Assembly: GCA_012520725.1 (NCBI GenBank)
Contig: JAAYNQ010000079.1
Coordinates: forward strand, 1 to 64,000
DNA from: Syntrophomonadaceae bacterium
Lineage (GTDB): Bacteria; Bacillota; Syntrophomonadia; Syntrophomonadales; Syntrophomonadaceae
DNA: 64,000 nt
Direction: 5' to 3'
Positions 1-64,000 of this stretch are shown here, in pieces. Position numbers and translations under genes: made by a program. The stretch's first letter is position 1. Each line of letters opens with the position of its first letter. The notes below the pieces were generated by a model that was not told where the DNA came from, made no database searches, and saw only the letters and a program-made list of their open reading frames with translations.

Positions 1-11
1 GTAGCAAGCAC

Positions 12-35
12 GGGCGGGAGGTCGAAGACCTTCCC
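12..35. repeat. Dispersed palindromic repeat, copy 1
   Basis: A short GC-rich palindrome of the form GGGCGGG.GGTC-N-AAGACC.(C/T)CCC lies just beyond the mnmA stop. Related palindromes occur at 44732-44755 and, inverted, at 53859-53881, so it belongs to a dispersed intergenic family. This copy is the most diverged. Confidence 0.55.
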
Positions 36-68
36 TGCTTAGGCCGAAGGAAGCGTGGGAATGCCAGT

Positions 69-1106
69 TCACCAGTCAGCTGCCGCCAGTATGGTTCCTC
101 CCCCCAGAACATAATCACCCCAGTAGTAAACCGCCGATTGACCGGGAGTAATAGCCCGTTGCTCCTGTTCAAAGGTAAGTTGCAGTCGCTCATGGTCTCC
201 CTGAACCTTTTCCAGGCGAGCAGGGGCAGCTCTGTGGGCATACCTTATTTTGGCCTCCACCCTTATGGGTTCATCAATATTTTCCAGGTAGATTAAATTA
301 TTTTCTCCAATCAATAGCTGTTTCTGATATAGATCCTTTTCCTCCCCTACCAGCAGCCGGTTGCTTCGGATATCCAAATCCAAAACATATACGGGCCGAC
401 CGGTGCTTATTCCCAAACCCCGGCGCTGGCCAATGGTATAAAAAGGGAGTCCTTGGTGCTGGCCCAAAACCCTCCCCTCCTGGTCCACCATCTCACCGGG
501 TTGGTATTCTACTTGATCTTTAATGAAGTCCCGGTAATCTTCTTTGATAAAGCATATTTCCTGACTCTCTTTTTTATCAACTGCCGGTATACCCAATTCC
601 CGGGCCATTTCCTTCACCTCTTGCTTTTTCAACCCACCCAGGGGAAACAGGCTCTGCTTCAGTTGTTCCTGCTTTAGGGCATACAGGAAATAACTCTGGT
701 CTTTACGGGGATCCAAACCTTTTTTTAGCAGGCAGCGATTCCGCTTTTCATCCCATTCCAAGCGGGCGTAGTGTCCAGTAGCCACCTGATCGAATCCCTG
801 TTTAAGAGCATAGTCCAATAAAGCTCCAAATTTAATATACCGGTTACACTTTACACAGGGATTAGGGGTAAGCCCTACCTCATAGCTGCGATAGAAGTAC
901 TCAATTACTTGATGGTAAAAAACCTTTTGCAAATCTACTACCTCATGATTGATACCCAGGAAACGGGCTGCTTGAGCCGCTGCCCGGGCAGCATCGCTAT
1001 CCCAGTTTATCATCGTTAATCCGCTGATATCATAACCCTGCTCTTTGAGCAAGAGGGCAGCCATAGTACTGTCAATACCCCCGCTCATCAATACTGCCAC
1101 CTTCAC
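69..1106 (-). CDS. mnmA: tRNA-specific 2-thiouridylase MnmA
   Basis: Makes the 2-thiouridine at wobble position 34 of Lys, Glu and Gln tRNAs by ATP-dependent adenylation followed by sulfur transfer; cytoplasmic. The protein is 345 aa, usual for the family. The PP-loop SGGIDST is at residues 8-14, and the catalytic cysteines are C84 (in NPCVKC) and C185 (in SQEICFI), with the expected spacing of about 100 residues. The start is GTG, preceded by AAAGGAGGT at good distance on the minus strand. It is transcribed away from rarA across a shared upstream region, and no partner gene is visible downstream before the window edge. Identification is secure. Confidence 0.96.
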   Translation of the reverse strand: MKVAVLMSGGIDSTMAALLLKEQGYDISGLTMINWDSDAARAAAQAARFLGINHEVVDLQKVFYHQVIEYFYRSYEVGLTPNPCVKCNRYIKFGALLDYALKQGFDQVATGHYARLEWDEKRNRCLLKKGLDPRKDQSYFLYALKQEQLKQSLFPLGGLKKQEVKEMARELGIPAVDKKESQEICFIKEDYRDFIKDQVEYQPGEMVDQEGRVLGQHQGLPFYTIGQRRGLGISTGRPVYVLDLDIRSNRLLVGEEKDLYQKQLLIGENNLIYLENIDEPIRVEAKIRYAHRAAPARLEKVQGDHERLQLTFEQEQRAITPGQSAVYYWGDYVLGGGTILAAADW

Positions 1107-1278
1107 TGTACAGACCTCCTTTAACGGTCATTGTAACATTATTAAATTACCCAAAACAAGGAAAGCAGAACCAGGGGACTATCTTGCACCTGATTTTCTG
1201 GGCTTGCTTGTGAGTTAGGCCTTGTTTGTTTTATAATAACGGCAGTTACTATTGTTCTCTAGGGGAGGCAGGAGCAAA

Positions 1279-2595
1279 ATGGATTTATTTGAAATGGGCA
1301 AACAGGAGGAGACAGCCCCTCTGGCTTATAGAATGCGTCCTCGAACTTTGGATCAGGTAGTGGGCCAGGATCACCTTTTATCCCCCTCTGCTCCCTTCCG
1401 CCAGTTAATCGATAAAGACCAGTTGCATTCCTTTATCCTATTTGGCCCCCCTGGAACCGGTAAAACAACTATTGCCAGCATAATTGCCCGAATGACTCAG
1501 GCTCATTTTGTATCCTTGGCGGCAGTTACCTCAGGAGTAAATGATATTCGTAAAATTGCCGCAGATGCGGCCCAAAGATTAAAGTATTACCAGCAGAAAA
1601 CCATATTATTCGTGGATGAGATACACCGTTTTAATAAAAGTCAACAGGACGTTCTACTACCATTTGTTGAGGATGGTACCCTGTATCTCATTGGGGCAAC
1701 TACTGAAAATCCCCTGTTTGAAATCAATAACGCTCTGCTATCTCGCCTTAAGCTATATATCTTGGAAGCACTGTCGGAGAAAGACCTGAACCGGCTAATC
1801 CAACAAGCCCTGCAGGATAAAGACCATGGTCTGGGCCTCTATAATATTTCTATTACCCCGTCGTGTATTTCAGCTATTGCCTCCTTCTGTAAAGGAGATG
1901 CCCGTATGGCCCTCAATATACTGGAAACGATAGCTAATACTCATTTATATAAGGATGAACCTTTAATCATTGATTTGAATCTGCTGGAAAAGGTACTGTC
2001 CCGCCCCCTGGTAAAATATGACCGCCGGGGAGATGCGCATTATGACAGCATCTCGGCCTTCATCAAAAGCATTCGGGGATCAGATCCGGATGCAGCCGTA
2101 TTTTGGTTGGCATTTATGCTGGAGGGAGGGGAAGATCCAATATTTATAGCCAGACGGATGATCATTCATGCCGCTGAAGATATTGGACTGGCTGACCCGG
2201 AGGCCTTAAAACTTGCTGTTGCTGCAGCCCAAGCAGTCAAACTTGTTGGTATGCCCGAGGCCAGGATACCTCTGACCCAGGTTGCCATTTATCTTGCTAC
2301 CGCCCCCAAGAGCAACAGCAGTCTTACTGCCATTGAAAAGGCTATGGCAGCGGTAAGAAAATCCAAACAGATTAAAGTTCCTCTGCCTATTGCCGACTCC
2401 TCTCATCCCCAAGCCAAAAAGCTGATGCAAAAAGGGGTAGCTTATAAATATCCCCATGATTATGGAGGATATGTGAGCCAGCAGTATCTTCCTGATGATA
2501 TGGCAGGCAGAGTATTTTACCAACCCGGGAAAGAGGGATATGAATTAAAAATACAAGAGTTTATAAGTAAAACCATGAAGAATAAAGGACAATAA
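1279..2595 (+). CDS. rarA: Replication-associated recombination AAA ATPase RarA/MgsA
   Basis: A clamp-loader-like AAA+ ATPase that acts at stalled replication forks. With the ATG at 1279 the protein is 438 aa. Walker A GPPGTGKTT is near residues 56-64, Walker B VDEIHRF near 112-118, followed by a sensor-1 region (GATTENP) and the C-terminal MgsA helical domain. An in-frame TTG at 1252 would add nine residues, but it precedes the AGGGGAGGCAGGAG ribosome binding site, so ATG 1279 is preferred. It is divergent from mnmA and followed 24 bp later by a tiny Cys-rich gene, with which it probably shares a transcript. Confidence 0.95.
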   Translation: MDLFEMGKQEETAPLAYRMRPRTLDQVVGQDHLLSPSAPFRQLIDKDQLHSFILFGPPGTGKTTIASIIARMTQAHFVSLAAVTSGVNDIRKIAADAAQRLKYYQQKTILFVDEIHRFNKSQQDVLLPFVEDGTLYLIGATTENPLFEINNALLSRLKLYILEALSEKDLNRLIQQALQDKDHGLGLYNISITPSCISAIASFCKGDARMALNILETIANTHLYKDEPLIIDLNLLEKVLSRPLVKYDRRGDAHYDSISAFIKSIRGSDPDAAVFWLAFMLEGGEDPIFIARRMIIHAAEDIGLADPEALKLAVAAAQAVKLVGMPEARIPLTQVAIYLATAPKSNSSLTAIEKAMAAVRKSKQIKVPLPIADSSHPQAKKLMQKGVAYKYPHDYGGYVSQQYLPDDMAGRVFYQPGKEGYELKIQEFISKTMKNKGQ

Positions 2596-2619
2596 AAAAG
2601 TATTTATGGAGGTTAGAAT

Positions 2620-2775
2620 ATGATTAGGAAAAGCGAAATAATTATGGGCAATTTTATTTTTTGTCTTTTAAGAGATATGCCGGTCATGGGTAACGATTGC
2701 CGTGGCTGTGAATATATACTACAGGAAGGTGATACTTTCTACTGCACCCTGGAGGAAGAAGATGCAGATAAATAG
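2620..2775 (+). CDS. Small cysteine-rich protein, 51 aa
   Basis: Not a recognised family. A short reading frame starts at ATG 2620 with a good GGAGG ribosome binding site at 2608-2612 and ends at TAG just before a strong hairpin at 2778-2800. It encodes four cysteines (FCLL, DCRGC, YCTL), spaced in a way that could bind a metal or Fe-S cluster, and an acidic C-terminus (EEEDADK). It lies 24 bp after rarA on the same strand. The ribosome binding site, terminator and cysteine pattern argue that it is expressed; function unknown. Confidence 0.6.
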   Translation: MIRKSEIIMGNFIFCLLRDMPVMGNDCRGCEYILQEGDTFYCTLEEEDADK

Positions 2776-2777
2776 CT

Positions 2778-2800
2778 CCCGGCCGAGTTCCTCGGCCGGG
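2778..2800. terminator. Hairpin terminator between small Cys gene and trxA
   Basis: A perfect 10-bp GC-rich stem (2778-2787 with 2791-2800) with a TTC loop is followed on the plus strand by CTTTAAT. It sits between convergent genes and may serve both. The T-tract is weak. Confidence 0.65.
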
Positions 2801-2829
2801 CTTTAATCACAAGCAAATATTTAGATAAT

Positions 2830-3156
2830 CTAGCCGATTACTTCGTCAATTACTTTTTGCAGTTGGGCTTTGCCCTGAGCTCCTACTATTCTTTTTACTT
2901 CTTCCCCGCCCTTAAAGAATGACAGGGTAGGGATAGACCTTATTCCATATTGCATAGCCAGAGCCTGATTTTCATCTACATTTATCTTAGCTACTCTTAT
3001 TTTTCCCTGGTTGGCTTCGGCCAGGTTTTCCACCACCGGACCTACCATCCTACAGGGTCCACACCAGGGAGCCCAAAAATCAATGAGTACCGGCAGTTCA
3101 GAATTTAATACTTCTTTATCAAAATTAGTGCTATTAATATCCTTGATATTGGACAT
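2830..3156 (-). CDS. trxA: Thioredoxin
   Basis: Small dithiol redox protein. It is 108 aa with the classic active site WCGPC at residues 31-35 and the cis-proline in SIPTLSFF (P76), all in the usual thioredoxin positions. The start ATG has AAGGAGGG about 7 nt upstream. No thioredoxin reductase is adjacent. It converges on the rarA transcript, with a shared hairpin between them. A standard cytoplasmic thioredoxin. Confidence 0.96.
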   Translation of the reverse strand: MSNIKDINSTNFDKEVLNSELPVLIDFWAPWCGPCRMVGPVVENLAEANQGKIRVAKINVDENQALAMQYGIRSIPTLSFFKGGEEVKRIVGAQGKAQLQKVIDEVIG

Positions 3157-3378
3157 ATTAATCCCTCCTTAATTTTGAACCAGCATTAATTGTTAGTATG
3201 TATTTCCTATACACTATCAGCATAGCATAAATTGCCAAGCTATTGCGAAAAATAATATATTATTGTTTATATTGTCAATCACTTATTCACCAGCCCAAGA
3301 TCTATTTACTATTATGGCTATGATCGTAGCACAATAAACAAAAAAATATAAAATCAAAGCAGCATTTAAGAGCAGATA

Positions 3379-3406
3379 AAACCCCGATAATATTCTATCG
3401 GGGTTT
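3379..3406 (-). terminator. Hairpin terminator after 34-aa membrane peptide gene
   Basis: Stem CCCCGATA (3382-3389) pairs with TATCGGGG (3396-3403) and is extended by AAA/TTT on either side. It lies 29 bp beyond the stop of the small membrane peptide gene on the minus strand. The flanking A and T runs would let it work in both directions. Confidence 0.65.
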
Positions 3407-3434
3407 CATTTATATCTCATATCCTTTCTCGTTC

Positions 3435-3539
3435 TTACCAAAGCAGGTAATATATTGCTGTAGCGGCACCCATTGCAATCAAAGCCCAGACCAGAGTTCG
3501 TAAGAGATCACTTTTTACCTGTTTTGACAGTTCTTCCAT
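3435..3539 (-). CDS. Predicted 34-aa single-pass membrane peptide
   Basis: A very short gene starting at ATG 3539 with a near-ideal AAGGAGGAATCTTA leader. It encodes a charged N-terminus (MEELSKQVKSDLL) followed by one hydrophobic helix of about 18-20 residues (TLVWALIAMGAATAIYYLLW) running to the C-terminus. A terminator-like hairpin follows at 3379-3406. The combination of ribosome binding site, membrane-like helix and terminator makes a real gene likely; function unknown. It could be a small regulator of a membrane protein, which is speculation. Confidence 0.6.
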   Translation of the reverse strand: MEELSKQVKSDLLRTLVWALIAMGAATAIYYLLW

Positions 3540-3904
3540 TAAGATTCCTCCTTGTACGCTCATACTTTCATCTAATTATACCACAAAGCTGGGTTTAGCC
3601 TGTACCTGAGGATATCACTTATTCCTCCCAATGCCAGGGCTTATAGGGTGAGGGGTGATGGAAATTAAACTTGGTATCGCTTTATCAATCCTGTAATTAT
3701 TAATTTTGTCCCAGTTCAATGTCTATTATTGATATTGTGAGTTAATTTTTCTGAATTTTGAGTTTATTATAATATTTATTGTTCTAACGTTATCTATCTT
3801 TATTTTACGGCAGGATTTTATCTTATCGATAGAGAATATCAGCAGTGAGTGGTATTGGTTGCTAAGGTAGTGTGGGGAAATGTGTTAAAAGGGGGATTAT
3901 CTTT

Positions 3905-5131
3905 ATGTCATTAAATGAAGTGGTAATGGTTAGTGCTTGCAGAACGCCTATCGGTGATTATGGCGGAACTTTGCAGGGGGTTAGAGCAAACGATCTATCC
4001 AAACTGGCTGCCAGTGAAGCTATCAAAAGAGCTGGTATTGAAGCCTCTATAATCGATGAACTGGTTCTGGGTATGTGCCTGCATCATGGCAACGGCTCCT
4101 GTCCGGCTCGTATAGTGGCTATTGAATCCGGTCTGCCTGATCGCTCAGCAGCGGTCATGGTCAACCAGAACTGTGCTTCTGCCATGCGGGCAGTAGAAAT
4201 CGCTGCCCAAAACCTTATACTGGGAAAGACCGAGATAGCTTTAGTTGTTGGTACTGAGAGCATGAGCAATATTCCTTATATCGTCCAAAATGGCCGTTGG
4301 GGCTACCGGATGGGCGATGGTAAATTCCAGGATCCCATGTTGTCAGACGGTCTGGTTTGTAAATTGGCTGGCGGGGTTCACATGGGGGTAACTGCTGAGA
4401 ATATTGCAGAACAATATGGGATTACCCGGGAAGAATGTGATGAACTGGCCCTTATAAGCCATACCCGGGCAGTTGCTGCCAATGATGAAGGTCGCTTCAA
4501 AAGGGAAATAGTACCCGTAAATGTTAAAAAGGGCAAAAAGGAAATCTTATTTGAGGCTGATGAACACCCCATCCGGGGAGCCAGTCTGGAAGCCATGGCT
4601 CGCTTATCCCCGGCTTTTAAAAAGGGTGGAGTGGTAACAGCGGCTAATGCCTCCGGCTTAAATGACGCTTCTGCAGCAGCAGTATTTATGACCAAGAAAA
4701 AAGCAGAGGAACTAGGGGTTAAGCCCCTGATGAAACTGGTCAATATCTGCAGCGAGGGTGTAGAAGCCAGGGTAATGGGTCTGGGCCCAGCCAGGGCAAT
4801 CCCCAAAATACTGAAACAATCCGGCATGACTTTCGATCAGGTTGAATACTGGGAAATCAATGAAGCCTTTGCCGCTCAGGTAATCGGAGTGGGCAGGATG
4901 CTCAAAGAAGAATCTGGTATTGAATTGAATATCGGCACCGTTGATAAACTCGGCAACGTCAATAACAATGGTTCTGGAATAGGTTTAGGCCATCCGGTTG
5001 GCTGCACCGGCCTGAGAATCATTGTCAGTCTTTATCATGAAATGGAAAGATTGGGAGCCACCATCGGCGGCGCATCTCTTTGCGTAGGTGGGGGTGCTGC
5101 TATGGCATCCCTGTGGACCCGGGATATCTAA
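3905..5131 (+). CDS. Acetyl-CoA acetyltransferase-type thiolase
   Basis: Catalyses thiolytic cleavage or formation of 3-oxoacyl-CoA, the last step of beta-oxidation. With ATG 3905 (GGGGGA upstream) it has 408 aa, slightly longer than the usual 390-395. The nucleophilic Cys is C90 in NQNCAS, His363 lies in GLGHPVG and Cys393 in CVGGGAA. The last two motifs differ from the common GHPIGASG and CIGGGQG, so it is not a textbook AtoB/ThlA. A GTG or TTG further upstream would add 11 residues but lacks a ribosome binding site. It is monocistronic, with a strong terminator at 5171-5200. Fits a fatty-acid-oxidising host. Confidence 0.92.
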   Translation: MSLNEVVMVSACRTPIGDYGGTLQGVRANDLSKLAASEAIKRAGIEASIIDELVLGMCLHHGNGSCPARIVAIESGLPDRSAAVMVNQNCASAMRAVEIAAQNLILGKTEIALVVGTESMSNIPYIVQNGRWGYRMGDGKFQDPMLSDGLVCKLAGGVHMGVTAENIAEQYGITREECDELALISHTRAVAANDEGRFKREIVPVNVKKGKKEILFEADEHPIRGASLEAMARLSPAFKKGGVVTAANASGLNDASAAAVFMTKKKAEELGVKPLMKLVNICSEGVEARVMGLGPARAIPKILKQSGMTFDQVEYWEINEAFAAQVIGVGRMLKEESGIELNIGTVDKLGNVNNNGSGIGLGHPVGCTGLRIIVSLYHEMERLGATIGGASLCVGGGAAMASLWTRDI

Positions 5132-5170
5132 GTCCCTGCCCCTGGTAATATGATCCTTCTAGTATAATTG

Positions 5171-5200
5171 AAAGCAGCAGCTTAGCCTGCTGCTTTTTTT
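5171..5200 (+). terminator. Intrinsic terminator of the thiolase gene
   Basis: AAAGCAGCAG pairs with CTGCTGCTTT around a six-base loop, and the stem runs directly into a T-tract of seven. It is placed 39 bp after the thiolase stop. Confidence 0.85.
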
Positions 5201-5288
5201 AATCCGTAATCCCGCTTCAATGAAGCGTTATGCCACTACCCTGCTAAAGGGTGAGTACACCCCTTTGTTTGAACTGGAGGTGCTTATT

Positions 5289-5948
5289 ATGAAATCGTTC
5301 TTTCTCTTGTCTCCTCATCCCAGCCAAGGCAAAACTACTATTGCTGTTAATCTAGCTGTTGGCTTAAAGGAGCTGGGACATAAAACCCTGCTGCTGGAAT
5401 GTGGTAACCCTTCCTTACTAAGCTTATGGTTTGACCTAGCCCAGGATAGTAAGCAACCCCTAGCGCTGGAAATGGGCTTTGACCTGCTCCTTATTTCCGA
5501 TTACTCCTGTGAGTTGGATACTATGCAGTCCTATGACTGCATAGTAATAGACAGCGGTCAAGACTATATCCTTTATGAGCAGCTAATAGCTCAAGCTTCT
5601 CTTATTGCAGCCTGTACTGATTTAAGGGCAGAGGATGTCGATGCTTTACCGGCTTTGGAGCAAGAATTGAGTACCATTAGAAACAAAGAGCCCGCCATAG
5701 ATTTAATCATCCCGACTATAATCAATACGAAAGAATGGAGCCATAATAGCCAGGTACTCTTCAGCTTGATGGATTTTGGGGGAGAAGATAGAATAAGTGA
5801 TATGATACCTAAATGAAGCGCCATTTACGATCTTCCCCGGGTAGGGAAGCATATCTGGCAACTTCCGGAACAGTATCTCAACCGCCAAGAAGCCTTTAAT
5901 CGTCTGCTGCAGCAGATACGCGCCGCCTGCTATCCTGGTGGACATTAG
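5289..5948 (+). CDS. ParA/MinD-like P-loop ATPase interrupted by in-frame TGA (Sec, or nonsense)
   Basis: ATG 5289 has GGAGG upstream. The first 175 residues form a SIMIBI-class ATPase with a P-loop PSQGKTT at residues 11-17 (the signature lysine of the deviant Walker A is not obvious) and a YDCIVIDSG Walker-B-like strand. The frame stops at TGA 5814-5816, then continues open for 43 codons to TAG 5946-5948 with protein-like sequence (IYDLPRVGKHIW, QEAFNRLLQQIRAAC). The gene therefore looks full length only if TGA is read through. A stem CTTCCC/GGGAAG with loop CGGGTA begins 15 nt after the TGA, similar in geometry to the SECIS-like hairpins of the Sec genes in this window. Alternatives are a Trp-to-stop mutation or a sequence error. 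Confidence 0.6.
5832..5849 (+). promoter_or_regulatory. SECIS-like hairpin after the TGA of the ParA-like gene
   Basis: CTTCCC (5832-5837) pairs with GGGAAG (5844-5849) around the loop CGGGTA, 15 nt downstream of the in-frame TGA. Spacing and a GGGU-containing loop resemble bacterial SECIS elements, but a GC-rich hairpin can arise by chance inside coding sequence. Confidence 0.3.
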
Positions 5949-5982
5949 AGTATTTAAAGCCCAGCAGGCCTGCTTATGGCCT

Positions 5983-6864
5983 TTAAGGAGTTGGGTAAAA
6001 AAGCAACCGTCCTTCCTGCACAGCTATTTGGACTCGTCCGCTATTATGTAAGAAGGCGGCATAGGCTGAGGTGCTGGTTAGCAGCCGGAAATAGTTTTTC
6101 TTATTAACTTTTACTCCCTTATCAGCCAACCGGCTCACCATCTCCTCTCGGGTACAGCCTTTTCCTATTATGGACTCCAAGAGATTTAGGTTGTTCTTTA
6201 AAAGCTCCTGATTGCTCTGGATTACTGCTTCCGGATTATCCAGAAAACCTCCATGGGATAGATATATTGATTCACTCTCTTTTAACCTATCGAGGGTTTT
6301 AAATTGACTTTTAATATCTTCCAGGTGATAAAAGCCTGAGCCGGCCATGATGCTCTTATCCACCAAACTATCGCCGGCAAACAACACCTTATCGGGAGTC
6401 TCTATCCCAATATGACCCAGGCTGTGTCCGGGCAAAGACCAAATCAACATTCTCTCGCCCTGGAACTCCAGGCTATCACCTTCAATTACGCTATTAATGG
6501 TACCAGCAGGAACCGTATAGTATTTATTCCTGAATTCCTGCATAGACACCGAATGATATAAGGAGTAAGCAGCCAGGACCGGATGGTTCAAGTAAGCTGC
6601 TTCGATAGGAGAGGCGTATATGCTGCAGCCGCAGCTGTCCTGAAGATATTTATTCCCTCCACTGTGATCACCATGAGAATGAGTATTTATGATGGCGATC
6701 AACTTCCAGCTTTGTTGTTCTATAATTTTTAGGGTCCGGGCAGCATAGGCCTGACTGGCCCCACTATCAATCAATATGCACTCCCGGTTGGGTAATACAT
6801 ATATCCCCACTGCACTGGGGTAATTGATGGCATAGGTTTGACCACAAATGTTTTCTAATCTCAC
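5983..6864 (-). CDS. Metallo-beta-lactamase-fold hydrolase
   Basis: Hydrolase of the MBL superfamily, probably acting on a thioester or similar small substrate; substrate unknown. The zinc motif THSHGDH gives H62, H64, D66 and H67 counted from the GTG start. The downstream metal His of LPGHSLGH and Asp of FAGDSL are also present. A C-terminal winged-helix-like segment (CTREEMVSRLADKG) is typical of the glyoxalase-II-like/LACTB2 subgroup. GTG 6864 is chosen because AGAGGAG lies 7 nt upstream; an upstream ATG at 6885 and TTG at 6894 lack this. It follows folD on the same strand. Confidence 0.85.
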   Translation of the reverse strand: MRLENICGQTYAINYPSAVGIYVLPNRECILIDSGASQAYAARTLKIIEQQSWKLIAIINTHSHGDHSGGNKYLQDSCGCSIYASPIEAAYLNHPVLAAYSLYHSVSMQEFRNKYYTVPAGTINSVIEGDSLEFQGERMLIWSLPGHSLGHIGIETPDKVLFAGDSLVDKSIMAGSGFYHLEDIKSQFKTLDRLKESESIYLSHGGFLDNPEAVIQSNQELLKNNLNLLESIIGKGCTREEMVSRLADKGVKVNKKNYFRLLTSTSAYAAFLHNSGRVQIAVQEGRLLFYPTP

Positions 6865-6895
6865 TTTGTATACTCCTCTTGGCATATTAAACAAA

Positions 6896-6917
6896 AGAAC
6901 CTCTTTTTTGAGGTCCT
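6896..6917 (-). terminator. Hairpin between folD and the MBL hydrolase gene
   Basis: AGGACCTC pairs with GAGGTTCT on the minus strand, with an A6 loop and one G-U pair. It could attenuate or separate transcription of the two genes. No clear T-tract follows. Confidence 0.35.
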
Positions 6918-6944
6918 AATCAAGTATAGGGAACAGCTCTGAAA

Positions 6945-7820
6945 CTAGCCGGGTTGTTGCATGTATACTGCATCAACGGTATTCTTCATCAGCAGAGCCG
7001 TAGTAACTGATCCTACTCCACCGGGAACGGGAGTTATATAGCTGGCTCTGGCTGCCGCCGCTTCAAATTCAACATCCCCTACCATCTTGCCGTTTTCTCC
7101 CTCGTTGATTCCTGCATCGATTACGATGGCTCCTTCTTTAATCCATGAGCCTTTTACAAACTCAGGTACTCCCAGAGCCGCTACTACAATATCCGCCCTG
7201 GCTACATGAGATTCCAGTTTTCCCATTCTGGAGGTATAGGAATGACAGATAGTCGGCGTAGTGTTTTCCGCCAGAAGCAGTATACTCACTGGTTTACCCA
7301 CTATGTTGCTGCGTCCGATAATCACAACTTCCTTTCCGTTAAGATCGGCACCAGTTGATTTAATCAATTCCGTAATGGCCAAAGCGGTGCAGGGTTTCAA
7401 TCCCTGGGCTCCCAAAAACAAAGCTCCCATATTGTGGGGAGTAACCCCTTCCACATCCTTGGCACTGCTGATCTTCCATTGCATTTCACTAACCTTAAGG
7501 TGTTGGGGCAAAGGAAGATTTATTATCAAGCCATGTATGTACGGGTCCAGGTTTATTTCTTCAATGATTTTAAGCATATCTTCCTGGTAAATGTTCTCAT
7601 TGAGCTGCCTGGATTCATATTTGATACCCACCCTTTCAGCAATACGCCGTTGGTTTTCCAAGTAATATCTGGAGGCTGGGTCAAAGCCTACTTCAATGCT
7701 GCATAAACAGGGGTGAATTCCTCTTGCCTTCAGCTCTTGCACGCCTCTGGAGGCATCGGCTAGAATCCTATCTGCCAAGGGCTTACCTTTTAACAACTTG
7801 GATGCAATATCGCCAGTCAT
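6945..7820 (-). CDS. folD: FolD-like methylenetetrahydrofolate dehydrogenase, catalytic residues changed
   Basis: Family role: NAD(P)-dependent oxidation of methylene-THF and hydrolysis of methenyl-THF. The 291-aa protein aligns over full length, with an intact nucleotide-binding half (IIGRSNIVGKP, CHSYT, ITPVPGGVGSVT). In the N-terminal catalytic half the three residues known to be essential in FolD/MTHFD1 are all replaced: the Lys after the Tyr (YxxxK) is Gln57, the Gln of VQLPLP is Asn101, and the Asp of KDVDG is Glu124. Tyr53 is kept. Cyclohydrolase activity is therefore doubtful, and the protein may be a dehydrogenase only or do something else. The start ATG has AGGAGGGA upstream. It lies between the phosphodiesterase and MBL genes. 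Confidence 0.85.
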   Translation of the reverse strand: MTGDIASKLLKGKPLADRILADASRGVQELKARGIHPCLCSIEVGFDPASRYYLENQRRIAERVGIKYESRQLNENIYQEDMLKIIEEINLDPYIHGLIINLPLPQHLKVSEMQWKISSAKDVEGVTPHNMGALFLGAQGLKPCTALAITELIKSTGADLNGKEVVIIGRSNIVGKPVSILLLAENTTPTICHSYTSRMGKLESHVARADIVVAALGVPEFVKGSWIKEGAIVIDAGINEGENGKMVGDVEFEAAAARASYITPVPGGVGSVTTALLMKNTVDAVYMQQPG

Positions 7821-7880
7821 CTTCTCCCTCCTAATATTATGGATAATACTTGAATGTCATCAGTGCTACAAACAGCACAG

Positions 7881-8351
7881 CTACAAGCTCATCACTTCTG
7901 GTTTAAAGATTCCACTCCCAACTTCCAGCATGATAAAGCTCCCTTGCTGGCCTATACGAGGCAAGCTGGGACTGCCGGGATTGAGCAGATAGATGCCTCC
8001 CTGAAATTCACAGCAGGGTACATGAGTATGCCCAAAAACCACCACCTGGGCTCCTATTTCCAAGCTATAATAATAAATGTGGTTTAGGGTGTGTTTAACC
8101 TTATGTTGGTGGCCATGCAGAATACAGAAACGATAGCCTACCAATTCCAATACCTCTATCAATTTACCCTTTCTACCGGTGTCGCAATTACCTCTAACTC
8201 CGGTGAACCCTATACCCAAGCCCCTGGCCAGGCTCTTTCCGTCAGTATAGTAATCTCCGGTATGAATTAAATAATCAGGTTTTAATCGCTGTAAATGATG
8301 TCTTATCCCATCTATTCGTCCATGGGTGTCACCGGTTATAGCGATCAGCAT
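7881..8351 (-). CDS. YfcE/MJ0936-type metallophosphoesterase
   Basis: A small calcineurin-like phosphodiesterase of 156 aa. Metal-binding motifs appear in order: GDTHG (D8, H10), TGDYY (D33), RGNCD (N55), the HGHQHK motif near residue 79 and GHTHVP in the C-terminal third. This is the compact YfcE type, active on small phosphodiesters. It lies 22 bp after rdgB on the same strand, a neighbourhood (rph-rdgB-yfcE) that is common in Firmicutes, which strengthens the call. Physiological substrate unknown. Confidence 0.9.
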   Translation of the reverse strand: MLIAITGDTHGRIDGIRHHLQRLKPDYLIHTGDYYTDGKSLARGLGIGFTGVRGNCDTGRKGKLIEVLELVGYRFCILHGHQHKVKHTLNHIYYYSLEIGAQVVVFGHTHVPCCEFQGGIYLLNPGSPSLPRIGQQGSFIMLEVGSGIFKPEVMSL

Positions 8352-8373
8352 TTATCCTTCCTCTTCTCCATTT

Positions 8374-8976
8374 TTATAATCCCAGGAATTTTGCCAGTAT
8401 GGGCTGGCATTTTTTTAATGCCTGGGCCCGGTGGCTAATGGCATTCTTAATGCTGGCCGGTAATTCTCCAAAACTCTCTTCATAGCCTGCTGGAATAAAC
8501 AAAGGATCATAGCCGAAACCTCCCTTACCACGGGGAGCCAGAGCAATTCTCCCCTCACAGGTTCCGTATACACTTTCTACTTCTCCCCCCGGGGTGCTGA
8601 TGGCTATAAAACAAATAAATCGGGCCGTCCGATTGCCTACTTCAATATCTTTCATCAGGTCCAGTAGTTTTTCATTGTTTTCATGATCACTGGCTTCAGG
8701 TCCGGCAAAACGGGCTGAGTAGATACCGGGCTTACCCTCCAGGGCATCGACTACTAACCCGGAATCATCGGCCAAACAGGTATAGCCGCTTAATGCTGCG
8801 GTTTCTCTGGCTTTCTTAACTGCATTCTCCTCAAAAGTGCATCCATCTTCGATTATTTCCGGTATATGGTCAATATCCTCCAGGGTTAAAATCCGTATCC
8901 CGGGATTATCCAGCAATTCCTGCAGTTCAAGCTTTTTTTTCTGATTGCGGGTGGCCAGCAAGATTTCCAAAGCCAT
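8374..8976 (-). CDS. rdgB: XTP/dITP diphosphatase RdgB (HAM1 family)
   Basis: Removes non-canonical purine nucleotides (dITP, XTP) from the pool by hydrolysis to monophosphate and pyrophosphate. 200 aa, standard length. The N-terminal ATRNQKK, the central LADDSGLVVDALEG, the GFGYDPLF loop and the C-terminal SHRAQAL are all family hallmarks. Its start is immediately downstream of the rph stop (one base between), so the two are translationally linked. Confidence 0.96.
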   Translation of the reverse strand: MALEILLATRNQKKKLELQELLDNPGIRILTLEDIDHIPEIIEDGCTFEENAVKKARETAALSGYTCLADDSGLVVDALEGKPGIYSARFAGPEASDHENNEKLLDLMKDIEVGNRTARFICFIAISTPGGEVESVYGTCEGRIALAPRGKGGFGYDPLFIPAGYEESFGELPASIKNAISHRAQALKKCQPILAKFLGL

Positions 8977-8977
8977 T

Positions 8978-9697
8978 CTACTCTCCTATTATATCCTTTT
9001 GCAGGACCATTAGTTCTTCTATTCCTTTTTGAGCCAGGGCCAGCAGATCATCCAGATCCTGACGGCTGAAAGTCTTGCCTTCTGCCGTTCCCTGAATTTC
9101 CACAAATTCTCCGCTTCCGGTCATAACCACATTCATATCTACTTCGGCCCTGGAGTCTTCCAGGTAATCCAAATCCAAAAGTTTTTCTCCATCCACTATT
9201 CCCACACTGACTGCCGCCAGATAGTCCTTTAAGGGCATTTCATCGATAATGCCGGCTTCCTGGTATTTCTTCAAAGCCAAAGCCAAAGCCACAAAACTAC
9301 CGGTAATAGAGGCAGTCCGGGTCCCTCCATCCGCCTGAATTACATCACAATCTATCCAGATGGTTTTTTCTCCCAGCTTGTCCAGGTCTACTACCGATCT
9401 TATAGAGCGTCCGATTAATCTTTGAATCTCAGAAGTTCTTCCGCTTACCCTACCCCGGCTTACCTCCCGGGCGGTTCTGGTATTGGTAGATGAAGGCAGG
9501 AGAGAATACTCGGCGGTAATCCATCCCTTCCCACTCCCTTTTAGAAAAGGGGGAACCTTCTCTTCCAACATGGCTGAACACAAGACTCTGGTATCTCCGG
9601 TTTGTATCAGAACCGAACCATCAGGGTTTTTAAGAAAACCCGGAATTATAACCACCGGTCGCATATCATTATTGGAACGATCAGCACTTCTTGTCAT
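8978..9697 (-). CDS. rph: Ribonuclease PH
   Basis: Phosphorolytic 3'-to-5' exoribonuclease that trims tRNA precursors. 239 aa, standard length, beginning with the typical R-x-N-D-RP segment. The family motifs [27 protein letters not shown] and [17 protein letters not shown] are complete. ATG has TAGGAGTG upstream. First gene of the rph-rdgB-yfcE run. A short gap separates it from the fumarase genes upstream, so a single longer operon is possible. Confidence 0.96.
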
Positions 9698-9741
9698 ATT
9701 ACACTCCTATCTTTGATTTTCCCGCTCCTTGGTAAATTTAT

Positions 9742-10296
9742 CTAGATTCCCTTACTTATATCATAAATGTTATGGCCCTGGCAGTCTATGGCAACAATAC
9801 ACGGAAATTGCCTGAGTTCCAGCTTTAACAAGGCCTCAGGCCCCAATTCCGGATAAGCAATAGTTTCCACCTTCTTGATTCGCTCCGCCAGATAAGCCCC
9901 GGCTCCACCCACTGTTGCCAAATACACCGCTCCATATTTTTTCATGGCCGCAATCACTTCCGAACTCCGGTCACCCTTGCCGATCATAGCTTTCAATCCC
10001 CGTTCAATCAAGAATGGAGTATAAGCGTCCATCCGACCACTGGTAGTAGGACCGGCAGAACCAATAACCTTGCCCGGAGGTGCAGGACAGGGTCCTACAT
10101 AGTATATGATCTGTCCCTCCAGATCAAAAGGCAATGATAGGCCCTGCTCAATAGCATTCACCATATTCTTGTGAGCAGCATCCCGGGCTGCATAGACGGT
10201 TCCTTCCACCATCACCTGATCTCCGCTTTTCAATCTGTATATATCCTCTCCCATCAATGGAGCTCTTAACACTATCATCCTTACTTTCTCCTTCAT
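9742..10296 (-). CDS. Class I fumarase/tartrate-dehydratase-type hydro-lyase, beta subunit
   Basis: Beta subunit of the Fe-S-dependent two-subunit hydro-lyases (fumarase FumA/B-like or L-tartrate dehydratase TtdB-like); 184 aa. Motifs include YYVGPCPAPPGKVIGSAGPTTSGRMD and GKGDRS, the substrate-binding part of the domain. It starts three bases after the alpha-subunit stop, so the pair is co-translated. Interconversion of fumarate and malate is the most likely role in a fatty-acid oxidiser, but substrate cannot be told from sequence alone. Confidence 0.9.
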   Translation of the reverse strand: MKEKVRMIVLRAPLMGEDIYRLKSGDQVMVEGTVYAARDAAHKNMVNAIEQGLSLPFDLEGQIIYYVGPCPAPPGKVIGSAGPTTSGRMDAYTPFLIERGLKAMIGKGDRSSEVIAAMKKYGAVYLATVGGAGAYLAERIKKVETIAYPELGPEALLKLELRQFPCIVAIDCQGHNIYDISKGI

Positions 10297-10299
10297 GCC

Positions 10300-11151
10300 T
10301 TACAGCTCAATGCTGCACCGGCGGGTACAATGACAGCCCAGAACCACTGCTACCGGCAGGCAGGCAATATGGGTGGGAAAGGTATTGATGTTTACCCCCA
10401 GAGCAGTAGTATCCCCTCCCATTCCCTGGGGGCCAATGCCCAGGGCATTAATGCGAAGCAGCATTTCCTTTTCCAAAGCCGCGATTTCCGGACTGCTATG
10501 AGGAAGGTTAATAGGCCTCATCAAGGCCTGTTTGGCTAAATCCGCCGCTTTATCCATACTACCACCAATACCTACCCCCACTACCAGTGGAGGACAGGCA
10601 TTAGCCCCGGCTGTTTCTACTACCTGAACTATAAAATCCTTAGCCCCGTTTATTCCCTGAGATGGTTTTAACATGGCCACTTGCCCCATGTTTTCACTGC
10701 CAGCTCCTTTAGGCAGAACCGTAATTCTAAAATGCTCTCCTTCTACCATTCGGATATGTATAATGGCTGGGGTATTATCTCCGGTATTGACTCTGATAAA
10801 GGGATCATTAACTATGGATTTTCTAAAATAGCCTTCCTGGTATCCGTCTCGGACTCCAGCATTAACAGCTGCTTCTAGACTCCCCCCCACTATTTTCACT
10901 TCCTGCCCCAGTTTAATATAGGCTGCCAGCATACCTGTATCCTGACACAAGGCCATTTTCTCCTTTTGGGCTATGGCAGCATTTTCTAAGATTATGTTTA
11001 GAAACATCCGTCCCCGGCTGCTGCTCTCTTTTTCTGCCGCCAGCTGCAATGCAGCCAGTATATCATCAGGCAAAATGGTATTAGCTTTAATAACTGCTCT
11101 TTTGACCCCTTGGCAAATTTCATCATAGCTGACCAAGCGCACCTTATTCAC
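10300..11151 (-). CDS. Class I fumarase/tartrate-dehydratase-type hydro-lyase, alpha subunit
   Basis: Alpha subunit carrying the [4Fe-4S] cluster; 283 aa. Candidate cluster cysteines are in ALCQDTG, NACPPLVVG and CHCTRRC near the C-terminus, matching the three-Cys pattern of the family. The C-terminus is slightly unusual, as CHxxRH-type endings are more common. It is paired with the beta subunit three bases downstream. Oxygen-sensitive fumarase is the probable activity, consistent with a strict anaerobe. Confidence 0.9.
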   Translation of the reverse strand: MNKVRLVSYDEICQGVKRAVIKANTILPDDILAALQLAAEKESSSRGRMFLNIILENAAIAQKEKMALCQDTGMLAAYIKLGQEVKIVGGSLEAAVNAGVRDGYQEGYFRKSIVNDPFIRVNTGDNTPAIIHIRMVEGEHFRITVLPKGAGSENMGQVAMLKPSQGINGAKDFIVQVVETAGANACPPLVVGVGIGGSMDKAADLAKQALMRPINLPHSSPEIAALEKEMLLRINALGIGPQGMGGDTTALGVNINTFPTHIACLPVAVVLGCHCTRRCSIEL

Positions 11152-11209
11152 CTTCTCTTATAGACCTAGGCATTTGGAGCAAAAAACAATTGCTTACGGT
11201 ATACCGTCC

Positions 11210-12016
11210 CTAATTTTTCTCTAACACCCTCTTTACTTTCCTAACCATGTCCCCCAGGAGTAATCGACCAACATTAAAAAAAGGCTCTGGGTGGCCGCTG
11301 ACATAAAACTCACGCCGGGGTTCCCGGCCAGCGTTGTTAAGCAGATCATTCTGAATCAACAGCTCCTTGAGTTCCTCAATAGTTTCCAGAGAGGGATCAA
11401 CCAGTTCCACATCCCTTCCTACAAACTCTTTAAGGGGCTGGGACAAAAATGGATAATGGGTGCAACCCAAGACCAGAGTGTCTATACCATTATCCAGTAG
11501 TGGAGTAACATACTCCCTTACAGCATGATTAATCTCTTCACCGCTTAATACTCCGCTTTCTATTAGAGGCACAAAGCGCTGGCAAGCCATTTCAAAGACC
11601 TGGTATTCAGCTTTAATAGCCTTGATTTCACGAGTATAAGCTCTACTGTTAACCGTGGCTTCAGTGGCCAAAACTCCTACTCTATGGTTTTTACTCACCT
11701 GGGTGGCGGAACGGGCTCCTGCCTTAAGTACCCCCAACATGGGAAAATGATAATGCCCTTGCAGCTGGGGCAAAGTTACGGAAGAATGAGTACCACAGGC
11801 TACCATAACCGCTTTTACTTCCCGGGCCTTAAAAAAATTCAAGATATTAACAGCATAAGTCATCAACTGTTCCTGGGTTTTATTCCCGTAAGGTACATTG
11901 GCGTTGTCTCCGAAATATATGAAATTTTCCCCGGGCAATCTTTCCAGCAGGGACTTGACTACGGTAAGTCCCCCTACACCGGAATCAAAAATCCCTATAG
12001 GGCTTTCTTTTCCCAA
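11210..12016 (-). CDS. murI: Glutamate racemase
   Basis: Supplies D-glutamate for peptidoglycan. 268 aa from TTG 12016, chosen because AAGAGGTG lies about 6 nt upstream; a GTG nine bases earlier is inside that ribosome binding site. DSGVGG sits near the N-terminus, and the two catalytic cysteines are in ACGTHS (C74) and LGCTHYPFL (C185), as expected for the family. It precedes the fumarase genes on the minus strand with a 58-bp gap. Confidence 0.95.
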   Translation of the reverse strand: MGKESPIGIFDSGVGGLTVVKSLLERLPGENFIYFGDNANVPYGNKTQEQLMTYAVNILNFFKAREVKAVMVACGTHSSVTLPQLQGHYHFPMLGVLKAGARSATQVSKNHRVGVLATEATVNSRAYTREIKAIKAEYQVFEMACQRFVPLIESGVLSGEEINHAVREYVTPLLDNGIDTLVLGCTHYPFLSQPLKEFVGRDVELVDPSLETIEELKELLIQNDLLNNAGREPRREFYVSGHPEPFFNVGRLLLGDMVRKVKRVLEKN

Positions 12017-12445
12017 TAATAACACCTCTTTTTATTGCGGCTATAAGTACTGAGTCATTATATTAATAGATAAGTGTTCCCATGAATTTGAATCCCTTCT
12101 CCGGCAGACTCATTTGGCTCAATTCCCTAAAGCTAAAACAGTTTATGCTTACAATATATTAATCGTCAAATGACCCAATAATTAATTTAACACTTTTATT
12201 AGATATATTCTATATAAACTTGCCTCCATCTATGCTTACGAATACCTGTAGCAGCTTAAGCCTCGGAATTCAGCTATGTAAACTCATGCTAAACCTCCCT
12301 GTCATCAGGGAGGTTTTATAGGGACTCTATTTAACACCCCAACCGGGCTATATTGGGGTCAGGCGGTTTCAATCGCCTGCAGCTACAGCGCTAAAACTTA
12401 TTGACGGCGGAACCAAGATTTGCTATATGCCTGAAAAAACCCGGG
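12017..12445. other. Intergenic region with two hairpins
   Basis: No convincing gene. It holds the murI promoter region (AT-rich, 12030-12230), the hairpin at 12291-12316 and a second small inverted repeat, CAGGCG/CGCCTG, at about 12360-12379. Confidence 0.5.
12291..12316 (-). terminator. Hairpin terminator downstream of the GerMN gene
   Basis: AAACCTCCCT pairs with AGGGAGGTTT around the loop GTCATC. It is flanked by A and T runs and lies beyond the stop of the GerMN lipoprotein gene on the minus strand; it could act in both directions. Confidence 0.6.
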
Positions 12446-13066
12446 TTATTGTTCATGAACAATTTCAATTGGCTCTGACAGATCCAGAGAACCGGCAATA
12501 TGATCGGCTACTTGACCATCAATCAAAAAACTAACCCGCTTAATGGTAGGAAACTGACCCAAGGTTTTAACTATGGCATTAACCAATAATTTTTCCTCCT
12601 GGGCATTTTTCACCTTCCGCACCTCTGAATTCAGGTCCACGATACAGGAACCATCCTCTGTGATATTAATATCCAGTAATTGACTGCCGGTGGGGAAAAT
12701 ATTTTTATATTGATTATTATCGGGGCCCTTTATCAATTCCTGCAAAGTTTGGCGAGCAATTCCTTCCTTTTTAACTATCCGCCTGCTTTCGGATACCAGA
12801 CTGCTTCCCGTCTCATCGGCGAAATAGAGAAAAACTACTATGTATTCTTCCATCGTATCTTGCCCTTCTGCCTGCTTGTCCAATAATAAATCCTCCAAAC
12901 TGGTACCCTGCTGCTGGCTGTTGGCGGTTTCACTTTCCGGAGTCAAACTCAACAGCTCTTTCCAGGCTTTTAAGCTGCTGTCACCGGTAAAAGTAGAACA
13001 ACCTCCTGCAATTAAACAGATTGCCACTAGTATAAGGGCAAGTATCACCACTATTCTTTTATCCAT
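12446..13066 (-). CDS. GerMN-domain sporulation/germination lipoprotein
   Basis: Membrane-anchored lipoprotein of 206 aa from ATG 13066 (AAGGAGGATGG upstream). Residues 4-20 are a hydrophobic signal and IAGGC ends with the lipobox Cys23. After a Gln/Ser-rich linker comes one GerMN domain (about residues 75-200; typical ARQTLQELIKGP, then FPTGSQLLDINI and VNAIVKTLGQFPTIKRVSFLIDG in outline). GerMN proteins act in spore germination or cortex assembly, so this points to a spore former. An upstream extension to 13159 has no ribosome binding site. Monocistronic. Confidence 0.85.
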   Translation of the reverse strand: MDKRIVVILALILVAICLIAGGCSTFTGDSSLKAWKELLSLTPESETANSQQQGTSLEDLLLDKQAEGQDTMEEYIVVFLYFADETGSSLVSESRRIVKKEGIARQTLQELIKGPDNNQYKNIFPTGSQLLDINITEDGSCIVDLNSEVRKVKNAQEEKLLVNAIVKTLGQFPTIKRVSFLIDGQVADHIAGSLDLSEPIEIVHEQ

Positions 13067-13140
13067 ATATTTCCATCCTCCTTTCTCAGTTTCTTTACTA
13101 AGATACGAAGGAGGCTCTAGTTTTATGACTAAAATTTGGT

Positions 13141-13170
13141 AAAAGAAAAGAGCACCCAACGCGAGTGCTC
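13141..13170 (-). terminator. Terminator of the chelatase-like operon
   Basis: On the minus strand, GAGCAC and GTGCTC enclose a nine-base loop and are followed by TTTTCTTTT. It lies downstream of the vWA gene that ends at 13298. Confidence 0.65.
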
Positions 13171-13173
13171 AAC

Positions 13174-13290
13174 ATGAAGGAGGAGTTATTTAAACAAGAA
13201 TACTGCTACGAAGATTTCTGTGACTATTATAACCGCTCTAACTCTACTAAAATTTTAGCCGAAATTATCGAATATTGTCAATTAAATTAA
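13174..13290 (+). CDS. Possible 38-aa small protein
   Basis: A short frame from ATG 13174 to TAA 13290 reads MKEELFKQEYCYEDFCDYYN and continues NRSNSTKILAEIIEYCQLN-like. Its composition is acidic and aromatic with three cysteines, which looks protein-like. There is no ribosome binding site before the ATG; an AAGGAGGAG sits inside its first codons instead. It lies between two minus-strand genes. Treat as doubtful. Confidence 0.25.
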   Translation: MKEELFKQEYCYEDFCDYYNRSNSTKILAEIIEYCQLN

Positions 13291-13297
13291 TTCGACA

Positions 13298-15070
13298 TTA
13301 TGCCAATTTATTGTCGCCAGTGCTTTGTTTCTCCATCCTGACAATATTGATAAGATTATCTTTATTCAAATCGTCCACCAGATAGACTACTCCTTCTGCT
13401 TTCTCAGCCAACTTTTCCAGATAGAATCGATGGGCTTCTACTCCTATACATATAAAGCGTATCTTCTCTTTGGCTATTAAAGCAGCAGCTTCTAAGGCAT
13501 CTGCTTTAGCATCCAGAGTCCATAGAGGGATATTGGGTATTCCATCGGTAATCAAGACCAGCATAGGATTGCGAACTTTGCTGTTCTTAATCAGATTGAC
13601 TGCACTTACAATACCATCCGCCATTGGAGTCAGACCGGCCGGATTTATGGTAGCCAAGCCCTGCTTTAATACCATTTGCTTACGAGTAAAGGGTACTACC
13701 ACATTGCTTCCGCGTTCCTGAAAAGTAACTACTGCTACTTTTTCTTTTCCCGTCAATAAGAGGTGTTCGGCCAAAAAGCAGGCCGCCTGTCGTTTGTCTC
13801 CAGCCATACTCCCGCTGGCATCAATTAACAGGCATATATCTATCGGCACATAGCTTTTTTTCTCATAGTAATGCAAATCCTGCTTTTTTATGGAGAAATG
13901 ATTGTCGCCTCTCAGATAGCTGTTTTTTAAGGCTTGAATAACCGTTTCCGGTACTGCCAAGTCCCCTGACCAGTTTTGATCCGGATCATTTATGGTTTTA
14001 TTGCGATTGGTGTATTCAACCTTGGATGTTTTCCGGTCTATTTGGCCCAGTTTCTTAAAGCGCCCCCCACCCCCGGAAGGTAGCCTTCTGGTATTACGTC
14101 TGATCTCAGTTTCCAATTCACACTTATGGTTTATCACATATTCTTTGAGTTTTAAGCCTTTAGTTGTAAGAACCTTGCCAAAGGGCGTATCTTTAAGTAT
14201 CCCCAGTTCTTCCAACTGCTCTATATCGTGTTCAATATCTCCCCATTTTTTCATCTGTTGTTGAATACCTTTGCGCTTAAATATATTGGTAGAATAGTTC
14301 TCCATAAACTCCTGTATCTCTTCTACTCCACCAAACTTCTCGGCCAGTTTGATAATTAATTGGTTTACATTCTCCTTATCCGGCAAATGACGGGCTTGTT
14401 GTCCCTTCATGTGTTTCCAGGGCAGTTTAATGTATCCCGCATAACTATCCTGAGCCTGTTTTTGGTTGCCGTGAATAATGTTGCGTACCTTGGCCAGCTT
14501 TATACCATTTTCCAAAATAACCTGCTCAACTATTTCGGCAATAATATAGACCAGATAATAATCTTCCCGATCCAGTTGGGCCAGGATGTGTACATGATCC
14601 CAACCTTCTTCGTAGTCCACCAAAGGCTCAACATTATCCTGCAGCAAATTATAAAGAGTCCCCCGGCCTTGATTGCTAGTGATATATATCTTGCCGGCAT
14701 AATCAATTACCATCTTAAATCGTTCATCTTCGGCATACTGAAGTTGAGGATCCTTGGCCAGAAAATAGTCATCTATGGCGGAATAAATGGCTCGGGCTAG
14801 CTCCCGGGGATCAATCTTGCCTGGCCGGTGGTATACATCAATATGCACCACCCGTCCTTCCTCAACAAAGTCCAGGAAAACCTTGCCCGCATCGCGGTTG
14901 ACCAGGATTTTCAGCTGTCCCTTGATCCGCTTTTCCGGCATCCGGGCATGAACCTTAGTACTGGCTACTGTGCTTTCTCCCAACCTAACCCCCTGGTTTT
15001 GGCCAAAATACAGGTTCAGATAATTGCCTACCGAAGCTGCTTTATCAACGTTGGTGCGTTCACCCAGCAT
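13298..15070 (-). CDS. vWA-domain protein, Mg-chelatase subunit D-like
   Basis: A 590-aa protein whose last 180 residues form a von Willebrand A domain with a complete metal site: DASGS (D417, S419, S421), T481 in LTPMADG and D509 in LITDG. The N-terminal 400 residues are not recognised; they are hydrophilic with a basic patch around SGGGGRFKKLGQ. The start ATG has a GGGGGTGG site. It lies 14 bp after the AAA+ gene, and the pair resembles the I and D subunits of metal chelatases or MoxR-vWA insertion systems. No tetrapyrrole genes are nearby, so the substrate is open. Confidence 0.8.
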   Translation of the reverse strand: MLGERTNVDKAASVGNYLNLYFGQNQGVRLGESTVASTKVHARMPEKRIKGQLKILVNRDAGKVFLDFVEEGRVVHIDVYHRPGKIDPRELARAIYSAIDDYFLAKDPQLQYAEDERFKMVIDYAGKIYITSNQGRGTLYNLLQDNVEPLVDYEEGWDHVHILAQLDREDYYLVYIIAEIVEQVILENGIKLAKVRNIIHGNQKQAQDSYAGYIKLPWKHMKGQQARHLPDKENVNQLIIKLAEKFGGVEEIQEFMENYSTNIFKRKGIQQQMKKWGDIEHDIEQLEELGILKDTPFGKVLTTKGLKLKEYVINHKCELETEIRRNTRRLPSGGGGRFKKLGQIDRKTSKVEYTNRNKTINDPDQNWSGDLAVPETVIQALKNSYLRGDNHFSIKKQDLHYYEKKSYVPIDICLLIDASGSMAGDKRQAACFLAEHLLLTGKEKVAVVTFQERGSNVVVPFTRKQMVLKQGLATINPAGLTPMADGIVSAVNLIKNSKVRNPMLVLITDGIPNIPLWTLDAKADALEAAALIAKEKIRFICIGVEAHRFYLEKLAEKAEGVVYLVDDLNKDNLINIVRMEKQSTGDNKLA

Positions 15071-15084
15071 TTATTCCACCCCCT

Positions 15085-16293
15085 TTACCCATGAGTAGGG
15101 TTTAGATCTTTCTCGGTATTTACCAGCTCACTCCTACTCATATCCTTTAATGCACGTGCATTTTGCTGAAAATATTCTTCCTCTTCATCCCGCTTAGACT
15201 TTTTGTTCTTAAAGCTTAAAATACCTTCCCGGGAGCCTCGGCTCTCAACATCGTTTATCAGTTTGACCAGGGTGTCCCCATCCACCCGATGTTTAAGGGC
15301 TAGAGGAATTATCCTGGTAACATCAGCAATCATTACCTTGTCTCGATTCTTAATCAAGCTATGCAATATGGCCCCTTGCTGCATAGCCTCAATGGCTCTG
15401 ATGCTTTCCAAGTTGTGTTTAATGTATAAACGGGCAATAAAATTCCGGAGAAAATCAGGCATATCAGTAGTACTGTACTTCTTTGCCCAATTTATTATTT
15501 CCAGCCGGTATTTATCATTCTTACTGTCATCATATACATTGTTGCCTTTTCTCATAGCATTACGTATTTTATGCTGATGAGAGTTTTCCTCCAACATATG
15601 AGCAAGCACATCAACCGAATCAGGTCTGCCCATATAACATACCAAATCGAACCGGTCCGACAATTGTCTTCTTATTTCTTCCAGTGGCCCCGGATCCTCA
15701 TCAGGATTTGAAGCCGCCCATACTGAGACACTAACCGTTATATCCACGGTAGGCAGACCGGCTTCTTCTATCTGCAGATGCCCCGGCTTATTACCCATAA
15801 CATCCAGGAGAATATCGGTAATCTCCGGGGAAGTATCAGCCAGGCGGTTTATTTCATCTATGAATATAATACCCCGGTGGGCTTGAGGAATCAGGCCTGG
15901 CAAGAGCTGGGCAGCAGGATTAGTGGAATCTGTAAGCCGGGCTAAATCGATACTTCCTGCTACTGTACCTACCTTGGCTGAATGAGATATTTCCAAAAAA
16001 GGCATAGGGATTTCTTCCGTTCCCAGAGCTGCGATCTCTTCTGGGCTCATATCCCGATGCAATGGACAATGAGGGTTATCCGGGTCGCAATTATAAATAC
16101 AGCCCTTTATTCTAGTAATATTGGGCAAAATATCACGGCAGCTTCTCATTATGGTGGTTTTACCCGTTCCCCTTAATCCTTCCGCATGGATATGCAACGG
16201 CTCACCAGCATAAGTAGATACCATAGACATTGTCACTAGCTCAAACAAGGGCTCATTCCCCTCATATCGCTCAAGCATATAAAACGGTATCAT
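15085..16293 (-). CDS. AAA+ ATPase, Mg-chelatase subunit I/MoxR-like
   Basis: 402 aa from ATG 16293 (GGAGTG eight bases upstream; longer starts to 16329 place the site wrongly). Walker A GLRGTGKTT is at residues 39-47. A Cys/His insertion with C65, C69, C76 and H79 (GCIYNCDPDNPHCPLH) may bind metal. The Walker B region reads GIIFIDEINRL and an ATPase arginine region follows. This layout matches BchI/ChlI-like chelatase ATPases that remodel a partner vWA subunit, encoded immediately downstream. It may power metal insertion into an enzyme or cofactor. Function inferred from the pair only. Confidence 0.85.
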   Translation of the reverse strand: MIPFYMLERYEGNEPLFELVTMSMVSTYAGEPLHIHAEGLRGTGKTTIMRSCRDILPNITRIKGCIYNCDPDNPHCPLHRDMSPEEIAALGTEEIPMPFLEISHSAKVGTVAGSIDLARLTDSTNPAAQLLPGLIPQAHRGIIFIDEINRLADTSPEITDILLDVMGNKPGHLQIEEAGLPTVDITVSVSVWAASNPDEDPGPLEEIRRQLSDRFDLVCYMGRPDSVDVLAHMLEENSHQHKIRNAMRKGNNVYDDSKNDKYRLEIINWAKKYSTTDMPDFLRNFIARLYIKHNLESIRAIEAMQQGAILHSLIKNRDKVMIADVTRIIPLALKHRVDGDTLVKLINDVESRGSREGILSFKNKKSKRDEEEEYFQQNARALKDMSRSELVNTEKDLNPTHG

Positions 16294-16782
16294 TAGCATC
16301 ACTCCGATCTTTTTTGGACCGTACAACACTCTAAAAAACCGAGTTCCCTAACTGTGATACATTGCACCCTTATATATCCATTTCCTATTTATTTTATCGT
16401 TTATCGTATTAGTAATAGCCGGAGAAAATTTCCCGTTCAATAACCCGGCTGCAATGTAGAAATGATTTCCTCCTTTCCCCTAATAGTTAAACGTCCCCCT
16501 AGTATTACTTTAACTATAAATCATTTTGTGATTTATTTCTCTAGTTTGGCAGCACTTGGTTACATATAAAGGATACTTTGTTGCAAAAGTAACAATCTAT
16601 AGCCATTTTACGGTTTACAGTAAAATTACCATAAAAAAACCGGTTCGAAAGCTTATCGTCCAGTCCCCACCACGTCTACAACTGGATTTTTAAGTATTCT
16701 CATATATGTACAAGGAGACCCCCATAATCGCTCTATTTAGTAAAAAGCAAGGAATATCTTGCCTATTTAGATAGCTATTCGG
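16294..16782. other. Gene-free AT-rich stretch
   Basis: Upstream region of the chelatase-like operon and downstream region of the LytTR regulator gene. I see no supported gene. A GGAGGAAATC-like site on the minus strand near 16470 is not followed by a usable start codon. Confidence 0.4.
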
Positions 16783-17568
16783 TCAAATTCCCAGCCTATC
16801 TCTTAATAAGCGAAGTTTAGAACGGCTCAAAGTGATATCCCGGTCACAAGCCTCTAGCCTAATTATGTAGGATCCTTCGCCAAAATTCCTGATTTCTTCA
16901 ATATAATTCAGGTTCACCAGATAAGCCTGGTGGACGCGGAAGAAATAGCTGTCACTAAGACGTTTTTCCAGTTGATTGAGGGTAAAACTGGTAAGGAAGC
17001 CTCCTTTTCTAGTACAGATAAAGACTTTTTTGCCCTGACTCTCGCAAACAATAATATCTTCTGGTCTAAGCAAGGTTATTTTTCCTTTTTCTCTTACGGG
17101 CAACCTTTTTATCAACACTTCTTCCTCGTTGTAGCGGGCTAGAATATAATCCATCCGGTTTCTCAACCTTTGCCTCACTAGATCTTCGATATGATCCTGG
17201 TGGGCTATTTTCATTTTAACTCTGCTGATGGCCTTTTCGATCCGGCTCTGCTCAATGGGTTTTACTATATAATCCAAGGCACCCAATTCAAAGGCAGTCG
17301 CAGCCATCCCGGTCTGAGCGGTTACAAAAGCTATGGCGGGAGGCTCCTTCATATCCATCAGTTTAACCGCTGTTTCCAGGCCATCCATCTCCGGCATGCT
17401 AATATCCAGGAAAACAATATCTACTTTCTTCTCCTGACACAGTATTAATGCTTCCAAACCATTTGCTGCTTCCCCTACTATCTTTAAATCTTTACATTGT
17501 TCCAACAAGTACCTTAATACAATTCTCTCTTTATGATCATCATCAACTATCAAGGCTCTTACCGGCAT
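16783..17568 (-). CDS. LytTR-family response regulator
   Basis: A 261-aa two-component response regulator. The receiver domain (1-125) has the acidic pair D10/D11, the phospho-acceptor D55 in FLDISMPEMDG, a conserved Thr in FVTAQ and the Lys in YIVKP. The C-terminal LytTR DNA-binding domain (about 160-261) includes VHQAYLVNLNYIEEI and ITLSRSKLRLLRDRL. GGGGGAA precedes the ATG. No histidine kinase lies next to it, so it is an orphan here. Confidence 0.93.
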   Translation of the reverse strand: MPVRALIVDDDHKERIVLRYLLEQCKDLKIVGEAANGLEALILCQEKKVDIVFLDISMPEMDGLETAVKLMDMKEPPAIAFVTAQTGMAATAFELGALDYIVKPIEQSRIEKAISRVKMKIAHQDHIEDLVRQRLRNRMDYILARYNEEEVLIKRLPVREKGKITLLRPEDIIVCESQGKKVFICTRKGGFLTSFTLNQLEKRLSDSYFFRVHQAYLVNLNYIEEIRNFGEGSYIIRLEACDRDITLSRSKLRLLRDRLGI

Positions 17569-17762
17569 CTTGTATTCCCCCTACCATTACCCCTATTTTA
17601 CAATATACCTTCTCCTCAGGGATAATACAACTTATTTGCTATCCTTACCGTCTTAAAACTTTAAAAAGTAAGACTTATTTGATAACCTTAATACAAACGG
17701 GTCATGAGAATGAGGGCTTGTAGCCATCACCTTAAAATAAAGCCAAGATAGGAGATCAGCTT

Positions 17763-18638
17763 ATGAGATACGAAGGTACTATATACCGCCCCCCTAGCGA
17801 AGCGGGCAGTTTGTTGATTCAAGCCACTATAGGCTGTCCTCATAATAAATGTACATTTTGCAAAATGTATAAAGATATCAAATTTAAAATTCGTCCGGTT
17901 CAGGATATTAAAGAAGATTTACTGGCAGCCCGGAATTATTATGGAGAATTTGTTGAATCCCTCTTTTTTCCTGACGGTAATACCATACTGATGAAAACTG
18001 ATCAACTGGTGGAAATATTCGAATATGCCTCAGAATTATTCCCCCATCTAAGTCGTATCACGGTTTATGGATCTGCTCGTTTCGTAAACAGGAAAAGCCT
18101 GGATGACCTAAAGCGCCTTTATCAGGCCGGCCTGCGACGAGTTCACACCGGTATGGAAAGTGGCGATGATATTACCCTGGCCCGGATATCTAAAGGTACT
18201 ACTTCCCAGGAAATTATAGCAGCAGGGAAAAAACTCAAAGAGGCTGGTTTAGAGGTCAGCGAGTATTATCTTACCGGGGTCGGAGGATTGGAAAGAAGCC
18301 GGGAACACGCCATAAATAGCGCCAAAACCCTAAGTCAGTTCAGCCCCAATTTTATTCGTATAAGAACCCTGGTTCCATATCCGGGCACTCCCTTATATGA
18401 GGAATGGGAAAGGGGCTCCTTCCAGCTTTTAACCGCCCATCAGGCTATGCAGGAAGTCAGATTGCTGATTGAAAACCTGGAATGTGAAAACACTATGTTA
18501 TTATCTGATCATATAGCCAATTATGCCAATATTAATGGACTGCTTCCCCGGGATAAAGAGCTGATGTTGAAGCAATTAGATGAACTGTTGACCTATCCTG
18601 CCAGTTGTTTCCGGTCTCCTCATATTTCGCGTCTATAA
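17763..18638 (+). CDS. Radical SAM protein with CX4CX2C cluster motif
   Basis: A 291-aa radical SAM enzyme. The cluster cysteines are C25, C30 and C33 (GCPHNKCTFCKMY), i.e. CX4CX2C instead of the common CX3CX2C; a similar spacing is known in a subgroup of uncharacterised radical SAM proteins. It is followed by TVYGSARFVNR and MESGDD (SAM-binding GGE-like and Glu positions) and an IRTLVPYPGTPLYEEWE segment typical of Elp3/MiaB-fold members. GGAG lies 13 nt before the ATG. Substrate unknown. It stands alone and ends in a strong hairpin at 18772-18809. Confidence 0.85.
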   Translation: MRYEGTIYRPPSEAGSLLIQATIGCPHNKCTFCKMYKDIKFKIRPVQDIKEDLLAARNYYGEFVESLFFPDGNTILMKTDQLVEIFEYASELFPHLSRITVYGSARFVNRKSLDDLKRLYQAGLRRVHTGMESGDDITLARISKGTTSQEIIAAGKKLKEAGLEVSEYYLTGVGGLERSREHAINSAKTLSQFSPNFIRIRTLVPYPGTPLYEEWERGSFQLLTAHQAMQEVRLLIENLECENTMLLSDHIANYANINGLLPRDKELMLKQLDELLTYPASCFRSPHISRL

Positions 18639-18771
18639 ATGGCAGTAAATGGGTACCAGGGAATGGCCACCTGCTCCCATCAGGCCTCTCCATCTATGAC
18701 CCTCCAGTTATTTGTTGCAGCCGGAGCCAGGAGCCGTTGGAAGCAATGTATATTTCCGCGGAATATAAGCT

Positions 18772-18809
18772 AGCCCGTTCCTTAAAGCTTAAGCATTAAG
18801 GAACGGGCT
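18772..18809. terminator. Long hairpin between radical SAM and DUF1285-like genes
   Basis: A perfect 14-bp stem (18772-18785 with 18796-18809) with a ten-base, partly self-complementary loop lies between two convergent genes. The T-tracts are poor, but the position suits a bidirectional terminator. Confidence 0.6.
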
Positions 18810-18856
18810 CATTTGTAAATATCTGTGTTGTAAAGCTTATCAGGCTTATACTAGTG

Positions 18857-19279
18857 CTAATTGAAATCCTTGGCCAGGGGCGGCACTATATACACTTCTT
18901 CTCCCCGAAATTCAAAATATTCGCTCAACTTCCAGTAAACACCCCGACTTAAGCGGGTATCAGCCGGCCAACGAAAACTTATATAGGGCACATCTCCTTT
19001 GAAATAAATTTTGTGCTCCCCCTGCAGCCTCATTTCCTGTAGATCATGGAAAACCAATTTGATGCTACCGTCCTCTTCCTCTACATAACCGCTGGCCAGA
19101 AACGGTACATCTTCTACAGTAATGGGGTTAATGTCATCACCCAACTTTATGCAATAACTGCCATTATCATTCCTTTCGATGTGGGCTGCCAATATATTGA
19201 GTATGTTGCGCCGGAACATCTCAGCTTTACCAAAATACCATTTACCGCTTTTACTGATAATGATCTCGGTTAGATCCAA
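18857..19279 (-). CDS. DUF1285-like protein
   Basis: A 140-aa protein starting at TTG with GGGGGGAG upstream. The segments GKWYFGKAEMFRRNIL, ERNDNGSYCIKLG and VEDVPFLASG resemble DUF1285 proteins, in which a small two-domain fold binds an unknown ligand; this match is from memory and moderate. It ends with PPLAKDFN. It follows the aminotransferase-reductase fusion on the same strand, with a possible small gene between. Role unknown. Confidence 0.6.
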   Translation of the reverse strand: MDLTEIIISKSGKWYFGKAEMFRRNILNILAAHIERNDNGSYCIKLGDDINPITVEDVPFLASGYVEEEDGSIKLVFHDLQEMRLQGEHKIYFKGDVPYISFRWPADTRLSRGVYWKLSEYFEFRGEEVYIVPPLAKDFN

Positions 19280-19291
19280 GCTAGCTCCCCC

Positions 19292-19462
19292 CTAGAAAAA
19301 ACTCCCGCTCAGCCGCATATCGTCTCCTACCGGCTTTGATACCAGTATATAGGGGACCTTATGATTTGAAAAGCTTTGCTTTAGCCCGAATGCCAGAGCG
19401 GGGTTACCATATTTTCCTGTACCTGTATATTTTATTCGTAAGGCAGCCGAATTGCAAGTCAC
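19292..19462 (-). CDS. Possible 56-aa protein between the fusion gene and DUF1285-like gene
   Basis: A frame from GTG 19462 to TAG 19292 encodes a basic, Gly-rich peptide with segments YTGTGKYGNPALAFGLKQSF, HKVPYILVSKPVGDD and MRLSGSFF. The open frame extends further upstream, without a start codon, into the end of the fusion gene. The stop TAG overlaps the ribosome binding site of the next gene, as in a tight operon, and the composition is protein-like. The start is uncertain (only a weak GGGGA before the GTG), and it may be a remnant. Confidence 0.35.
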   Translation of the reverse strand: MTCNSAALRIKYTGTGKYGNPALAFGLKQSFSNHKVPYILVSKPVGDDMRLSGSFF

Positions 19463-19506
19463 AGATCCCCAAGCAAGTATAGGCCGGTTGGAAATAAGCT
19501 GAGCTG

Positions 19507-22188
19507 CTATAATAATGCTGCCTCTTCCAGCTTTTTTTGCCCGTTAAGGTATATCTCTTCAATTTCTTCATCACTTATCTCCTGGTTGCCCATCTTAAGA
19601 CCTGCCAGGGTAAAGCCGTGCTTGGCCCCCAACCATCTCATATATTCGATGGTTTCCAGAGGCATCTTGCTGCCGATACTATAATCATTATAATCTCCTT
19701 CCAAGGCCAATAGAATAGTCTCGGAAAGACAAGCCACATTCACCCCGTCCCGGTATCCCAAATTGGGTCCAAAAGAAATGGTATCCGGGTACTGAACCAG
19801 ACCACCTTCCAGGATTAAGACATCATTTCTCTCCTCATAACACTCAGGTGCTACGTCGGCGGGACGAGCCACATCACAAATCACCGCTCCCGGTCTTAAG
19901 TCCTCCGGGTAAACCAGAAACTCGGGTGAATTACTGGCGGCAATTATCATGCTGCATTGAGGCAAGGTTTTCTTTATGTCCAGACTGCTGCTGACTGGCA
20001 AGGGTATATTCAGATAATGGCATATTTCTTCTATCAAGCCTGGATTAATACTTTCCCCTAATAGGCTTTCAGCATATTCTTGCGCTTCCCGCTGGTTTAA
20101 GCGGATCAGGGCCTGATGGGTTTCATCCAGCCATTTGCTTAAACCCTCTATCTCACCCTTATGGTATCTCTGTACTGCCTTCCGATACATATCCCGCATT
20201 AAAGAAGACAGGCGATTTTTGCTACTGTTTACATGATCGGGGTTGCCCAAAACTACAATATTACTCATTTTCTCTGATAACAATAGAGCACAAGCACGTC
20301 CAATGGAACCGGTAGCACCCAATACCGCCCCTTGTGCTCGATCCAGGTCAATATGCATTTTTTGGGCTCCCAAAATCAAAGCTTCCATGGCCATCAAAAC
20401 AGTAAAACTATTGCCACTGGTTATAGCCGTACCCCGTCCTTGCACAGCCCGACCACCTCGGGTTACTACTGAGCTCAAGGCTCCCAGCCCAACAATCCTG
20501 GCTCCCAGATCTCTTCCCATGTCTACTGCTTGTTTAATAACTTCAGCTGTTTCTTCCCGGGGCAAGGACATTATCTCCCGGGCTCCAAAAGGCACTCCAA
20601 TCAGCCAGCCCTCAGCCAAAGTTCCGTCCAAGGACCTTATGGCCGGCATATGGCAGACCACTCCGGCTTCCCGGGTTTTACTCTGCCATTCCATCAAACG
20701 ATAAATCTCATCCCGGCTATAGGTAACAAAAGAGGGATTGTTAAGTATCACATCTTCTGGAGCCGCATAATGAATAATGAAAGCAAATCTCTCTTTTGCC
20801 CTCTCTCCCGGAGTGAGTCTCGAAGATTTGATGGTTCTGCTTGCCTTTCGATAATCCAGGATATTTTCCGGTTTTTCATAATCTCCTATTAAATAACGGT
20901 AGAGCTTGGAATAATCACGATAATAAAGTATCTTAAATACTATCTCCAAGGCCTCAATTGTACGATCTATTTCTTCATAAGTAATGGTAAGGGTTGGTTC
21001 CAGTCTTAGGGTCATGGAACTGTTTAAATAAGGAGCCAGACGAATATTATATGTATTAAGCAAAAAGCCGGCTATAAGAGCGGTAAAACCTTCGCAATCA
21101 GCCAGGTAGGTCATGTCAAATGATCCACAATCCTTAAGCTCATTAATCTCGACTCCCACCATCAAACCGCTCCCCCTTATCTCCTTAACCACTCCCGGAT
21201 AAAGGGCATCTAGATTCTGCAGCCGGCCCAAGAGGTATTCTCCTTTGGCCTTTACTTCCCTGATCAATTCCCGCTGGTTCTGTTCCAATCTTTCCAACAC
21301 TGCTATACCTACCGAACAGGTAAGCTGGTTATTGGCAAAGGTAGAACTGTGCAACATGCCAAATTCATCATTCCAAACCCGGGGGGAACTAATACAAACC
21401 CCAATGGGCACCAGACCTCCGCCCAAAGCCTTGGCCAGCAAGAGGATATCAGGTTCAATACCTTCATGCTCACAGGCAAACAAGCTTCCGGTACGACCTA
21501 AGCCGGTTTGGATCTCATCGACTATAAATATTACCCCATATTTACGACAGAGTTCCTGGGCGCCTTTTAAATATCCGGCTTGGGCAGTGATAATTCCTCC
21601 TTCACCCTGTACTGGTTCAACAATAAATGCTGCGGTATTATCTCCCTGTTCCTCCAATACCCTTTCCAAAGCTGGAAGGTCATTAAAAGGTATCTTAACA
21701 AAACCGGGAGCCGGGGCTCGGAATGGCTCCTGGTAGGATACCTTACCGGTTGCGGACAAGGAACCGAAGGTCTTGCCATGAAAACTGTTCAAAGTAGATA
21801 TGATCAATTCCTTCCCGGTAGTCGAACGGGCTAGTTTAATGGCTGCCTCAACCGCCTCAGTACCACTCTGACAGAAAGTACAGAAAGAGAGATCTCCCGG
21901 ACTGCATTCTGCCAGCATATTGGCCAGCTTCAAAGCTTCCCCTGGTATAGATGGCTGTACCAGACTGGGCAAGTTTCTTTTTCGGACTTCATCCAATCGA
22001 TCCCAGATAAAATCAGGATTATATCCAAAAGGCACGGCACCATACTGGGCAATAAAGTCCAGATATTCTATGCCTTCATCATCAATCAGGTAACTTCCCC
22101 GTCCATAGCTATAGTTTTTATCCAGACGGAAAGTCTCCAAAACATCTTTTAATGTGGGATTAAGCAGATCCCTCCGTACATCAGGCAA
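19507..22188 (-). CDS. Class III aminotransferase fused to acyl-thioester reductase (AAR-like) domain
   Basis: An 893-aa two-domain protein. Residues 1-430 are a class III PLP aminotransferase: FHGKT near 136, VDEIQTGLGRTG (D224), and the Schiff-base lysine K253 in LAKALGGG. Residues 460-893 resemble cyanobacterial long-chain acyl-ACP reductase: FAFIIHYAAPED, the Rossmann GATGSIGRA at 624, ILEGGLVQ, and NVACLSETILLALEG with C820 at the place of the acyl-thioester cysteine. TTG start with AAGGAGGAATATC upstream. The union of an aldehyde-forming and an amine-transferring domain suggests acyl thioester to aldehyde to amine, or the reverse; this is inference. The upstream DNA holds a 16-bp palindrome. 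Confidence 0.85.
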   Translation of the reverse strand: MPDVRRDLLNPTLKDVLETFRLDKNYSYGRGSYLIDDEGIEYLDFIAQYGAVPFGYNPDFIWDRLDEVRKRNLPSLVQPSIPGEALKLANMLAECSPGDLSFCTFCQSGTEAVEAAIKLARSTTGKELIISTLNSFHGKTFGSLSATGKVSYQEPFRAPAPGFVKIPFNDLPALERVLEEQGDNTAAFIVEPVQGEGGIITAQAGYLKGAQELCRKYGVIFIVDEIQTGLGRTGSLFACEHEGIEPDILLLAKALGGGLVPIGVCISSPRVWNDEFGMLHSSTFANNQLTCSVGIAVLERLEQNQRELIREVKAKGEYLLGRLQNLDALYPGVVKEIRGSGLMVGVEINELKDCGSFDMTYLADCEGFTALIAGFLLNTYNIRLAPYLNSSMTLRLEPTLTITYEEIDRTIEALEIVFKILYYRDYSKLYRYLIGDYEKPENILDYRKASRTIKSSRLTPGERAKERFAFIIHYAAPEDVILNNPSFVTYSRDEIYRLMEWQSKTREAGVVCHMPAIRSLDGTLAEGWLIGVPFGAREIMSLPREETAEVIKQAVDMGRDLGARIVGLGALSSVVTRGGRAVQGRGTAITSGNSFTVLMAMEALILGAQKMHIDLDRAQGAVLGATGSIGRACALLLSEKMSNIVVLGNPDHVNSSKNRLSSLMRDMYRKAVQRYHKGEIEGLSKWLDETHQALIRLNQREAQEYAESLLGESINPGLIEEICHYLNIPLPVSSSLDIKKTLPQCSMIIAASNSPEFLVYPEDLRPGAVICDVARPADVAPECYEERNDVLILEGGLVQYPDTISFGPNLGYRDGVNVACLSETILLALEGDYNDYSIGSKMPLETIEYMRWLGAKHGFTLAGLKMGNQEISDEEIEEIYLNGQKKLEEAALL

Positions 22189-22205
22189 AGATATTCCTCC
22201 TTATG

Positions 22206-22221
22206 TGCACATAATTGTGCA
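22206..22221. promoter_or_regulatory. Perfect 16-bp palindrome before the fusion gene
   Basis: TGCACATAATTGTGCA lies directly upstream of the ribosome binding site of the fusion gene, in the divergent region shared with the small membrane protein gene. Size and symmetry fit an operator for a dimeric regulator. Confidence 0.5.
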
Positions 22222-22299
22222 TTGTACCCGGCTATATATATTTTATAGATTATATCTTCCCTGTCAAATTTTATTGAACTTTTATGGCCTTATTACATA

Positions 22300-22323
22300 A
22301 TTATTACCTCAAGTGGTAATAAT
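22300..22323. promoter_or_regulatory. Inverted repeat in the divergent promoter region
   Basis: ATTATTACC and GGTAATAAT flank a six-base spacer just before the small membrane protein gene (ATG 22357). A possible operator or 5' leader hairpin. Confidence 0.4.
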
Positions 22324-22356
22324 ATTAACAAAATAGCAATAGGAGGGGTTAAATTT

Positions 22357-22524
22357 ATGGAAGACGAACGCAATCGTAATGAAAACTCCGATAGCATGCG
22401 TACCAAGGAAGGATATGATCTGGGAACCTTTGACTTCCTAAGGACCGGGTGGTGGGTCTGGCATATTATTGCCATCGCAGGCGTATTCTACCTGGGATAT
22501 GTTTTTGGTGGTTCAATTTTCTAA
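22357..22524 (+). CDS. Small single-pass membrane protein, 55 aa
   Basis: Starts at ATG 22357 with AGGAGGGG upstream. The N-terminal half is charged and Asn-rich (MEDERNRNENSDSMRTKEG). The C-terminal half is one Trp-rich transmembrane helix (RTGWWVWHIIAIAGVFYLGY, then VFGGSIF). The convergent neighbour is the pentahaem cytochrome, separated by a terminator hairpin, so co-transcription is excluded, but both are membrane proteins. No family recognised; function unknown. Confidence 0.65.
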   Translation: MEDERNRNENSDSMRTKEGYDLGTFDFLRTGWWVWHIIAIAGVFYLGYVFGGSIF

Positions 22525-22552
22525 TAATCTAAATCATAGCCAAGTTAATTGA

Positions 22553-22598
22553 CAGGGGCCAGGCAGCAAATTAACTTATAAATAATGTCTGGCCCCTG
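22553..22598. terminator. Terminator between small membrane gene and cytochrome gene
   Basis: CAGGGGCCAG (22553-22562) pairs perfectly with CTGGCCCCTG (22589-22598) over a long AT-rich loop, followed by CTTTTAT on the plus strand. It sits between convergent genes. Confidence 0.65.
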
Positions 22599-22605
22599 CT
22601 TTTAT

Positions 22606-23166
22606 CTAATATTGTCCCCAGCTTTCATCCAAATCGTCATACCATTTGAACAAGTGGCATTGAGCACAGTAGACCTCTGAGTAGTCATGCATGCTGTGAC
22701 AGACATTACAGTCCTGCTCCCCATTGTGGGAATCGTGAGGATTGGAATCCGCGAAATCAGTAGCTGCTTTTATTTCATCCCAACTCTGCCCTTCTCCTGT
22801 TTGCGAATGGCAGTCCAAACACATAGCCCGATCTCCGGGAGGTCCCTCCAAGGGGAGGGTATAATTGCCGGTTATAAAGTTCAATCCCTCCATAGCCTTC
22901 TCGGGAATGGTCCGGTGATGACAATCAAGACATTCGATATCTTCCTGGGCATGTTTGTGGTCCAGCAAAATCCCAGTATTCCAGGACTCGTAGTAGGGCT
23001 TAATAATATGACAGGTGGCACAGAAGGAAGGGTTTTCACTGGCTTTTAGTAGTCCTCCCGCAACCCCTGCACCCAGCAACACCGCCACTCCGATTGCTAT
23101 CAGGATCACCTTTTTATTCAGATACTTGTCCCGAAAGCTCTTACCTGCCTTATTACTGGTTTCCAT
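22606..23166 (-). CDS. Membrane-anchored pentahaem c-type cytochrome (NapC/NrfH-like)
   Basis: 186 aa with a signal anchor at about residues 19-41 and five CxxCH haem-binding motifs at 49-53, 79-83, 116-120, 153-157 and 167-171, followed by an acidic C-terminus. NapC/NrfH proteins pass electrons from membrane quinols to periplasmic or extracellular partners; NrfH usually has four haems. No nitrite reductase NrfA or other catalytic partner is adjacent, so it may be a lone electron-transfer protein at the outer face. GGGAGTG precedes the ATG. Confidence 0.9.
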   Translation of the reverse strand: METSNKAGKSFRDKYLNKKVILIAIGVAVLLGAGVAGGLLKASENPSFCATCHIIKPYYESWNTGILLDHKHAQEDIECLDCHHRTIPEKAMEGLNFITGNYTLPLEGPPGDRAMCLDCHSQTGEGQSWDEIKAATDFADSNPHDSHNGEQDCNVCHSMHDYSEVYCAQCHLFKWYDDLDESWGQY

Positions 23167-23551
23167 GATACATCACTCCCATTGTCTTATTACTACATAT
23201 TGGTATTAATCGTATTTTCTGTCATTTTGTCATTCCAAGCCTAACCCTGGTATTATTTTAAACTAAAACTCAATTATTGTCTTTGGATTACCATACAGTA
23301 ATTAGGCTTTCTTTATGTAGATAGTCCATAAAAAGTATTCTAAGGGATATGCTTCTTTAATCCAGGCACTTGAATAGCTATGCCACCGGTGACTCCATGA
23401 CGAAAACCCCCAATTGCCGGTATAAATAGGTCACAGCAGTTAGAATCAGATGCTAATCCCTGGACAAACCAGCCTTTTACTATATTTCTAAATATTGAAG
23501 TATACTGAAATTAGTAGTATAACAAAGGTAAGGAATACGGGGAGGGATATC

Positions 23552-23712
23552 ATGCTTGATTACATGAGCATAAAGGAAACGGGAGAAAAATGGGATATTG
23601 TTAGCCGGATGGTAACCCTGCACTGGGTTGCATGAGCAATCAAGGAATCGAGAGAAAGCCAGCAATCAGTGGCTGCTCCCATGAAGCCAAAATATTTAAA
23701 ACCGCCAATATA
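23552..23712 (+). pseudogene. Degenerate small helix-turn-helix gene
   Basis: ATG 23552, with GGGGAGGG upstream, opens a 27-aa frame (MLDYMSIKETGEKWDIVSRM, then VTLHWVA) ending in TGA at 23635. The start matches the N-terminus of the common short Clostridial DNA-binding proteins of about 50-60 aa (MxYMSxKExxEKW.IS.R.V). A recognisable NQWLLP followed by PKYLKPPI appears downstream in shifted frames. This pattern fits a gene broken by small indels. It lies just before the PAS-AraC gene. Confidence 0.45.
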
Positions 23713-23726
23713 AAAAGTTGATTAAA

Positions 23727-25304
23727 ATGGGATTTAATATGAAAGGCAGTCAAAGCACCATTGCAGATTCATTTCCATCCTTTTTAGCCCAAGAAGAACT
23801 CCTGGCTAAAGTGATCGAGTTTTTCCCCTACCCGATTCAGGTTTATACTCCAGACGGAACATCGCTGCTGGTGAATACGGCTATGCTCACCGAATATCAT
23901 GCTATCAGCCCTGAGCAGGTGGTGGGAAAGTACAATGTATTAAAAGATCCCGCCGTTTTGGCAAGCAGCCAACTCCCGATCTTAAAGCAGGCTTTTCAGG
24001 GAAAAACCGTGTTCTTCACCGGCATTAAAGTGCCTCTGGAACAGATTGCAGAGCGATACGGTATTCAGGATCTTGATGTGGAGGCGGTATATCAGGACAT
24101 TACCCTTTTCCCCATTATTGATGAGATGAAACAGCTGCTATATGTTGTGGCATTCCTGATCAACAGGAGAGTTTATCGTGGAATTACAGAAATCGAAAAG
24201 GCCAAGGAATATATAGAAACCCACTGGTTGGACAGTTTTAGCGCTGAAGAAACGGCAAAGGCGGCCTGCCTCAGCAAGGCCCATTTTAGCAAATTGTTTA
24301 AGCAGCATACGGGGCTAACCCCCAAAGAATACTATATAAATTATAAAATCAGTAAAGTGAAAGAAAAACTCCTGGATACCAACCTTTCCATTGCCCAGGC
24401 CTTCGCGGCCTGCAATATTAAATATAACGGTTATTCCGCCGGTTTGTTTAAAAAGAAGGTAGGCCTTTCCCCCTCTGCCTATCGTCTATCGTCTAAAGAG
24501 CTCCGAGTAACAGGAAATGAGGACCAAGCCATGAAAAATCAGCCTGAAGATTTACAAAAGAAGCTGGCTAAATCTTTCCAGTTCCTTTCTGAAAAACAAG
24601 AACTCTTGGCCAAAGTAATCGAGTTCTTCCCTTATCCAATTCAAATTTTCTCCCCGGATGGTACGGTGAGGCTAATTAACCGAGCAGTTCTGGACCTGAT
24701 AGGAATCAAAAGTGTGGAATCTCATGTTGGTAAATACAATGTTTTTGAGGATCCCATCGTGCGTGAGCTCGGGGTGATGGAAGAAGTGAAGCAGGTATTG
24801 ACCGGCAAAACTGTGTACATTACTGACTTCAATGCACCTTATCAAGATATGATCCGGTATTTTAATGTGGACAATAGAGATATACATACCATATGCTCAG
24901 ACATTACCTGTTTTCCTTTAATGAATTCTGATGGGGTAGTAGAATACTTTGCCGCCGTTTTTATCTTTAAAAAAGTATACCGGGGTAAGGAAGAAATTGA
25001 ACGGGGCAAACAATATATTGAGACCCATTGGCAGGAGCCCTTTGATGCTGAAGAAACGGCAAAGGTGGCCTGCCTCAGCAAAGCCCATTTCACCAAGCTG
25101 TTTAAGCAAAATACCGGGGTAACTCCCAAAGAATACTATATTAATTATAAGATCAGTAAACTGAAAGAAAAACTCCTGGATACCAACCTTTCCATCGCCC
25201 AGGCCTTTGCAGCCTGCAACATGAATTATAATGGCTATTCCGCCAGTTTATTCAAAAAAAAGGTGGGCCTTTCCCCCTCTGAATTCAGAAAAAAATACCG
25301 GTAA
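23727..25304 (+). CDS. Tandem-duplicated PAS-AraC transcriptional regulator
   Basis: About 525 aa made of two copies of a PAS-like sensor followed by an AraC-type double HTH. Copy 1 begins at ELLAKVIEFFPYPIQVYTPD and copy 2 at ELLAKVIEFFPYPIQIFSPD, 804 bp apart. Both HTH halves contain ETAK.ACLSKAHF.KLFKQ.TG and PKEYYINYKISK, and the second HTH reads NGYSA.LFKKKVGLSPS. The unit has been duplicated within one frame, so the protein may bind as a covalent dimer. The start is uncertain (TTG 23718, ATG 23727 or ATG 23739, all with weak ribosome binding sites). No target operon is adjacent. Confidence 0.85.
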   Translation: MGFNMKGSQSTIADSFPSFLAQEELLAKVIEFFPYPIQVYTPDGTSLLVNTAMLTEYHAISPEQVVGKYNVLKDPAVLASSQLPILKQAFQGKTVFFTGIKVPLEQIAERYGIQDLDVEAVYQDITLFPIIDEMKQLLYVVAFLINRRVYRGITEIEKAKEYIETHWLDSFSAEETAKAACLSKAHFSKLFKQHTGLTPKEYYINYKISKVKEKLLDTNLSIAQAFAACNIKYNGYSAGLFKKKVGLSPSAYRLSSKELRVTGNEDQAMKNQPEDLQKKLAKSFQFLSEKQELLAKVIEFFPYPIQIFSPDGTVRLINRAVLDLIGIKSVESHVGKYNVFEDPIVRELGVMEEVKQVLTGKTVYITDFNAPYQDMIRYFNVDNRDIHTICSDITCFPLMNSDGVVEYFAAVFIFKKVYRGKEEIERGKQYIETHWQEPFDAEETAKVACLSKAHFTKLFKQNTGVTPKEYYINYKISKLKEKLLDTNLSIAQAFAACNMNYNGYSASLFKKKVGLSPSEFRKKYR

Positions 25305-25317
25305 ATTATCGCGAAAA

Positions 25318-25342
25318 GCAGGCAACAAAGTCTGCTGCCTGC
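25318..25342. terminator. Weak hairpin between PAS-AraC and flxA
   Basis: GCAGGCA pairs with TGCCTGC around an 11-base loop, between the convergent PAS-AraC gene and the end of the Flx-Hdr operon. No good T-tract. Confidence 0.4.
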
Positions 25343-25412
25343 CTAAGTCCTTATTGGATTGCGGTCTATACCTAACGACGTAGATATCGCTCTTTTAACT
25401 GTTGGCCGTATC

Positions 25413-26252
25413 CTACCACTCCTGGGGCAGCTGTTTCAGCTGGGTCAGGGTAAATACTGGGCCATCCAGGCAGATGTATTCACTGCCTATATTGCAGCGG
25501 CCGCATTTACCGATACCGCACTTCATACGCATTTCCAGGGTGGTTATTACCTGATCATCGCTGTATCCCATCTTCTCCAGGGATTGCAATACAAACTTGA
25601 TCATTATAGGCGGTCCACAGGTTACTGCGATCACACCTTGCGGATTGGGGTTGATCTCTTCCACATAGGCGGGCACAAAGCCCACATGGCCATCCCAGCC
25701 TTCTTCCGGGTTGTCTATGGTAACATAAACTTCAGTATCCTTGATGGCCGGCCATTCATTGAACAATTCTTCCTTGAAACAAAGATCAGCATAGCTGCGG
25801 CTGCCATAGACTATAGTTATCTTGCCGTAGTCCTCCCGGTGCTTAAAGCAGTATTTTATGAAAGAACGTAAAGGAGCCAAACCAATTCCACCGGCAATAA
25901 AGAGCATGTCCTTGCCTTTGCACTCTTCCACTGGAAAGCCGTTGCCATAGGGGCCACGTACCCCTAATTTTTGTCCCACTTCAATGGCATGCAGTTCATC
26001 GGTTAAAAGGCCTACCTTTTTGATGGCAAACTGCAGGTATTCCTGCCCTTCCTGCCAGGTACAGGAGAACATCCCTTCTCCTACCGGCAGATAAGAAACC
26101 ATGGCACACTGCCCGGGGGCTACATTAAAAGGCACTCCCCCTTCGCTTAAACGACAGTAAAAACTCTTAACATCAGGGGTTTCATCTTGTATATCCACCA
26201 CTTCCACCACCGTTGGTACCAGCGGTTGTTCGCAGCTGCATTTATCAGACAT
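25413..26252 (-). CDS. flxA: FlxA-like FAD/NAD-binding oxidoreductase subunit
   Basis: 279 aa from ATG 26252 (AAGGAGG nine bases upstream). An N-terminal FAD-binding beta-barrel is followed by an NAD-binding half (ADLC after YGSRSY, VTCGPPIMIKFV) and a C-terminal [2Fe-2S] motif, CGIGKCGRCNIGSEYIC. It is of the same type as PyrK, AsrB and HydG. As the last gene of the Flx-Hdr operon it should oxidise NADH and feed electrons to the FlxBCD/Hdr subunits. The start overlaps the flxB stop by a few bases, indicating coupling. Confidence 0.88.
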   Translation of the reverse strand: MSDKCSCEQPLVPTVVEVVDIQDETPDVKSFYCRLSEGGVPFNVAPGQCAMVSYLPVGEGMFSCTWQEGQEYLQFAIKKVGLLTDELHAIEVGQKLGVRGPYGNGFPVEECKGKDMLFIAGGIGLAPLRSFIKYCFKHREDYGKITIVYGSRSYADLCFKEELFNEWPAIKDTEVYVTIDNPEEGWDGHVGFVPAYVEEINPNPQGVIAVTCGPPIMIKFVLQSLEKMGYSDDQVITTLEMRMKCGIGKCGRCNIGSEYICLDGPVFTLTQLKQLPQEW

Positions 26253-27261
26253 CAACACTCGCCTCCTTCACTTCATTAATTATATTAACGATGTTGATCC
26301 CGGTTGGGCAGGCTACAATACATCTTCCACAGCCGGTACACAAGGGATAGCCGTATCTTTCGCTAAAGAACTCCAGCTTATGCAGGAAGCGGTTGCGAAA
26401 TCTCTCCTTGGTAGTGGGCCGGGGATTTCCTCCCCCTGCTTCCGCGGTATATTCGCCATACATACAGGAATCCCAGCAGCGGAAACGATAGCCTTCTTCC
26501 CCCCAGCTCTTAACCTGTATATCGAAACAATGGCAGCTGGGACATACATAGGTGCATATGCCGCAGTTCTGACAGTTTGAAGATAAATCTTCCCAAATGG
26601 GGTGTTCAAACATCCCTTTTAGTTTTTCCGCTACTCCCTCATAATCTACCTGGGTCTGAAAAGCCTTGGCTTCCGGAGCCTTCAATTCTTTTTCTTCCAG
26701 CAAGTTGGAGATACTGGTGGTTAATTCTTCCCCTTTAGGGGTTTTGGTCTCCCAAATATAGCCCTTATCTCCGCAATCCCTAATCACTATATCCACCTCG
26801 GGCTCCAAGGGGTCCACTCCCATGGCCTGGCAGAAACAATTAGGGCCCGGCTCATAACAGGCTTGGCCGATTAAGACCATATTGTCCCGGCGCGCTTTAT
26901 AAAAACTGTCTTCATAGCCCCGGGTTAAGAAAACGTCATCCAAACACCTAATAGCCCGGGCATCACAGGCTCTAAGGCCAAAGATTATACGAGGGCTGCT
27001 GTCTTCAAAGGTTTCCTTGATTTGAGCCTCGGTTCCGGACTGAATTATGCTGTACATTTTTTCAGTCTGGGGGAAACCTACGTTTTTAGGTGATAAATAT
27101 ACGTTTAAGGTCTCCAACATCAGCTGTTCCTTTTCCGGATTTCGAGTTTTCCAGGAGTAGAAGCCGCTGCTGTTAGCTCTGGACAGGGGCACGAACACTT
27201 CTGCTGATTCAGCCAGCTTATCCAAAACCCTTTCCACCTTATCTTTGCTTAATATTTTCAT
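26245..27261 (-). CDS. flxB: FlxB-like 4Fe-4S protein
   Basis: 338 aa starting at ATG 27261, chosen for the AAGGAGGG site 7 nt upstream; the frame is open further to 27303. Two ferredoxin-type cluster motifs occur near the C-terminus: CQNCGICTYVCPSCHCFD and CTGCGRCIVACPTG. The N-terminal half is the AsrA-like domain with GLRACDARAI and several extra cysteines (CYEPGPNCFCQ). It relays electrons between FlxA and FlxC/D or HdrA. Position in the operon matches known flxABCD-hdrABC clusters. Confidence 0.86.
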   Translation of the reverse strand: MKILSKDKVERVLDKLAESAEVFVPLSRANSSGFYSWKTRNPEKEQLMLETLNVYLSPKNVGFPQTEKMYSIIQSGTEAQIKETFEDSSPRIIFGLRACDARAIRCLDDVFLTRGYEDSFYKARRDNMVLIGQACYEPGPNCFCQAMGVDPLEPEVDIVIRDCGDKGYIWETKTPKGEELTTSISNLLEEKELKAPEAKAFQTQVDYEGVAEKLKGMFEHPIWEDLSSNCQNCGICTYVCPSCHCFDIQVKSWGEEGYRFRCWDSCMYGEYTAEAGGGNPRPTTKERFRNRFLHKLEFFSERYGYPLCTGCGRCIVACPTGINIVNIINEVKEASVDV

Positions 27262-27277
27262 GCTGCTTCCCTCCTTT

Positions 27278-28186
27278 TTACATAAATCCTTCATCTGGAT
27301 CATCCAGACGGTATACGCTTAAAGCCGGCTTTGAGCCCTCTTCATACTTGATCCCGGCTTCATAGGGTCCAAAAAATTCATTGGCGTCTTTGGCCAATTT
27401 GGAATTTATCAGCATTAGTGGTATATCAACCGGGCATACCCGTTCACATTCGCCGCATTCCACACAGCGACCGGCCATATGATAAGCCCGTACCAGGTGA
27501 TACATCATATTGTCGGTTTCGTTGTTTTCCCGGCCTACCCACTGGGGTCTCATTTCGTCAAATATGCAGACCCGGCAGTTGCAGGCTACACAGGCCTGGC
27601 GACAGGCATAACAGCGTATGCATCTCTCAAAGTTTTCCCGGAAGAATTCATAGCGCTCATCCGGGCTCATATTTTCGATTTCCTGGATTTTAGCCTGCCG
27701 CTCCCCTTTCACATTGGGCTCTTGCTCACTGCCTAAGAGTTCATCATATATCAGGGGATTGGGATAGGCGCAATTGCTGCACTTATCTGCTTTATCATCG
27801 TCCGGTATATTCTGTAGTAAACCTGAGTTTCTCTTTATGGCCTTCAAGGGGTCTTTCATCCCCGGACAGCAAACTCCTACTATATACAGCCGATCCCGGC
27901 TAAATTGATTGTCTTCCAAAAGGCGGATAACTCCCCGGGAGTCACATCCTTTTACAACCAGACCCACCTTCTCATTTCCGTCCCGGAATTTTAGCAGGTA
28001 GTTGGACAGGTTGTGAATGGAGTATTCATCGAATACTATTCTTTCGGCCTCTTCAGCGCTGCGCACGACCAAGGGGCGGGTCAGATAATCCTGATTCCCT
28101 TTTTCCCAGGCCAGGAATACGTCAACTTGACCCTCGCTAAGAAGCCGGCTCGCAATTTCTTTTACTTTTTTACTTATTTCTTTCAT
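27278..28186 (-). CDS. flxC: FlxC-like 4Fe-4S protein
   Basis: 302 aa. Cysteine clusters: CSNCAYPNP, CIRCYACRQACVACNCRVC and CVECGECERVCPVD. The N-terminal half resembles coenzyme F420-reducing hydrogenase beta/AsrA-type proteins with the GCDSRG segment also seen (as GLRACDAR) in flxB, so flxB and flxC look like paralogues. Its ATG overlaps the flxD stop (ATGA), a sign of translational coupling. Electron-transfer subunit of the Flx-Hdr complex. Confidence 0.86.
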   Translation of the reverse strand: MKEISKKVKEIASRLLSEGQVDVFLAWEKGNQDYLTRPLVVRSAEEAERIVFDEYSIHNLSNYLLKFRDGNEKVGLVVKGCDSRGVIRLLEDNQFSRDRLYIVGVCCPGMKDPLKAIKRNSGLLQNIPDDDKADKCSNCAYPNPLIYDELLGSEQEPNVKGERQAKIQEIENMSPDERYEFFRENFERCIRCYACRQACVACNCRVCIFDEMRPQWVGRENNETDNMMYHLVRAYHMAGRCVECGECERVCPVDIPLMLINSKLAKDANEFFGPYEAGIKYEEGSKPALSVYRLDDPDEGFM

Positions 28187-28614
28187 CGCAGATCCCTCAG
28201 CTTTCTGTTGGGTCCCAGTTTTTTAACGTCTTCTACCACTTTTTTCATGGTTTCCTGGAACTTGGGTCCTTCGGCTCCGGATATCCAGGCGGTCTGGTAT
28301 CTTCCCGGCTCCATGCCGATATATTCCATCAGGCTCTTTATCATAGTATGACGACGGCGGTTGTAGTAATTGCCACTACCATAGTGGCAGTCTCCCGGGT
28401 GTCATCCGGAAAGGAGTACGCCGTCGGCTCCCCGGTTAAATGCTCTTAAGACCAGCATGGGGTCCATGCGTCCTGAGCAGGGGGTCCTTATTATTCGCAC
28501 ATCGGCAGGATACTCCAGGTGGTTTAGCCCGGCTAGGTCTGCTGCTGCATAGCTGCACCAGTTGCAGGCGAATACTATCACCTTGGGTTCCCACTTTTCT
28601 TGATCTATAGACAC
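28183..28614 (-). CDS. flxD: FlxD/MvhD-like [2Fe-2S] subunit, selenoprotein
   Basis: 143 aa when the in-frame TGA at 28402-28404 is read as selenocysteine (Sec71). The two halves match the MvhD/FlxD family across the codon: VLRAFNRGADGV before it and Sec-HPGDCHY after it, where the usual residue is Cys (or Sec in some methanogens). Other ligand cysteines are C17, C20, C46 and C76. A strong SECIS-like hairpin (28371-28389) starts 12 nt after the TGA. The protein joins Flx to HdrA. Its ATG overlaps the hdrA end by about 10 nt, and its stop overlaps the flxC start. Confidence 0.9.
28371..28389 (-). promoter_or_regulatory. Bacterial SECIS-like element of flxD
   Basis: On the transcript, UGCCACUA pairs with UAGUGGCA (8 bp) around UGG, beginning 12 nt after the UGA. 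The loop region holds GGU, as in bacterial SECIS hairpins bound by SelB. Confidence 0.75.
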
Positions 28615-30596
28615 AGTGCATCCACCTCCGATACCAGTTGTTCGTCGGTATAGCCTTTAAGGTTTAGGGCGGCAGTTCGACAGGCCGGGATACAGGCTCC
28701 GCAACCCTGGCACAAACTGCTGTTTACCTCGGCTACCATCCGAGTAAAGGGTCCATGACCGTGACCGCCTCGCTCCTGAATCTCTTTCAGGGATATGGCA
28801 TTATACGGACAAATGGGTACACATAAGGCACATCCCGAACACTTGCCCATATCCACCTCTGATACCATGGGTTCTGTGGCCAGCTCGCTCTTGGAAAACA
28901 GTCCACATACCTTTACGGCGGCGGCACTGGCCTGGGCTACGCTGTCCGGGATATCCTTGGGGCCCTGACAGGCTCCGGCCAGATATACTCCGGCGGAAAA
29001 GGTTTCTACCGGCTGCAGTTTGGGATGGGCTTCCTGGTACCATCCGTCTTTATCAGTAGAAAATCCTATGGTTTTGGCCAATTCCAATGATCCTTGAGAA
29101 GGTACCATGGCGGTGGCCAGTACTACCATATCCACTTCTACTTCTATGGGCCGCCCGATTAAGGTATCTTCGGATTTTAATACCAGCTTATCTCCTTTAG
29201 GGTAGATCTTGCTTACCCGGCCCCGGATAAAGGTGGCTCCTTCGTTAAGGGCCCGCTGGTAGAATTCTTCGTAGTTTTTGCCTGCGGTACGCACGTCCAT
29301 GTAAAATACATAGGCTTCACTGTCTTCTATCTTGGTTTTCACCTGATAGGCGTGCTTGGCGGTATACATACAACAGGCCCTGGAGCAGTAGCTCTTGCCT
29401 TTAGTATCATCCCGGGAGCCTACACATTTGATAAAGGCTACCTGCTTGGGCTCTTTTCCATCCGAGGGCCGCCTTATATGGCCCTGGGTGGGTCCGCCGG
29501 CACTGACCAGTCTTTCAAAATGCAGGCCGGAGATAACATCCGGGTATTTGCCGTAACCGTATTCTCCATAGGCTTCTTCCCAGCCAAACAGGTCATAACC
29601 GGTGGCCATAACGATGGCTCCGATCTCGTAGTCTAGATATTGATCCTGATCATCAAATCTGATGGCTCCTACCGGGCATATTTTTTCACAAACTCCGCAC
29701 TTGTCTTCGGTCAATTTGCGGCAGTTGCCGGCATCGATATATGGTTTGCCGGGTACCGCCTGGGGAAACAGCTTGTGAATTGCCGGTCTTAAGCCCATTC
29801 CCAGGTCGAATTCGTCTTTGAGTTTCTTGGTGGGACATTTTTCGGTACAGAGTCCACAGCCGGTACAGGCGTCCCAGTCCACGTACTTGGCCTTTTTCTT
29901 AATCTGGACTTGGAAATTACCGATGTATCCCGATATTTTGCTTACTTCTGCATAGGTTACCAGTTCAATATTAGGATGCTGCGCCACAGCAACCATCTTG
30001 GGGGTGCCTATTCAGGCGGCGCAGTCCATGGTGGGGAAGGTTTTGTCCAGCTGGGTCATCTTTCCTCCGATGGAGGCTTCCCGCTCTACCAGTACCACCT
30101 GGTGTCCGGCTTCGGCTATATCCAGGGCCGCCTGCATGCCGGCTATTCCTCCCCCTATTACCAGGGCTCGTTTGGTGATGGGGATGGTGGATACCTGCAA
30201 GGGTTTGTTCCTTAATACCTTGCTTACTCCCATCCTTACCAGATCTTCTGCCTTTTTGGTAGCTGCAACCCGCTCATGGTGTACCCAGGAATCTTGTTCC
30301 CGGATATTTACCATTTCAAACATATATCCGTTCAGGCCTCCGCCTACTACTGCCTTGCGGAAGGTGTTCTCATGCATGCGCGGTGAACAGGAGGCAACTA
30401 CTATCTGTTCTAATTGGTGCTCGCTTATGGCATTCCTGATCAGTTCCTGGCCGGGATCTGAGCACATATATTTGTAGGTGGTAGCATATACTACCCCAGG
30501 TAATTTTCTGGCGTATTCTGCCACTTTCTCGGTATCGATGGTGGCTTCTATATTGGTGCCGCACTGGCATACAAATACGCCTACTCGTTTCTTCAT
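28605..30596 (-). CDS. hdrA: Heterodisulfide reductase-like subunit A (HdrA), selenoprotein
   Basis: 663 aa when the TGA at 30012-30014 is read as Sec195. The sequence across it runs KTFPTMDCAA-Sec-IGTPKMVAVAQHPN, matching HdrA where the position is Cys or, in some methanogens, Sec. An N-terminal cysteine segment (CQCG) and FAD-binding GGGIAGMQAA precede it. Four Fe-S motifs follow: CTGCGLCTEKCP, CGVCEKICPVG, CSGCALCVPICP and CQGCGACIPACR. HdrA is the flavin-containing, bifurcating centre of Hdr complexes. It sits between hdrB and flxD. Read without Sec, the gene would appear as two broken pieces. Confidence 0.92.
29974..29994 (-). promoter_or_regulatory. Bacterial SECIS-like element of hdrA
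   Basis: On the transcript GG-U-UGCUG pairs with CAGCA-U-CC around the loop UGGCG, 17 nt after the UGA. The GGUUGC start and U at the stem interruption resemble the fdhF SECIS from E. coli. Confidence 0.6.
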
Positions 30597-30626
30597 GGCC
30601 TAATCCCTCCTTTTTCAAGTATTAAT

Positions 30627-31820
30627 CTATTTCTCCCGTTTCTTTAATTCTCCATTAACATAGGCTTCGGCTGCTTTGCTGGCTTTTTCCTGGTCGCTGA
30701 CCATCAGCTCAGCCAGTTTATTTATTTTCTTTTCATCAGATACTACTATCTCGGCCAATATCTTGGCCCGTTCTTCATCCTTTATCAGCCTTAGTGCCAT
30801 TTTGTCCGGATTCTTCTGGAATCCTTTGATCATGGCCTCTATTTTCTTTTGCTTGGCTTCGGTATCCTCTTCGCTGTCTGCTGCTTTGGCAGCTCCTTTT
30901 TTCCCGGCCTTGGCTTGTTTGGCTGCTTCTTCGGCTTCCATTTGGGCTGCCTTGGCAGGCAGGGTATTTAGATAAAGACCGGCTTCTACGAAGTGCCGGG
31001 GTATGCCTACTTCCTCCTGAGAGTATCCCCCAGCCAGGGCTAGCAGCTCGGTAAGGTAATATACCGGCATATTTAAGCTTACTCCGTATTGTTTTTCGGC
31101 CCCGGCCTGACGCATATCCAGATTGAGCATGCACAAGGGACAGGCGGTTACTATACATTCGGCTCCGGCTTCCCGGGCGTTTTCTATTACTTCATAGATC
31201 ATTTTGGCTCCGATTTCGGGCCGGGAGGTGGCCAGAGCCGCTCCGCAGCACTCGGTTTTATAGGCCCAATCTACGGCTTGGGCCCCAGTGGCTTGCACTA
31301 TCTTGTCCATGCTCTGGGGATCTTCGTTGTCATCAAATCCGGTATACTCTTGGGGTCTAACTAATAGACAGCCGTAATAGCAGGCTGCTTTCATGCCTTT
31401 TAACGGCTTCTTTACTTTCTCTTTTATCTTTTCTATCCCTACATCTTGGGCCAGCCATTCTAATACTGATATGGTATGACTGCTGGCTTTAAATTCCATA
31501 TCTATGATTCCTTCGATTTTGGAGCGTAAGGCTTCGTCTTCCCGGGCTTTTATCTCGGCCGCCCGATGACGGCTAAAACAGGCTGCACACGGCGCCAGTA
31601 CGGTTTTCAGTTCCATTTGCTCCGCAATGGCCAGGTTCCGAGCCGGCAGAGCCAGGGCCAATAGCTGCTTGGTGTTATGGGCTGAGGTAGCTCCACAGCA
31701 ATTCCAGTCTTCCAGTTCTTTTAATTCTATCCCCAGCATCTCGGCCGTCTTCTCCGTGGACATTTTGTATTCAATGCCACTTCCTTCTCCTGAACATCCA
31801 GGATAGTATCCTAAAGGCAT
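30627..31820 (-). CDS. hdrB: Heterodisulfide reductase-like subunit B (HdrB) with C-terminal extension
   Basis: 397 aa from ATG 31820 (GGGGAGGG upstream). Two CCG domains carry the unusual [4Fe-4S] catalytic clusters: YYPGCS, WNCCGATS and LAPCAACFSRH in the first; CYYGCLL, TECCGAAL and CPLCMLNLD in the second. The family is about 290-300 aa; here about 100 extra residues, rich in Ala, Lys and Glu and predicted helical, follow residue 290. HdrB reduces a disulfide (CoM-S-S-CoB in methanogens); the bacterial substrate is not known. Two bases separate its ATG from the hdrC stop. Confidence 0.92.
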   Translation of the reverse strand: MPLGYYPGCSGEGSGIEYKMSTEKTAEMLGIELKELEDWNCCGATSAHNTKQLLALALPARNLAIAEQMELKTVLAPCAACFSRHRAAEIKAREDEALRSKIEGIIDMEFKASSHTISVLEWLAQDVGIEKIKEKVKKPLKGMKAACYYGCLLVRPQEYTGFDDNEDPQSMDKIVQATGAQAVDWAYKTECCGAALATSRPEIGAKMIYEVIENAREAGAECIVTACPLCMLNLDMRQAGAEKQYGVSLNMPVYYLTELLALAGGYSQEEVGIPRHFVEAGLYLNTLPAKAAQMEAEEAAKQAKAGKKGAAKAADSEEDTEAKQKKIEAMIKGFQKNPDKMALRLIKDEERAKILAEIVVSDEKKINKLAELMVSDQEKASKAAEAYVNGELKKREK

Positions 31821-31821
31821 A

Positions 31822-32391
31822 TTATTCCCTCCCCATCGTCTCAATTCGCTGGAATATTTTCTTTACCTGGTCTCTGCCTTTGATCCTGTCAGGGAGTATT
31901 GATACTTTGCCTCTTTTCATCATGGGCAGACCAAGTTCAGCGTCTTTAAAGGGCTGCATGGTCTTTAGGTTATGCTGCAGCAATAACCCGGCTTCATAGG
32001 TGCGGCCAAAGTTCTTGACCCCGTTTAAAAAGGCTTCGTTAAATACCGCTACTTTTTTATCCCTTATCTTGCCGGCTGCCAGGGCTTCTCTGCGGCAGGC
32101 GTCCATTAAGGAAGCTATATCTACTCCCCGGGGACAGCGGGCTGAACAGGTTTCACAGGTGGCACATATCCATATGCTCTCTGCTCCCATTACCTCTTCC
32201 ACCAATCCCAACTGTAAATATCTGATTATCTGCCGGGGGGGACTGTCCATGGCAAATGCGGCCGGACATCCTGCTGTACACTTTCCGCATTGATAACAGA
32301 GCTTGATATCGGTTTCTGCCGCTTCTTCTATCCGGGAGATAAATTCCTTTTCTGCTGCGCTGGGTCCTGCTAGCTTGAGGCTTTGCTTCAT
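31822..32391 (-). CDS. hdrC: Heterodisulfide reductase-like subunit C (HdrC)
   Basis: 189 aa with two [4Fe-4S] motifs, CYQCGKCTAGCP and CATCETCSARCP, the standard HdrC arrangement. It passes electrons from HdrA to HdrB. First gene of the operon on the minus strand; AAAGGAG before the ATG, with promoter region and a perfect inverted repeat (32468-32486) upstream. The complete order hdrC-hdrB-hdrA-flxD-flxC-flxB-flxA makes this an NADH-linked Hdr complex, plausibly coupling NADH, ferredoxin and a thiol/disulfide pool. Confidence 0.93.
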   Translation of the reverse strand: MKQSLKLAGPSAAEKEFISRIEEAAETDIKLCYQCGKCTAGCPAAFAMDSPPRQIIRYLQLGLVEEVMGAESIWICATCETCSARCPRGVDIASLMDACRREALAAGKIRDKKVAVFNEAFLNGVKNFGRTYEAGLLLQHNLKTMQPFKDAELGLPMMKRGKVSILPDRIKGRDQVKKIFQRIETMGRE

Positions 32392-32467
32392 GCTCTTTCT
32401 CTCCTTTCCTCGTGTTCTCGTATATATAAAACGGCATCATCTATAATGCTCGTCTTAAATTACCAAA

Positions 32468-32486
32468 TGCAGCAAAATATGCTGCA
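32468..32486. promoter_or_regulatory. Inverted repeat upstream of hdrC
   Basis: TGCAGCA and TGCTGCA form a perfect 7-bp inverted repeat with a five-base spacer, 77 bp before the hdrC start. A candidate operator or leader hairpin for the Flx-Hdr operon; the rest of the 32392-32703 gap is AT-rich with no gene seen. Confidence 0.45.
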
Positions 32487-32703
32487 CACAGCTCAATAAA
32501 ACCATTAAATATGATAACTATTTCGCTACGTTACTACATTATATAATAAATATGACTCATAATGCTGTTAAAACTTTGTTAATCTTCATACTTTTTAGTC
32601 AAAAGTACACAATACTGTATCGATATATATACATAATTGTATACAGATACAGGTATAAGTAAGTTTTAGAACTTATTAGAACTTTTTAGCCCTATTGCTG
32701 TTT

Positions 32704-33177
32704 TTATGCTCTTAGAGTAGCTACTATCCGCAGCGGATTAATCAATAGATTCAAAGCATCATTTATACTATTCACTGCAATATCTGCTGCCTGCAAAGCC
32801 TGTATGGAGCATCCTTCAGCTTCTATTACTACTATGGATAAAGCAGCCTGGGCAAGCATCAAACGATCGTTATACCCGTTACCTATGGCTACACAATTAT
32901 GGGCGGACATTGAATTCAGAAGGCCCAGTTTATGCTGTCCTCCATCTTCTGGGTCCACCATAAAGCAATTTACCCCTAGTTCCTTTGCAATTTCCCTGCC
33001 AGCTCCATAAGTATCAGCAGTTAAAATATAAATCTGCAGTTTTTCTTTTAGCAACTCTACCCTTTCTTTAACCCCGCTTATAAGCTTCCCGTCCACTGTC
33101 AGAGTTCCGTTTAAATCCAACAGCAGATTCTTTAATTGTAGAGTAGTCTGCCGCCCGGGTAAGGAAACTTCAATCAT
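32704..33177 (-). CDS. HAD-superfamily protein, soluble P-type ATPase-like
   Basis: 157 aa. HAD motif I is LLDLNGTLTVDG with D21 as nucleophile but Asn23 in place of the usual acid/base Asp; this DxN/T-GT form resembles the catalytic domain of P-type ATPases. The Thr motif (ILTADTYG) and the GNGYNDRLML metal motif are present. There is no membrane segment. It is called a soluble P-type ATPase-like phosphatase; substrate unknown. Its reading frame starts 13 kb from any similar gene and it is monocistronic. Confidence 0.85.
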   Translation of the reverse strand: MIEVSLPGRQTTLQLKNLLLDLNGTLTVDGKLISGVKERVELLKEKLQIYILTADTYGAGREIAKELGVNCFMVDPEDGGQHKLGLLNSMSAHNCVAIGNGYNDRLMLAQAALSIVVIEAEGCSIQALQAADIAVNSINDALNLLINPLRIVATLRA

Positions 33178-33594
33178 GCTATACCTCCTAGGTTAAACGC
33201 TGCTACCTCAGACTATATTCTAACACCCTTTGAGCTTAGAATAAATAATATTTCCTTGCATAAGCACCACTATTTGACAAATTTCGTCATTAAACCATAT
33301 AATATGTCGAATATAAATACCTATTTTTGTGCAGCAAGTTGTAAACCCCCGTCTTTCCATACACTATTTTCCAGCATAAGTCTGGCCGGCTTGCACATAC
33401 TAAGGCTACAGTCAATGATACCTCAACCTTTTAAAGCACCAAGGTTCCTTTAACTAGGAAATCTGTTACTTTAAAAGACAGGAGCTGCTAATGCAGCACA
33501 TGAACCGGTATCATTGGCTGTTTATTTTCTACGCCTGCTTTAACTAATTGAAGGGAATAAAAGATGAAGGTTAAAATAAATCTTACATTTAAGC
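33178..33594. other. Gene-free AT-rich region
   Basis: Spacer between the HAD gene and the membrane protein gene. A GGAG-preceded 18-codon frame at about 33491 is the only small ORF noticed, and it is too short to support. Confidence 0.35.
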
Positions 33595-34074
33595 TTAGTT
33601 ATCTCTCGGCTTGATAAACGAGATTCTGCTGGGTTGGTTAAAATCGAACCTGGTCTTAGGATACATAAATGAGGCTATCCCAAGATAATATAGAAAGCTT
33701 ATGAAAGGCAAATAGATTAAAAGGTAGTAATAAATTGGTTTATCAAAATAGAAATACCATCCCGACAGAGAAATCACACCCAACAAAGGAGTAAACCAGA
33801 ATTGTAATAAAAAGATAGCATATTCATATACTCCCATCAAATTAAAGGAAGTAATAAGTATTAAAGCCCATAGAATTCCAGGAGCCTGCCAGATCAATGC
33901 AGTCAAGCTTTGCTTCCACCGGGGTAGCTGATAAGCTCTCCTGGCCTCGAATCCAATGAGCAGCAGATATAATAGAGCAACTAAGATATCCATTCCAGGA
34001 AAGTAAGTACTAAGGATGCCGGCTGCAATAGCTGTTATATGAATAAAATACAATCTACTTAAGTTTACCGGCAT
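33595..34074 (-). CDS. Hypothetical membrane protein
   Basis: 159 aa with four to five predicted transmembrane helices: residues about 10-28, 30-45, 65-82, 90-108 and 115-135. It has aromatic-rich stretches (YYYLLIYLPFISFLYYLG) and a basic C-terminus (ISFIKPRDN). Not a recognised family. Its ATG abuts the stop of the amidase-like gene, so the two form an operon and may be a membrane partner pair for an envelope enzyme. Confidence 0.6.
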   Translation of the reverse strand: MPVNLSRLYFIHITAIAAGILSTYFPGMDILVALLYLLLIGFEARRAYQLPRWKQSLTALIWQAPGILWALILITSFNLMGVYEYAIFLLQFWFTPLLGVISLSGWYFYFDKPIYYYLLIYLPFISFLYYLGIASFMYPKTRFDFNQPSRISFIKPRDN

Positions 34075-34701
34075 TTAAACTCCTCTCTCTCGAATAATAC
34101 TAATCTGCTCACTCTTATAAAAAATATCGGGGGAAATCCACAGATCCCGGCTTGGGTCCAGATCAATGCCCTCTTCCAGATAAGCTCTCCAAATAAGCTT
34201 GCTGCAGTTCCATATCCTTTCGCCAGGCTTGAAAGCCAGGGCATAAAACATCTTTCCTTGCAAGCTTTGGGCATATTCTACCGCTTTCTCCTTGATTTCA
34301 GGCTCCGCTTCCACCCGCAGCAGACAGACTTCTTTATAATCACGGAAGTGATCAATAGGACGTATATGTACTCCATAATCAACAAAAGCCTCTATAACCT
34401 GACCATTGCCTACATACATGGCTACGTGAGAAAAACGGCCATAGGCACAGTCTGGATAACCACCCAGTATTATGTCTCCGATCTCCAGGCCGGAGAAAGA
34501 TATATCGTTAGCATACCGAATACTGTTGCCGTAACCGAAGTTGCCTTTTGCTGCATTATCTATATAAAGATACATAACCGCCTCCGGGTTCTCAAAAACT
34601 GTACGATTAGTGTTTAGCAGCAAGGCATAGAATACCAGCGCCAGTAGAGGGAACAGCAGTAAGGCGAATTTGTCCAGCCTGGTTTTGGAGTTAGATTTCA
34701 T
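34075..34701 (-). CDS. YiiX/NlpC-P60-like papain-fold hydrolase, membrane-anchored
   Basis: 208 aa. An N-terminal hydrophobic segment (about residues 12-28) anchors it. The segments GDIILGGYPD and FSHVAMYVGNGQVIEA (His) and the later WNCSKLIWRAY (Cys) are the active-site layout of permuted papain-like hydrolases of the YiiX/YebB group, where the Cys comes after the His. These act on amide or ester bonds in cell-wall peptides or lipids. The catalytic motif is intact. It is followed by a multi-pass membrane protein encoded in the same operon. Confidence 0.72.
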   Translation of the reverse strand: MKSNSKTRLDKFALLLFPLLALVFYALLLNTNRTVFENPEAVMYLYIDNAAKGNFGYGNSIRYANDISFSGLEIGDIILGGYPDCAYGRFSHVAMYVGNGQVIEAFVDYGVHIRPIDHFRDYKEVCLLRVEAEPEIKEKAVEYAQSLQGKMFYALAFKPGERIWNCSKLIWRAYLEEGIDLDPSRDLWISPDIFYKSEQISIIRERGV

Positions 34702-35172
34702 AAGACATCTCCCTTGATACTATATCCTGCTTAAACTATATTACCATTTTTTCTTGCTCACAAACCCTCCTAGTCCACTGGAAAAATATTCTTCCTTGGG
34801 CGGCGTACCTATGAAATTGGCTCTAAAGGTATTCCGGTCTTTGATATATGTTGGCGGGGATATCCCGGCCAAATAATACTAGCCGGTGATATTTCAGCTA
34901 CCGCGTTTTTCAAGCAAATCTGCTCAAAAATGTTCCTTGGCCTTCATTCATCTAATGTATTGCATAACCATACATTATTTTCTATAGCACCATAGAATTT
35001 TCCCCGGGATGCATAAATGCCCTTTATGCCAGTAATATTCGCCTTCTGATTGACCGATTTATAATCAATGGTTAATATTTGTATAATGTTATTGCTCAAT
35101 CCGTTGACTCTTAATTGACCAGCGTTTAAGATTAATATCATAAGATCTGTTTATTATCGGGAGGATTATTTA
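34702..35172. other. Intergenic region upstream of the double-cubane reductase operon
   Basis: AT-rich, about 470 bp between divergent genes. It probably holds both promoters. An open frame on the minus strand at 34944-35141 lacks a ribosome binding site and is not supported. Confidence 0.4.
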
Positions 35173-35940
35173 ATGAATTTTATTGGCATCGATATTGGAT
35201 CAACTGCCGCCAAAACTATTGTCTTTGACGGTACCCGAATAATATCTTCTTTTATTCTGCCTACCGGTTGGAGCAGCAAAGAGACGGCTGGTCAAATCAG
35301 AACTCATCTGAGAACGGCAGGTTTTGATGTGGATTCTGATGATACCAGAACCATCGCTACCGGTTATGGGCGGATATCAGTGGAATACGCCGACAAGATA
35401 TTAACTGAAATCAGCTGCCATGGAAAAGGCGGGTCTGCTCTTCTGGCCGGAGATGGAGTCATAATCGACGTAGGAGGGCAGGACACCAAGATTATTACGG
35501 TAGAAAATGGGGTTGCCGTACGTTTTTTAATGAATGATAAATGCTCGGCCGGAACCGGTAAATTTATTGAGATAATGGCCAACCGCATGGGGGTGGATAT
35601 CAATGAGTTATTTGCCCTGGCTCAAAAGGGCAACCCCATAACCATTAGTTCCATGTGTACAGTTTTTGCCGAATCTGAGGTAATCAGCCAGATAGGTGCC
35701 GGTAAATCCAGAGAAGATATCACCGCCGGGATTGTGGAATCAGTTGTCTCCCGGGTCGCCCTTCTGGCCTCCAGGCATGAAAAGCCGGATAAATATTTCC
35801 TTACCGGCGGCTTAAGTCTTAACCCCTATTTTGCGAAACGATTATCCCAAAAACTGGGGCAAGCGGTGTACACCTGTGAGATGGGACAATATGCGGGAGC
35901 TCTAGGCGCCGCTCTGCTGGCAGCGGAAAAACTCCAATAA
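35173..35940 (+). CDS. BadF/HgdC-type ATPase activator (double-cubane reductase reductase)
   Basis: 255 aa, ASKHA-fold ATPase with a bridging [4Fe-4S] cluster. GIDIGSTAAKT at the N-terminus, DVGGQDTK, and the two cluster cysteines C124 (KCSAGTG) and C162 (MCTVFAESE) are all conserved. These proteins use ATP hydrolysis to drive a low-potential electron into a partner Fe-S protein. The partner here is the next gene, 41 bp downstream. GGGAGG precedes the ATG. The pair matches DCCP plus DCCP-R more than 2-hydroxyglutaryl-CoA dehydratase, since no second dehydratase subunit is present. Confidence 0.92.
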   Translation: MNFIGIDIGSTAAKTIVFDGTRIISSFILPTGWSSKETAGQIRTHLRTAGFDVDSDDTRTIATGYGRISVEYADKILTEISCHGKGGSALLAGDGVIIDVGGQDTKIITVENGVAVRFLMNDKCSAGTGKFIEIMANRMGVDINELFALAQKGNPITISSMCTVFAESEVISQIGAGKSREDITAGIVESVVSRVALLASRHEKPDKYFLTGGLSLNPYFAKRLSQKLGQAVYTCEMGQYAGALGAALLAAEKLQ

Positions 35941-35981
35941 GCTTTGGGGCTTATTTTTGGCACATAAGGGGAGGAATTGTA

Positions 35982-37130
35982 TTGTTAAAACTGCCTGAAA
36001 ATTTTCAAGATTATTCAGAAGCTCGCCAACAAGGATTTATCAAGTTAAAAGAGCTGAAGGAAAGGGGCAAGAAGGTGGTAGGGATTTTCTGTACCTATAC
36101 TCCTACCGAAATGGTCCTGGCCGCTGGAGCGGTACCGGTTGGCTTATGCGGGATGAGCGATGAACCCATCCCCGCTGCAGAAAAGTTCCTGCCTAAAAAC
36201 TTATGCCCCCTTATTAAATCCAGCTATGGTTTCGCGGTTAGCGACACTTGTCCCTATTTCTACTTTTCCGATATGATCCTGGCTGAAACCACTTGCGACG
36301 GCAAAAAGAAAATGTATGAAATGATGAATGAGCTTAAATATACTCATGTTATGCAGCTGCCCCCGGGCAGAAGCGGAAGCACTGCCCTGCACTCCTGGTA
36401 TGATGAGATGCTGCGCTTGAAAGAAGTTTTAGAGCAGCAATTGGAGACAGTGATTACCGAGGATGATTTGCGTAATGCCATTCGCCTGAAGAATCGGGAG
36501 AGAAAAGCCACCCTGGATTTTTTTGAAATAGGTAGACTGAAACCCTCCCCTGTATCCGGCTATGAAATCAGCACTATCATGGATAGCAATAGCTTTATCT
36601 TCGATACTGAAGAAAAAATTGCCATTTTGGAGGAACGCACCGCCCAATTGAAGAAAGATTACCAGGAAAATTTCGCCGGCAAGCCATCACGGCCCAGGAT
36701 ATTGATTACCGGCTGCCCCAGCGGTGGGGTTAGAGATAAGATTATTCGTCAAATTGAAGAATTGGGCGCTGACATGGTTGCCTTTGAAAACTGCTCCGGC
36801 CCCCGGGCTCAAAAAGATTTAGTAGCTGAAGACAAAGATCCTTATTTAGCTCTGGCGGAAAAGTATCTTCGCATAAATTGTTCAGTAATGAGTCCTAATC
36901 CGGAAAGAATTGAAGCCCTGGGAGAAATGCTGGATGAGTACAGTGTTGATGGAGTTATCGAAATAATTTTGCAAGCCTGCCATACTTTTGCCATTGAATC
37001 GTATCGGGTGAGGAAATTCGTTACCGAAGAAAAGGGGCTCCCCTATATGGCCCTGGAAACCGATTATTCACAGACTGATACCGGGCAGATAAATACCAGA
37101 ATCAGTGCTTTTTTGGAAATCATTGATTAA
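35982..37130 (+). CDS. Double-cubane-cluster-type anaerobic reductase (HgdB/BcrC-like)
   Basis: 382 aa, TTG start with GGGGAGG upstream. It belongs to the 2-hydroxyacyl-CoA dehydratase subunit D/BcrC family. Cysteines in CTYTP, LCPLIKSS, SDTCPYFY and ETTCDGKKKMYE (N-terminal half), and ITGCPSGG, ENCSGP and LQACHTF (C-terminal half), would bind the iron-sulfur clusters. With a single catalytic subunit and an adjacent activator it fits the double-cubane cluster proteins of Carboxydothermus type, which do very-low-potential reductions of small substrates. Native substrate unknown. Confidence 0.88.
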   Translation: MLKLPENFQDYSEARQQGFIKLKELKERGKKVVGIFCTYTPTEMVLAAGAVPVGLCGMSDEPIPAAEKFLPKNLCPLIKSSYGFAVSDTCPYFYFSDMILAETTCDGKKKMYEMMNELKYTHVMQLPPGRSGSTALHSWYDEMLRLKEVLEQQLETVITEDDLRNAIRLKNRERKATLDFFEIGRLKPSPVSGYEISTIMDSNSFIFDTEEKIAILEERTAQLKKDYQENFAGKPSRPRILITGCPSGGVRDKIIRQIEELGADMVAFENCSGPRAQKDLVAEDKDPYLALAEKYLRINCSVMSPNPERIEALGEMLDEYSVDGVIEIILQACHTFAIESYRVRKFVTEEKGLPYMALETDYSQTDTGQINTRISAFLEIID

Positions 37131-37183
37131 TGAGGCAATTACCTATAATATGTTGTGGCATAGTTTTGATGTGATATAAACAC

Positions 37184-37229
37184 TACCTCAGGTTTCATCC
37201 AGAACGCTTGATTTTACTACCTGAGGGTA
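37184..37229 (+). terminator. Terminator-like hairpin after the double-cubane reductase gene
   Basis: TACCTCAGG pairs with CCTGAGGGTA (one bulged G) over a 27-base loop, 54 bp after the stop, with T-rich sequence following. Confidence 0.45.
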
Positions 37230-37326
37230 TGCTCTTTATGCTTTTATTGGACTTATTAGTATCTTAAACCTTTCTACTGCTTCCTGCTTGGGTTAAAATA
37301 AATAAAAACTGGTGTGGTGTACCTTT

Positions 37327-38019
37327 ATGAGAACTATACTCAGAAAATTGGATGGAAGGAAAACCTTGACTGAAAGGGAATACCAGGATCTCCTGCAATA
37401 CATCGATGCTCTTGGTGATAGTTCTATGGAATCCTATCGATTATTTTATAATAGATATTCTGAAGTTTTATGGCAAGAATATACAGTGTATATACCTAAA
37501 TTCAAACACGGAATGGATGACCTGCTTAATTTTTTGCTATATCATCCAGAATTAATGAGTCAAATTCAAAAGACGGCTAATTGCTTGAAACTGTTTCCCT
37601 TGGAATTGCATCCTTACCTTTCCTACCTGCTGGAGCAGGAGCAGGACTGGGCTTTAATTAAGAAAATAAGCCGTTCCCTGTCCCGATCCTTAAGCAAACG
37701 GCCCCAGCTGCCCACAGCTCGTAAAGGGAATGCAGTATTAAAATACGAGAGGGGTAATCCATACAAGGAAATTGGACTAAAGCCCCATTTTGAACGTTTA
37801 GCCCGCTACGGATTTATTACCCGTCTACAGTCTTACCGCTATTTACAACGTGGTAAGGCCAGTCAAGATAGAATAAGTGTTCTGGATGCCGGCAGATTAG
37901 GGGGCATATACACCAATAAGGAGAAATCCATCTACTATTATATCTTTCTAAGCGAAACAGATATGATAAAGGCTGAAAATGCCTGTTTGGCATTAAATAC
38001 CGCCTTGTACGGTTTATAA
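37327..38019 (+). CDS. Unknown protein, first gene of Hsp70-like operon
   Basis: 230 aa from ATG 37327; a GTG 15 bases earlier lacks a better site. No known family recognised. It is soluble, with a helical N-terminal half (LTEREYQDLLQYIDALGDSS) and a basic centre (KISRSLSRSLSKRPQLPTAR). The C-terminal part (VLDAGRLGGIYTNKEKSIYY) may form a beta structure. No signal peptide or membrane segment. It opens a tight four-gene operon and ends 10 bp before the next gene. It may be a substrate-binding or adaptor partner of the Hsp70-like ATPase at the end of the operon, by position only. Confidence 0.7.
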   Translation: MRTILRKLDGRKTLTEREYQDLLQYIDALGDSSMESYRLFYNRYSEVLWQEYTVYIPKFKHGMDDLLNFLLYHPELMSQIQKTANCLKLFPLELHPYLSYLLEQEQDWALIKKISRSLSRSLSKRPQLPTARKGNAVLKYERGNPYKEIGLKPHFERLARYGFITRLQSYRYLQRGKASQDRISVLDAGRLGGIYTNKEKSIYYYIFLSETDMIKAENACLALNTALYGL

Positions 38020-38029
38020 GGAGTAGAAT

Positions 38030-39511
38030 ATGTCCAATCTTTCCGGGGGTTTAAGTGAGTTTATGCAAAACCAGGATCTATTTAGCATGTGGGAGAAGGA
38101 GTTGCACTTAAGGCATGAGATTCGACTGGGCAATAAGGCAGCTCTAAATATTCCTCTAGCCAAAGCTCATGAACTGGATCTTTATTATCGCAGTTGGTAT
38201 TTCTCTCCCCGGCGAATGGACTTTTTTAGATTATTAATCGAACAATTGAATAATACGGACAATATAGAGGTACTAAAATGGCTGGGAGATGCGCCGGACC
38301 ATCTGCAGCAAAACTTTTGGACTTTTCTGCCCTGGTATATCCTGCTGCATGCTCCAAATCCATCCCAACTTCAGTTTATTGTAAATCTCTACCGTCCGGA
38401 ATTATATCAGGAAATGCTGCAGGTGGTTAATGCTCTTAATCTTGAATCCTGTGAGTACCTGGCCTCCAGGACTGCCAATTCCCAACTACGCAAGCTGTTT
38501 AAAGAGCGCTCCAATGATTTGATGGCCAGTCGGAAAAGAGAATACTATGGTTTTGATCCCCGGGTTAAAAGGGATAATTTTCCCGGTATATACGGGAATA
38601 AAACTGATATTATCCTCAAAGCCTTGGATTTCCTGGACCAAAGTCGAGCTACTAACTACAAGGACCCTTATGGTTCTGAACGTTTTGCCATGTACCTGGA
38701 GGCTGCCGAGGCGGTTTTCCAGGCTGGATTGCCGGAAGACTGCCTGGCCATGCTCTTGGATCTCTACCAGGATTACCAGCGCAAAAGCCGCCTGGTAGAT
38801 CTCTTGGAGGATGAGAAAATCCATCGCAGTTTTTCCCGGCTCTTGCGGCAGGTAATCCCCTGGCAATCCTTGCTGAGACAAACACTGAACCCTTATGACA
38901 TGGCTGATAAACTCTATTTGGACTTTTTTCCGTTAATAACCCGAGATCCAGGCAGCCTGAAATATCTTTCCCTCTATGAAAGTATTACAGCAGGTTTAAA
39001 TCAATTGCAGTCCAATATAATCTACGAAATATATCTAAAAAGCAGTACCCTTATGGAGGTACGGCCTTATGAGCCTCCATGGATTGAGCAGGAGGAACTG
39101 GAAACAGGAATCGGCGTTGGTCGCGCCCGTACCCTCTTCCAAAGCGCAGCACAAAAAATATCATCTCTGCCCCATGAGTCTTTTATACTCATTGAGTACC
39201 TGCGTCTGGGCTTTATGCTAAAAAAGATCAGTCCGGATGCTGCAATGATATCGGAAATGATGGAATATTACCTGCTGTTATGGGACTGGCTGCCTCTGCC
39301 CATGTTTATGAACCAGGATATCTATATCCAACTTGCTCCCTGGGCTGCCAAAAGCCAGCAACAAAAAGCCAGGCAGATTTGTGATCTCTTATCAGAATAT
39401 AAATTGCCCCGGCTGCTGGAGGAAATATCCTCCCGTCCGGAATTACTGAGAATGAAAGAAGCTGGACCCAAACGCCAGCTTCTAAATGGCTATTTTCTGG
39501 GGGTCTTGTAA
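38030..39511 (+). CDS. Unknown large helical protein of the Hsp70-like operon
   Basis: 493 aa with AAGGAG before the ATG. No recognised domain. Almost entirely alpha-helical in composition, rich in Leu, Tyr and Trp (SMWEKELHLRHEIR, QNFWTFLPWYILLH, LWDWLPLPMFM). Repeated short helices suggest a TPR- or HEAT-like scaffold, but I could not define a clear repeat period. It has no signal peptide. The stop overlaps the ATG of the next gene (TAATG), showing translational coupling. Confidence 0.75.
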   Translation: MSNLSGGLSEFMQNQDLFSMWEKELHLRHEIRLGNKAALNIPLAKAHELDLYYRSWYFSPRRMDFFRLLIEQLNNTDNIEVLKWLGDAPDHLQQNFWTFLPWYILLHAPNPSQLQFIVNLYRPELYQEMLQVVNALNLESCEYLASRTANSQLRKLFKERSNDLMASRKREYYGFDPRVKRDNFPGIYGNKTDIILKALDFLDQSRATNYKDPYGSERFAMYLEAAEAVFQAGLPEDCLAMLLDLYQDYQRKSRLVDLLEDEKIHRSFSRLLRQVIPWQSLLRQTLNPYDMADKLYLDFFPLITRDPGSLKYLSLYESITAGLNQLQSNIIYEIYLKSSTLMEVRPYEPPWIEQEELETGIGVGRARTLFQSAAQKISSLPHESFILIEYLRLGFMLKKISPDAAMISEMMEYYLLLWDWLPLPMFMNQDIYIQLAPWAAKSQQQKARQICDLLSEYKLPRLLEEISSRPELLRMKEAGPKRQLLNGYFLGVL

Positions 39512-41079
39512 TGAAGGATAATCTTAAAGCCGAAAACTACTTACAGAATTTGGAGCATTTTTTATTTCTGCTTCGAAAAGAAGTAGACTCCCTTAGCCGG
39601 CAATACCAGTCAGATACTCTTTCTACAGAGGATCTAGACCATTACCTGCTGGCGGTCAATTCCTTTTATTACCGCAGCTTTCAGGAGAAATTCTGGCCTC
39701 TTTACCAAAAAGAAATAAACCAAGAGGTAAACAACTTGCTGAATATTAAGCTGCAACAGAGCCAGCTTAGCAAGTATGTAGCAGCTCTTATCAAACGCCA
39801 TGCTCATCTGTTTAATCAGGTTAAGACCTGGTCTAATCAATTGCAAGGTTTAAAAAGGCAGATTTCCGATCTTGTTTTATCATTTCAGGATGAAATAGAC
39901 CGGCAAGTACTGGAACTGGTCTATAGCCTTAAAGAATTAGGAAGCCAACTTCGAGAGCTGGACAGCTTTATGCAGGAGCTGAAGGTCTTGTTAAACAAAT
40001 TGCAAAGCTGGCCCAAAAGCCAGCAGCTTCAGTTTATGCTTACCTCTGCCAGATCCCTTGCCGGTACTTTGAACATGGACTATAGCAGCAGGTATTACCA
40101 TATGCTGAAACAGCAAAAGCTGATCATGGATTTGCTGAACAAAAGCCAGCTAGAGGATAATATCCGCTTAGACCGGATAAAACGCCTGCGCCAGCAGATC
40201 CTGGAATATGTTTCCACTGACGGGGACCATTTGGACAGCTTTTATCAAATTCAGATTCAGTCCCGGGCTCTCCATTATACGGAACTTATCATTCTGCATA
40301 TACAGTTGGGCAACTCTTCTCGAGTGCAGGAACTGCTCCAGGAATTTGCAGAATTTTATACTGCCTGGGGGGAATTGCTGGACCTCTTGCTTAGCCATCA
40401 CAGCAATCCAGCCTTAATCCAACTGCCCGAATTATATAGACTCCAGCTTAGCCAGCCTGGCTACCTGGAAGAGCTATATTATGATCTTACTTCCACCTTC
40501 GCCTCCATAAATTCACTGGAACAGGAACTTGACAGGAGTCCTAAAGCAGACTTCAACTATCTCTGCCAGGAGCTGCAAAATCTTCTGCAAATATCGGCTC
40601 CCCTCTATCAAGCCATGGCCCAGGAGTGTTCCCGCCATAAATTGGAGCAGCTTACTAATCGTTTGCAAGTGATAAACCGGGGCTGGGAATCGTTGGATAT
40701 TAGGATGAGGCTTATTGTCGAAGAGTACCAGCACAGTGCTGAATTAATCAAATATAATGAAAAAGCAGTGGCTTTACTGGATGGACATCTTATACTGCTG
40801 GATAATATCCGGCATGATTTGGAAAGGCTACTGACTCCACGTAATCTAACCCGAATATGGAAGGATTTTGATATCAGAGTAACTCATATCCCACTAACTC
40901 CAGGCCAAGTATTGCCTGCTCCATACTTATATCTTCTGGATAAGTACCATATCGCTACCAGGCTGGTTGAGGAGGCAGATAATACTATATTAGAGGCCCA
41001 GGGAGACATCTTCTTGATAAGGGTGGAGGATGAAAGCAGCGAAGAAATCCCTTATTTCATTGTCGGTCGGAAAGGATAG
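39511..41079 (+). CDS. Unknown coiled-coil protein of the Hsp70-like operon
   Basis: 522 aa. About 440 residues are heptad-like coiled coil with many Leu and Gln (e.g. NQLQGLKRQISDLVLSFQDE, ELGSQLRELDSFMQELKVLL). The last 70 residues form a different, probably beta-rich domain ending DIFLIRVEDESSEEIPYFIV. Soluble; no membrane segments. Coiled-coil partners of Hsp70 proteins include nucleotide-exchange factors such as GrpE, but no GrpE motif is visible. Starts inside the stop of the previous gene and ends 6 bp before the Hsp70-like gene. Confidence 0.75.
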   Translation: MKDNLKAENYLQNLEHFLFLLRKEVDSLSRQYQSDTLSTEDLDHYLLAVNSFYYRSFQEKFWPLYQKEINQEVNNLLNIKLQQSQLSKYVAALIKRHAHLFNQVKTWSNQLQGLKRQISDLVLSFQDEIDRQVLELVYSLKELGSQLRELDSFMQELKVLLNKLQSWPKSQQLQFMLTSARSLAGTLNMDYSSRYYHMLKQQKLIMDLLNKSQLEDNIRLDRIKRLRQQILEYVSTDGDHLDSFYQIQIQSRALHYTELIILHIQLGNSSRVQELLQEFAEFYTAWGELLDLLLSHHSNPALIQLPELYRLQLSQPGYLEELYYDLTSTFASINSLEQELDRSPKADFNYLCQELQNLLQISAPLYQAMAQECSRHKLEQLTNRLQVINRGWESLDIRMRLIVEEYQHSAELIKYNEKAVALLDGHLILLDNIRHDLERLLTPRNLTRIWKDFDIRVTHIPLTPGQVLPAPYLYLLDKYHIATRLVEEADNTILEAQGDIFLIRVEDESSEEIPYFIVGRKG

Positions 41080-41085
41080 TGAAAA

Positions 41086-42789
41086 ATGCATCTGGGTATC
41101 GATATGGGAACTTCATATACCAAAATCGCAGCCTTATCCCAGGGAGAGTGGTTGGATCTGGGCCAAGAATCCATTCCCAGTGTAGCTGCCTATGTACCTG
41201 CCACCGGCAAACTATATTTTGGCTGGCTGGCTCTACGCCTGGATGAACCAAGCATTGAGAAAGCCTTCTTTTTTAAACTGGATTTAAAACGCTATCCTCA
41301 CTATTACCTGGGACCTTATAGTTTAAGCCAGGTAATAGAGAGTTTTTTTGCTTTTCTATACCATGAATATATAGCAAAACAATGCCCTGAGCTGCATTCT
41401 CTAACTCTAGCCGTACCCAACTATTTTGGATTAAAAGCCCGGCAAATACTGTTGGAAGGGGCCCGCCAGGTATTTGGCCTTAGAGAAATTTACCTGCTTC
41501 CGGAACCCTTAGCCGCCTTATTGGCTTACAACACTCTTAACCCCTCCTGTCCATTGGAAGGCAGCGTGCTCAGTATAGATATTGGAGGGGGAACCACTGA
41601 TTTTAGTTTTTTGGATCTGGCCGGTCAGCGGCAGGAAATGATTTTGGAGTCCCAGTTCCAAATAGGCTATGATGCCTTTTCCGGTTCCGAGCTGGATCAA
41701 GGTATTATTCGTAATATTTTTTTCCCCCTTTACCACTTACAAAGCGGCCAGACTATACCGGAAAGATTTATCAGTGCCAAGGCATTAAATAGCTTTGAAC
41801 GCCAGCTTTACCAGTACTGGCTGGTGGAAGCGGAGAAGCTCAAGCTGGAAATCAGCCAACGGGGATGGGCCGCCTTTCATTTGACTGATTTCTTTAGAGG
41901 CTTTTCCATCCATTCCCATATGGAACAAGATTCCTTTCTGGATTGTCTGGAACCCATATATAATCGGCTCCGTTTGTATTGCCAGGGAATCTTAAGGGAC
42001 CGGGCCACTTCATTGGGATTAGCCGGCAGCCAGGGATGGAATCTGGATGCTATTTTGCTTCAGGGAGGAGCTTCCCAGTCCCCCCAGGTAGAAGAGATTA
42101 TCCAGGAATGTTTTCCAGGCATACCGTTGACCAAAGCCAACTCAATTAACCTGGTGGCCCAGGGATTATGTTACTGGAAGGCCTATTCCCACCATCGCTT
42201 TAGTAATCTGAAAACTATATACCCTTTCGACTTCTACCAGGAAGTCTACGATATCAAGGAAGGACAAAGTTATCTGGCTCGAATCCCCTTTGATACCGCT
42301 AATCTGGAACTGGATGTAGATGGCCGTTACCCTATATTATCCCTGCTTCCTCCCTCAGAACTCAAGATAAAGGAAGAAAATTCATTTTCCCTGAAAATAT
42401 TTGAAGTAGCTCAGGGAGAAGGTAACACCACCAGTGAACGCTTCCAGGGCATGGAAGCAGTTTTGGACCTGAACTGGCAAGGGAGCCATATTCCGCAGCA
42501 TTTAAAAGTGTATTTAAATTTAGCTGAAAGCTGCCTGGAAGCGTCAAGTGAAGAACTGACCCTCACCAGGCGGGAAACAGATTTTTCACTTTTTCCTGAT
42601 TGGCTCAATGGGCAGCTCAGATCCCTGGAAATACTTAAAAGCTATAAATACCTTAATCCACATCTTATTGAGGATTTGGAGGCTTGCCTGAAAAAGGCCG
42701 GAGAAGAAATGCAATTCCCTTATGAAAACCATGCTGAAATTGTGTATTATAAGCTATTATGCCTCTTGCAGATTTTGGATAGCCGGTAA
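41086..42789 (+). CDS. Hsp70/actin-superfamily ATPase, divergent (non-DnaK)
   Basis: 567 aa. It has the complete ASKHA nucleotide site: phosphate-1 GIDMGTSYTK (4-13), phosphate-2 SIDIGGGTTDFS (163-174), connect segment LPEPLAALLAY (138-148) and adenosine motif LLQGGASQSPQ (324-334). After about residue 370 comes a short beta-rich region and a helical end (shorter than DnaK's 638 aa, no EEVD or DnaK lid similarity). Hsp70-like fold is clear, but it is not the housekeeping chaperone: no dnaJ or grpE nearby. It is the last gene of the four-gene operon, with 6-bp spacing. Confidence 0.9.
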   Translation: MHLGIDMGTSYTKIAALSQGEWLDLGQESIPSVAAYVPATGKLYFGWLALRLDEPSIEKAFFFKLDLKRYPHYYLGPYSLSQVIESFFAFLYHEYIAKQCPELHSLTLAVPNYFGLKARQILLEGARQVFGLREIYLLPEPLAALLAYNTLNPSCPLEGSVLSIDIGGGTTDFSFLDLAGQRQEMILESQFQIGYDAFSGSELDQGIIRNIFFPLYHLQSGQTIPERFISAKALNSFERQLYQYWLVEAEKLKLEISQRGWAAFHLTDFFRGFSIHSHMEQDSFLDCLEPIYNRLRLYCQGILRDRATSLGLAGSQGWNLDAILLQGGASQSPQVEEIIQECFPGIPLTKANSINLVAQGLCYWKAYSHHRFSNLKTIYPFDFYQEVYDIKEGQSYLARIPFDTANLELDVDGRYPILSLLPPSELKIKEENSFSLKIFEVAQGEGNTTSERFQGMEAVLDLNWQGSHIPQHLKVYLNLAESCLEASSEELTLTRRETDFSLFPDWLNGQLRSLEILKSYKYLNPHLIEDLEACLKKAGEEMQFPYENHAEIVYYKLLCLLQILDSR

Positions 42790-43070
42790 ATGGGATTTTT
42801 AATAATACCCGGCTCTCTGATGAAAAGGCTATATTGCATGGGTTTGAATGTATAAATTCCCTGGGTCGGCTTTCACATGGTAGACTTGTCTGCTTGTCCT
42901 GTGTTTCCATGCAGGGCTTGCCTCACGAAGAAAAGGGTAGTTAAAGCTTGTTGCCATGCTGCATAACGACTGCTGGATATAATGCATCCAAAGCAGTTGT
43001 TCTATGGTTTTTCGGGGAGAATCAAGTCGTCCCATCGTTAAACAGAAGTTTCAAAAGGAGTTGATAAATA

Positions 43071-43874
43071 ATGATTAATACCTTTGCACTGCATCCAGCT
43101 GCATCAAAAAGTCTGATCGCTCGTGCCGTATGCCAGTTACCGGAGGTAAAACAGGCCTGGCAAAATGGTAAAATCTTTATCGGCCATGGCAGCACCAATG
43201 TGGCCGTAGCTCAGGAACTTTTAAACATAAAAATTGAACATCCGGAACAGTATATATCCGGGGTCATCTCCCAAGGGGTGGCCTGTGCCACTGAGCCCCA
43301 GGGGCGACTTAAGCCTTGGTGTATAGAACGAGGCCGGGTCCTGGATGTGGATTGGATTGAATTTGTAAACACATTTGAAGCCGGTGATATTTTTATTAAA
43401 GGCGCCAATGCCATCGATCCTGGCGGCAATGTGGGAATACTCCTGGGTGACCTGCAGGGAGGTACTATAGGCAAATCCATCGGTATCTTGAAGGCTCGGG
43501 GAATACAGATCATTGTTCCGGTGGGACTGGAGAAAATGATTCCTTCTTGCCTGGCAGCCCAAAAGTTGATGGGAATAGAAAAAAGTGCTGGAACATTGGG
43601 AATGAAAAGCGGATACATAACCCTGTCCGATGCCACTATCATAAGCGAAATAGAGAGTTTGAAGATATTGCTGGACTTAGACGCCATTCAGGTAGCAGCA
43701 GGAGGAGTGGGGGGCATGGAAGGGGCAGTTGTACTGGCAGTTAATTATAAAGATGAAGCCACTGAACAGGAACTTTTCAAGTTAATCAAAGGACTATCCC
43801 GGAAACAAAGGTTGAACATTAAACGAAAAAGCTGCCGGGACTGTGAGGATCCCTGCGTTATGCTTGATAATTAA
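43071..43874 (+). CDS. Conserved protein of unknown function with C-terminal Cys motif
   Basis: 267 aa, ATG with AAAAGGAG upstream. I do not recognise the family. Features: an N-terminal GHGSTNVAVAQEL loop that could bind a nucleotide or CoA, as in NagB/CoA-transferase folds (only a resemblance); several Gly-rich turns (GANAIDPGGNVG, AAGGVGGMEG); and a C-terminal CRDCEDPC that could hold a metal or Fe-S cluster. Soluble, no signal. It stands alone, with a convergent MerR-type gene downstream. Confidence 0.7.
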   Translation: MINTFALHPAASKSLIARAVCQLPEVKQAWQNGKIFIGHGSTNVAVAQELLNIKIEHPEQYISGVISQGVACATEPQGRLKPWCIERGRVLDVDWIEFVNTFEAGDIFIKGANAIDPGGNVGILLGDLQGGTIGKSIGILKARGIQIIVPVGLEKMIPSCLAAQKLMGIEKSAGTLGMKSGYITLSDATIISEIESLKILLDLDAIQVAAGGVGGMEGAVVLAVNYKDEATEQELFKLIKGLSRKQRLNIKRKSCRDCEDPCVMLDN

Positions 43875-43900
43875 GTTAAGAAAAAAGTGTTAAGTGCTCT

Positions 43901-44404
43901 TTACTTGCCGCGGAAACGGGAAAACCAGGATTTTGGTTTTCCCTCCTGTTCCGCTTTCCATAATTCCAAGAACTCGGATATGGTTTTTTCCCTTTCCTGA
44001 TTGCGCTTATCCAATTTCTTCTCTATGCGTTCCATTCTCTCTTCCATTTTTCGGTTCTGTTCCAGCAAGGCTTGGTTTTGCTCAATAATTTTGGACGCTA
44101 TATTAAGCACTTCGACCAATTCCAGCTGAGACGGGGCTCTGGTACTAGGTAGAGTGCTTTCAGCCGAAGAGCCTGCAGCCTCACTATTCTCCAGAGCCAT
44201 CTTTATCGCGGTGGTATTCAATCCTTTTTCTTTAAGTTGAAGTACCAGGCGCAGGGTATCCACGTCCTTTTCGCTGTACAAGCGGTCACCCCGTTCATCC
44301 CGCTTAATCTTCAGGCGCAGGGTACTTTCCAGATAGCGCAGAGTATGTTGCTCAATTTTCAACATCTCTGATACTTCACCAATTTTATAAAATATCTCCT
44401 TCAT
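43901..44404 (-). CDS. MerR-family regulator with coiled-coil tail
   Basis: 167 aa. Residues 5-75 form a MerR winged helix (YKIGEVSEMLKIEQHTLRYL, then RDERGDRLYSEKDVDTLRLV). A low-complexity Ser/Ala linker follows, then a basic coiled coil (ASKIIEQNQALLEQNRKMEE...) ending KSWFSRFRGK. There is no metal- or drug-binding cysteine. This arrangement resembles small RacA/YfeR-like MerR proteins in Firmicutes. Convergent with the unknown gene 43071-43874. Targets unknown. Confidence 0.8.
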   Translation of the reverse strand: MKEIFYKIGEVSEMLKIEQHTLRYLESTLRLKIKRDERGDRLYSEKDVDTLRLVLQLKEKGLNTTAIKMALENSEAAGSSAESTLPSTRAPSQLELVEVLNIASKIIEQNQALLEQNRKMEERMERIEKKLDKRNQEREKTISEFLELWKAEQEGKPKSWFSRFRGK

Positions 44405-44634
44405 CTGTAACCTTTCCCGCTTTCATTTCATAAATTGTTAGCAGGTAGGTCAATAAAGTATAATTCAGCTAAGATCGGTAGTTCAAGACTTAAAAGGAAT
44501 TTATTAGATGCCCGATTTTCTGTCACCATTTATTAACTTAAGAAATAATCTGAGAATTAACTTTATTGTTCACCTGCGACTTTCCCTTCCAAATCTATAT
44601 GCTCAGCTTTATATTTTTAGTATAAATAATGAGC

Positions 44635-44666
44635 AAGGCCGTCCTAAAAGGTCGGCTTTTTTTTTT
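44635..44666 (+). terminator. Terminator-like hairpin with long T-tract
   Basis: AAGGCCG pairs with CGGCTTT (one G-U) and continues into an 11-base T run. It lies in a gene-free stretch (44405-44838) on the plus strand; the transcript it ends is not clear. Confidence 0.55.
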
Positions 44667-44731
44667 GCCCGTGGGCTGGTCACCCCCCATGACCAGGGAC
44701 ACAAGCGAATGGGAAAATTGTTGTTTATGCC

Positions 44732-44755
44732 GGGCGGGCGGTCCAAGACCGCCCC
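44732..44755. repeat. Dispersed palindromic repeat, copy 2
   Basis: GGGCGGGCGGTCCAAGACCGCCCC, a near-perfect palindrome shared with 12-35 and (inverted) 53859-53881. Intergenic. Best-preserved copy. Confidence 0.6.
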
Positions 44756-44776
44756 TATAATATGCTGGGAGATATG

Positions 44777-44806
44777 AAAAAGAGGCCATCCTTTGAGGAC
44801 AGCCTC
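44777..44806 (-). terminator. Terminator of the acyl-CoA dehydrogenase gene
   Basis: On the minus strand GAGGCTGTCCT pairs with AGGATGGCCTC (two G-U pairs) around a CAA loop and runs into TTTTT, about 32 bp after the stop. Confidence 0.8.
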
Positions 44807-44838
44807 CATTTATCAATTTAATAGTCTATCAGCTATTC

Positions 44839-46677
44839 CTAATAATCAAAAGCTTCGACAGGAATTTCCAGGGCTGAACGATCGCCCAATTCTACAATAT
44901 CAGTCAAAACCCAGACATTGGGAACTACATTGAGCAGGTAGTACCTGGCCGACAAAACCTTGCCTAAATAGAAGTTGTAGTCGTAATGTTCAGGACCTAC
45001 TTCCTTAGCTTTCTTATCAGCCAATATCGCCTGATCCAGTATGCAGCGACCGGCATATAGCTGAGATAAAGCAGTCAGAATTCGCCGTGAATACAAGGGC
45101 ATCATGCTAAAGTCGCCTTTACCCAGGTATCCCTGCATAAGCTGCAGAGTCTTATTCATGGCTTTAAAGGCTTTTATAAATACTTCGAACTCCTGTTTGA
45201 GAGTATCGTTATCTTTGTTGGCTTCATAGAAGCTATACATTTCCTTCATAAAATTCTGGAAGGGAACCCCTTTACCCATGGTCATCTTGCGTCCGCAGAG
45301 GTCCAGGGACTGTATGAAGTTGGTACCTTCCCAGATGGAATAAATCTTCATATCCCGGGCAATTTGAGCCACCGGATATTCTTCACAATAACCATAGCCA
45401 CCATAAACCTGAATAGCTTCAGCGCACAGCCACCAACCTTCATCACTGGGATAAGCCTTACATAGTGGGGTGGTTATTTCCACCAGCAGATTGGCTTCTT
45501 TTCTCTTCTCCGGATCAGGATCGTGTTCTCTTACATCGAAGGCAAAATAGGTCTTGTAGAGCATAGCTCTCATGGCTTCCACATGAGCCTTGCCCAACAA
45601 CAGGGTTCTCCTAATATCCTCATGATTGATAATTGCTGTACGTCCTGCCTTGGGATTGGTGAGAAGTCTCCCCTGTATCCGTTCCTTAGCATAATCACGA
45701 GCATTATACATGGCATTGGCAATACAGGAAGCGGCCAAATGACCTGTCTCCATCCGGGCCATGTTCATCATCTGGAACATTTGAGCCATGCCTTCTCCTT
45801 TGCCTTCATTCTCCAGAGGATGCTTACCCAAAAGCCAGCCCCGGCAGGCATTATTCTCACCGAAACTCAAAGCTGCAGTACATGAACCATGTTGTCCCAT
45901 CTTATGTTCGATGCCGGTAGTCTCTACATCATTAGGTTCCAGACTGCCGTCCTCGTTAACCCAGTATTTAGGGACTACAAACAACGAAATTCCACTAGTC
46001 CCTGGTCTTGCACCTTCTACCCGGGCCAAATAGAGGTGAATTATATTTTCGGTAAAATCATTATCCCCAAAGGTTATGAAAATTTTATTGCCTTTGATCT
46101 TAAATATCCGGGGATCTTCAGTGGGAAAAGCTTTAGCCAGGATATCCCCCACATCAGAACCCGCACTGGGTTCAGTAAGGCACATGGTACCGGACCAGGT
46201 ACCATCCATCATTTTAGGCAGGAACATGGCTTTTAGCTTCTCATCGCCAAAACTCTGAATCAGGCCGGCAGCTCCGCTGGTTAGGATAATGGTAGGCAGA
46301 AAAGTGGGATTGGCAGCTCCTATCAATTCAAAGACGGTTGAATGCAATATATGGGGCAGAACCATGGCATCTTCAGAATCGTCTATGTTACTGGTTCCCC
46401 AGCCTTCTTGCTGCAGTTGATGGAATAAAGGCCCAAAGCTTGGTGAACAGGTTACCTTACCGTTTTCAAACTTAACCGGGTTTTCTTCCCCATCGGTATT
46501 GCTTGGTTCGACAACTTCTTTACACATTTTTAAAATCGGAGCCATAAATGATTTAACGTCTTCTTTGGAATAATAATCAGCAAATTTGGGATAGGAAAAT
46601 ATTTCCTCGGTAGGAAGCCATTCCTGCAGAATGAATTCCAAATCCCTGGTATTTAGATACGCAAAATTAGCAGCCAT
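44839..46677 (-). CDS. Large acyl-CoA dehydrogenase
   Basis: 612 aa from ATG 46677 (GGAGGGGG upstream; 18 further residues to 46731 are unlikely). It belongs to the long, about 600-aa subfamily (DmdC/AidB-like) with an N-terminal helical cap, the FAD- and substrate-binding signatures CLTEPSAGSDVGD and YGGYGYCEEYPVAQIARDM, and the extra C-terminal domain of this group. It oxidises acyl-CoA to enoyl-CoA and passes electrons to ETF. Candidate for a beta-oxidation step in a syntrophic fatty-acid oxidiser; chain length unknown. Monocistronic, with its own terminator. Confidence 0.93.
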   Translation of the reverse strand: MAANFAYLNTRDLEFILQEWLPTEEIFSYPKFADYYSKEDVKSFMAPILKMCKEVVEPSNTDGEENPVKFENGKVTCSPSFGPLFHQLQQEGWGTSNIDDSEDAMVLPHILHSTVFELIGAANPTFLPTIILTSGAAGLIQSFGDEKLKAMFLPKMMDGTWSGTMCLTEPSAGSDVGDILAKAFPTEDPRIFKIKGNKIFITFGDNDFTENIIHLYLARVEGARPGTSGISLFVVPKYWVNEDGSLEPNDVETTGIEHKMGQHGSCTAALSFGENNACRGWLLGKHPLENEGKGEGMAQMFQMMNMARMETGHLAASCIANAMYNARDYAKERIQGRLLTNPKAGRTAIINHEDIRRTLLLGKAHVEAMRAMLYKTYFAFDVREHDPDPEKRKEANLLVEITTPLCKAYPSDEGWWLCAEAIQVYGGYGYCEEYPVAQIARDMKIYSIWEGTNFIQSLDLCGRKMTMGKGVPFQNFMKEMYSFYEANKDNDTLKQEFEVFIKAFKAMNKTLQLMQGYLGKGDFSMMPLYSRRILTALSQLYAGRCILDQAILADKKAKEVGPEHYDYNFYLGKVLSARYYLLNVVPNVWVLTDIVELGDRSALEIPVEAFDY

Positions 46678-47295
46678 TTTAATAAACCCCCTCCAATATA
46701 ACGGCAATCCACTAATTACTTCCAGTATCACCCCTTATTAATACCGGCAGCACAGTAGATGCCCCCTCTGAATCAACTACATAATAATCCCCCTAATATC
46801 GTTGATAAACTTTTGGCAACCACCCCCCTGATCCTACACAGGCCCGCGACAATGGAATTGTTTTCTTTTTTGTCTACCCATTGGCTGCAGATATTTCTAC
46901 ACTGATCGATGTAGAAATGTGTCCATATATGGCTGTCAAATAAATTTTTTTGGATATTCTCTATATTCTAACCCTATCCGCATTAATCCTCTTTTCAGGC
47001 TGAAGTTTAAATTTTCAAAATTGTCGGCCCAGGATTACTTATTGCTTGAAAAATACGCTTAGCATCCTAAGTTGTAATACATACTAAATCATCTCCGGCC
47101 TGTATAAGCTGATAGTATTCTTCTCAAGCAAGCAGCTTTCTGAGGCTTAAGAAAATAATCACAATATAGACAGGATTTTGGCCTCAGATGTTGAATTTAT
47201 TCACTGATGTTTTTAACTCTCATAAATAACGACGAAGGGAGTGAAAAAGCGCTTTTTAGATTATGGGGGGAATATAGTATTTGGGGGAGGAAATT
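46678..47295. other. Divergent promoter region, acyl-CoA dehydrogenase and SatP
   Basis: About 600 bp without a gene, AT-rich in part. It holds promoters of both flanking genes. No convincing sigma-54 or riboswitch element was recognised. Confidence 0.4.
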
Positions 47296-47946
47296 ATGGC
47301 TGACGTAAAAGAAGTAAAAATATCGGGACATATACAGGAGACGGTAGCTAACCCATCGGCACTGGGTCTATTGGGTTTAGCCATGGTCACCCTGGTAGCT
47401 TCATCGCAAAAGTTGGGAATAACGGACGGTACCATGTATATTATACCCTGGGCTCTGTTTTTAGGAGCTATTGCCCAGTTTGTGGCAGGTATTTATGACT
47501 TTAAGCACAACAATACTTTTGGCGCTACTGCTTTCTGCGGTTATGGTTTTTTCTGGTTTGCCGTGGCTACCACCTGGATGATGTCCAACGGAACTATAGG
47601 CGCTGCTGATGGAATAAGCGGGGATATTCACCAGCTGGGCTTTGCTTTTCTGGGTTATTTCATTTTCACGGTTTATATGACCATAGGAGCTATGGGAGCC
47701 AACAAGGTTCTCTTTATAATCTTTTTCTTAATCGATTTACTTTTCCTGGGTCTTTTTATGAGTACCCTGGGGTGGGGCGGAGAAGCCTGGCACGAACTGG
47801 CCGCTTACTCTGAATTCGGTATTGCCATTATGTCTTTCTATGGTTCGGCTGCTAATGTATTGAATAGCCATTATGGCTATACCGTTTTACCGCTTGGAGC
47901 CCCTTTTGGATCCTGGCACAAAAAAGCCCAGGCTTTGAAGAAATAA
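47296..47946 (+). CDS. satP: SatP/YaaH-family acetate/succinate transporter
   Basis: 216 aa from ATG 47296 (GGGGGAGG upstream; a TTG at 47281 sits within that site). It has six transmembrane helices and the family signature NPSALGLLGLAMVTLV near the N-terminus. SatP proteins carry acetate and succinate across the membrane in a proton- or channel-like manner. Acetate is a main product of fatty-acid oxidation, so export is a plausible role. Ends in a terminator at 48076-48103 shared with the converging glucosaminidase gene. Confidence 0.93.
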   Translation: MADVKEVKISGHIQETVANPSALGLLGLAMVTLVASSQKLGITDGTMYIIPWALFLGAIAQFVAGIYDFKHNNTFGATAFCGYGFFWFAVATTWMMSNGTIGAADGISGDIHQLGFAFLGYFIFTVYMTIGAMGANKVLFIIFFLIDLLFLGLFMSTLGWGGEAWHELAAYSEFGIAIMSFYGSAANVLNSHYGYTVLPLGAPFGSWHKKAQALKK

Positions 47947-48075
47947 ACTAAAAACCAGGAGGAGTTTAGATACCATTCAGGATTAGGATTTACCTGGAAA
48001 ATTAGATTATTGCTCCGTGGTTCATTAAATAGAGCAAAGGAATTTATGAACCAACGGAAGAGGATTATACAATTT

Positions 48076-48103
48076 AGAGGGGCTGTTCCCAGACAGCCCC
48101 TCT
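48076..48103. terminator. Bidirectional terminator between satP and glucosaminidase gene
   Basis: AGAGGGGCTGT pairs with ACAGCCCCTCT around a six-base loop, followed by ATCTTTATT. It sits between convergent genes. Confidence 0.8.
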
Positions 48104-48118
48104 ATCTTTATTATCTAC

Positions 48119-49084
48119 TTACTTTTCCTCCAGTAGTTTTTGTAAACGCAGAACTTCCAGTTGTAATAACTGCTTATCCTTTTCCAGTTTAGCAATTTTT
48201 TCCTCCGGGGTCATTATATTGTCGCTCTTGTTAATAGCCCGGTCATAATAATCATCCAGTATACTCTTACCATAACCTACTCCGGGCACCGCCCATCTGC
48301 CGTCCAAATCACTCCAGTTTTGAGCAATTCCCCGGGTAACCAGAACAAAACGGGGATCAAGGAGTTTTTTGCCCGCTGGTAGAGGTGATTTGCTGGCATA
48401 GGCATAGAGATGCTGAATATGAGCCTCTACTCCATCAGCCGGGGTTTTAAAAATAGCCCCGTGTACCCCTTCAGTAAACCATACCCGACTGGGATCAGCG
48501 CCTCTCAGGTCTTCATTGCCAGTAGCGGCCTGACCGGTGGCACTCAATCCACAGTAGTTGTTTTGATAAGCCTGTACCAATCCTCCGTATTTCCACCATC
48601 CGGTTTCCTTTGCCGCCTGGCAGAAGGCCACATCGCCTCTGATGCCGTAGTCCTGTCCTATCTGCAGGTATAATTCCGGCAACTCGGCCGGGGCCGAAGG
48701 ATTATTGGCCAGCATCAGTTCCTGTAAAGCCTGGGCACTAATCATAGATTCACCCATTATGGAAAGTTTGCCGTCGGCAGGTATAGTGATCAGTCCCTCA
48801 TCTTCATGGTTTTCCAAGACTGGATTAGTAATCAATACGTGCCGGTTCACCCCGTCCCAGTCTACCTTCATCCCTAATTCTTCAGTAACGAAGCGAACGG
48901 GAACCATGGTACGGTCGTTGATTATAACGGGATCCACATCGCTATGTATTTCCCGGCCATTAATAAATATCTTGATAATTTGCTGGGCTTCAGTAGATAT
49001 AGCACCTATAAAACTAGTCCCTATAAAGATAGTCGTCAATAATAATACGCATAAAACACCCGTGGTTTTTGTTAATTTTGGCAA
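48119..49084 (-). CDS. Secreted N-acetylglucosaminidase with copper-amine-oxidase-N-like stalk domain
   Basis: 321 aa. An N-terminal signal (about residues 7-32) is followed by a copper amine oxidase N-terminal-like stalk domain (VIINDRTMVPVRFVTEELGM), then a glucosaminidase/LytG-like catalytic domain (GDVAFCQAAKETGWW with the catalytic Glu; NNYCGLSATG) and a short coiled-coil end (EEKIAKLEKDKQLLQLEVLR). It cleaves beta-1,4-linked GlcNAc in the cell wall; such enzymes act in sporulation or cell separation. Convergent with satP. Confidence 0.87.
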   Translation of the reverse strand: MPKLTKTTGVLCVLLLTTIFIGTSFIGAISTEAQQIIKIFINGREIHSDVDPVIINDRTMVPVRFVTEELGMKVDWDGVNRHVLITNPVLENHEDEGLITIPADGKLSIMGESMISAQALQELMLANNPSAPAELPELYLQIGQDYGIRGDVAFCQAAKETGWWKYGGLVQAYQNNYCGLSATGQAATGNEDLRGADPSRVWFTEGVHGAIFKTPADGVEAHIQHLYAYASKSPLPAGKKLLDPRFVLVTRGIAQNWSDLDGRWAVPGVGYGKSILDDYYDRAINKSDNIMTPEEKIAKLEKDKQLLQLEVLRLQKLLEEK

Positions 49085-49507
49085 TTACTGCACCTCCAGA
49101 ATTTATAGTTTTAATATAAATTCCAGCCGTGCAGCCTAAATTCCTGCTGATTCATAGCAAGGAATTATGTGATATGGATATTTTGCGCCATATCCGTCGA
49201 GAAATCACCTATCTTGACCGATTATAAAGCTAGCCGCAGGATAGTATATCCTGAGTAGAAGAATGAGTTGTTTAATAGCTGTTATTAAAACCCCTATTCT
49301 ATTCAAGTCATTAATTATTTTGTCGATGGCGAATGTTACATAAGAACAAATAAAGCTATCGCTTCTTACATAATTCGGGTATAAAACAAATAATTATTGT
49401 AGCTTGCCGTCTCATAAGAAGACAAGTTTTTCTCAGCATATGGTGTATCTTATTTATACGATACATTTACTGTCATTATTTTTTCTTTCATGAGGAGGTG
49501 CAAGATC
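49085..49507. other. Divergent upstream region of the glucosaminidase and hybrid kinase genes
   Basis: About 420 bp, AT-rich, no gene. A small inverted repeat TGTATC/GATACA lies near 49443-49465, about 45 bp before the kinase start. Confidence 0.4.
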
Positions 49508-51562
49508 ATGTCATTAAAAGGAATTAACTATATTATAGTCACTATTCTCCTTAGTTTTTCTATCATCACTTATTCATTTAGCCATTCACCCCTAAGTGCA
49601 GAAAACCGGCTAGAACTAGTATATATCCTTATTTTAATCCTACTGGCCTTGCTCATTCTAATACTTCTTAATCACTTGCAGTTGCAAGAGGGTAAATGTA
49701 AATCAGATAAATTAATCAAGAAATCAATCATTTCATCCGGGCCTTATAATTCCCAGGACAGCATATTCGATATTTTACGGCTTGGACTGGACCAAATACC
49801 GGACAGTATCATCATTTTAAACCCTAGCCGCCAGGTCATTTATCACAACCACAGTGCAGCTGATTTATTCGGTTTAAAACAGAATATGCCATATACGGGC
49901 CATTTGGTGGAAGAAGCCTTTAACTTTGACGAGAAACAAATCCGTATCATGGAGCAGGTATTATCCAAGGGTAAAAGGGAGGAAGATCGTCAAATACTCT
50001 GCATCGACGGTGAAATGCGCCACTATTTGCACCTTATTTCACCCATTTCTGAAAGTGCTCTCCTTAAGGGTTTGTTGATATACTCCCGGGACATTTCCTC
50101 GTTAATCCGGAGCCAGCAGGAATGCCAAGCTGCCAAAACGGCAAAAAATCAATTCCTGGCCAACATAAGCCATGAGCTGAGAACCCCTCTGATAGGTATA
50201 CTGGGAGCGGTAGAGCTACTGGAACGCTATGCAGATCACGATTCTGAATGGGAGAATATCCGCATCATAAACCAATGTGGAGAAAAGTTGCTGCAAATAA
50301 TCGACCAAATGATTGCTGGCTCCAGGGTGGAACTGGAGGCTGGAGAAGGCCTGCTGACAGAATGCAATGTAAAAGAGCTGTTTAATGAAGCCCTGAACTC
50401 TATATACCCTTCTTTACAGGAAAAGGGGCTGGGTATGGATTCTTATATTGATCCTGATTTACCTGATCATCTGATGCTGGATGAGTTTAAACTGCAACAG
50501 GTGCTCACCAACATGCTGAGCAATGCAGTTAAGTTTACCCTGCAAGGAGGTATTTATTGTCGCTTGGAATTTGAACGGAATGATAGCCTTTCATGGATTA
50601 GTATATCCATAAGTGACACCGGAATTGGAATAGGTGAGGAAGAGTTGAATAAAATATTATCTCCTTTTTCCCAGGCCGATGATTCAGCCTCCCGGCAGTA
50701 CCAGGGTACCGGATTAGGTTTATATTTGTGTCGAAAGCTGGTGGAGGAGATGAAGGGCCAGTTGCGAATTGAAAGCCAGGTCGGTCAGGGCTCAACCTTC
50801 CAGGTTAAAGTCCCGGTACTGATCATAGATCAAAGCCATATCCCGGCAGTTACTACCCGACCCAGCCCTCTTCAGGAAGATCAACTGTCCTTAGGTTTTA
50901 ATCCTTTAAGAGTTTTAGTAGTTGATGACAATCACTTAACCCTGAATATAGTAAGTCAAATACTACACAACTACGGCTTCCATACTGAGGTGGCCACTAA
51001 TGGTATGGAGGTACTGGATTTGCTGGGTCAGGATAGCTTTGATCTGATCCTCATGGACATGCAGATGCCTTTAATGGATGGTTACCAAACCACCATCAAT
51101 ATACGAGCTCAAAGCCAGTTTCAATCCATACCCATAATAGCTATGACCGCCAATTCAACCCCCAATGCCCGGGAAAAATGCCTTAGCAGCGGCTGCGATG
51201 CCTATATTGCCAAACCCTTTAAAGCAGAAGAACTAATGAGCGAAATTGCCAATTGTATTAAGAATAATACTCCGAAACCCCCTGGTGAGGTGGAAAATAA
51301 GCTTATAGCAGAGCTTCTTCCAGAATACCTGGATTCTCTGTATGAATCCATTCAGGAGCTGGAGACAGCCGTTAAAAACAATGACATTCAGGAAGTAAAG
51401 AACATCAGCCATGACATAAAAGGCAGTGCAGGATTATATGGATTTCACGAAATATCCCGCACCGCTGCCATGATTGAACAGGCTGCGGGTGAAAATAAAT
51501 CCCAGGCTATTAGCAGTTCATTTACCCAATTATGTGCCCTGTATAAGAAACTGGGGGCTTAA
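49508..51562 (+). CDS. Hybrid sensor histidine kinase with receiver and HPt domains
   Basis: 684 aa from ATG 49508 (GAGGAGGTG upstream, in frame with an ATG at 49490 that overlaps it). Order: two N-terminal transmembrane helices (about residues 5-24 and 38-55), a PAS domain, HisKA (ISHELRTP, H222), HATPase (NMLSNAVKF, DTGIGIG, GTGLGLYL), a receiver domain (LVVDDN, LILMDMQMPLMDG) and a C-terminal HPt domain (ISHDIKGSAGLYG). This is a complete phosphorelay in one protein. No cognate regulator is encoded next to it. The extracytoplasmic loop is very short, so the signal is likely cytoplasmic or membrane-borne. Confidence 0.94.
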   Translation: MSLKGINYIIVTILLSFSIITYSFSHSPLSAENRLELVYILILILLALLILILLNHLQLQEGKCKSDKLIKKSIISSGPYNSQDSIFDILRLGLDQIPDSIIILNPSRQVIYHNHSAADLFGLKQNMPYTGHLVEEAFNFDEKQIRIMEQVLSKGKREEDRQILCIDGEMRHYLHLISPISESALLKGLLIYSRDISSLIRSQQECQAAKTAKNQFLANISHELRTPLIGILGAVELLERYADHDSEWENIRIINQCGEKLLQIIDQMIAGSRVELEAGEGLLTECNVKELFNEALNSIYPSLQEKGLGMDSYIDPDLPDHLMLDEFKLQQVLTNMLSNAVKFTLQGGIYCRLEFERNDSLSWISISISDTGIGIGEEELNKILSPFSQADDSASRQYQGTGLGLYLCRKLVEEMKGQLRIESQVGQGSTFQVKVPVLIIDQSHIPAVTTRPSPLQEDQLSLGFNPLRVLVVDDNHLTLNIVSQILHNYGFHTEVATNGMEVLDLLGQDSFDLILMDMQMPLMDGYQTTINIRAQSQFQSIPIIAMTANSTPNAREKCLSSGCDAYIAKPFKAEELMSEIANCIKNNTPKPPGEVENKLIAELLPEYLDSLYESIQELETAVKNNDIQEVKNISHDIKGSAGLYGFHEISRTAAMIEQAAGENKSQAISSSFTQLCALYKKLGA

Positions 51563-51581
51563 TGAGCCCCCCGGCTTTTTT
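51553..51581 (+). terminator. Terminator of the hybrid kinase gene
   Basis: GGGGGCT pairs with AGCCCCC and is followed by CGGCTTTTTT. It overlaps the final codons of the kinase gene. Confidence 0.7.
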
Positions 51582-51591
51582 CGGCCTTGGC

Positions 51592-52461
51592 TTATTTCAG
51601 GCCGGCGTTAGCTGCTATCTCTTTTATCTGTCTGGATTTGTTCATGGTATAAAGATGTATTCCCGGCACTTTGTTCTTTATCAAGTCTTCCACCTGCCGA
51701 CTGGCATACTCTATTCCGGCTTTTTCCATGTCATCCGGTCGGGTATCGTATTTATCCAACAACTGCAGTAAGGCAGGGGGTATGGAAGCACCCGACAAAG
51801 CCAACATACGCTTAATCTGTTTAGCGTTCAAAACTGGCATAATACCAGGAACTATTGGACAATTAATTCCAATCTGTAAGCCCCGGTCGATGAAGTCGTA
51901 AAATTTCCGATTATCAAAGAAAAACTGGGTAACCAGAACATCCACTCCAGCGTCTACTTTTTGTTTTAGATATAGCAAATCCTCTTTTAATTTTTCACAC
52001 TCCGGATGCCCTTCTGGATAGGCGGCAGCAGCGATGCCAAAATCGGCTTTCTTCCTGGCGTCTTCAATCAGTTCAAAGGCGTAGTGATATTCTCGCTTAA
52101 TGGAATCTATGCCCTCCTCATCCAAGGGCAAATCACCCCGTAAGGCCATTATGTTTCTAATTCCCCTATCCCACAGAATTTCCAATATGGAGTCTACTTC
52201 CTGCCGGCTGTGGGCCATACAGGTTAGATGAGCCAGAGTTTCGATACCATAATCTTTTTTGATGCTGGAGGCAATATCTACCGTTCTATCCCTGGTACTG
52301 CCTCCAGCCCCATAGGTTACACTAATAAAATCCATCTTCAAGTCTCTAAGCTCTTCAATGGTTTCAAATATAGTTTCAACCGGATAGCTGGCCCGGGGTG
52401 GGAAAATTTCCAGTGAGAGTACTGGTTTTTGAGACATTTTATAAAACTCAATTATTTTCAT
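51592..52461 (-). CDS. metF: Methylenetetrahydrofolate reductase
   Basis: 289 aa FAD-type MetF: reduces methylene-THF to methyl-THF for methionine synthesis or the methyl branch of the Wood-Ljungdahl route. FPPRASYP and TYGAGGSTRDRT are typical, as is the flavin/folate segment LRGDLP and VTQFFFDNRKFYDF. The gene starts 54 bp after icd on the same strand. Whether it joins the synthase-aconitase-icd operon or is separately expressed cannot be told. No metV (Fe-S partner) is present beside it. Confidence 0.94.
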   Translation of the reverse strand: MKIIEFYKMSQKPVLSLEIFPPRASYPVETIFETIEELRDLKMDFISVTYGAGGSTRDRTVDIASSIKKDYGIETLAHLTCMAHSRQEVDSILEILWDRGIRNIMALRGDLPLDEEGIDSIKREYHYAFELIEDARKKADFGIAAAAYPEGHPECEKLKEDLLYLKQKVDAGVDVLVTQFFFDNRKFYDFIDRGLQIGINCPIVPGIMPVLNAKQIKRMLALSGASIPPALLQLLDKYDTRPDDMEKAGIEYASRQVEDLIKNKVPGIHLYTMNKSRQIKEIAANAGLK

Positions 52462-52515
52462 TGCAAGCCCATCCCCCCTTTACCTAAATTATATAAATGA
52501 ATAGACTATATATTA

Positions 52516-53799
52516 CTACATATTCTTAATCAACTCATCGGCGAACTGGGAGCACTTTACTTCGGTAGCTCCTTCCATAAGCCGGGCGAAATCATAAGTT
52601 ACTATCTTACTGGCGATAGTCTTTTCCATGGACTTTATAATTAAATCAGCAGCTTCATGCCATTGCAGGTGTTGAAGCATCATTACCCCGGAGAGTATGA
52701 CCGAAGATGGGTTAACTTTATCCAGACCTGCATATTTGGGAGCAGTTCCATGGGTGGCTTCAAATATGGCATGTCCAGTATCATAATTTATGTTGGCACC
52801 AGGAGCAATCCCTATCCCACCTACCTGGGCGGCTAAGGCATCGGAGGCATAATCTCCATTTAGGTTTAAAGTAGCTACTACGTCAAATTCGGTAGGACGG
52901 GTCAAGACCTGCTGTAGAAATATATCGGCAATAGCATCCTTAATGATAACTTTGCCTTCCACCACAGCCTGAGCCTGGGCAGCATCGGCAGCTGCTTCCC
53001 CTTCTTTTTCCTTTATACGGTCATATTGATCCCAGGTAAAAGTCTTATCGGCAAATTCCCTTTCTGCCAGCTCATAACCCCATTGTTTAAAAGCACCTTC
53101 AGTATATTTCATAATATTACCCTTGTGGACCAGGGTAACACTCCGTCGGCCTTCGTCAATGGCATATTGAATAGCCGCCCGGATCAGCCTCTTACTCCCT
53201 TCCTCAGATACCGGTTTAATTCCGATCCCTGAGGTTTGGGGAAACCTTATTTTATTCACTCCCAGCTTATTCTGTAGAAAAGCAATGATTTCCTGGGCTT
53301 CCTGGGAATCATGGGAATACTCTATACCGGCATAAATATCTTCCGTATTTTCCCGGAAAATAACCATATCCACATCTTCAGGTCTTTTAACCGGTGAAGG
53401 TACTCCCTCAAAATACCTGACCGGCCTTAAACACACGTATAGATCCAGTTCTTGTCTTAAGGCCACGTTTAAGGAACGAATACCACCACCTATAGGAGTA
53501 GTCAGAGGTCCTTTAATGGCAATAATATATTCCCGGATAGCATCCAGAGTGGCTGAAGGAAGCCATTCTCCGGTCAGTTTAAAGGCCTTCTCGCCGGCCA
53601 GTACCTCGTGCCACACTATTGATTTTTTTCCTCCATAGGCTTTTTCTACTGCTTTATCCAGTACTCTATAGGCCGCAGCCCAAATGTCGGGGCCGGTTCC
53701 ATCCCCTTCTATAAAAGGTATAATAGGATGATCCGGAACCTGCAAAACCCCATGGGTGACAATAATTTTTTCTCCCGGGAGAGTATTCTGATTAGTCAT
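52516..53799 (-). CDS. icd: NADP-type isocitrate dehydrogenase
   Basis: 427 aa from ATG 53799 (AGGAGGAG upstream; further residues to 53883 are unlikely). Close to the E. coli type: [44 protein letters not shown] and [21 protein letters not shown]. Converts isocitrate to 2-oxoglutarate. It lies downstream of the leuDC-type aconitase and the homocitrate-synthase-type enzyme, which together would supply isocitrate, so the block is probably for glutamate synthesis. A 370-bp gap with repeats separates it from leuD. Confidence 0.94.
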
Positions 53800-53858
53800 A
53801 AGCACAACTCCTCCTATAGTATTTTGGTAGTAATTTTTGAACCCCGGCGACCATTGCA

Positions 53859-53881
53859 GGGGCGGTCTTTGACCGCCCGCC
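53859..53881. repeat. Dispersed palindromic repeat, copy 3 (inverted)
   Basis: GGGGCGGTCTTTGACCGCCCGCC, the reverse-complement form of copies 12-35 and 44732-44755. It sits in the icd-leuD gap. Confidence 0.6.
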
Positions 53882-53919
53882 ATGAGCCAGGGTGTATTAT
53901 GTATCGCCCCCAGGCGGGA

Positions 53920-54081
53920 GAGACAGTCCGAAAACTATCGAAAAGTAGCAGCTCGACCTCCAAAGTGGATGATGGTGGACTTATTTCAGGGCCAAAAAGC
54001 AAGCTCCAGCCCTAAAAATGGCAAATAATCGGCATAATGTGGGGCGATTACAAACCTAATCCATAGTTTTCGGACTGTCTC
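53920..54081. repeat. 19-bp inverted repeat bounding a 124-bp insert
   Basis: A 19-bp sequence at 53920-53938 recurs exactly inverted at 54063-54081, with 124 bp of non-coding DNA between. Directly after it come two copies of GGGCGAGCNCAGCTCGCCCC followed by AACAA (54082-54106 and 54138-54162). This could be a small non-autonomous element (MITE-like), or an extended palindrome-rich spacer. Confidence 0.5.
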
Positions 54082-54171
54082 GGGCGAGCACAGCTCGCCC
54101 CAACAACCCTCACCGGTATCCTTTATCAGACCCCAGCGGGCGAGCTCAGCTCGCCCCAACAACTTGCTACC

Positions 54172-54666
54172 TTAATCAAGATTAAAAGTACCATACTTCT
54201 TAAAATGTTCCACCAGACCGCCTTCGGATAATATTTTCAGCATTACTGGCGGTAATGGAGTTATGGCAATTTGCTCCCCTTTGGTCTTATTGTATAGAAT
54301 ACCTTCCTTGAGGTTGACCTCCAATTCATCTCCCTCATCTATACGATCAGTATCACACTCAATCAAAGGTAAGCCGGTGTTAATACAGTTGCGATAAAAA
54401 ATACGGGCAAAGGATTTGGCTATTACTGCACTGATATCGGCATTAATTATGGCTAAAGGAGCTTGCTCCCTGGATGAACCACAGCCAAAATTCTTCCCGG
54501 CTACAATGAAATCCCCTGGTTTAATCCGAGAGTAAAACTCCGGATCCAAATCCTCCATCACATGTTTAGCCAATTCCCTCATATCCAAGGTTTTGAACTT
54601 ATAGCGACCTGATATTATATAGTCGGTATTGACATCATCACCAAATTTGTGAACACTACCCTGCAT
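54172..54666 (-). CDS. LeuD/aconitase-type small subunit
   Basis: 164 aa swivel-domain subunit of the isopropylmalate isomerase/homoaconitase family. DVNTDYIISGRY and FGCGSSREQAP are family motifs. The specificity loop reads YKFKT; in homoaconitases it is typically YLRT, so the substrate may differ. It is paired with the large subunit 18 bp upstream, and with a citrate/homocitrate-type synthase and icd in the same direction, which favours aconitase activity (citrate to isocitrate). A leucine role cannot be ruled out, but no leuB or leuA-type neighbours are seen. Confidence 0.85.
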   Translation of the reverse strand: MQGSVHKFGDDVNTDYIISGRYKFKTLDMRELAKHVMEDLDPEFYSRIKPGDFIVAGKNFGCGSSREQAPLAIINADISAVIAKSFARIFYRNCINTGLPLIECDTDRIDEGDELEVNLKEGILYNKTKGEQIAITPLPPVMLKILSEGGLVEHFKKYGTFNLD

Positions 54667-54684
54667 ACTCTAACTGCCCCTCCT

Positions 54685-55941
54685 CTAACTCAAAAATTCC
54701 CGGGGATCGCTTATCTTTCCGGTTAAGACTGAAGCTGCCACCGTCGCAGGCGATCCTAAATATACAAAAGCCTTGTTATTGCCCATTCTTCCTTTGAAAT
54801 TCCGGTTGGCAGTTGAGATCACGTTTTCTCCATCGGACGGAACTCCATTATGGGTGCCCACACAAGGCCCGCAACCCGGAGTGACTACTGCCGCACCCGC
54901 TTCTACGTAGGTCTGGATCAAACCTTCCTGCAAGGCTTGCAGCATAACCTGCCGGGAAGCCGGAGCAACAATCAGTCGAGTATTCCGGTCTATTTTTCTG
55001 CCTTTTAATATTTGGGCTCCTATCCGCAGATCTTCTATACGTCCATTGGTACAGGTGCCTATAAAGCCCTGCTGAATAGGGGTTCCTGCCACCTCGCTGA
55101 TAGGGGACACATTGTCTACTGTATGAGGCTTTGCTACCTGGGGCTCCAGCCGGGAAACATCGTATTCCAAAACCTTTGCATATACAGCATCCGGATCTGC
55201 TTTAACCGGCTCAAAGTCCCTAACACTATGCTCTTTAACCCAGGCTATGGTTTTATCATCGGCCTCCATTAGGCCGCACTTGGCACCCATTTCAATAGCC
55301 ATATTGCTGATAGTAAACCTGGCTTCGACAGATAGGTCAGCAATAGCCGGGCCAGTGTATTCGGCTGCCATATAAGTGGCTCCATCAGCAGTAATATCGC
55401 CTATTAAATATAGAATGAGATCTTTAGAGTAAACTCCCGGGGGCAGAGTTCCATTTAATACGAATTTTATAGTTTCCGGTACCTTAAACCACAACTTGCC
55501 TGATATAATTCCTGCTGCCAGATCGGTTGACCCTACTCCGGTAGAAAATACATTAATGGCACCATAGGTACAGGTATGGGAATCAGCCCCAATAACCAAA
55601 TCCCCCGGTACTACATGGCCTTGTTCTGGAACTAACTGATGACACACTCCATCACCAATATCGTAAAAATTTATTCCCTGTTGGCCGGCAAAGGCCCTCA
55701 TCTGCTGATGCAGGGCTGAAACCCCTTCCAGGGGGCTGGGAGCACTGTGGTCTATTACCATGGCTACCCGCTTGGGATCAAAGACTTTATTGGCTTTCAT
55801 TTCATTAAAGGCCTGTATAGCCAATCCCGAGGTTCCATCCTGGCCCATAGTGAAATCCAGGTCAGCAATGACAATATCGTTAGCTCTGGCATCTCTTTTG
55901 CTTTTATTGGAGAGTATCTTTTCTGCAATGGTTTTTCCCAC
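54685..55941 (-). CDS. LeuC/aconitase-type large subunit
   Basis: 418 aa. It carries the [4Fe-4S] cluster cysteines in FIGTCTNGR and PGCGPCVG, and the substrate-binding GADSHTCTYGA. The 418-aa size is the archaeal/Clostridial LeuC/HacA type, shorter than E. coli LeuC (466). It forms the catalytic half of a two-subunit aconitase, isopropylmalate isomerase or homoaconitase with the small subunit 18 bp downstream. Stop/start spacing to the synthase gene is close to zero, so the three are one operon. Confidence 0.88.
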   Translation of the reverse strand: MGKTIAEKILSNKSKRDARANDIVIADLDFTMGQDGTSGLAIQAFNEMKANKVFDPKRVAMVIDHSAPSPLEGVSALHQQMRAFAGQQGINFYDIGDGVCHQLVPEQGHVVPGDLVIGADSHTCTYGAINVFSTGVGSTDLAAGIISGKLWFKVPETIKFVLNGTLPPGVYSKDLILYLIGDITADGATYMAAEYTGPAIADLSVEARFTISNMAIEMGAKCGLMEADDKTIAWVKEHSVRDFEPVKADPDAVYAKVLEYDVSRLEPQVAKPHTVDNVSPISEVAGTPIQQGFIGTCTNGRIEDLRIGAQILKGRKIDRNTRLIVAPASRQVMLQALQEGLIQTYVEAGAAVVTPGCGPCVGTHNGVPSDGENVISTANRNFKGRMGNNKAFVYLGSPATVAASVLTGKISDPREFLS

Positions 55942-57120
55942 TTAACTGTCCCCTCTTTCCCTCTTGTACTCTTCAAATATATAAACCAATTCTTTATCAA
56001 ACAAGGAGCGTTTAAGATCAATGGCCAGCTGACGCACCTTAGTCAATATTTGCTCTGAATCTTCATGGGACAATTCCATCCCGTACTCATGCAGGAATTT
56101 GGCACGGATAGCAGCTGAACCAGAATGTTTACCTATAACTATTTGTCTTTCCAGGCCTACTTCCTCGGGGGTAAATACTTCATAAGTTAAGGGGTTCTTC
56201 AACACCCCGTCCCCATGAATCCCTGATTCGTGGGCAAAGATGTTGCTGCCGACTATAGGTTTATTAACCGGCAGTTCTCTTCCTGAGGCTTTGGCTACAT
56301 ATTCAGCTACTTCCCTGAACAGGGTGGTATCATATTTTACCGGCATGTTCATCAAATACTTTATTACCATGATCATTTCCTGCAGGCAAGTGTTACCAGC
56401 TCTTTCCCCTAACCCATTGACCGTGACTCCCACGTAATTAGCCCCCGCTTGGATTCCAGCCAGAGCATTGGCGGTGGCCATACCAAAATCATTGTGGGTA
56501 TGCATCTCTATATCCAAACCAGTGACATCCTTGAGAGTTTTTATATAACGGTAGGTATTTAATGGGGTCAGGGTTCCTACCGTATCGCAAAAACGAAGTC
56601 GATCAGCACCAGCATGCTTGGCTATCAGGGCAAATTCGGTAAGAAATTCCATGCGCGAACGAGAAGCATCTTCTGCATTGACTGAAACATATAAACCCTT
56701 GTCTTTAGCAAATTTTACTGCATCCGACATCCGTTTTAAAACATCTTCGTGGGTGGTCTGTAATTTATGCTGTATATGAATGTCAGAGGTTGAAATAGAT
56801 ATAGCTACCGCATCCACCCCACAGCAGATAGACTGCTCCAGGTCGGATATTACGGCCCGGTTCCAGGCCATTATACTAGCTTTGAGGCCAGAATCAACTA
56901 TCTGTTTGATGCACTCTTTTTCAAATCCTCCCATAACCGGTATCCCGGCCTCTATCTGGTCAACCCCTATCTGGTCCAGGTATTTAGCAATTCTTACCTT
57001 TTCCGCATTGGCGAAAACTACTCCAGCCGTTTGTTCCCCATCCCGCAGGGTGGTATCAACTATATTTATCTTGGCTCCTTCTTGATTAAACCAGTCTTTA
57101 TTTAACCACTCAAAACTCAT
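55942..57120 (-). CDS. Homocitrate-synthase-type enzyme, candidate Re-citrate synthase
   Basis: 392 aa DRE-TIM metallolyase: DTTLRDGEQTAGV at residues 22-34, HTHNDFGMATANALAG, NGLGERAGNT, and a C-terminal communication region. By sequence it is homocitrate synthase (NifV)-like. Some anaerobes (Clostridium kluyveri, Syntrophus) use such an enzyme as Re-citrate synthase. The downstream LeuCD-type aconitase and true icd support acetyl-CoA plus oxaloacetate to citrate here, not homocitrate for nitrogenase or lysine. This assignment rests on context. Confidence 0.85.
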   Translation of the reverse strand: MSFEWLNKDWFNQEGAKINIVDTTLRDGEQTAGVVFANAEKVRIAKYLDQIGVDQIEAGIPVMGGFEKECIKQIVDSGLKASIMAWNRAVISDLEQSICCGVDAVAISISTSDIHIQHKLQTTHEDVLKRMSDAVKFAKDKGLYVSVNAEDASRSRMEFLTEFALIAKHAGADRLRFCDTVGTLTPLNTYRYIKTLKDVTGLDIEMHTHNDFGMATANALAGIQAGANYVGVTVNGLGERAGNTCLQEMIMVIKYLMNMPVKYDTTLFREVAEYVAKASGRELPVNKPIVGSNIFAHESGIHGDGVLKNPLTYEVFTPEEVGLERQIVIGKHSGSAAIRAKFLHEYGMELSHEDSEQILTKVRQLAIDLKRSLFDKELVYIFEEYKRERGDS

Positions 57121-57425
57121 ATACCAGACTCCTTTCCTTAAAAGGTCTATAAAATAAATTCATAATTCCATCACAGTAACATAAACTCCACAGCTTTGCG
57201 ATTTGAAACATAATTCTAATGGCCGCCTGGCCTAAAACAAGCTGGCCATAGAACAATTAGCGGGCTTAAGATATTTAAGCCCTTGCTAATAGGAAGGCAA
57301 AACTGCCGGTATTTCCAAGGTCTCCTTATCCTATTTTCCCCATTGGTGAACATTGCGCCCAAACAAGTGCAAGATGGAATAAAGCTCTGATTGTTCTCTG
57401 CTGAGCAGAATGGGCCATTGATAGC
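57121..57425. other. Intergenic region between gatB and the synthase gene
   Basis: 305 bp without a gene. It contains the synthase promoter region and the hairpin at 57262-57282. Confidence 0.4.
57262..57282 (-). terminator. Hairpin downstream of gatB
   Basis: GGGCTTAA pairs with TTAAGCCC around a five-base loop, about 145 bp after the gatB stop on the minus strand. No strong T-tract. Confidence 0.45.
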
Positions 57426-58865
57426 TTAGCTATTTAGTTTTCGGGCTAGAATTTGGTTGACCAGGGCTGGATTAGCCTGTCCCCGGGTGGCCTGCATTAC
57501 CTGCCCTACTAAAAATCCGGTAGCTTTTTTCTTACCATTGCGATAATCCTCAACTGCCCCTGGATTGTTGGCAATAACCTCCAGGATTATCTTTTCCAGG
57601 GTAGCCTCATCCGATATCTGCTCCATTCCCCTTTCTTTAATAATTGCTTCTGGAGAAGACCCGGTATCGAACATGACCTGGAATACCTCTTTAGCCATTT
57701 TTCCACTAATCCGGCCTTGATCTATCAAGTTCAACATCTCCGCCATATGGGCAGGTCTAATCCGGCATTGGCCAATATCCAGGTTCTTTTGGTTCAAAAG
57801 CTTGCTCATCTCCCCCATCATCCAATTTGCTATAATTTTGCCATCATGATAGTAGTGAGTGCATTCATCGAAAAAGGCCAGCAGATCAGGGCTTAGGGTT
57901 AGTAAGCCGGCATCATAAGCAGAAAGACCAAACTGATCCATTATTCGCTCCCTGGCTTGTTCCGGCATCTCCGGCATACTCAGCCTGAGATCATTTACCC
58001 ATTCCCGGCTGATCCGCAGTGGGGGCAGATCAGGGTCAGGGAAATAACGGTAATCATGAGCTTCTTCTTTGGAGCGCATGGACCGGGTAATCTGTTGGTC
58101 TTCTTCCCAGGTGCGGGTTTCCTGAATTAATTCCTCCCCATCTTCAATGGCTTCTATATGTCTCTGAACTTCAAAATCAATGGCTTTTTCTACAGCTCTA
58201 AATGAGTTCAGATTCTTGATTTCGGTTCGGGTACCCAAGGTCTTCTGCCCGTAAGGACGCACTGATACATTGGCATCACATCTTAAGGACCCCTCTTCCA
58301 TTTTACAATCTGAAACCCCGGCAAATAATAACAGAGAACGAAGTTTTTCCATATAAGCCCTGGCTTCTTTGGAACTGCGTAGGTCAGGCTCTGATACAAT
58401 TTCCAACAGGGGTACTCCTGAACGGTTCAAATCCACCAGGGAAAAGGGGGTTGAGCTGATGGTTCCCTGATGAACCAGCTTGCCCGCATCCTCTTCCAGG
58501 TGAGCACGGGTTATACCGATTCGTTTCTTAACCCCATCAACCTCAATATCCAAATAGCCTTTTTTACATATAGGCAAATCAAACTGTGAAATCTGATAAG
58601 CCTTGGGTAGGTCGGGATAGAAATAGTTCTTGCGATCAAATTTACAATAATCAGCTATTTCACAGTTTAAAGCCAAACCAGCTTTAATAGCATATTCCAC
58701 CACCTGCTGATTGAGAACCGGCAGCATACCAGGGAAACCGGAACATATAGGACATACATTGGTGTTAGGTTCAGCTCCGAACTCATTGGAACAAGAACAG
58801 AATATTTTACTCCTGGTTTTAAGTTCTACATGTATTTCTAGGCCGATGACAGTCTCAAAATTCAT
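57426..58865 (-). CDS. gatB: Asp-tRNA(Asn)/Glu-tRNA(Gln) amidotransferase subunit B
   Basis: 479 aa GatB. It amidates Glu-tRNA(Gln) or Asp-tRNA(Asn) using ammonia from GatA; typical of Firmicutes. N-terminal [12 protein letters not shown], zinc-site [21 protein letters not shown] in outline (C23, C25, C38, C41), [20 protein letters not shown], and the C-terminal helical tRNA-binding domain ([15 protein letters not shown]) are all present. Start ATG overlaps the gatA stop by four bases, so gatCAB is one coupled operon. Confidence 0.96.
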
Positions 58866-60322
58866 ATTAATTCACCCCCGAGATCCGGTTTTGCTTGGTG
58901 GTAGTCGCTATGTTGTTCAAAGGCATAGGCAGCTCTGAGCAAGGTACCCTCATCAAAGGCTCTCCCAATCAATTGCAAGCCTACCGGCATACCCTCCAGG
59001 AATCCACAAGGTATAGACATTCCCGGTAAACCGGCCATATTAACCGGTACCGTCAATATGTCATTCATGTACAGAGTGAGAGGATCCCCTACCTGTTCAC
59101 CCAATTTAAATGCTGTGGTAGGAGTTGTCGGAGCAACTATTAAATCAAATTTAGCAAAAACATTATCAAAATCCTCTTTTATCAGCCTTCTCACCTTTAA
59201 GGCCTTAAGGTAATAGGCATCATAGTAGCCTGAACTGAGAGCATAGGTTCCCAACATAATCCGCATTTTAACTTCATCCCCAAAACCCTCGGCCCGAGTC
59301 GAGGAGAACATCCCAACCACGTTTTCAGCTTGGAAATCCCTGAAGCCATATCTTACTCCATCAAAGCGGGCCAGGTTGGCACTAGCTTCAGCCGGAGCTA
59401 CCAGATAGTAGGTAGGCAAAGCATACTCGGAATGGGGAAGGGATACTTCCTCGACTATAGCTCCCAATTCCTCATATTTAAGCAGGGCCTGTTTAACCGT
59501 GTCTTTGACTCCGCTATCTATTCCCTTCTGGAAATACTCCCGAGGATAGGCTATTTTTAGGTCTTTAACATCATCTTTTAAGAAGGAGGTAAAATCAGGC
59601 TTTTCTAGCTCCACACAGGTTGAATCCAGTGGATCCTTGCCAGCAATTATGTTTAATACCTGGGCACAATCTCCTACTTCCCGGCTGAACACTCCCACTT
59701 GATCCAGGGAAGAAGCATAGGCTACCACCCCGTAGCGGGATACCCGGCCATAAGTAGGCTTAAACCCTATTACCCCGCAGTAGGAAGCAGGCTGCCGGGT
59801 AGAACCACCGGTATCAGTACCCAACGCAAAGGGAAGTTCGCGTGCTGCCACTGCCGCCGCTGATCCACCGGAAGAGCCTCCCGGCACTCGGGTCAAATCC
59901 CAGGGATTGCGGGTGGGAAAAAAGGCAGATTGCTCGGTAGATGATCCCATGGCGAACTCATCGAGATTGAGCTTACCAAGCAAGATTCCCCCCGCTGCTT
60001 TTAAGCGGGCTGCTACCGTAGCATCATAGAAAGGCACAAAATTCTCCAACATCCTGGAGGCACAGGTAGTCTTCATCCCCTGGGAACATATGAGGTCTTT
60101 CAAACCATAGGGTATTCCATCCAGGCCAGAATAAGCCCCCCGGGCATCACACTGCTGAGCCTGGTTTATAGCTCCTTCTTCATCCAGGGTGATAAAGGCC
60201 TTGATTTTTTCCTCCACCTCATGGATACGCCCCAACACCGATTTAGTGATATCGGTGGCAGATGCCTCCCCTTTATGTAATACTTGCTGAAGCTCACGCA
60301 GGGTTAATTCATACAATTCCAA
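58862..60322 (-). CDS. gatA: Asp-tRNA(Asn)/Glu-tRNA(Gln) amidotransferase subunit A
   Basis: 486 aa amidase that releases ammonia from glutamine for GatB. The Ser-cisSer-Lys triad is in [11 protein letters not shown] (Lys), [13 protein letters not shown] (cis-Ser) and [11 protein letters not shown] (nucleophile Ser). Full length. It follows gatC by 12 bp and overlaps gatB. Identification is secure. Confidence 0.97.
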
Positions 60323-60334
60323 TGATAGCCCCCC

Positions 60335-60619
60335 TTAAATAATTTTTGGAACCTTGTATTGTCCTGCTTCCACCAGAGGAGCATTGGCTAAAATTTCTTC
60401 CCTATTAGAAGCTGGCTTAACCTGATCTTCGCGAAAAACATTGAACACCGGCAGTATGTGATCCAGGGGTTCTACTCCTTCGGTATCCAATTGGTTAAGT
60501 TTATCAACATATTGTAATACTGAACCCATGTGGCGAGCATATTTTTCTTTTTCATTCTCTTTAAGCTGCAAGCGAGCTAAAACTGCTACGTGTTCAACTT
60601 CCTTTATGCTAATAGTCAT
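60335..60619 (-). CDS. gatC: Asp-tRNA(Asn)/Glu-tRNA(Gln) amidotransferase subunit C
   Basis: 94 aa from ATG 60619 (AGGAGG seven bases upstream); the open frame to 60643 runs through the ribosome binding site. It has the family segments VAVLARLQLKENE and the proline-containing PLDHILPV followed by REDQVKP. GatC clamps GatA and GatB together. First gene of gatCAB. Confidence 0.95.
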   Translation of the reverse strand: MTISIKEVEHVAVLARLQLKENEKEKYARHMGSVLQYVDKLNQLDTEGVEPLDHILPVFNVFREDQVKPASNREEILANAPLVEAGQYKVPKII

Positions 60620-60806
60620 GGCATTACCTCCTGTTTTACCCATGTGAAATATTATATCAAAAAGCCGGCGGCTTAACTAAATATTTTAATATAAGTGGAA
60701 GATAGTTAAAAAATAACTCCTTTAGCAGAAAAAATCTGAATTGCTAGTAGGAATTGACATAAATATAAATCCTGTTTTGGAGAAATTCATATCTTGTAGA
60801 ATCCTC

Positions 60807-62840
<2,034 letters not shown>

Positions 62841-62877
62841 TTATTTCCTCAGGCCCACCCCTGCGAAACTGCTTCTA

Positions 62878-64000
62878 CTAAGATATCTTCTCCAATGGTG
62901 CTATATCTAAACGAAGCATTCTAATTCCAGCTCGCTCAAAATCTATTACTGCAATCTGTTCATTCTCAATCATGCTGGTGATAATTCCCACTCCAAATTT
63001 CTTATGCCGCACCTTGTCCCCCTGATAGAAGGTATAGGACTTCACCACTTCTTGTTCCGGGACTTCCAGCAGTTCTCGTGGTATTTCCTGCAAGAAACGG
63101 GAGGCCGGGTTATTACGCTCATAACCGTAAAGAAGACGGGAAACCGCATTGGTTAAGAACAAACGATCCCGAGCCCTGGTTATACCCACATAACATAAAC
63201 GCCTTTCCTCCTCCATCTCCTCCGGGGTCTCACTCCGGTAGGAAGGGAAGACTCCTTCTTCCATCCCGCTTATAAATACTACTGGAAATTCCAGCCCTTT
63301 GGCTCCATGCAGGGTCATTAGACAAACCGAATCAGAATAATTAATATCATCGCTGTCCTGTACCAGGGCTATTTCAGCCAGAAAGTCCTCCAATCCTCCC
63401 CCGCCTGAATGGTCAAATTCTAGCGCCAGGGATCTCAATTCCTGCAGGTTTTCAATTCTAGCCTGAGCATCGGAGGGATTGCTTTTTAGCAGTTCCTCGG
63501 TATAAGCAGTCATAGCCAATACCTGTTCCAGGATTTCTACTACCGGTGCTCCTGACTCTTCCAAACTGCCAAGATATTTTATCAAACCGTAAAAATTCTC
63601 CAGCTCTTCTACTTTTTTGCGGTTTATACCCGGTATCAGGCTAGGATCGGCTAAAACCTCCAGTAGGGAAATATCATTATTTTCAGCAATCTTCTGTATT
63701 TTTTCTATAGTTTTATCTCCTATTCCCCGCCGGGGAACATTAATAATACGTTGAAAACTCAAATGATCATTATTATTGGAGCTTAATTTAAGATAGGCAA
63801 TAATGTCTTTTACCTCTCGTCTATCGTAAAACCTATGAGCACCAATAATACGATAGGGAATATATCTTCGTACCAGGGCTTCCTCCAACAATCGGGACTG
63901 GGCATGAGTTCGATAGAAAACAGCACAATCCTGATAGGCCATTCCCTCCCGGTCTACCAAGTCGGCAATGGTATCAGCGATAAAGGCCGCTTCTCCAAAA
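62878..64000 (-). CDS. pcrA: ATP-dependent DNA helicase PcrA/UvrD, C-terminal part
   Basis: Partial: the frame runs off the right edge, so only about 374 residues of some 720-750 are in the window. Superfamily 1 helicase motifs IV to VI are seen: FYRTHAQSR, SLMTLHGAKGLEFPVVF-like (LMTLHGAKGLEF) and RRLCYVGITRARDRL. The C-terminus has the PcrA-type YxxGDKVRHKKFGVG tail. The N-terminal ATPase half is outside. Works in repair and replication fork processing. Confidence 0.95.
   Translation of the reverse strand, partial: FGEAAFIADTIADLVDREGMAYQDCAVFYRTHAQSRLLEEALVRRYIPYRIIGAHRFYDRREVKDIIAYLKLSSNNNDHLSFQRIINVPRRGIGDKTIEKIQKIAENNDISLLEVLADPSLIPGINRKKVEELENFYGLIKYLGSLEESGAPVVEILEQVLAMTAYTEELLKSNPSDAQARIENLQELRSLALEFDHSGGGGLEDFLAEIALVQDSDDINYSDSVCLMTLHGAKGLEFPVVFISGMEEGVFPSYRSETPEEMEEERRLCYVGITRARDRLFLTNAVSRLLYGYERNNPASRFLQEIPRELLEVPEQEVVKSYTFYQGDKVRHKKFGVGIITSMIENEQIAVIDFERAGIRMLRLDIAPLEKIS

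Follow-up and report, generated by a model that had tools for sequence, protein, structure and literature searches.

A four-gene module of Syntrophomonadales pairs three new protein families with a divergent Hsp70 whose ATPase has been lost repeatedly

Hsp70 proteins are usually described as inseparable from their ATP cycle, and a divergent Hsp70 that closes a tightly packed operon raises the question of what it does beside three partners that resemble no known family. In a 64,000-nucleotide stretch of DNA from a Syntrophomonadaceae bacterium (hereafter the window), four open reading frames, named A, B, C, and D, follow one another in that order on the plus strand (Table 1). The same frames and close coupling that the initial annotation had listed were recovered, with 10 bp between A and B, a TAATG overlap of B and C at 39509-39513, and 6 bp between C and D; the corresponding median gaps in homologous loci are 5, -4, and 5 bp. 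The start of A was placed at the ATG at 37327 instead of the upstream GTG at 37312, since homologues share an MRxILRKL start. Scans for promoters and terminators performed no better than on shuffled sequences. A literature search with guessed S. wolfei locus tags, which left supplementary tables outside its scope, found nothing on these four genes.

Table 1. Position of the four genes and of the main parts of D in the window
Feature	Position	Strand	Basis or remark
Gene A, 230 aa	37327..38019	+	ORF list, alignment
Gene B, 493 aa, soluble, of no known family	38030..39511	+	ORF list
Gene C, 522 aa, coiled-coil-like	39511..41079	+	ORF list
Gene D, 567 aa, divergent Hsp70	41086..42789	+	PF00012, AF2, Foldseek, hhalign
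D phosphate-1 motif GIDMGTSYTK, residues 4-13	41095..41124	+	Sequence; kept in intact homologues
D phosphate-2 motif DIGGGTTD, residues 165-172	41578..41601	+	Lost in at least four lineages
D C-terminal region, LKTIYPF to end	42208..42786	+	Part best retained in decayed homologues

The order and strand of A-B-C-D were constant in 33 complete related loci across Syntrophomonadales, each with one full copy of every gene, so the expectation that the four genes would stay together in relatives held. Gene A is single-copy in 48 of the 63 genomes of the class, and most of the genomes compared here are MAGs. In samples of 398, 299, and 299 genomes from the phylum, matches to A, B, and the C-terminus of D, respectively, were confined to this class. 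A scan of GTDB with A yielded 42 loci; Syntrophomonas or Syntrophomonadaceae stands in the title of nearly all, and the title of a few is Gelria or simply Bacillota/Firmicutes. The module is thus known so far from one order alone, the Syntrophomonadales, which are fatty-acid-degrading anaerobes. A mobile origin was considered and rejected, as collections of phages, plasmids, and viral contigs held no relatives of A.

The block around the operon is also syntenic across loci, and at least one lineage has lost the module in its entirety. In one genome (G023), only about 290 bp separate the flanking amidase and MerR genes, and none of A-D was detected between them; in two others (G048 and G049), the Hdr, HAD, and MerR flanks are present and A is absent. 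These flanks indicate that the module passes down together with the genes around it and can disappear as a whole.

The partners of D offer few points of comparison. Neither A nor B has a Pfam or NCBIfam match at E<=1, and the Pfam and NCBIfam matches of C, mostly to coiled-coil families, all fall below cut-off. None of the four proteins matches PADLOC, on which ground a defence system was rejected, and D alone matches PHROGs, through its Hsp70/actin nucleotide-binding domain (NBD). Family profile searches of A-C found no J-domain or GrpE match. The initial annotation could place the three partners in no family, and after these searches they are neither assigned to one nor recognizable as J-proteins or GrpE; A, B, and C each represent a new protein family from syntrophic fatty-acid degraders. 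The best-conserved subunit is A (47% mean column identity and 23 invariant columns in the alignment of homologues), in which a helical N-terminal domain (1-125) precedes a highly conserved alpha/beta domain (about 130-230). Its AF2 model has a pLDDT of 86.5, and no PDB or BFVD match to it was significant; partial matches to PH/PTB-like folds recurred only at E>=0.09 and were not counted as evidence. Given the most conserved sequence of the set and a confident model that matches no known fold, A may form the functional core of a complex. A PDB search returned no match for B, while the profile of C, whose conserved motifs are NSFYYRSF near the N-terminus and GDIFI..EEIPY near the C-terminus, matched mostly helical bundles or coiled coils (E>=0.0018).

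The description of D as an Hsp70/ASKHA ATPase with all nucleotide motifs was borne out. The protein matches PF00012 over residues 104-360 (E 5.1e-15; 55.1 bits against a curated Pfam HSP70 cut-off of 20.6) and carries GIDMGTS, DIGGGTTD, and GGAS as its phosphate-1, phosphate-2, and adenosine motifs. The profile of the D family also aligns with Hsp70 NBDs of solved structure (residues 3-366, E 1e-26). Two strongly decayed orthologues (L065 and L070) fall short of the Pfam cut-off. The initial annotation had further stated that D lacks a DnaK-type substrate domain, which is probably wrong: the AF2 model (38 sequences, pLDDT 85.8) continues past the NBD with nine strands (374-488) and three helices (506-565), and an hhalign alignment to DnaKs of the same class covers residues 3-484, placing YPFxFY on DVTPLSL and the later strands in order. 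We therefore regard D as probably a whole Hsp70, with an NBD (about 1-370), a domain resembling the beta part of the substrate-binding domain (SBD-beta-like, about 374-490), and a helical tail (about 506-565). A Foldseek search of the model against the PDB returned DnaK, BiP, and Sse1 (best E 5.9e-27), and several alignments span about 540 columns with TM-scores of about 0.6, a value that the NBD alone could account for. The SBD-beta assignment is probable and not proven, because the C-terminal region by itself gives no profile similarity to DnaK, and the identity of this domain accordingly depends on the model and on alignment in context.

Like DnaK and BiP, which are among its best structural matches, D has, in its model, the order of NBD, beta domain, and helical tail, and it carries the same three motifs. 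Unlike them, it shares only about 15-20% identity with these proteins, has SNLKTIYPF where DnaK has VLLLDVTPL and thus no hydrophobic VLLLD linker, carries a lid of about 60 aa, lies in an operon in which, as had been noted before, there is no dnaJ or grpE, and has orthologues that repeatedly lost the ATPase. YegD/PRK11678 and SrfB are likewise divergent Hsp70-like ATPases outside the DnaK system; the NCBIfam match of D to PRK11678 is weak (5e-16; 58.5 bits, far under the cut-off of 331), SrfB was matched marginally (0.013) by three members of the D family, and neither an Srf family nor any other is matched by A, B, or C. Two further candidates (L074 and L075) proved to be ordinary Hsp70s and were left out of the D alignment. 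The first, a 497-aa protein of a related genome (L074:6074-7564), is encoded inside a chemosensory cluster with CheR, CheA-like, ParA-like, and receptor genes.

To what extent does the module depend on the ATPase of D? In the D alignment, DIGGGTxD is kept by 24 members and missing in 14, and the phosphate-2 motif has been lost in about 20 D orthologues overall. The decayed proteins are open frames of about 340-470 aa, found at the position of D in about 20 genomes from several genera, and the mean occupancy of lobe IIB among them is 7%. One exception (L059, in genome G012) retains lobe IIB with a motif that reads DIGEAAAD, and therefore appears as an intermediate beside its shortened sisters. 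On trees of A+B+C with D excluded, which were quick and had several rows with long branches, the fewest phosphate-2 changes were four (50 rows, LG+G4, quick search) or, on a smaller tree, three (37 rows, mixture model). The changes are read as losses because the outgroup family and the first branches are intact. The decay goes furthest in two genomes (G045 and G046) that have A, B, and C followed within a few bases by a 78-aa ORF in the place of D. Against a profile built from the final 85 residues of D, this ORF in G045 scored 21.6 bits, compared with 9.0 for the best of 500 shuffles; it matches only the tail of D and is a homologue of its last ~65 aa. A literature search for Hsp70 decay of this type found none.

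Cultured strains of both states exist, as D is intact in G040 (linked to S. wolfei subsp. methylbutyratica) and decayed in G047 (linked to S. zehnderi OL-4). In G043 (linked to S. palmitatica), D has the motif and is cut near its end. The same draft genome has B split into two frames (L052), through either sequencing error or decay.

Selection on the decayed copies was assessed by pairwise dN/dS (NG86), in which dS was often near saturation. The ratios were 0.17-0.29 for decayed D and 0.16-0.19 for intact D (three sister pairs), and for the 78-aa tail ORF the ratio was 0.39 (78 codons), a value that alone counts as weak evidence. Of the consensus residues, decayed D has kept 59% in the SBD-beta-like domain and 52% in the tail; for the rest of the NBD the figure is 35-45%. 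A, B, C, and the C-terminal region of D persist under purifying selection. The evolutionary rate of decayed D is somewhat above that of A and C, a pattern that is also compatible with slow loss.

Because at least four lineages lost the ATPase and kept the partners, ATP hydrolysis is not the indispensable function of the module, and D seems to be a structural part here rather than an ATP-driven machine. We propose, with about even confidence for and against, that A-D belong together in the cytosol as subunits or dedicated partners of a single complex peculiar to Syntrophomonadales, with D as a structural or regulatory subunit derived from Hsp70. The SBD-beta-like domain and helical tail at its C-terminus would attach D to this complex. 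Ancestrally, the complex could have been switched or tuned by the binding of ATP to D, and this switch would be optional, at least four lineages having dropped the nucleotide site and mostly lobe IIB too. Decayed D would then be kept as a pseudo-Hsp70 scaffold, with the tail as the sole retained part in two genomes within one decayed lineage. Both the physical association of A-D and its biological role, which as a best guess might be to hold or assemble a specific client or structural assembly, are what we infer from these patterns; counting against a complex, conserved gene order might reflect shared regulation only.

A bolder version is offered tentatively: in a kind of bacterial protein machine not described before, a whole Hsp70 may have been captured as a structural subunit and then stripped of its ATPase and, in one lineage, of its peptide-binding domain, the lid-like tail being the needed part. 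Ssz1, an atypical Hsp70 of the eukaryotic ribosome-associated complex with the J-protein Zuo1 as partner, keeps the Hsp70 fold as a subunit of a fixed complex and does not need ATP hydrolysis. Ssz1 structures (5mb9/6sr6) are among the Foldseek matches of D; there is no sequence link beyond the Hsp70 fold, and A, B, and C are unrelated to the partners of Ssz1.

The initial annotation had suggested a dedicated chaperone or a segregation/remodelling machine. What survives of this is the undescribed, conserved module; the ATP-driven machine fits poorly with an ATPase that was lost at least four times beside retained partners. As an ATP-driven dedicated chaperone, D would fold or remodel a client with C or another partner acting like a J-protein or an exchange factor. 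The nucleotide motifs, all intact in 24 genomes of the tree, the low dN/dS of intact D, and the two-domain Hsp70 model agree with this reading, which we nevertheless consider unlikely in view of the ATPase losses with A, B, and C in place, the missing VLLL linker, and the lack of any J-domain or GrpE match in A-C. The suggestion that C is an exchange factor can hardly describe its main role, because C persists where D lacks the nucleotide site or is reduced to the 78-aa tail.

Slightly less probable still is that D is simply being lost, with A-B-C as the core and the decayed copies as remnants devoid of function. The tail-only ORFs in G045 and G046 would be expected from such a process, and in most decayed sister pairs the dN/dS of D is above that of A and C, but frames of several hundred codons stay in place across several genera, the ratios are well below 1, and retention is domain-selective. 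We regard as very unlikely a cytoskeletal or segregation machine in which D polymerises like the actin-type ParM/MreB and C bundles it; C is a coiled-coil partner and D has weak matches to MreB (E 0.013) and a partition-protein phrog (4.7e-5) over shared actin-fold motifs, but the top 50 Foldseek matches listed are Hsp70/Hsp110 family structures and not ParM/MreB, actin-type filaments use a nucleotide site that decayed D no longer has, and no plasmid or phage link was found. That the operon serves the cell envelope, as do the amidase (C92/NlpC), polysaccharide deacetylase, and glucosaminidase genes that recur beside it, is highly improbable, because parts of the class have these neighbours only in divergent form or not at all, and because genes for Hdr, acyl-CoA dehydrogenase, and an acetate transporter recur just as much.

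The orthologues of D form a natural series, with an intact Hsp70 at one end, then a dead NBD, then the deletion of a lobe, and at the other end a tail of 78 residues, and the same three partners stand beside it throughout. As this series occurs in closely related, partly cultured bacteria, it provides a handle on the ATP-free work of an Hsp70 and on three new families of syntrophic fatty-acid degraders.

The surroundings of the operon were also inspected. In the window, the genes on one side (28605-34701), which diverge, are of Hdr type or encode a HAD hydrolase, a membrane protein, and a C92/NlpC-type amidase; those on the other (43071-47946) encode MerR, an acyl-CoA dehydrogenase, and a likely acetate-uptake transporter, judged by the look of this membrane protein. 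Directly upstream of A are a BadF-type activase and a double-cubane reductase of the HGD-D family (35173-37127); this pair did not recur at the other loci examined and is therefore perhaps a local insertion or rearrangement. In phylogenetic profiles, SpoIVA (sporulation) was nearly universal, PhaC_N was absent everywhere, and FlhA (flagella) had no visible correlation with the module, so these profiles give no hint of its function. In several genera, the gene immediately before A, in the same orientation, encodes a polysaccharide deacetylase (L042:5511-6467 and L065:3594-4562). Two genomes of genus g20 without A have about 2 kb of DNA between the HAD gene and MerR, at the site where the operon would be expected (L202:8745-10866 and L203:5372-7270).
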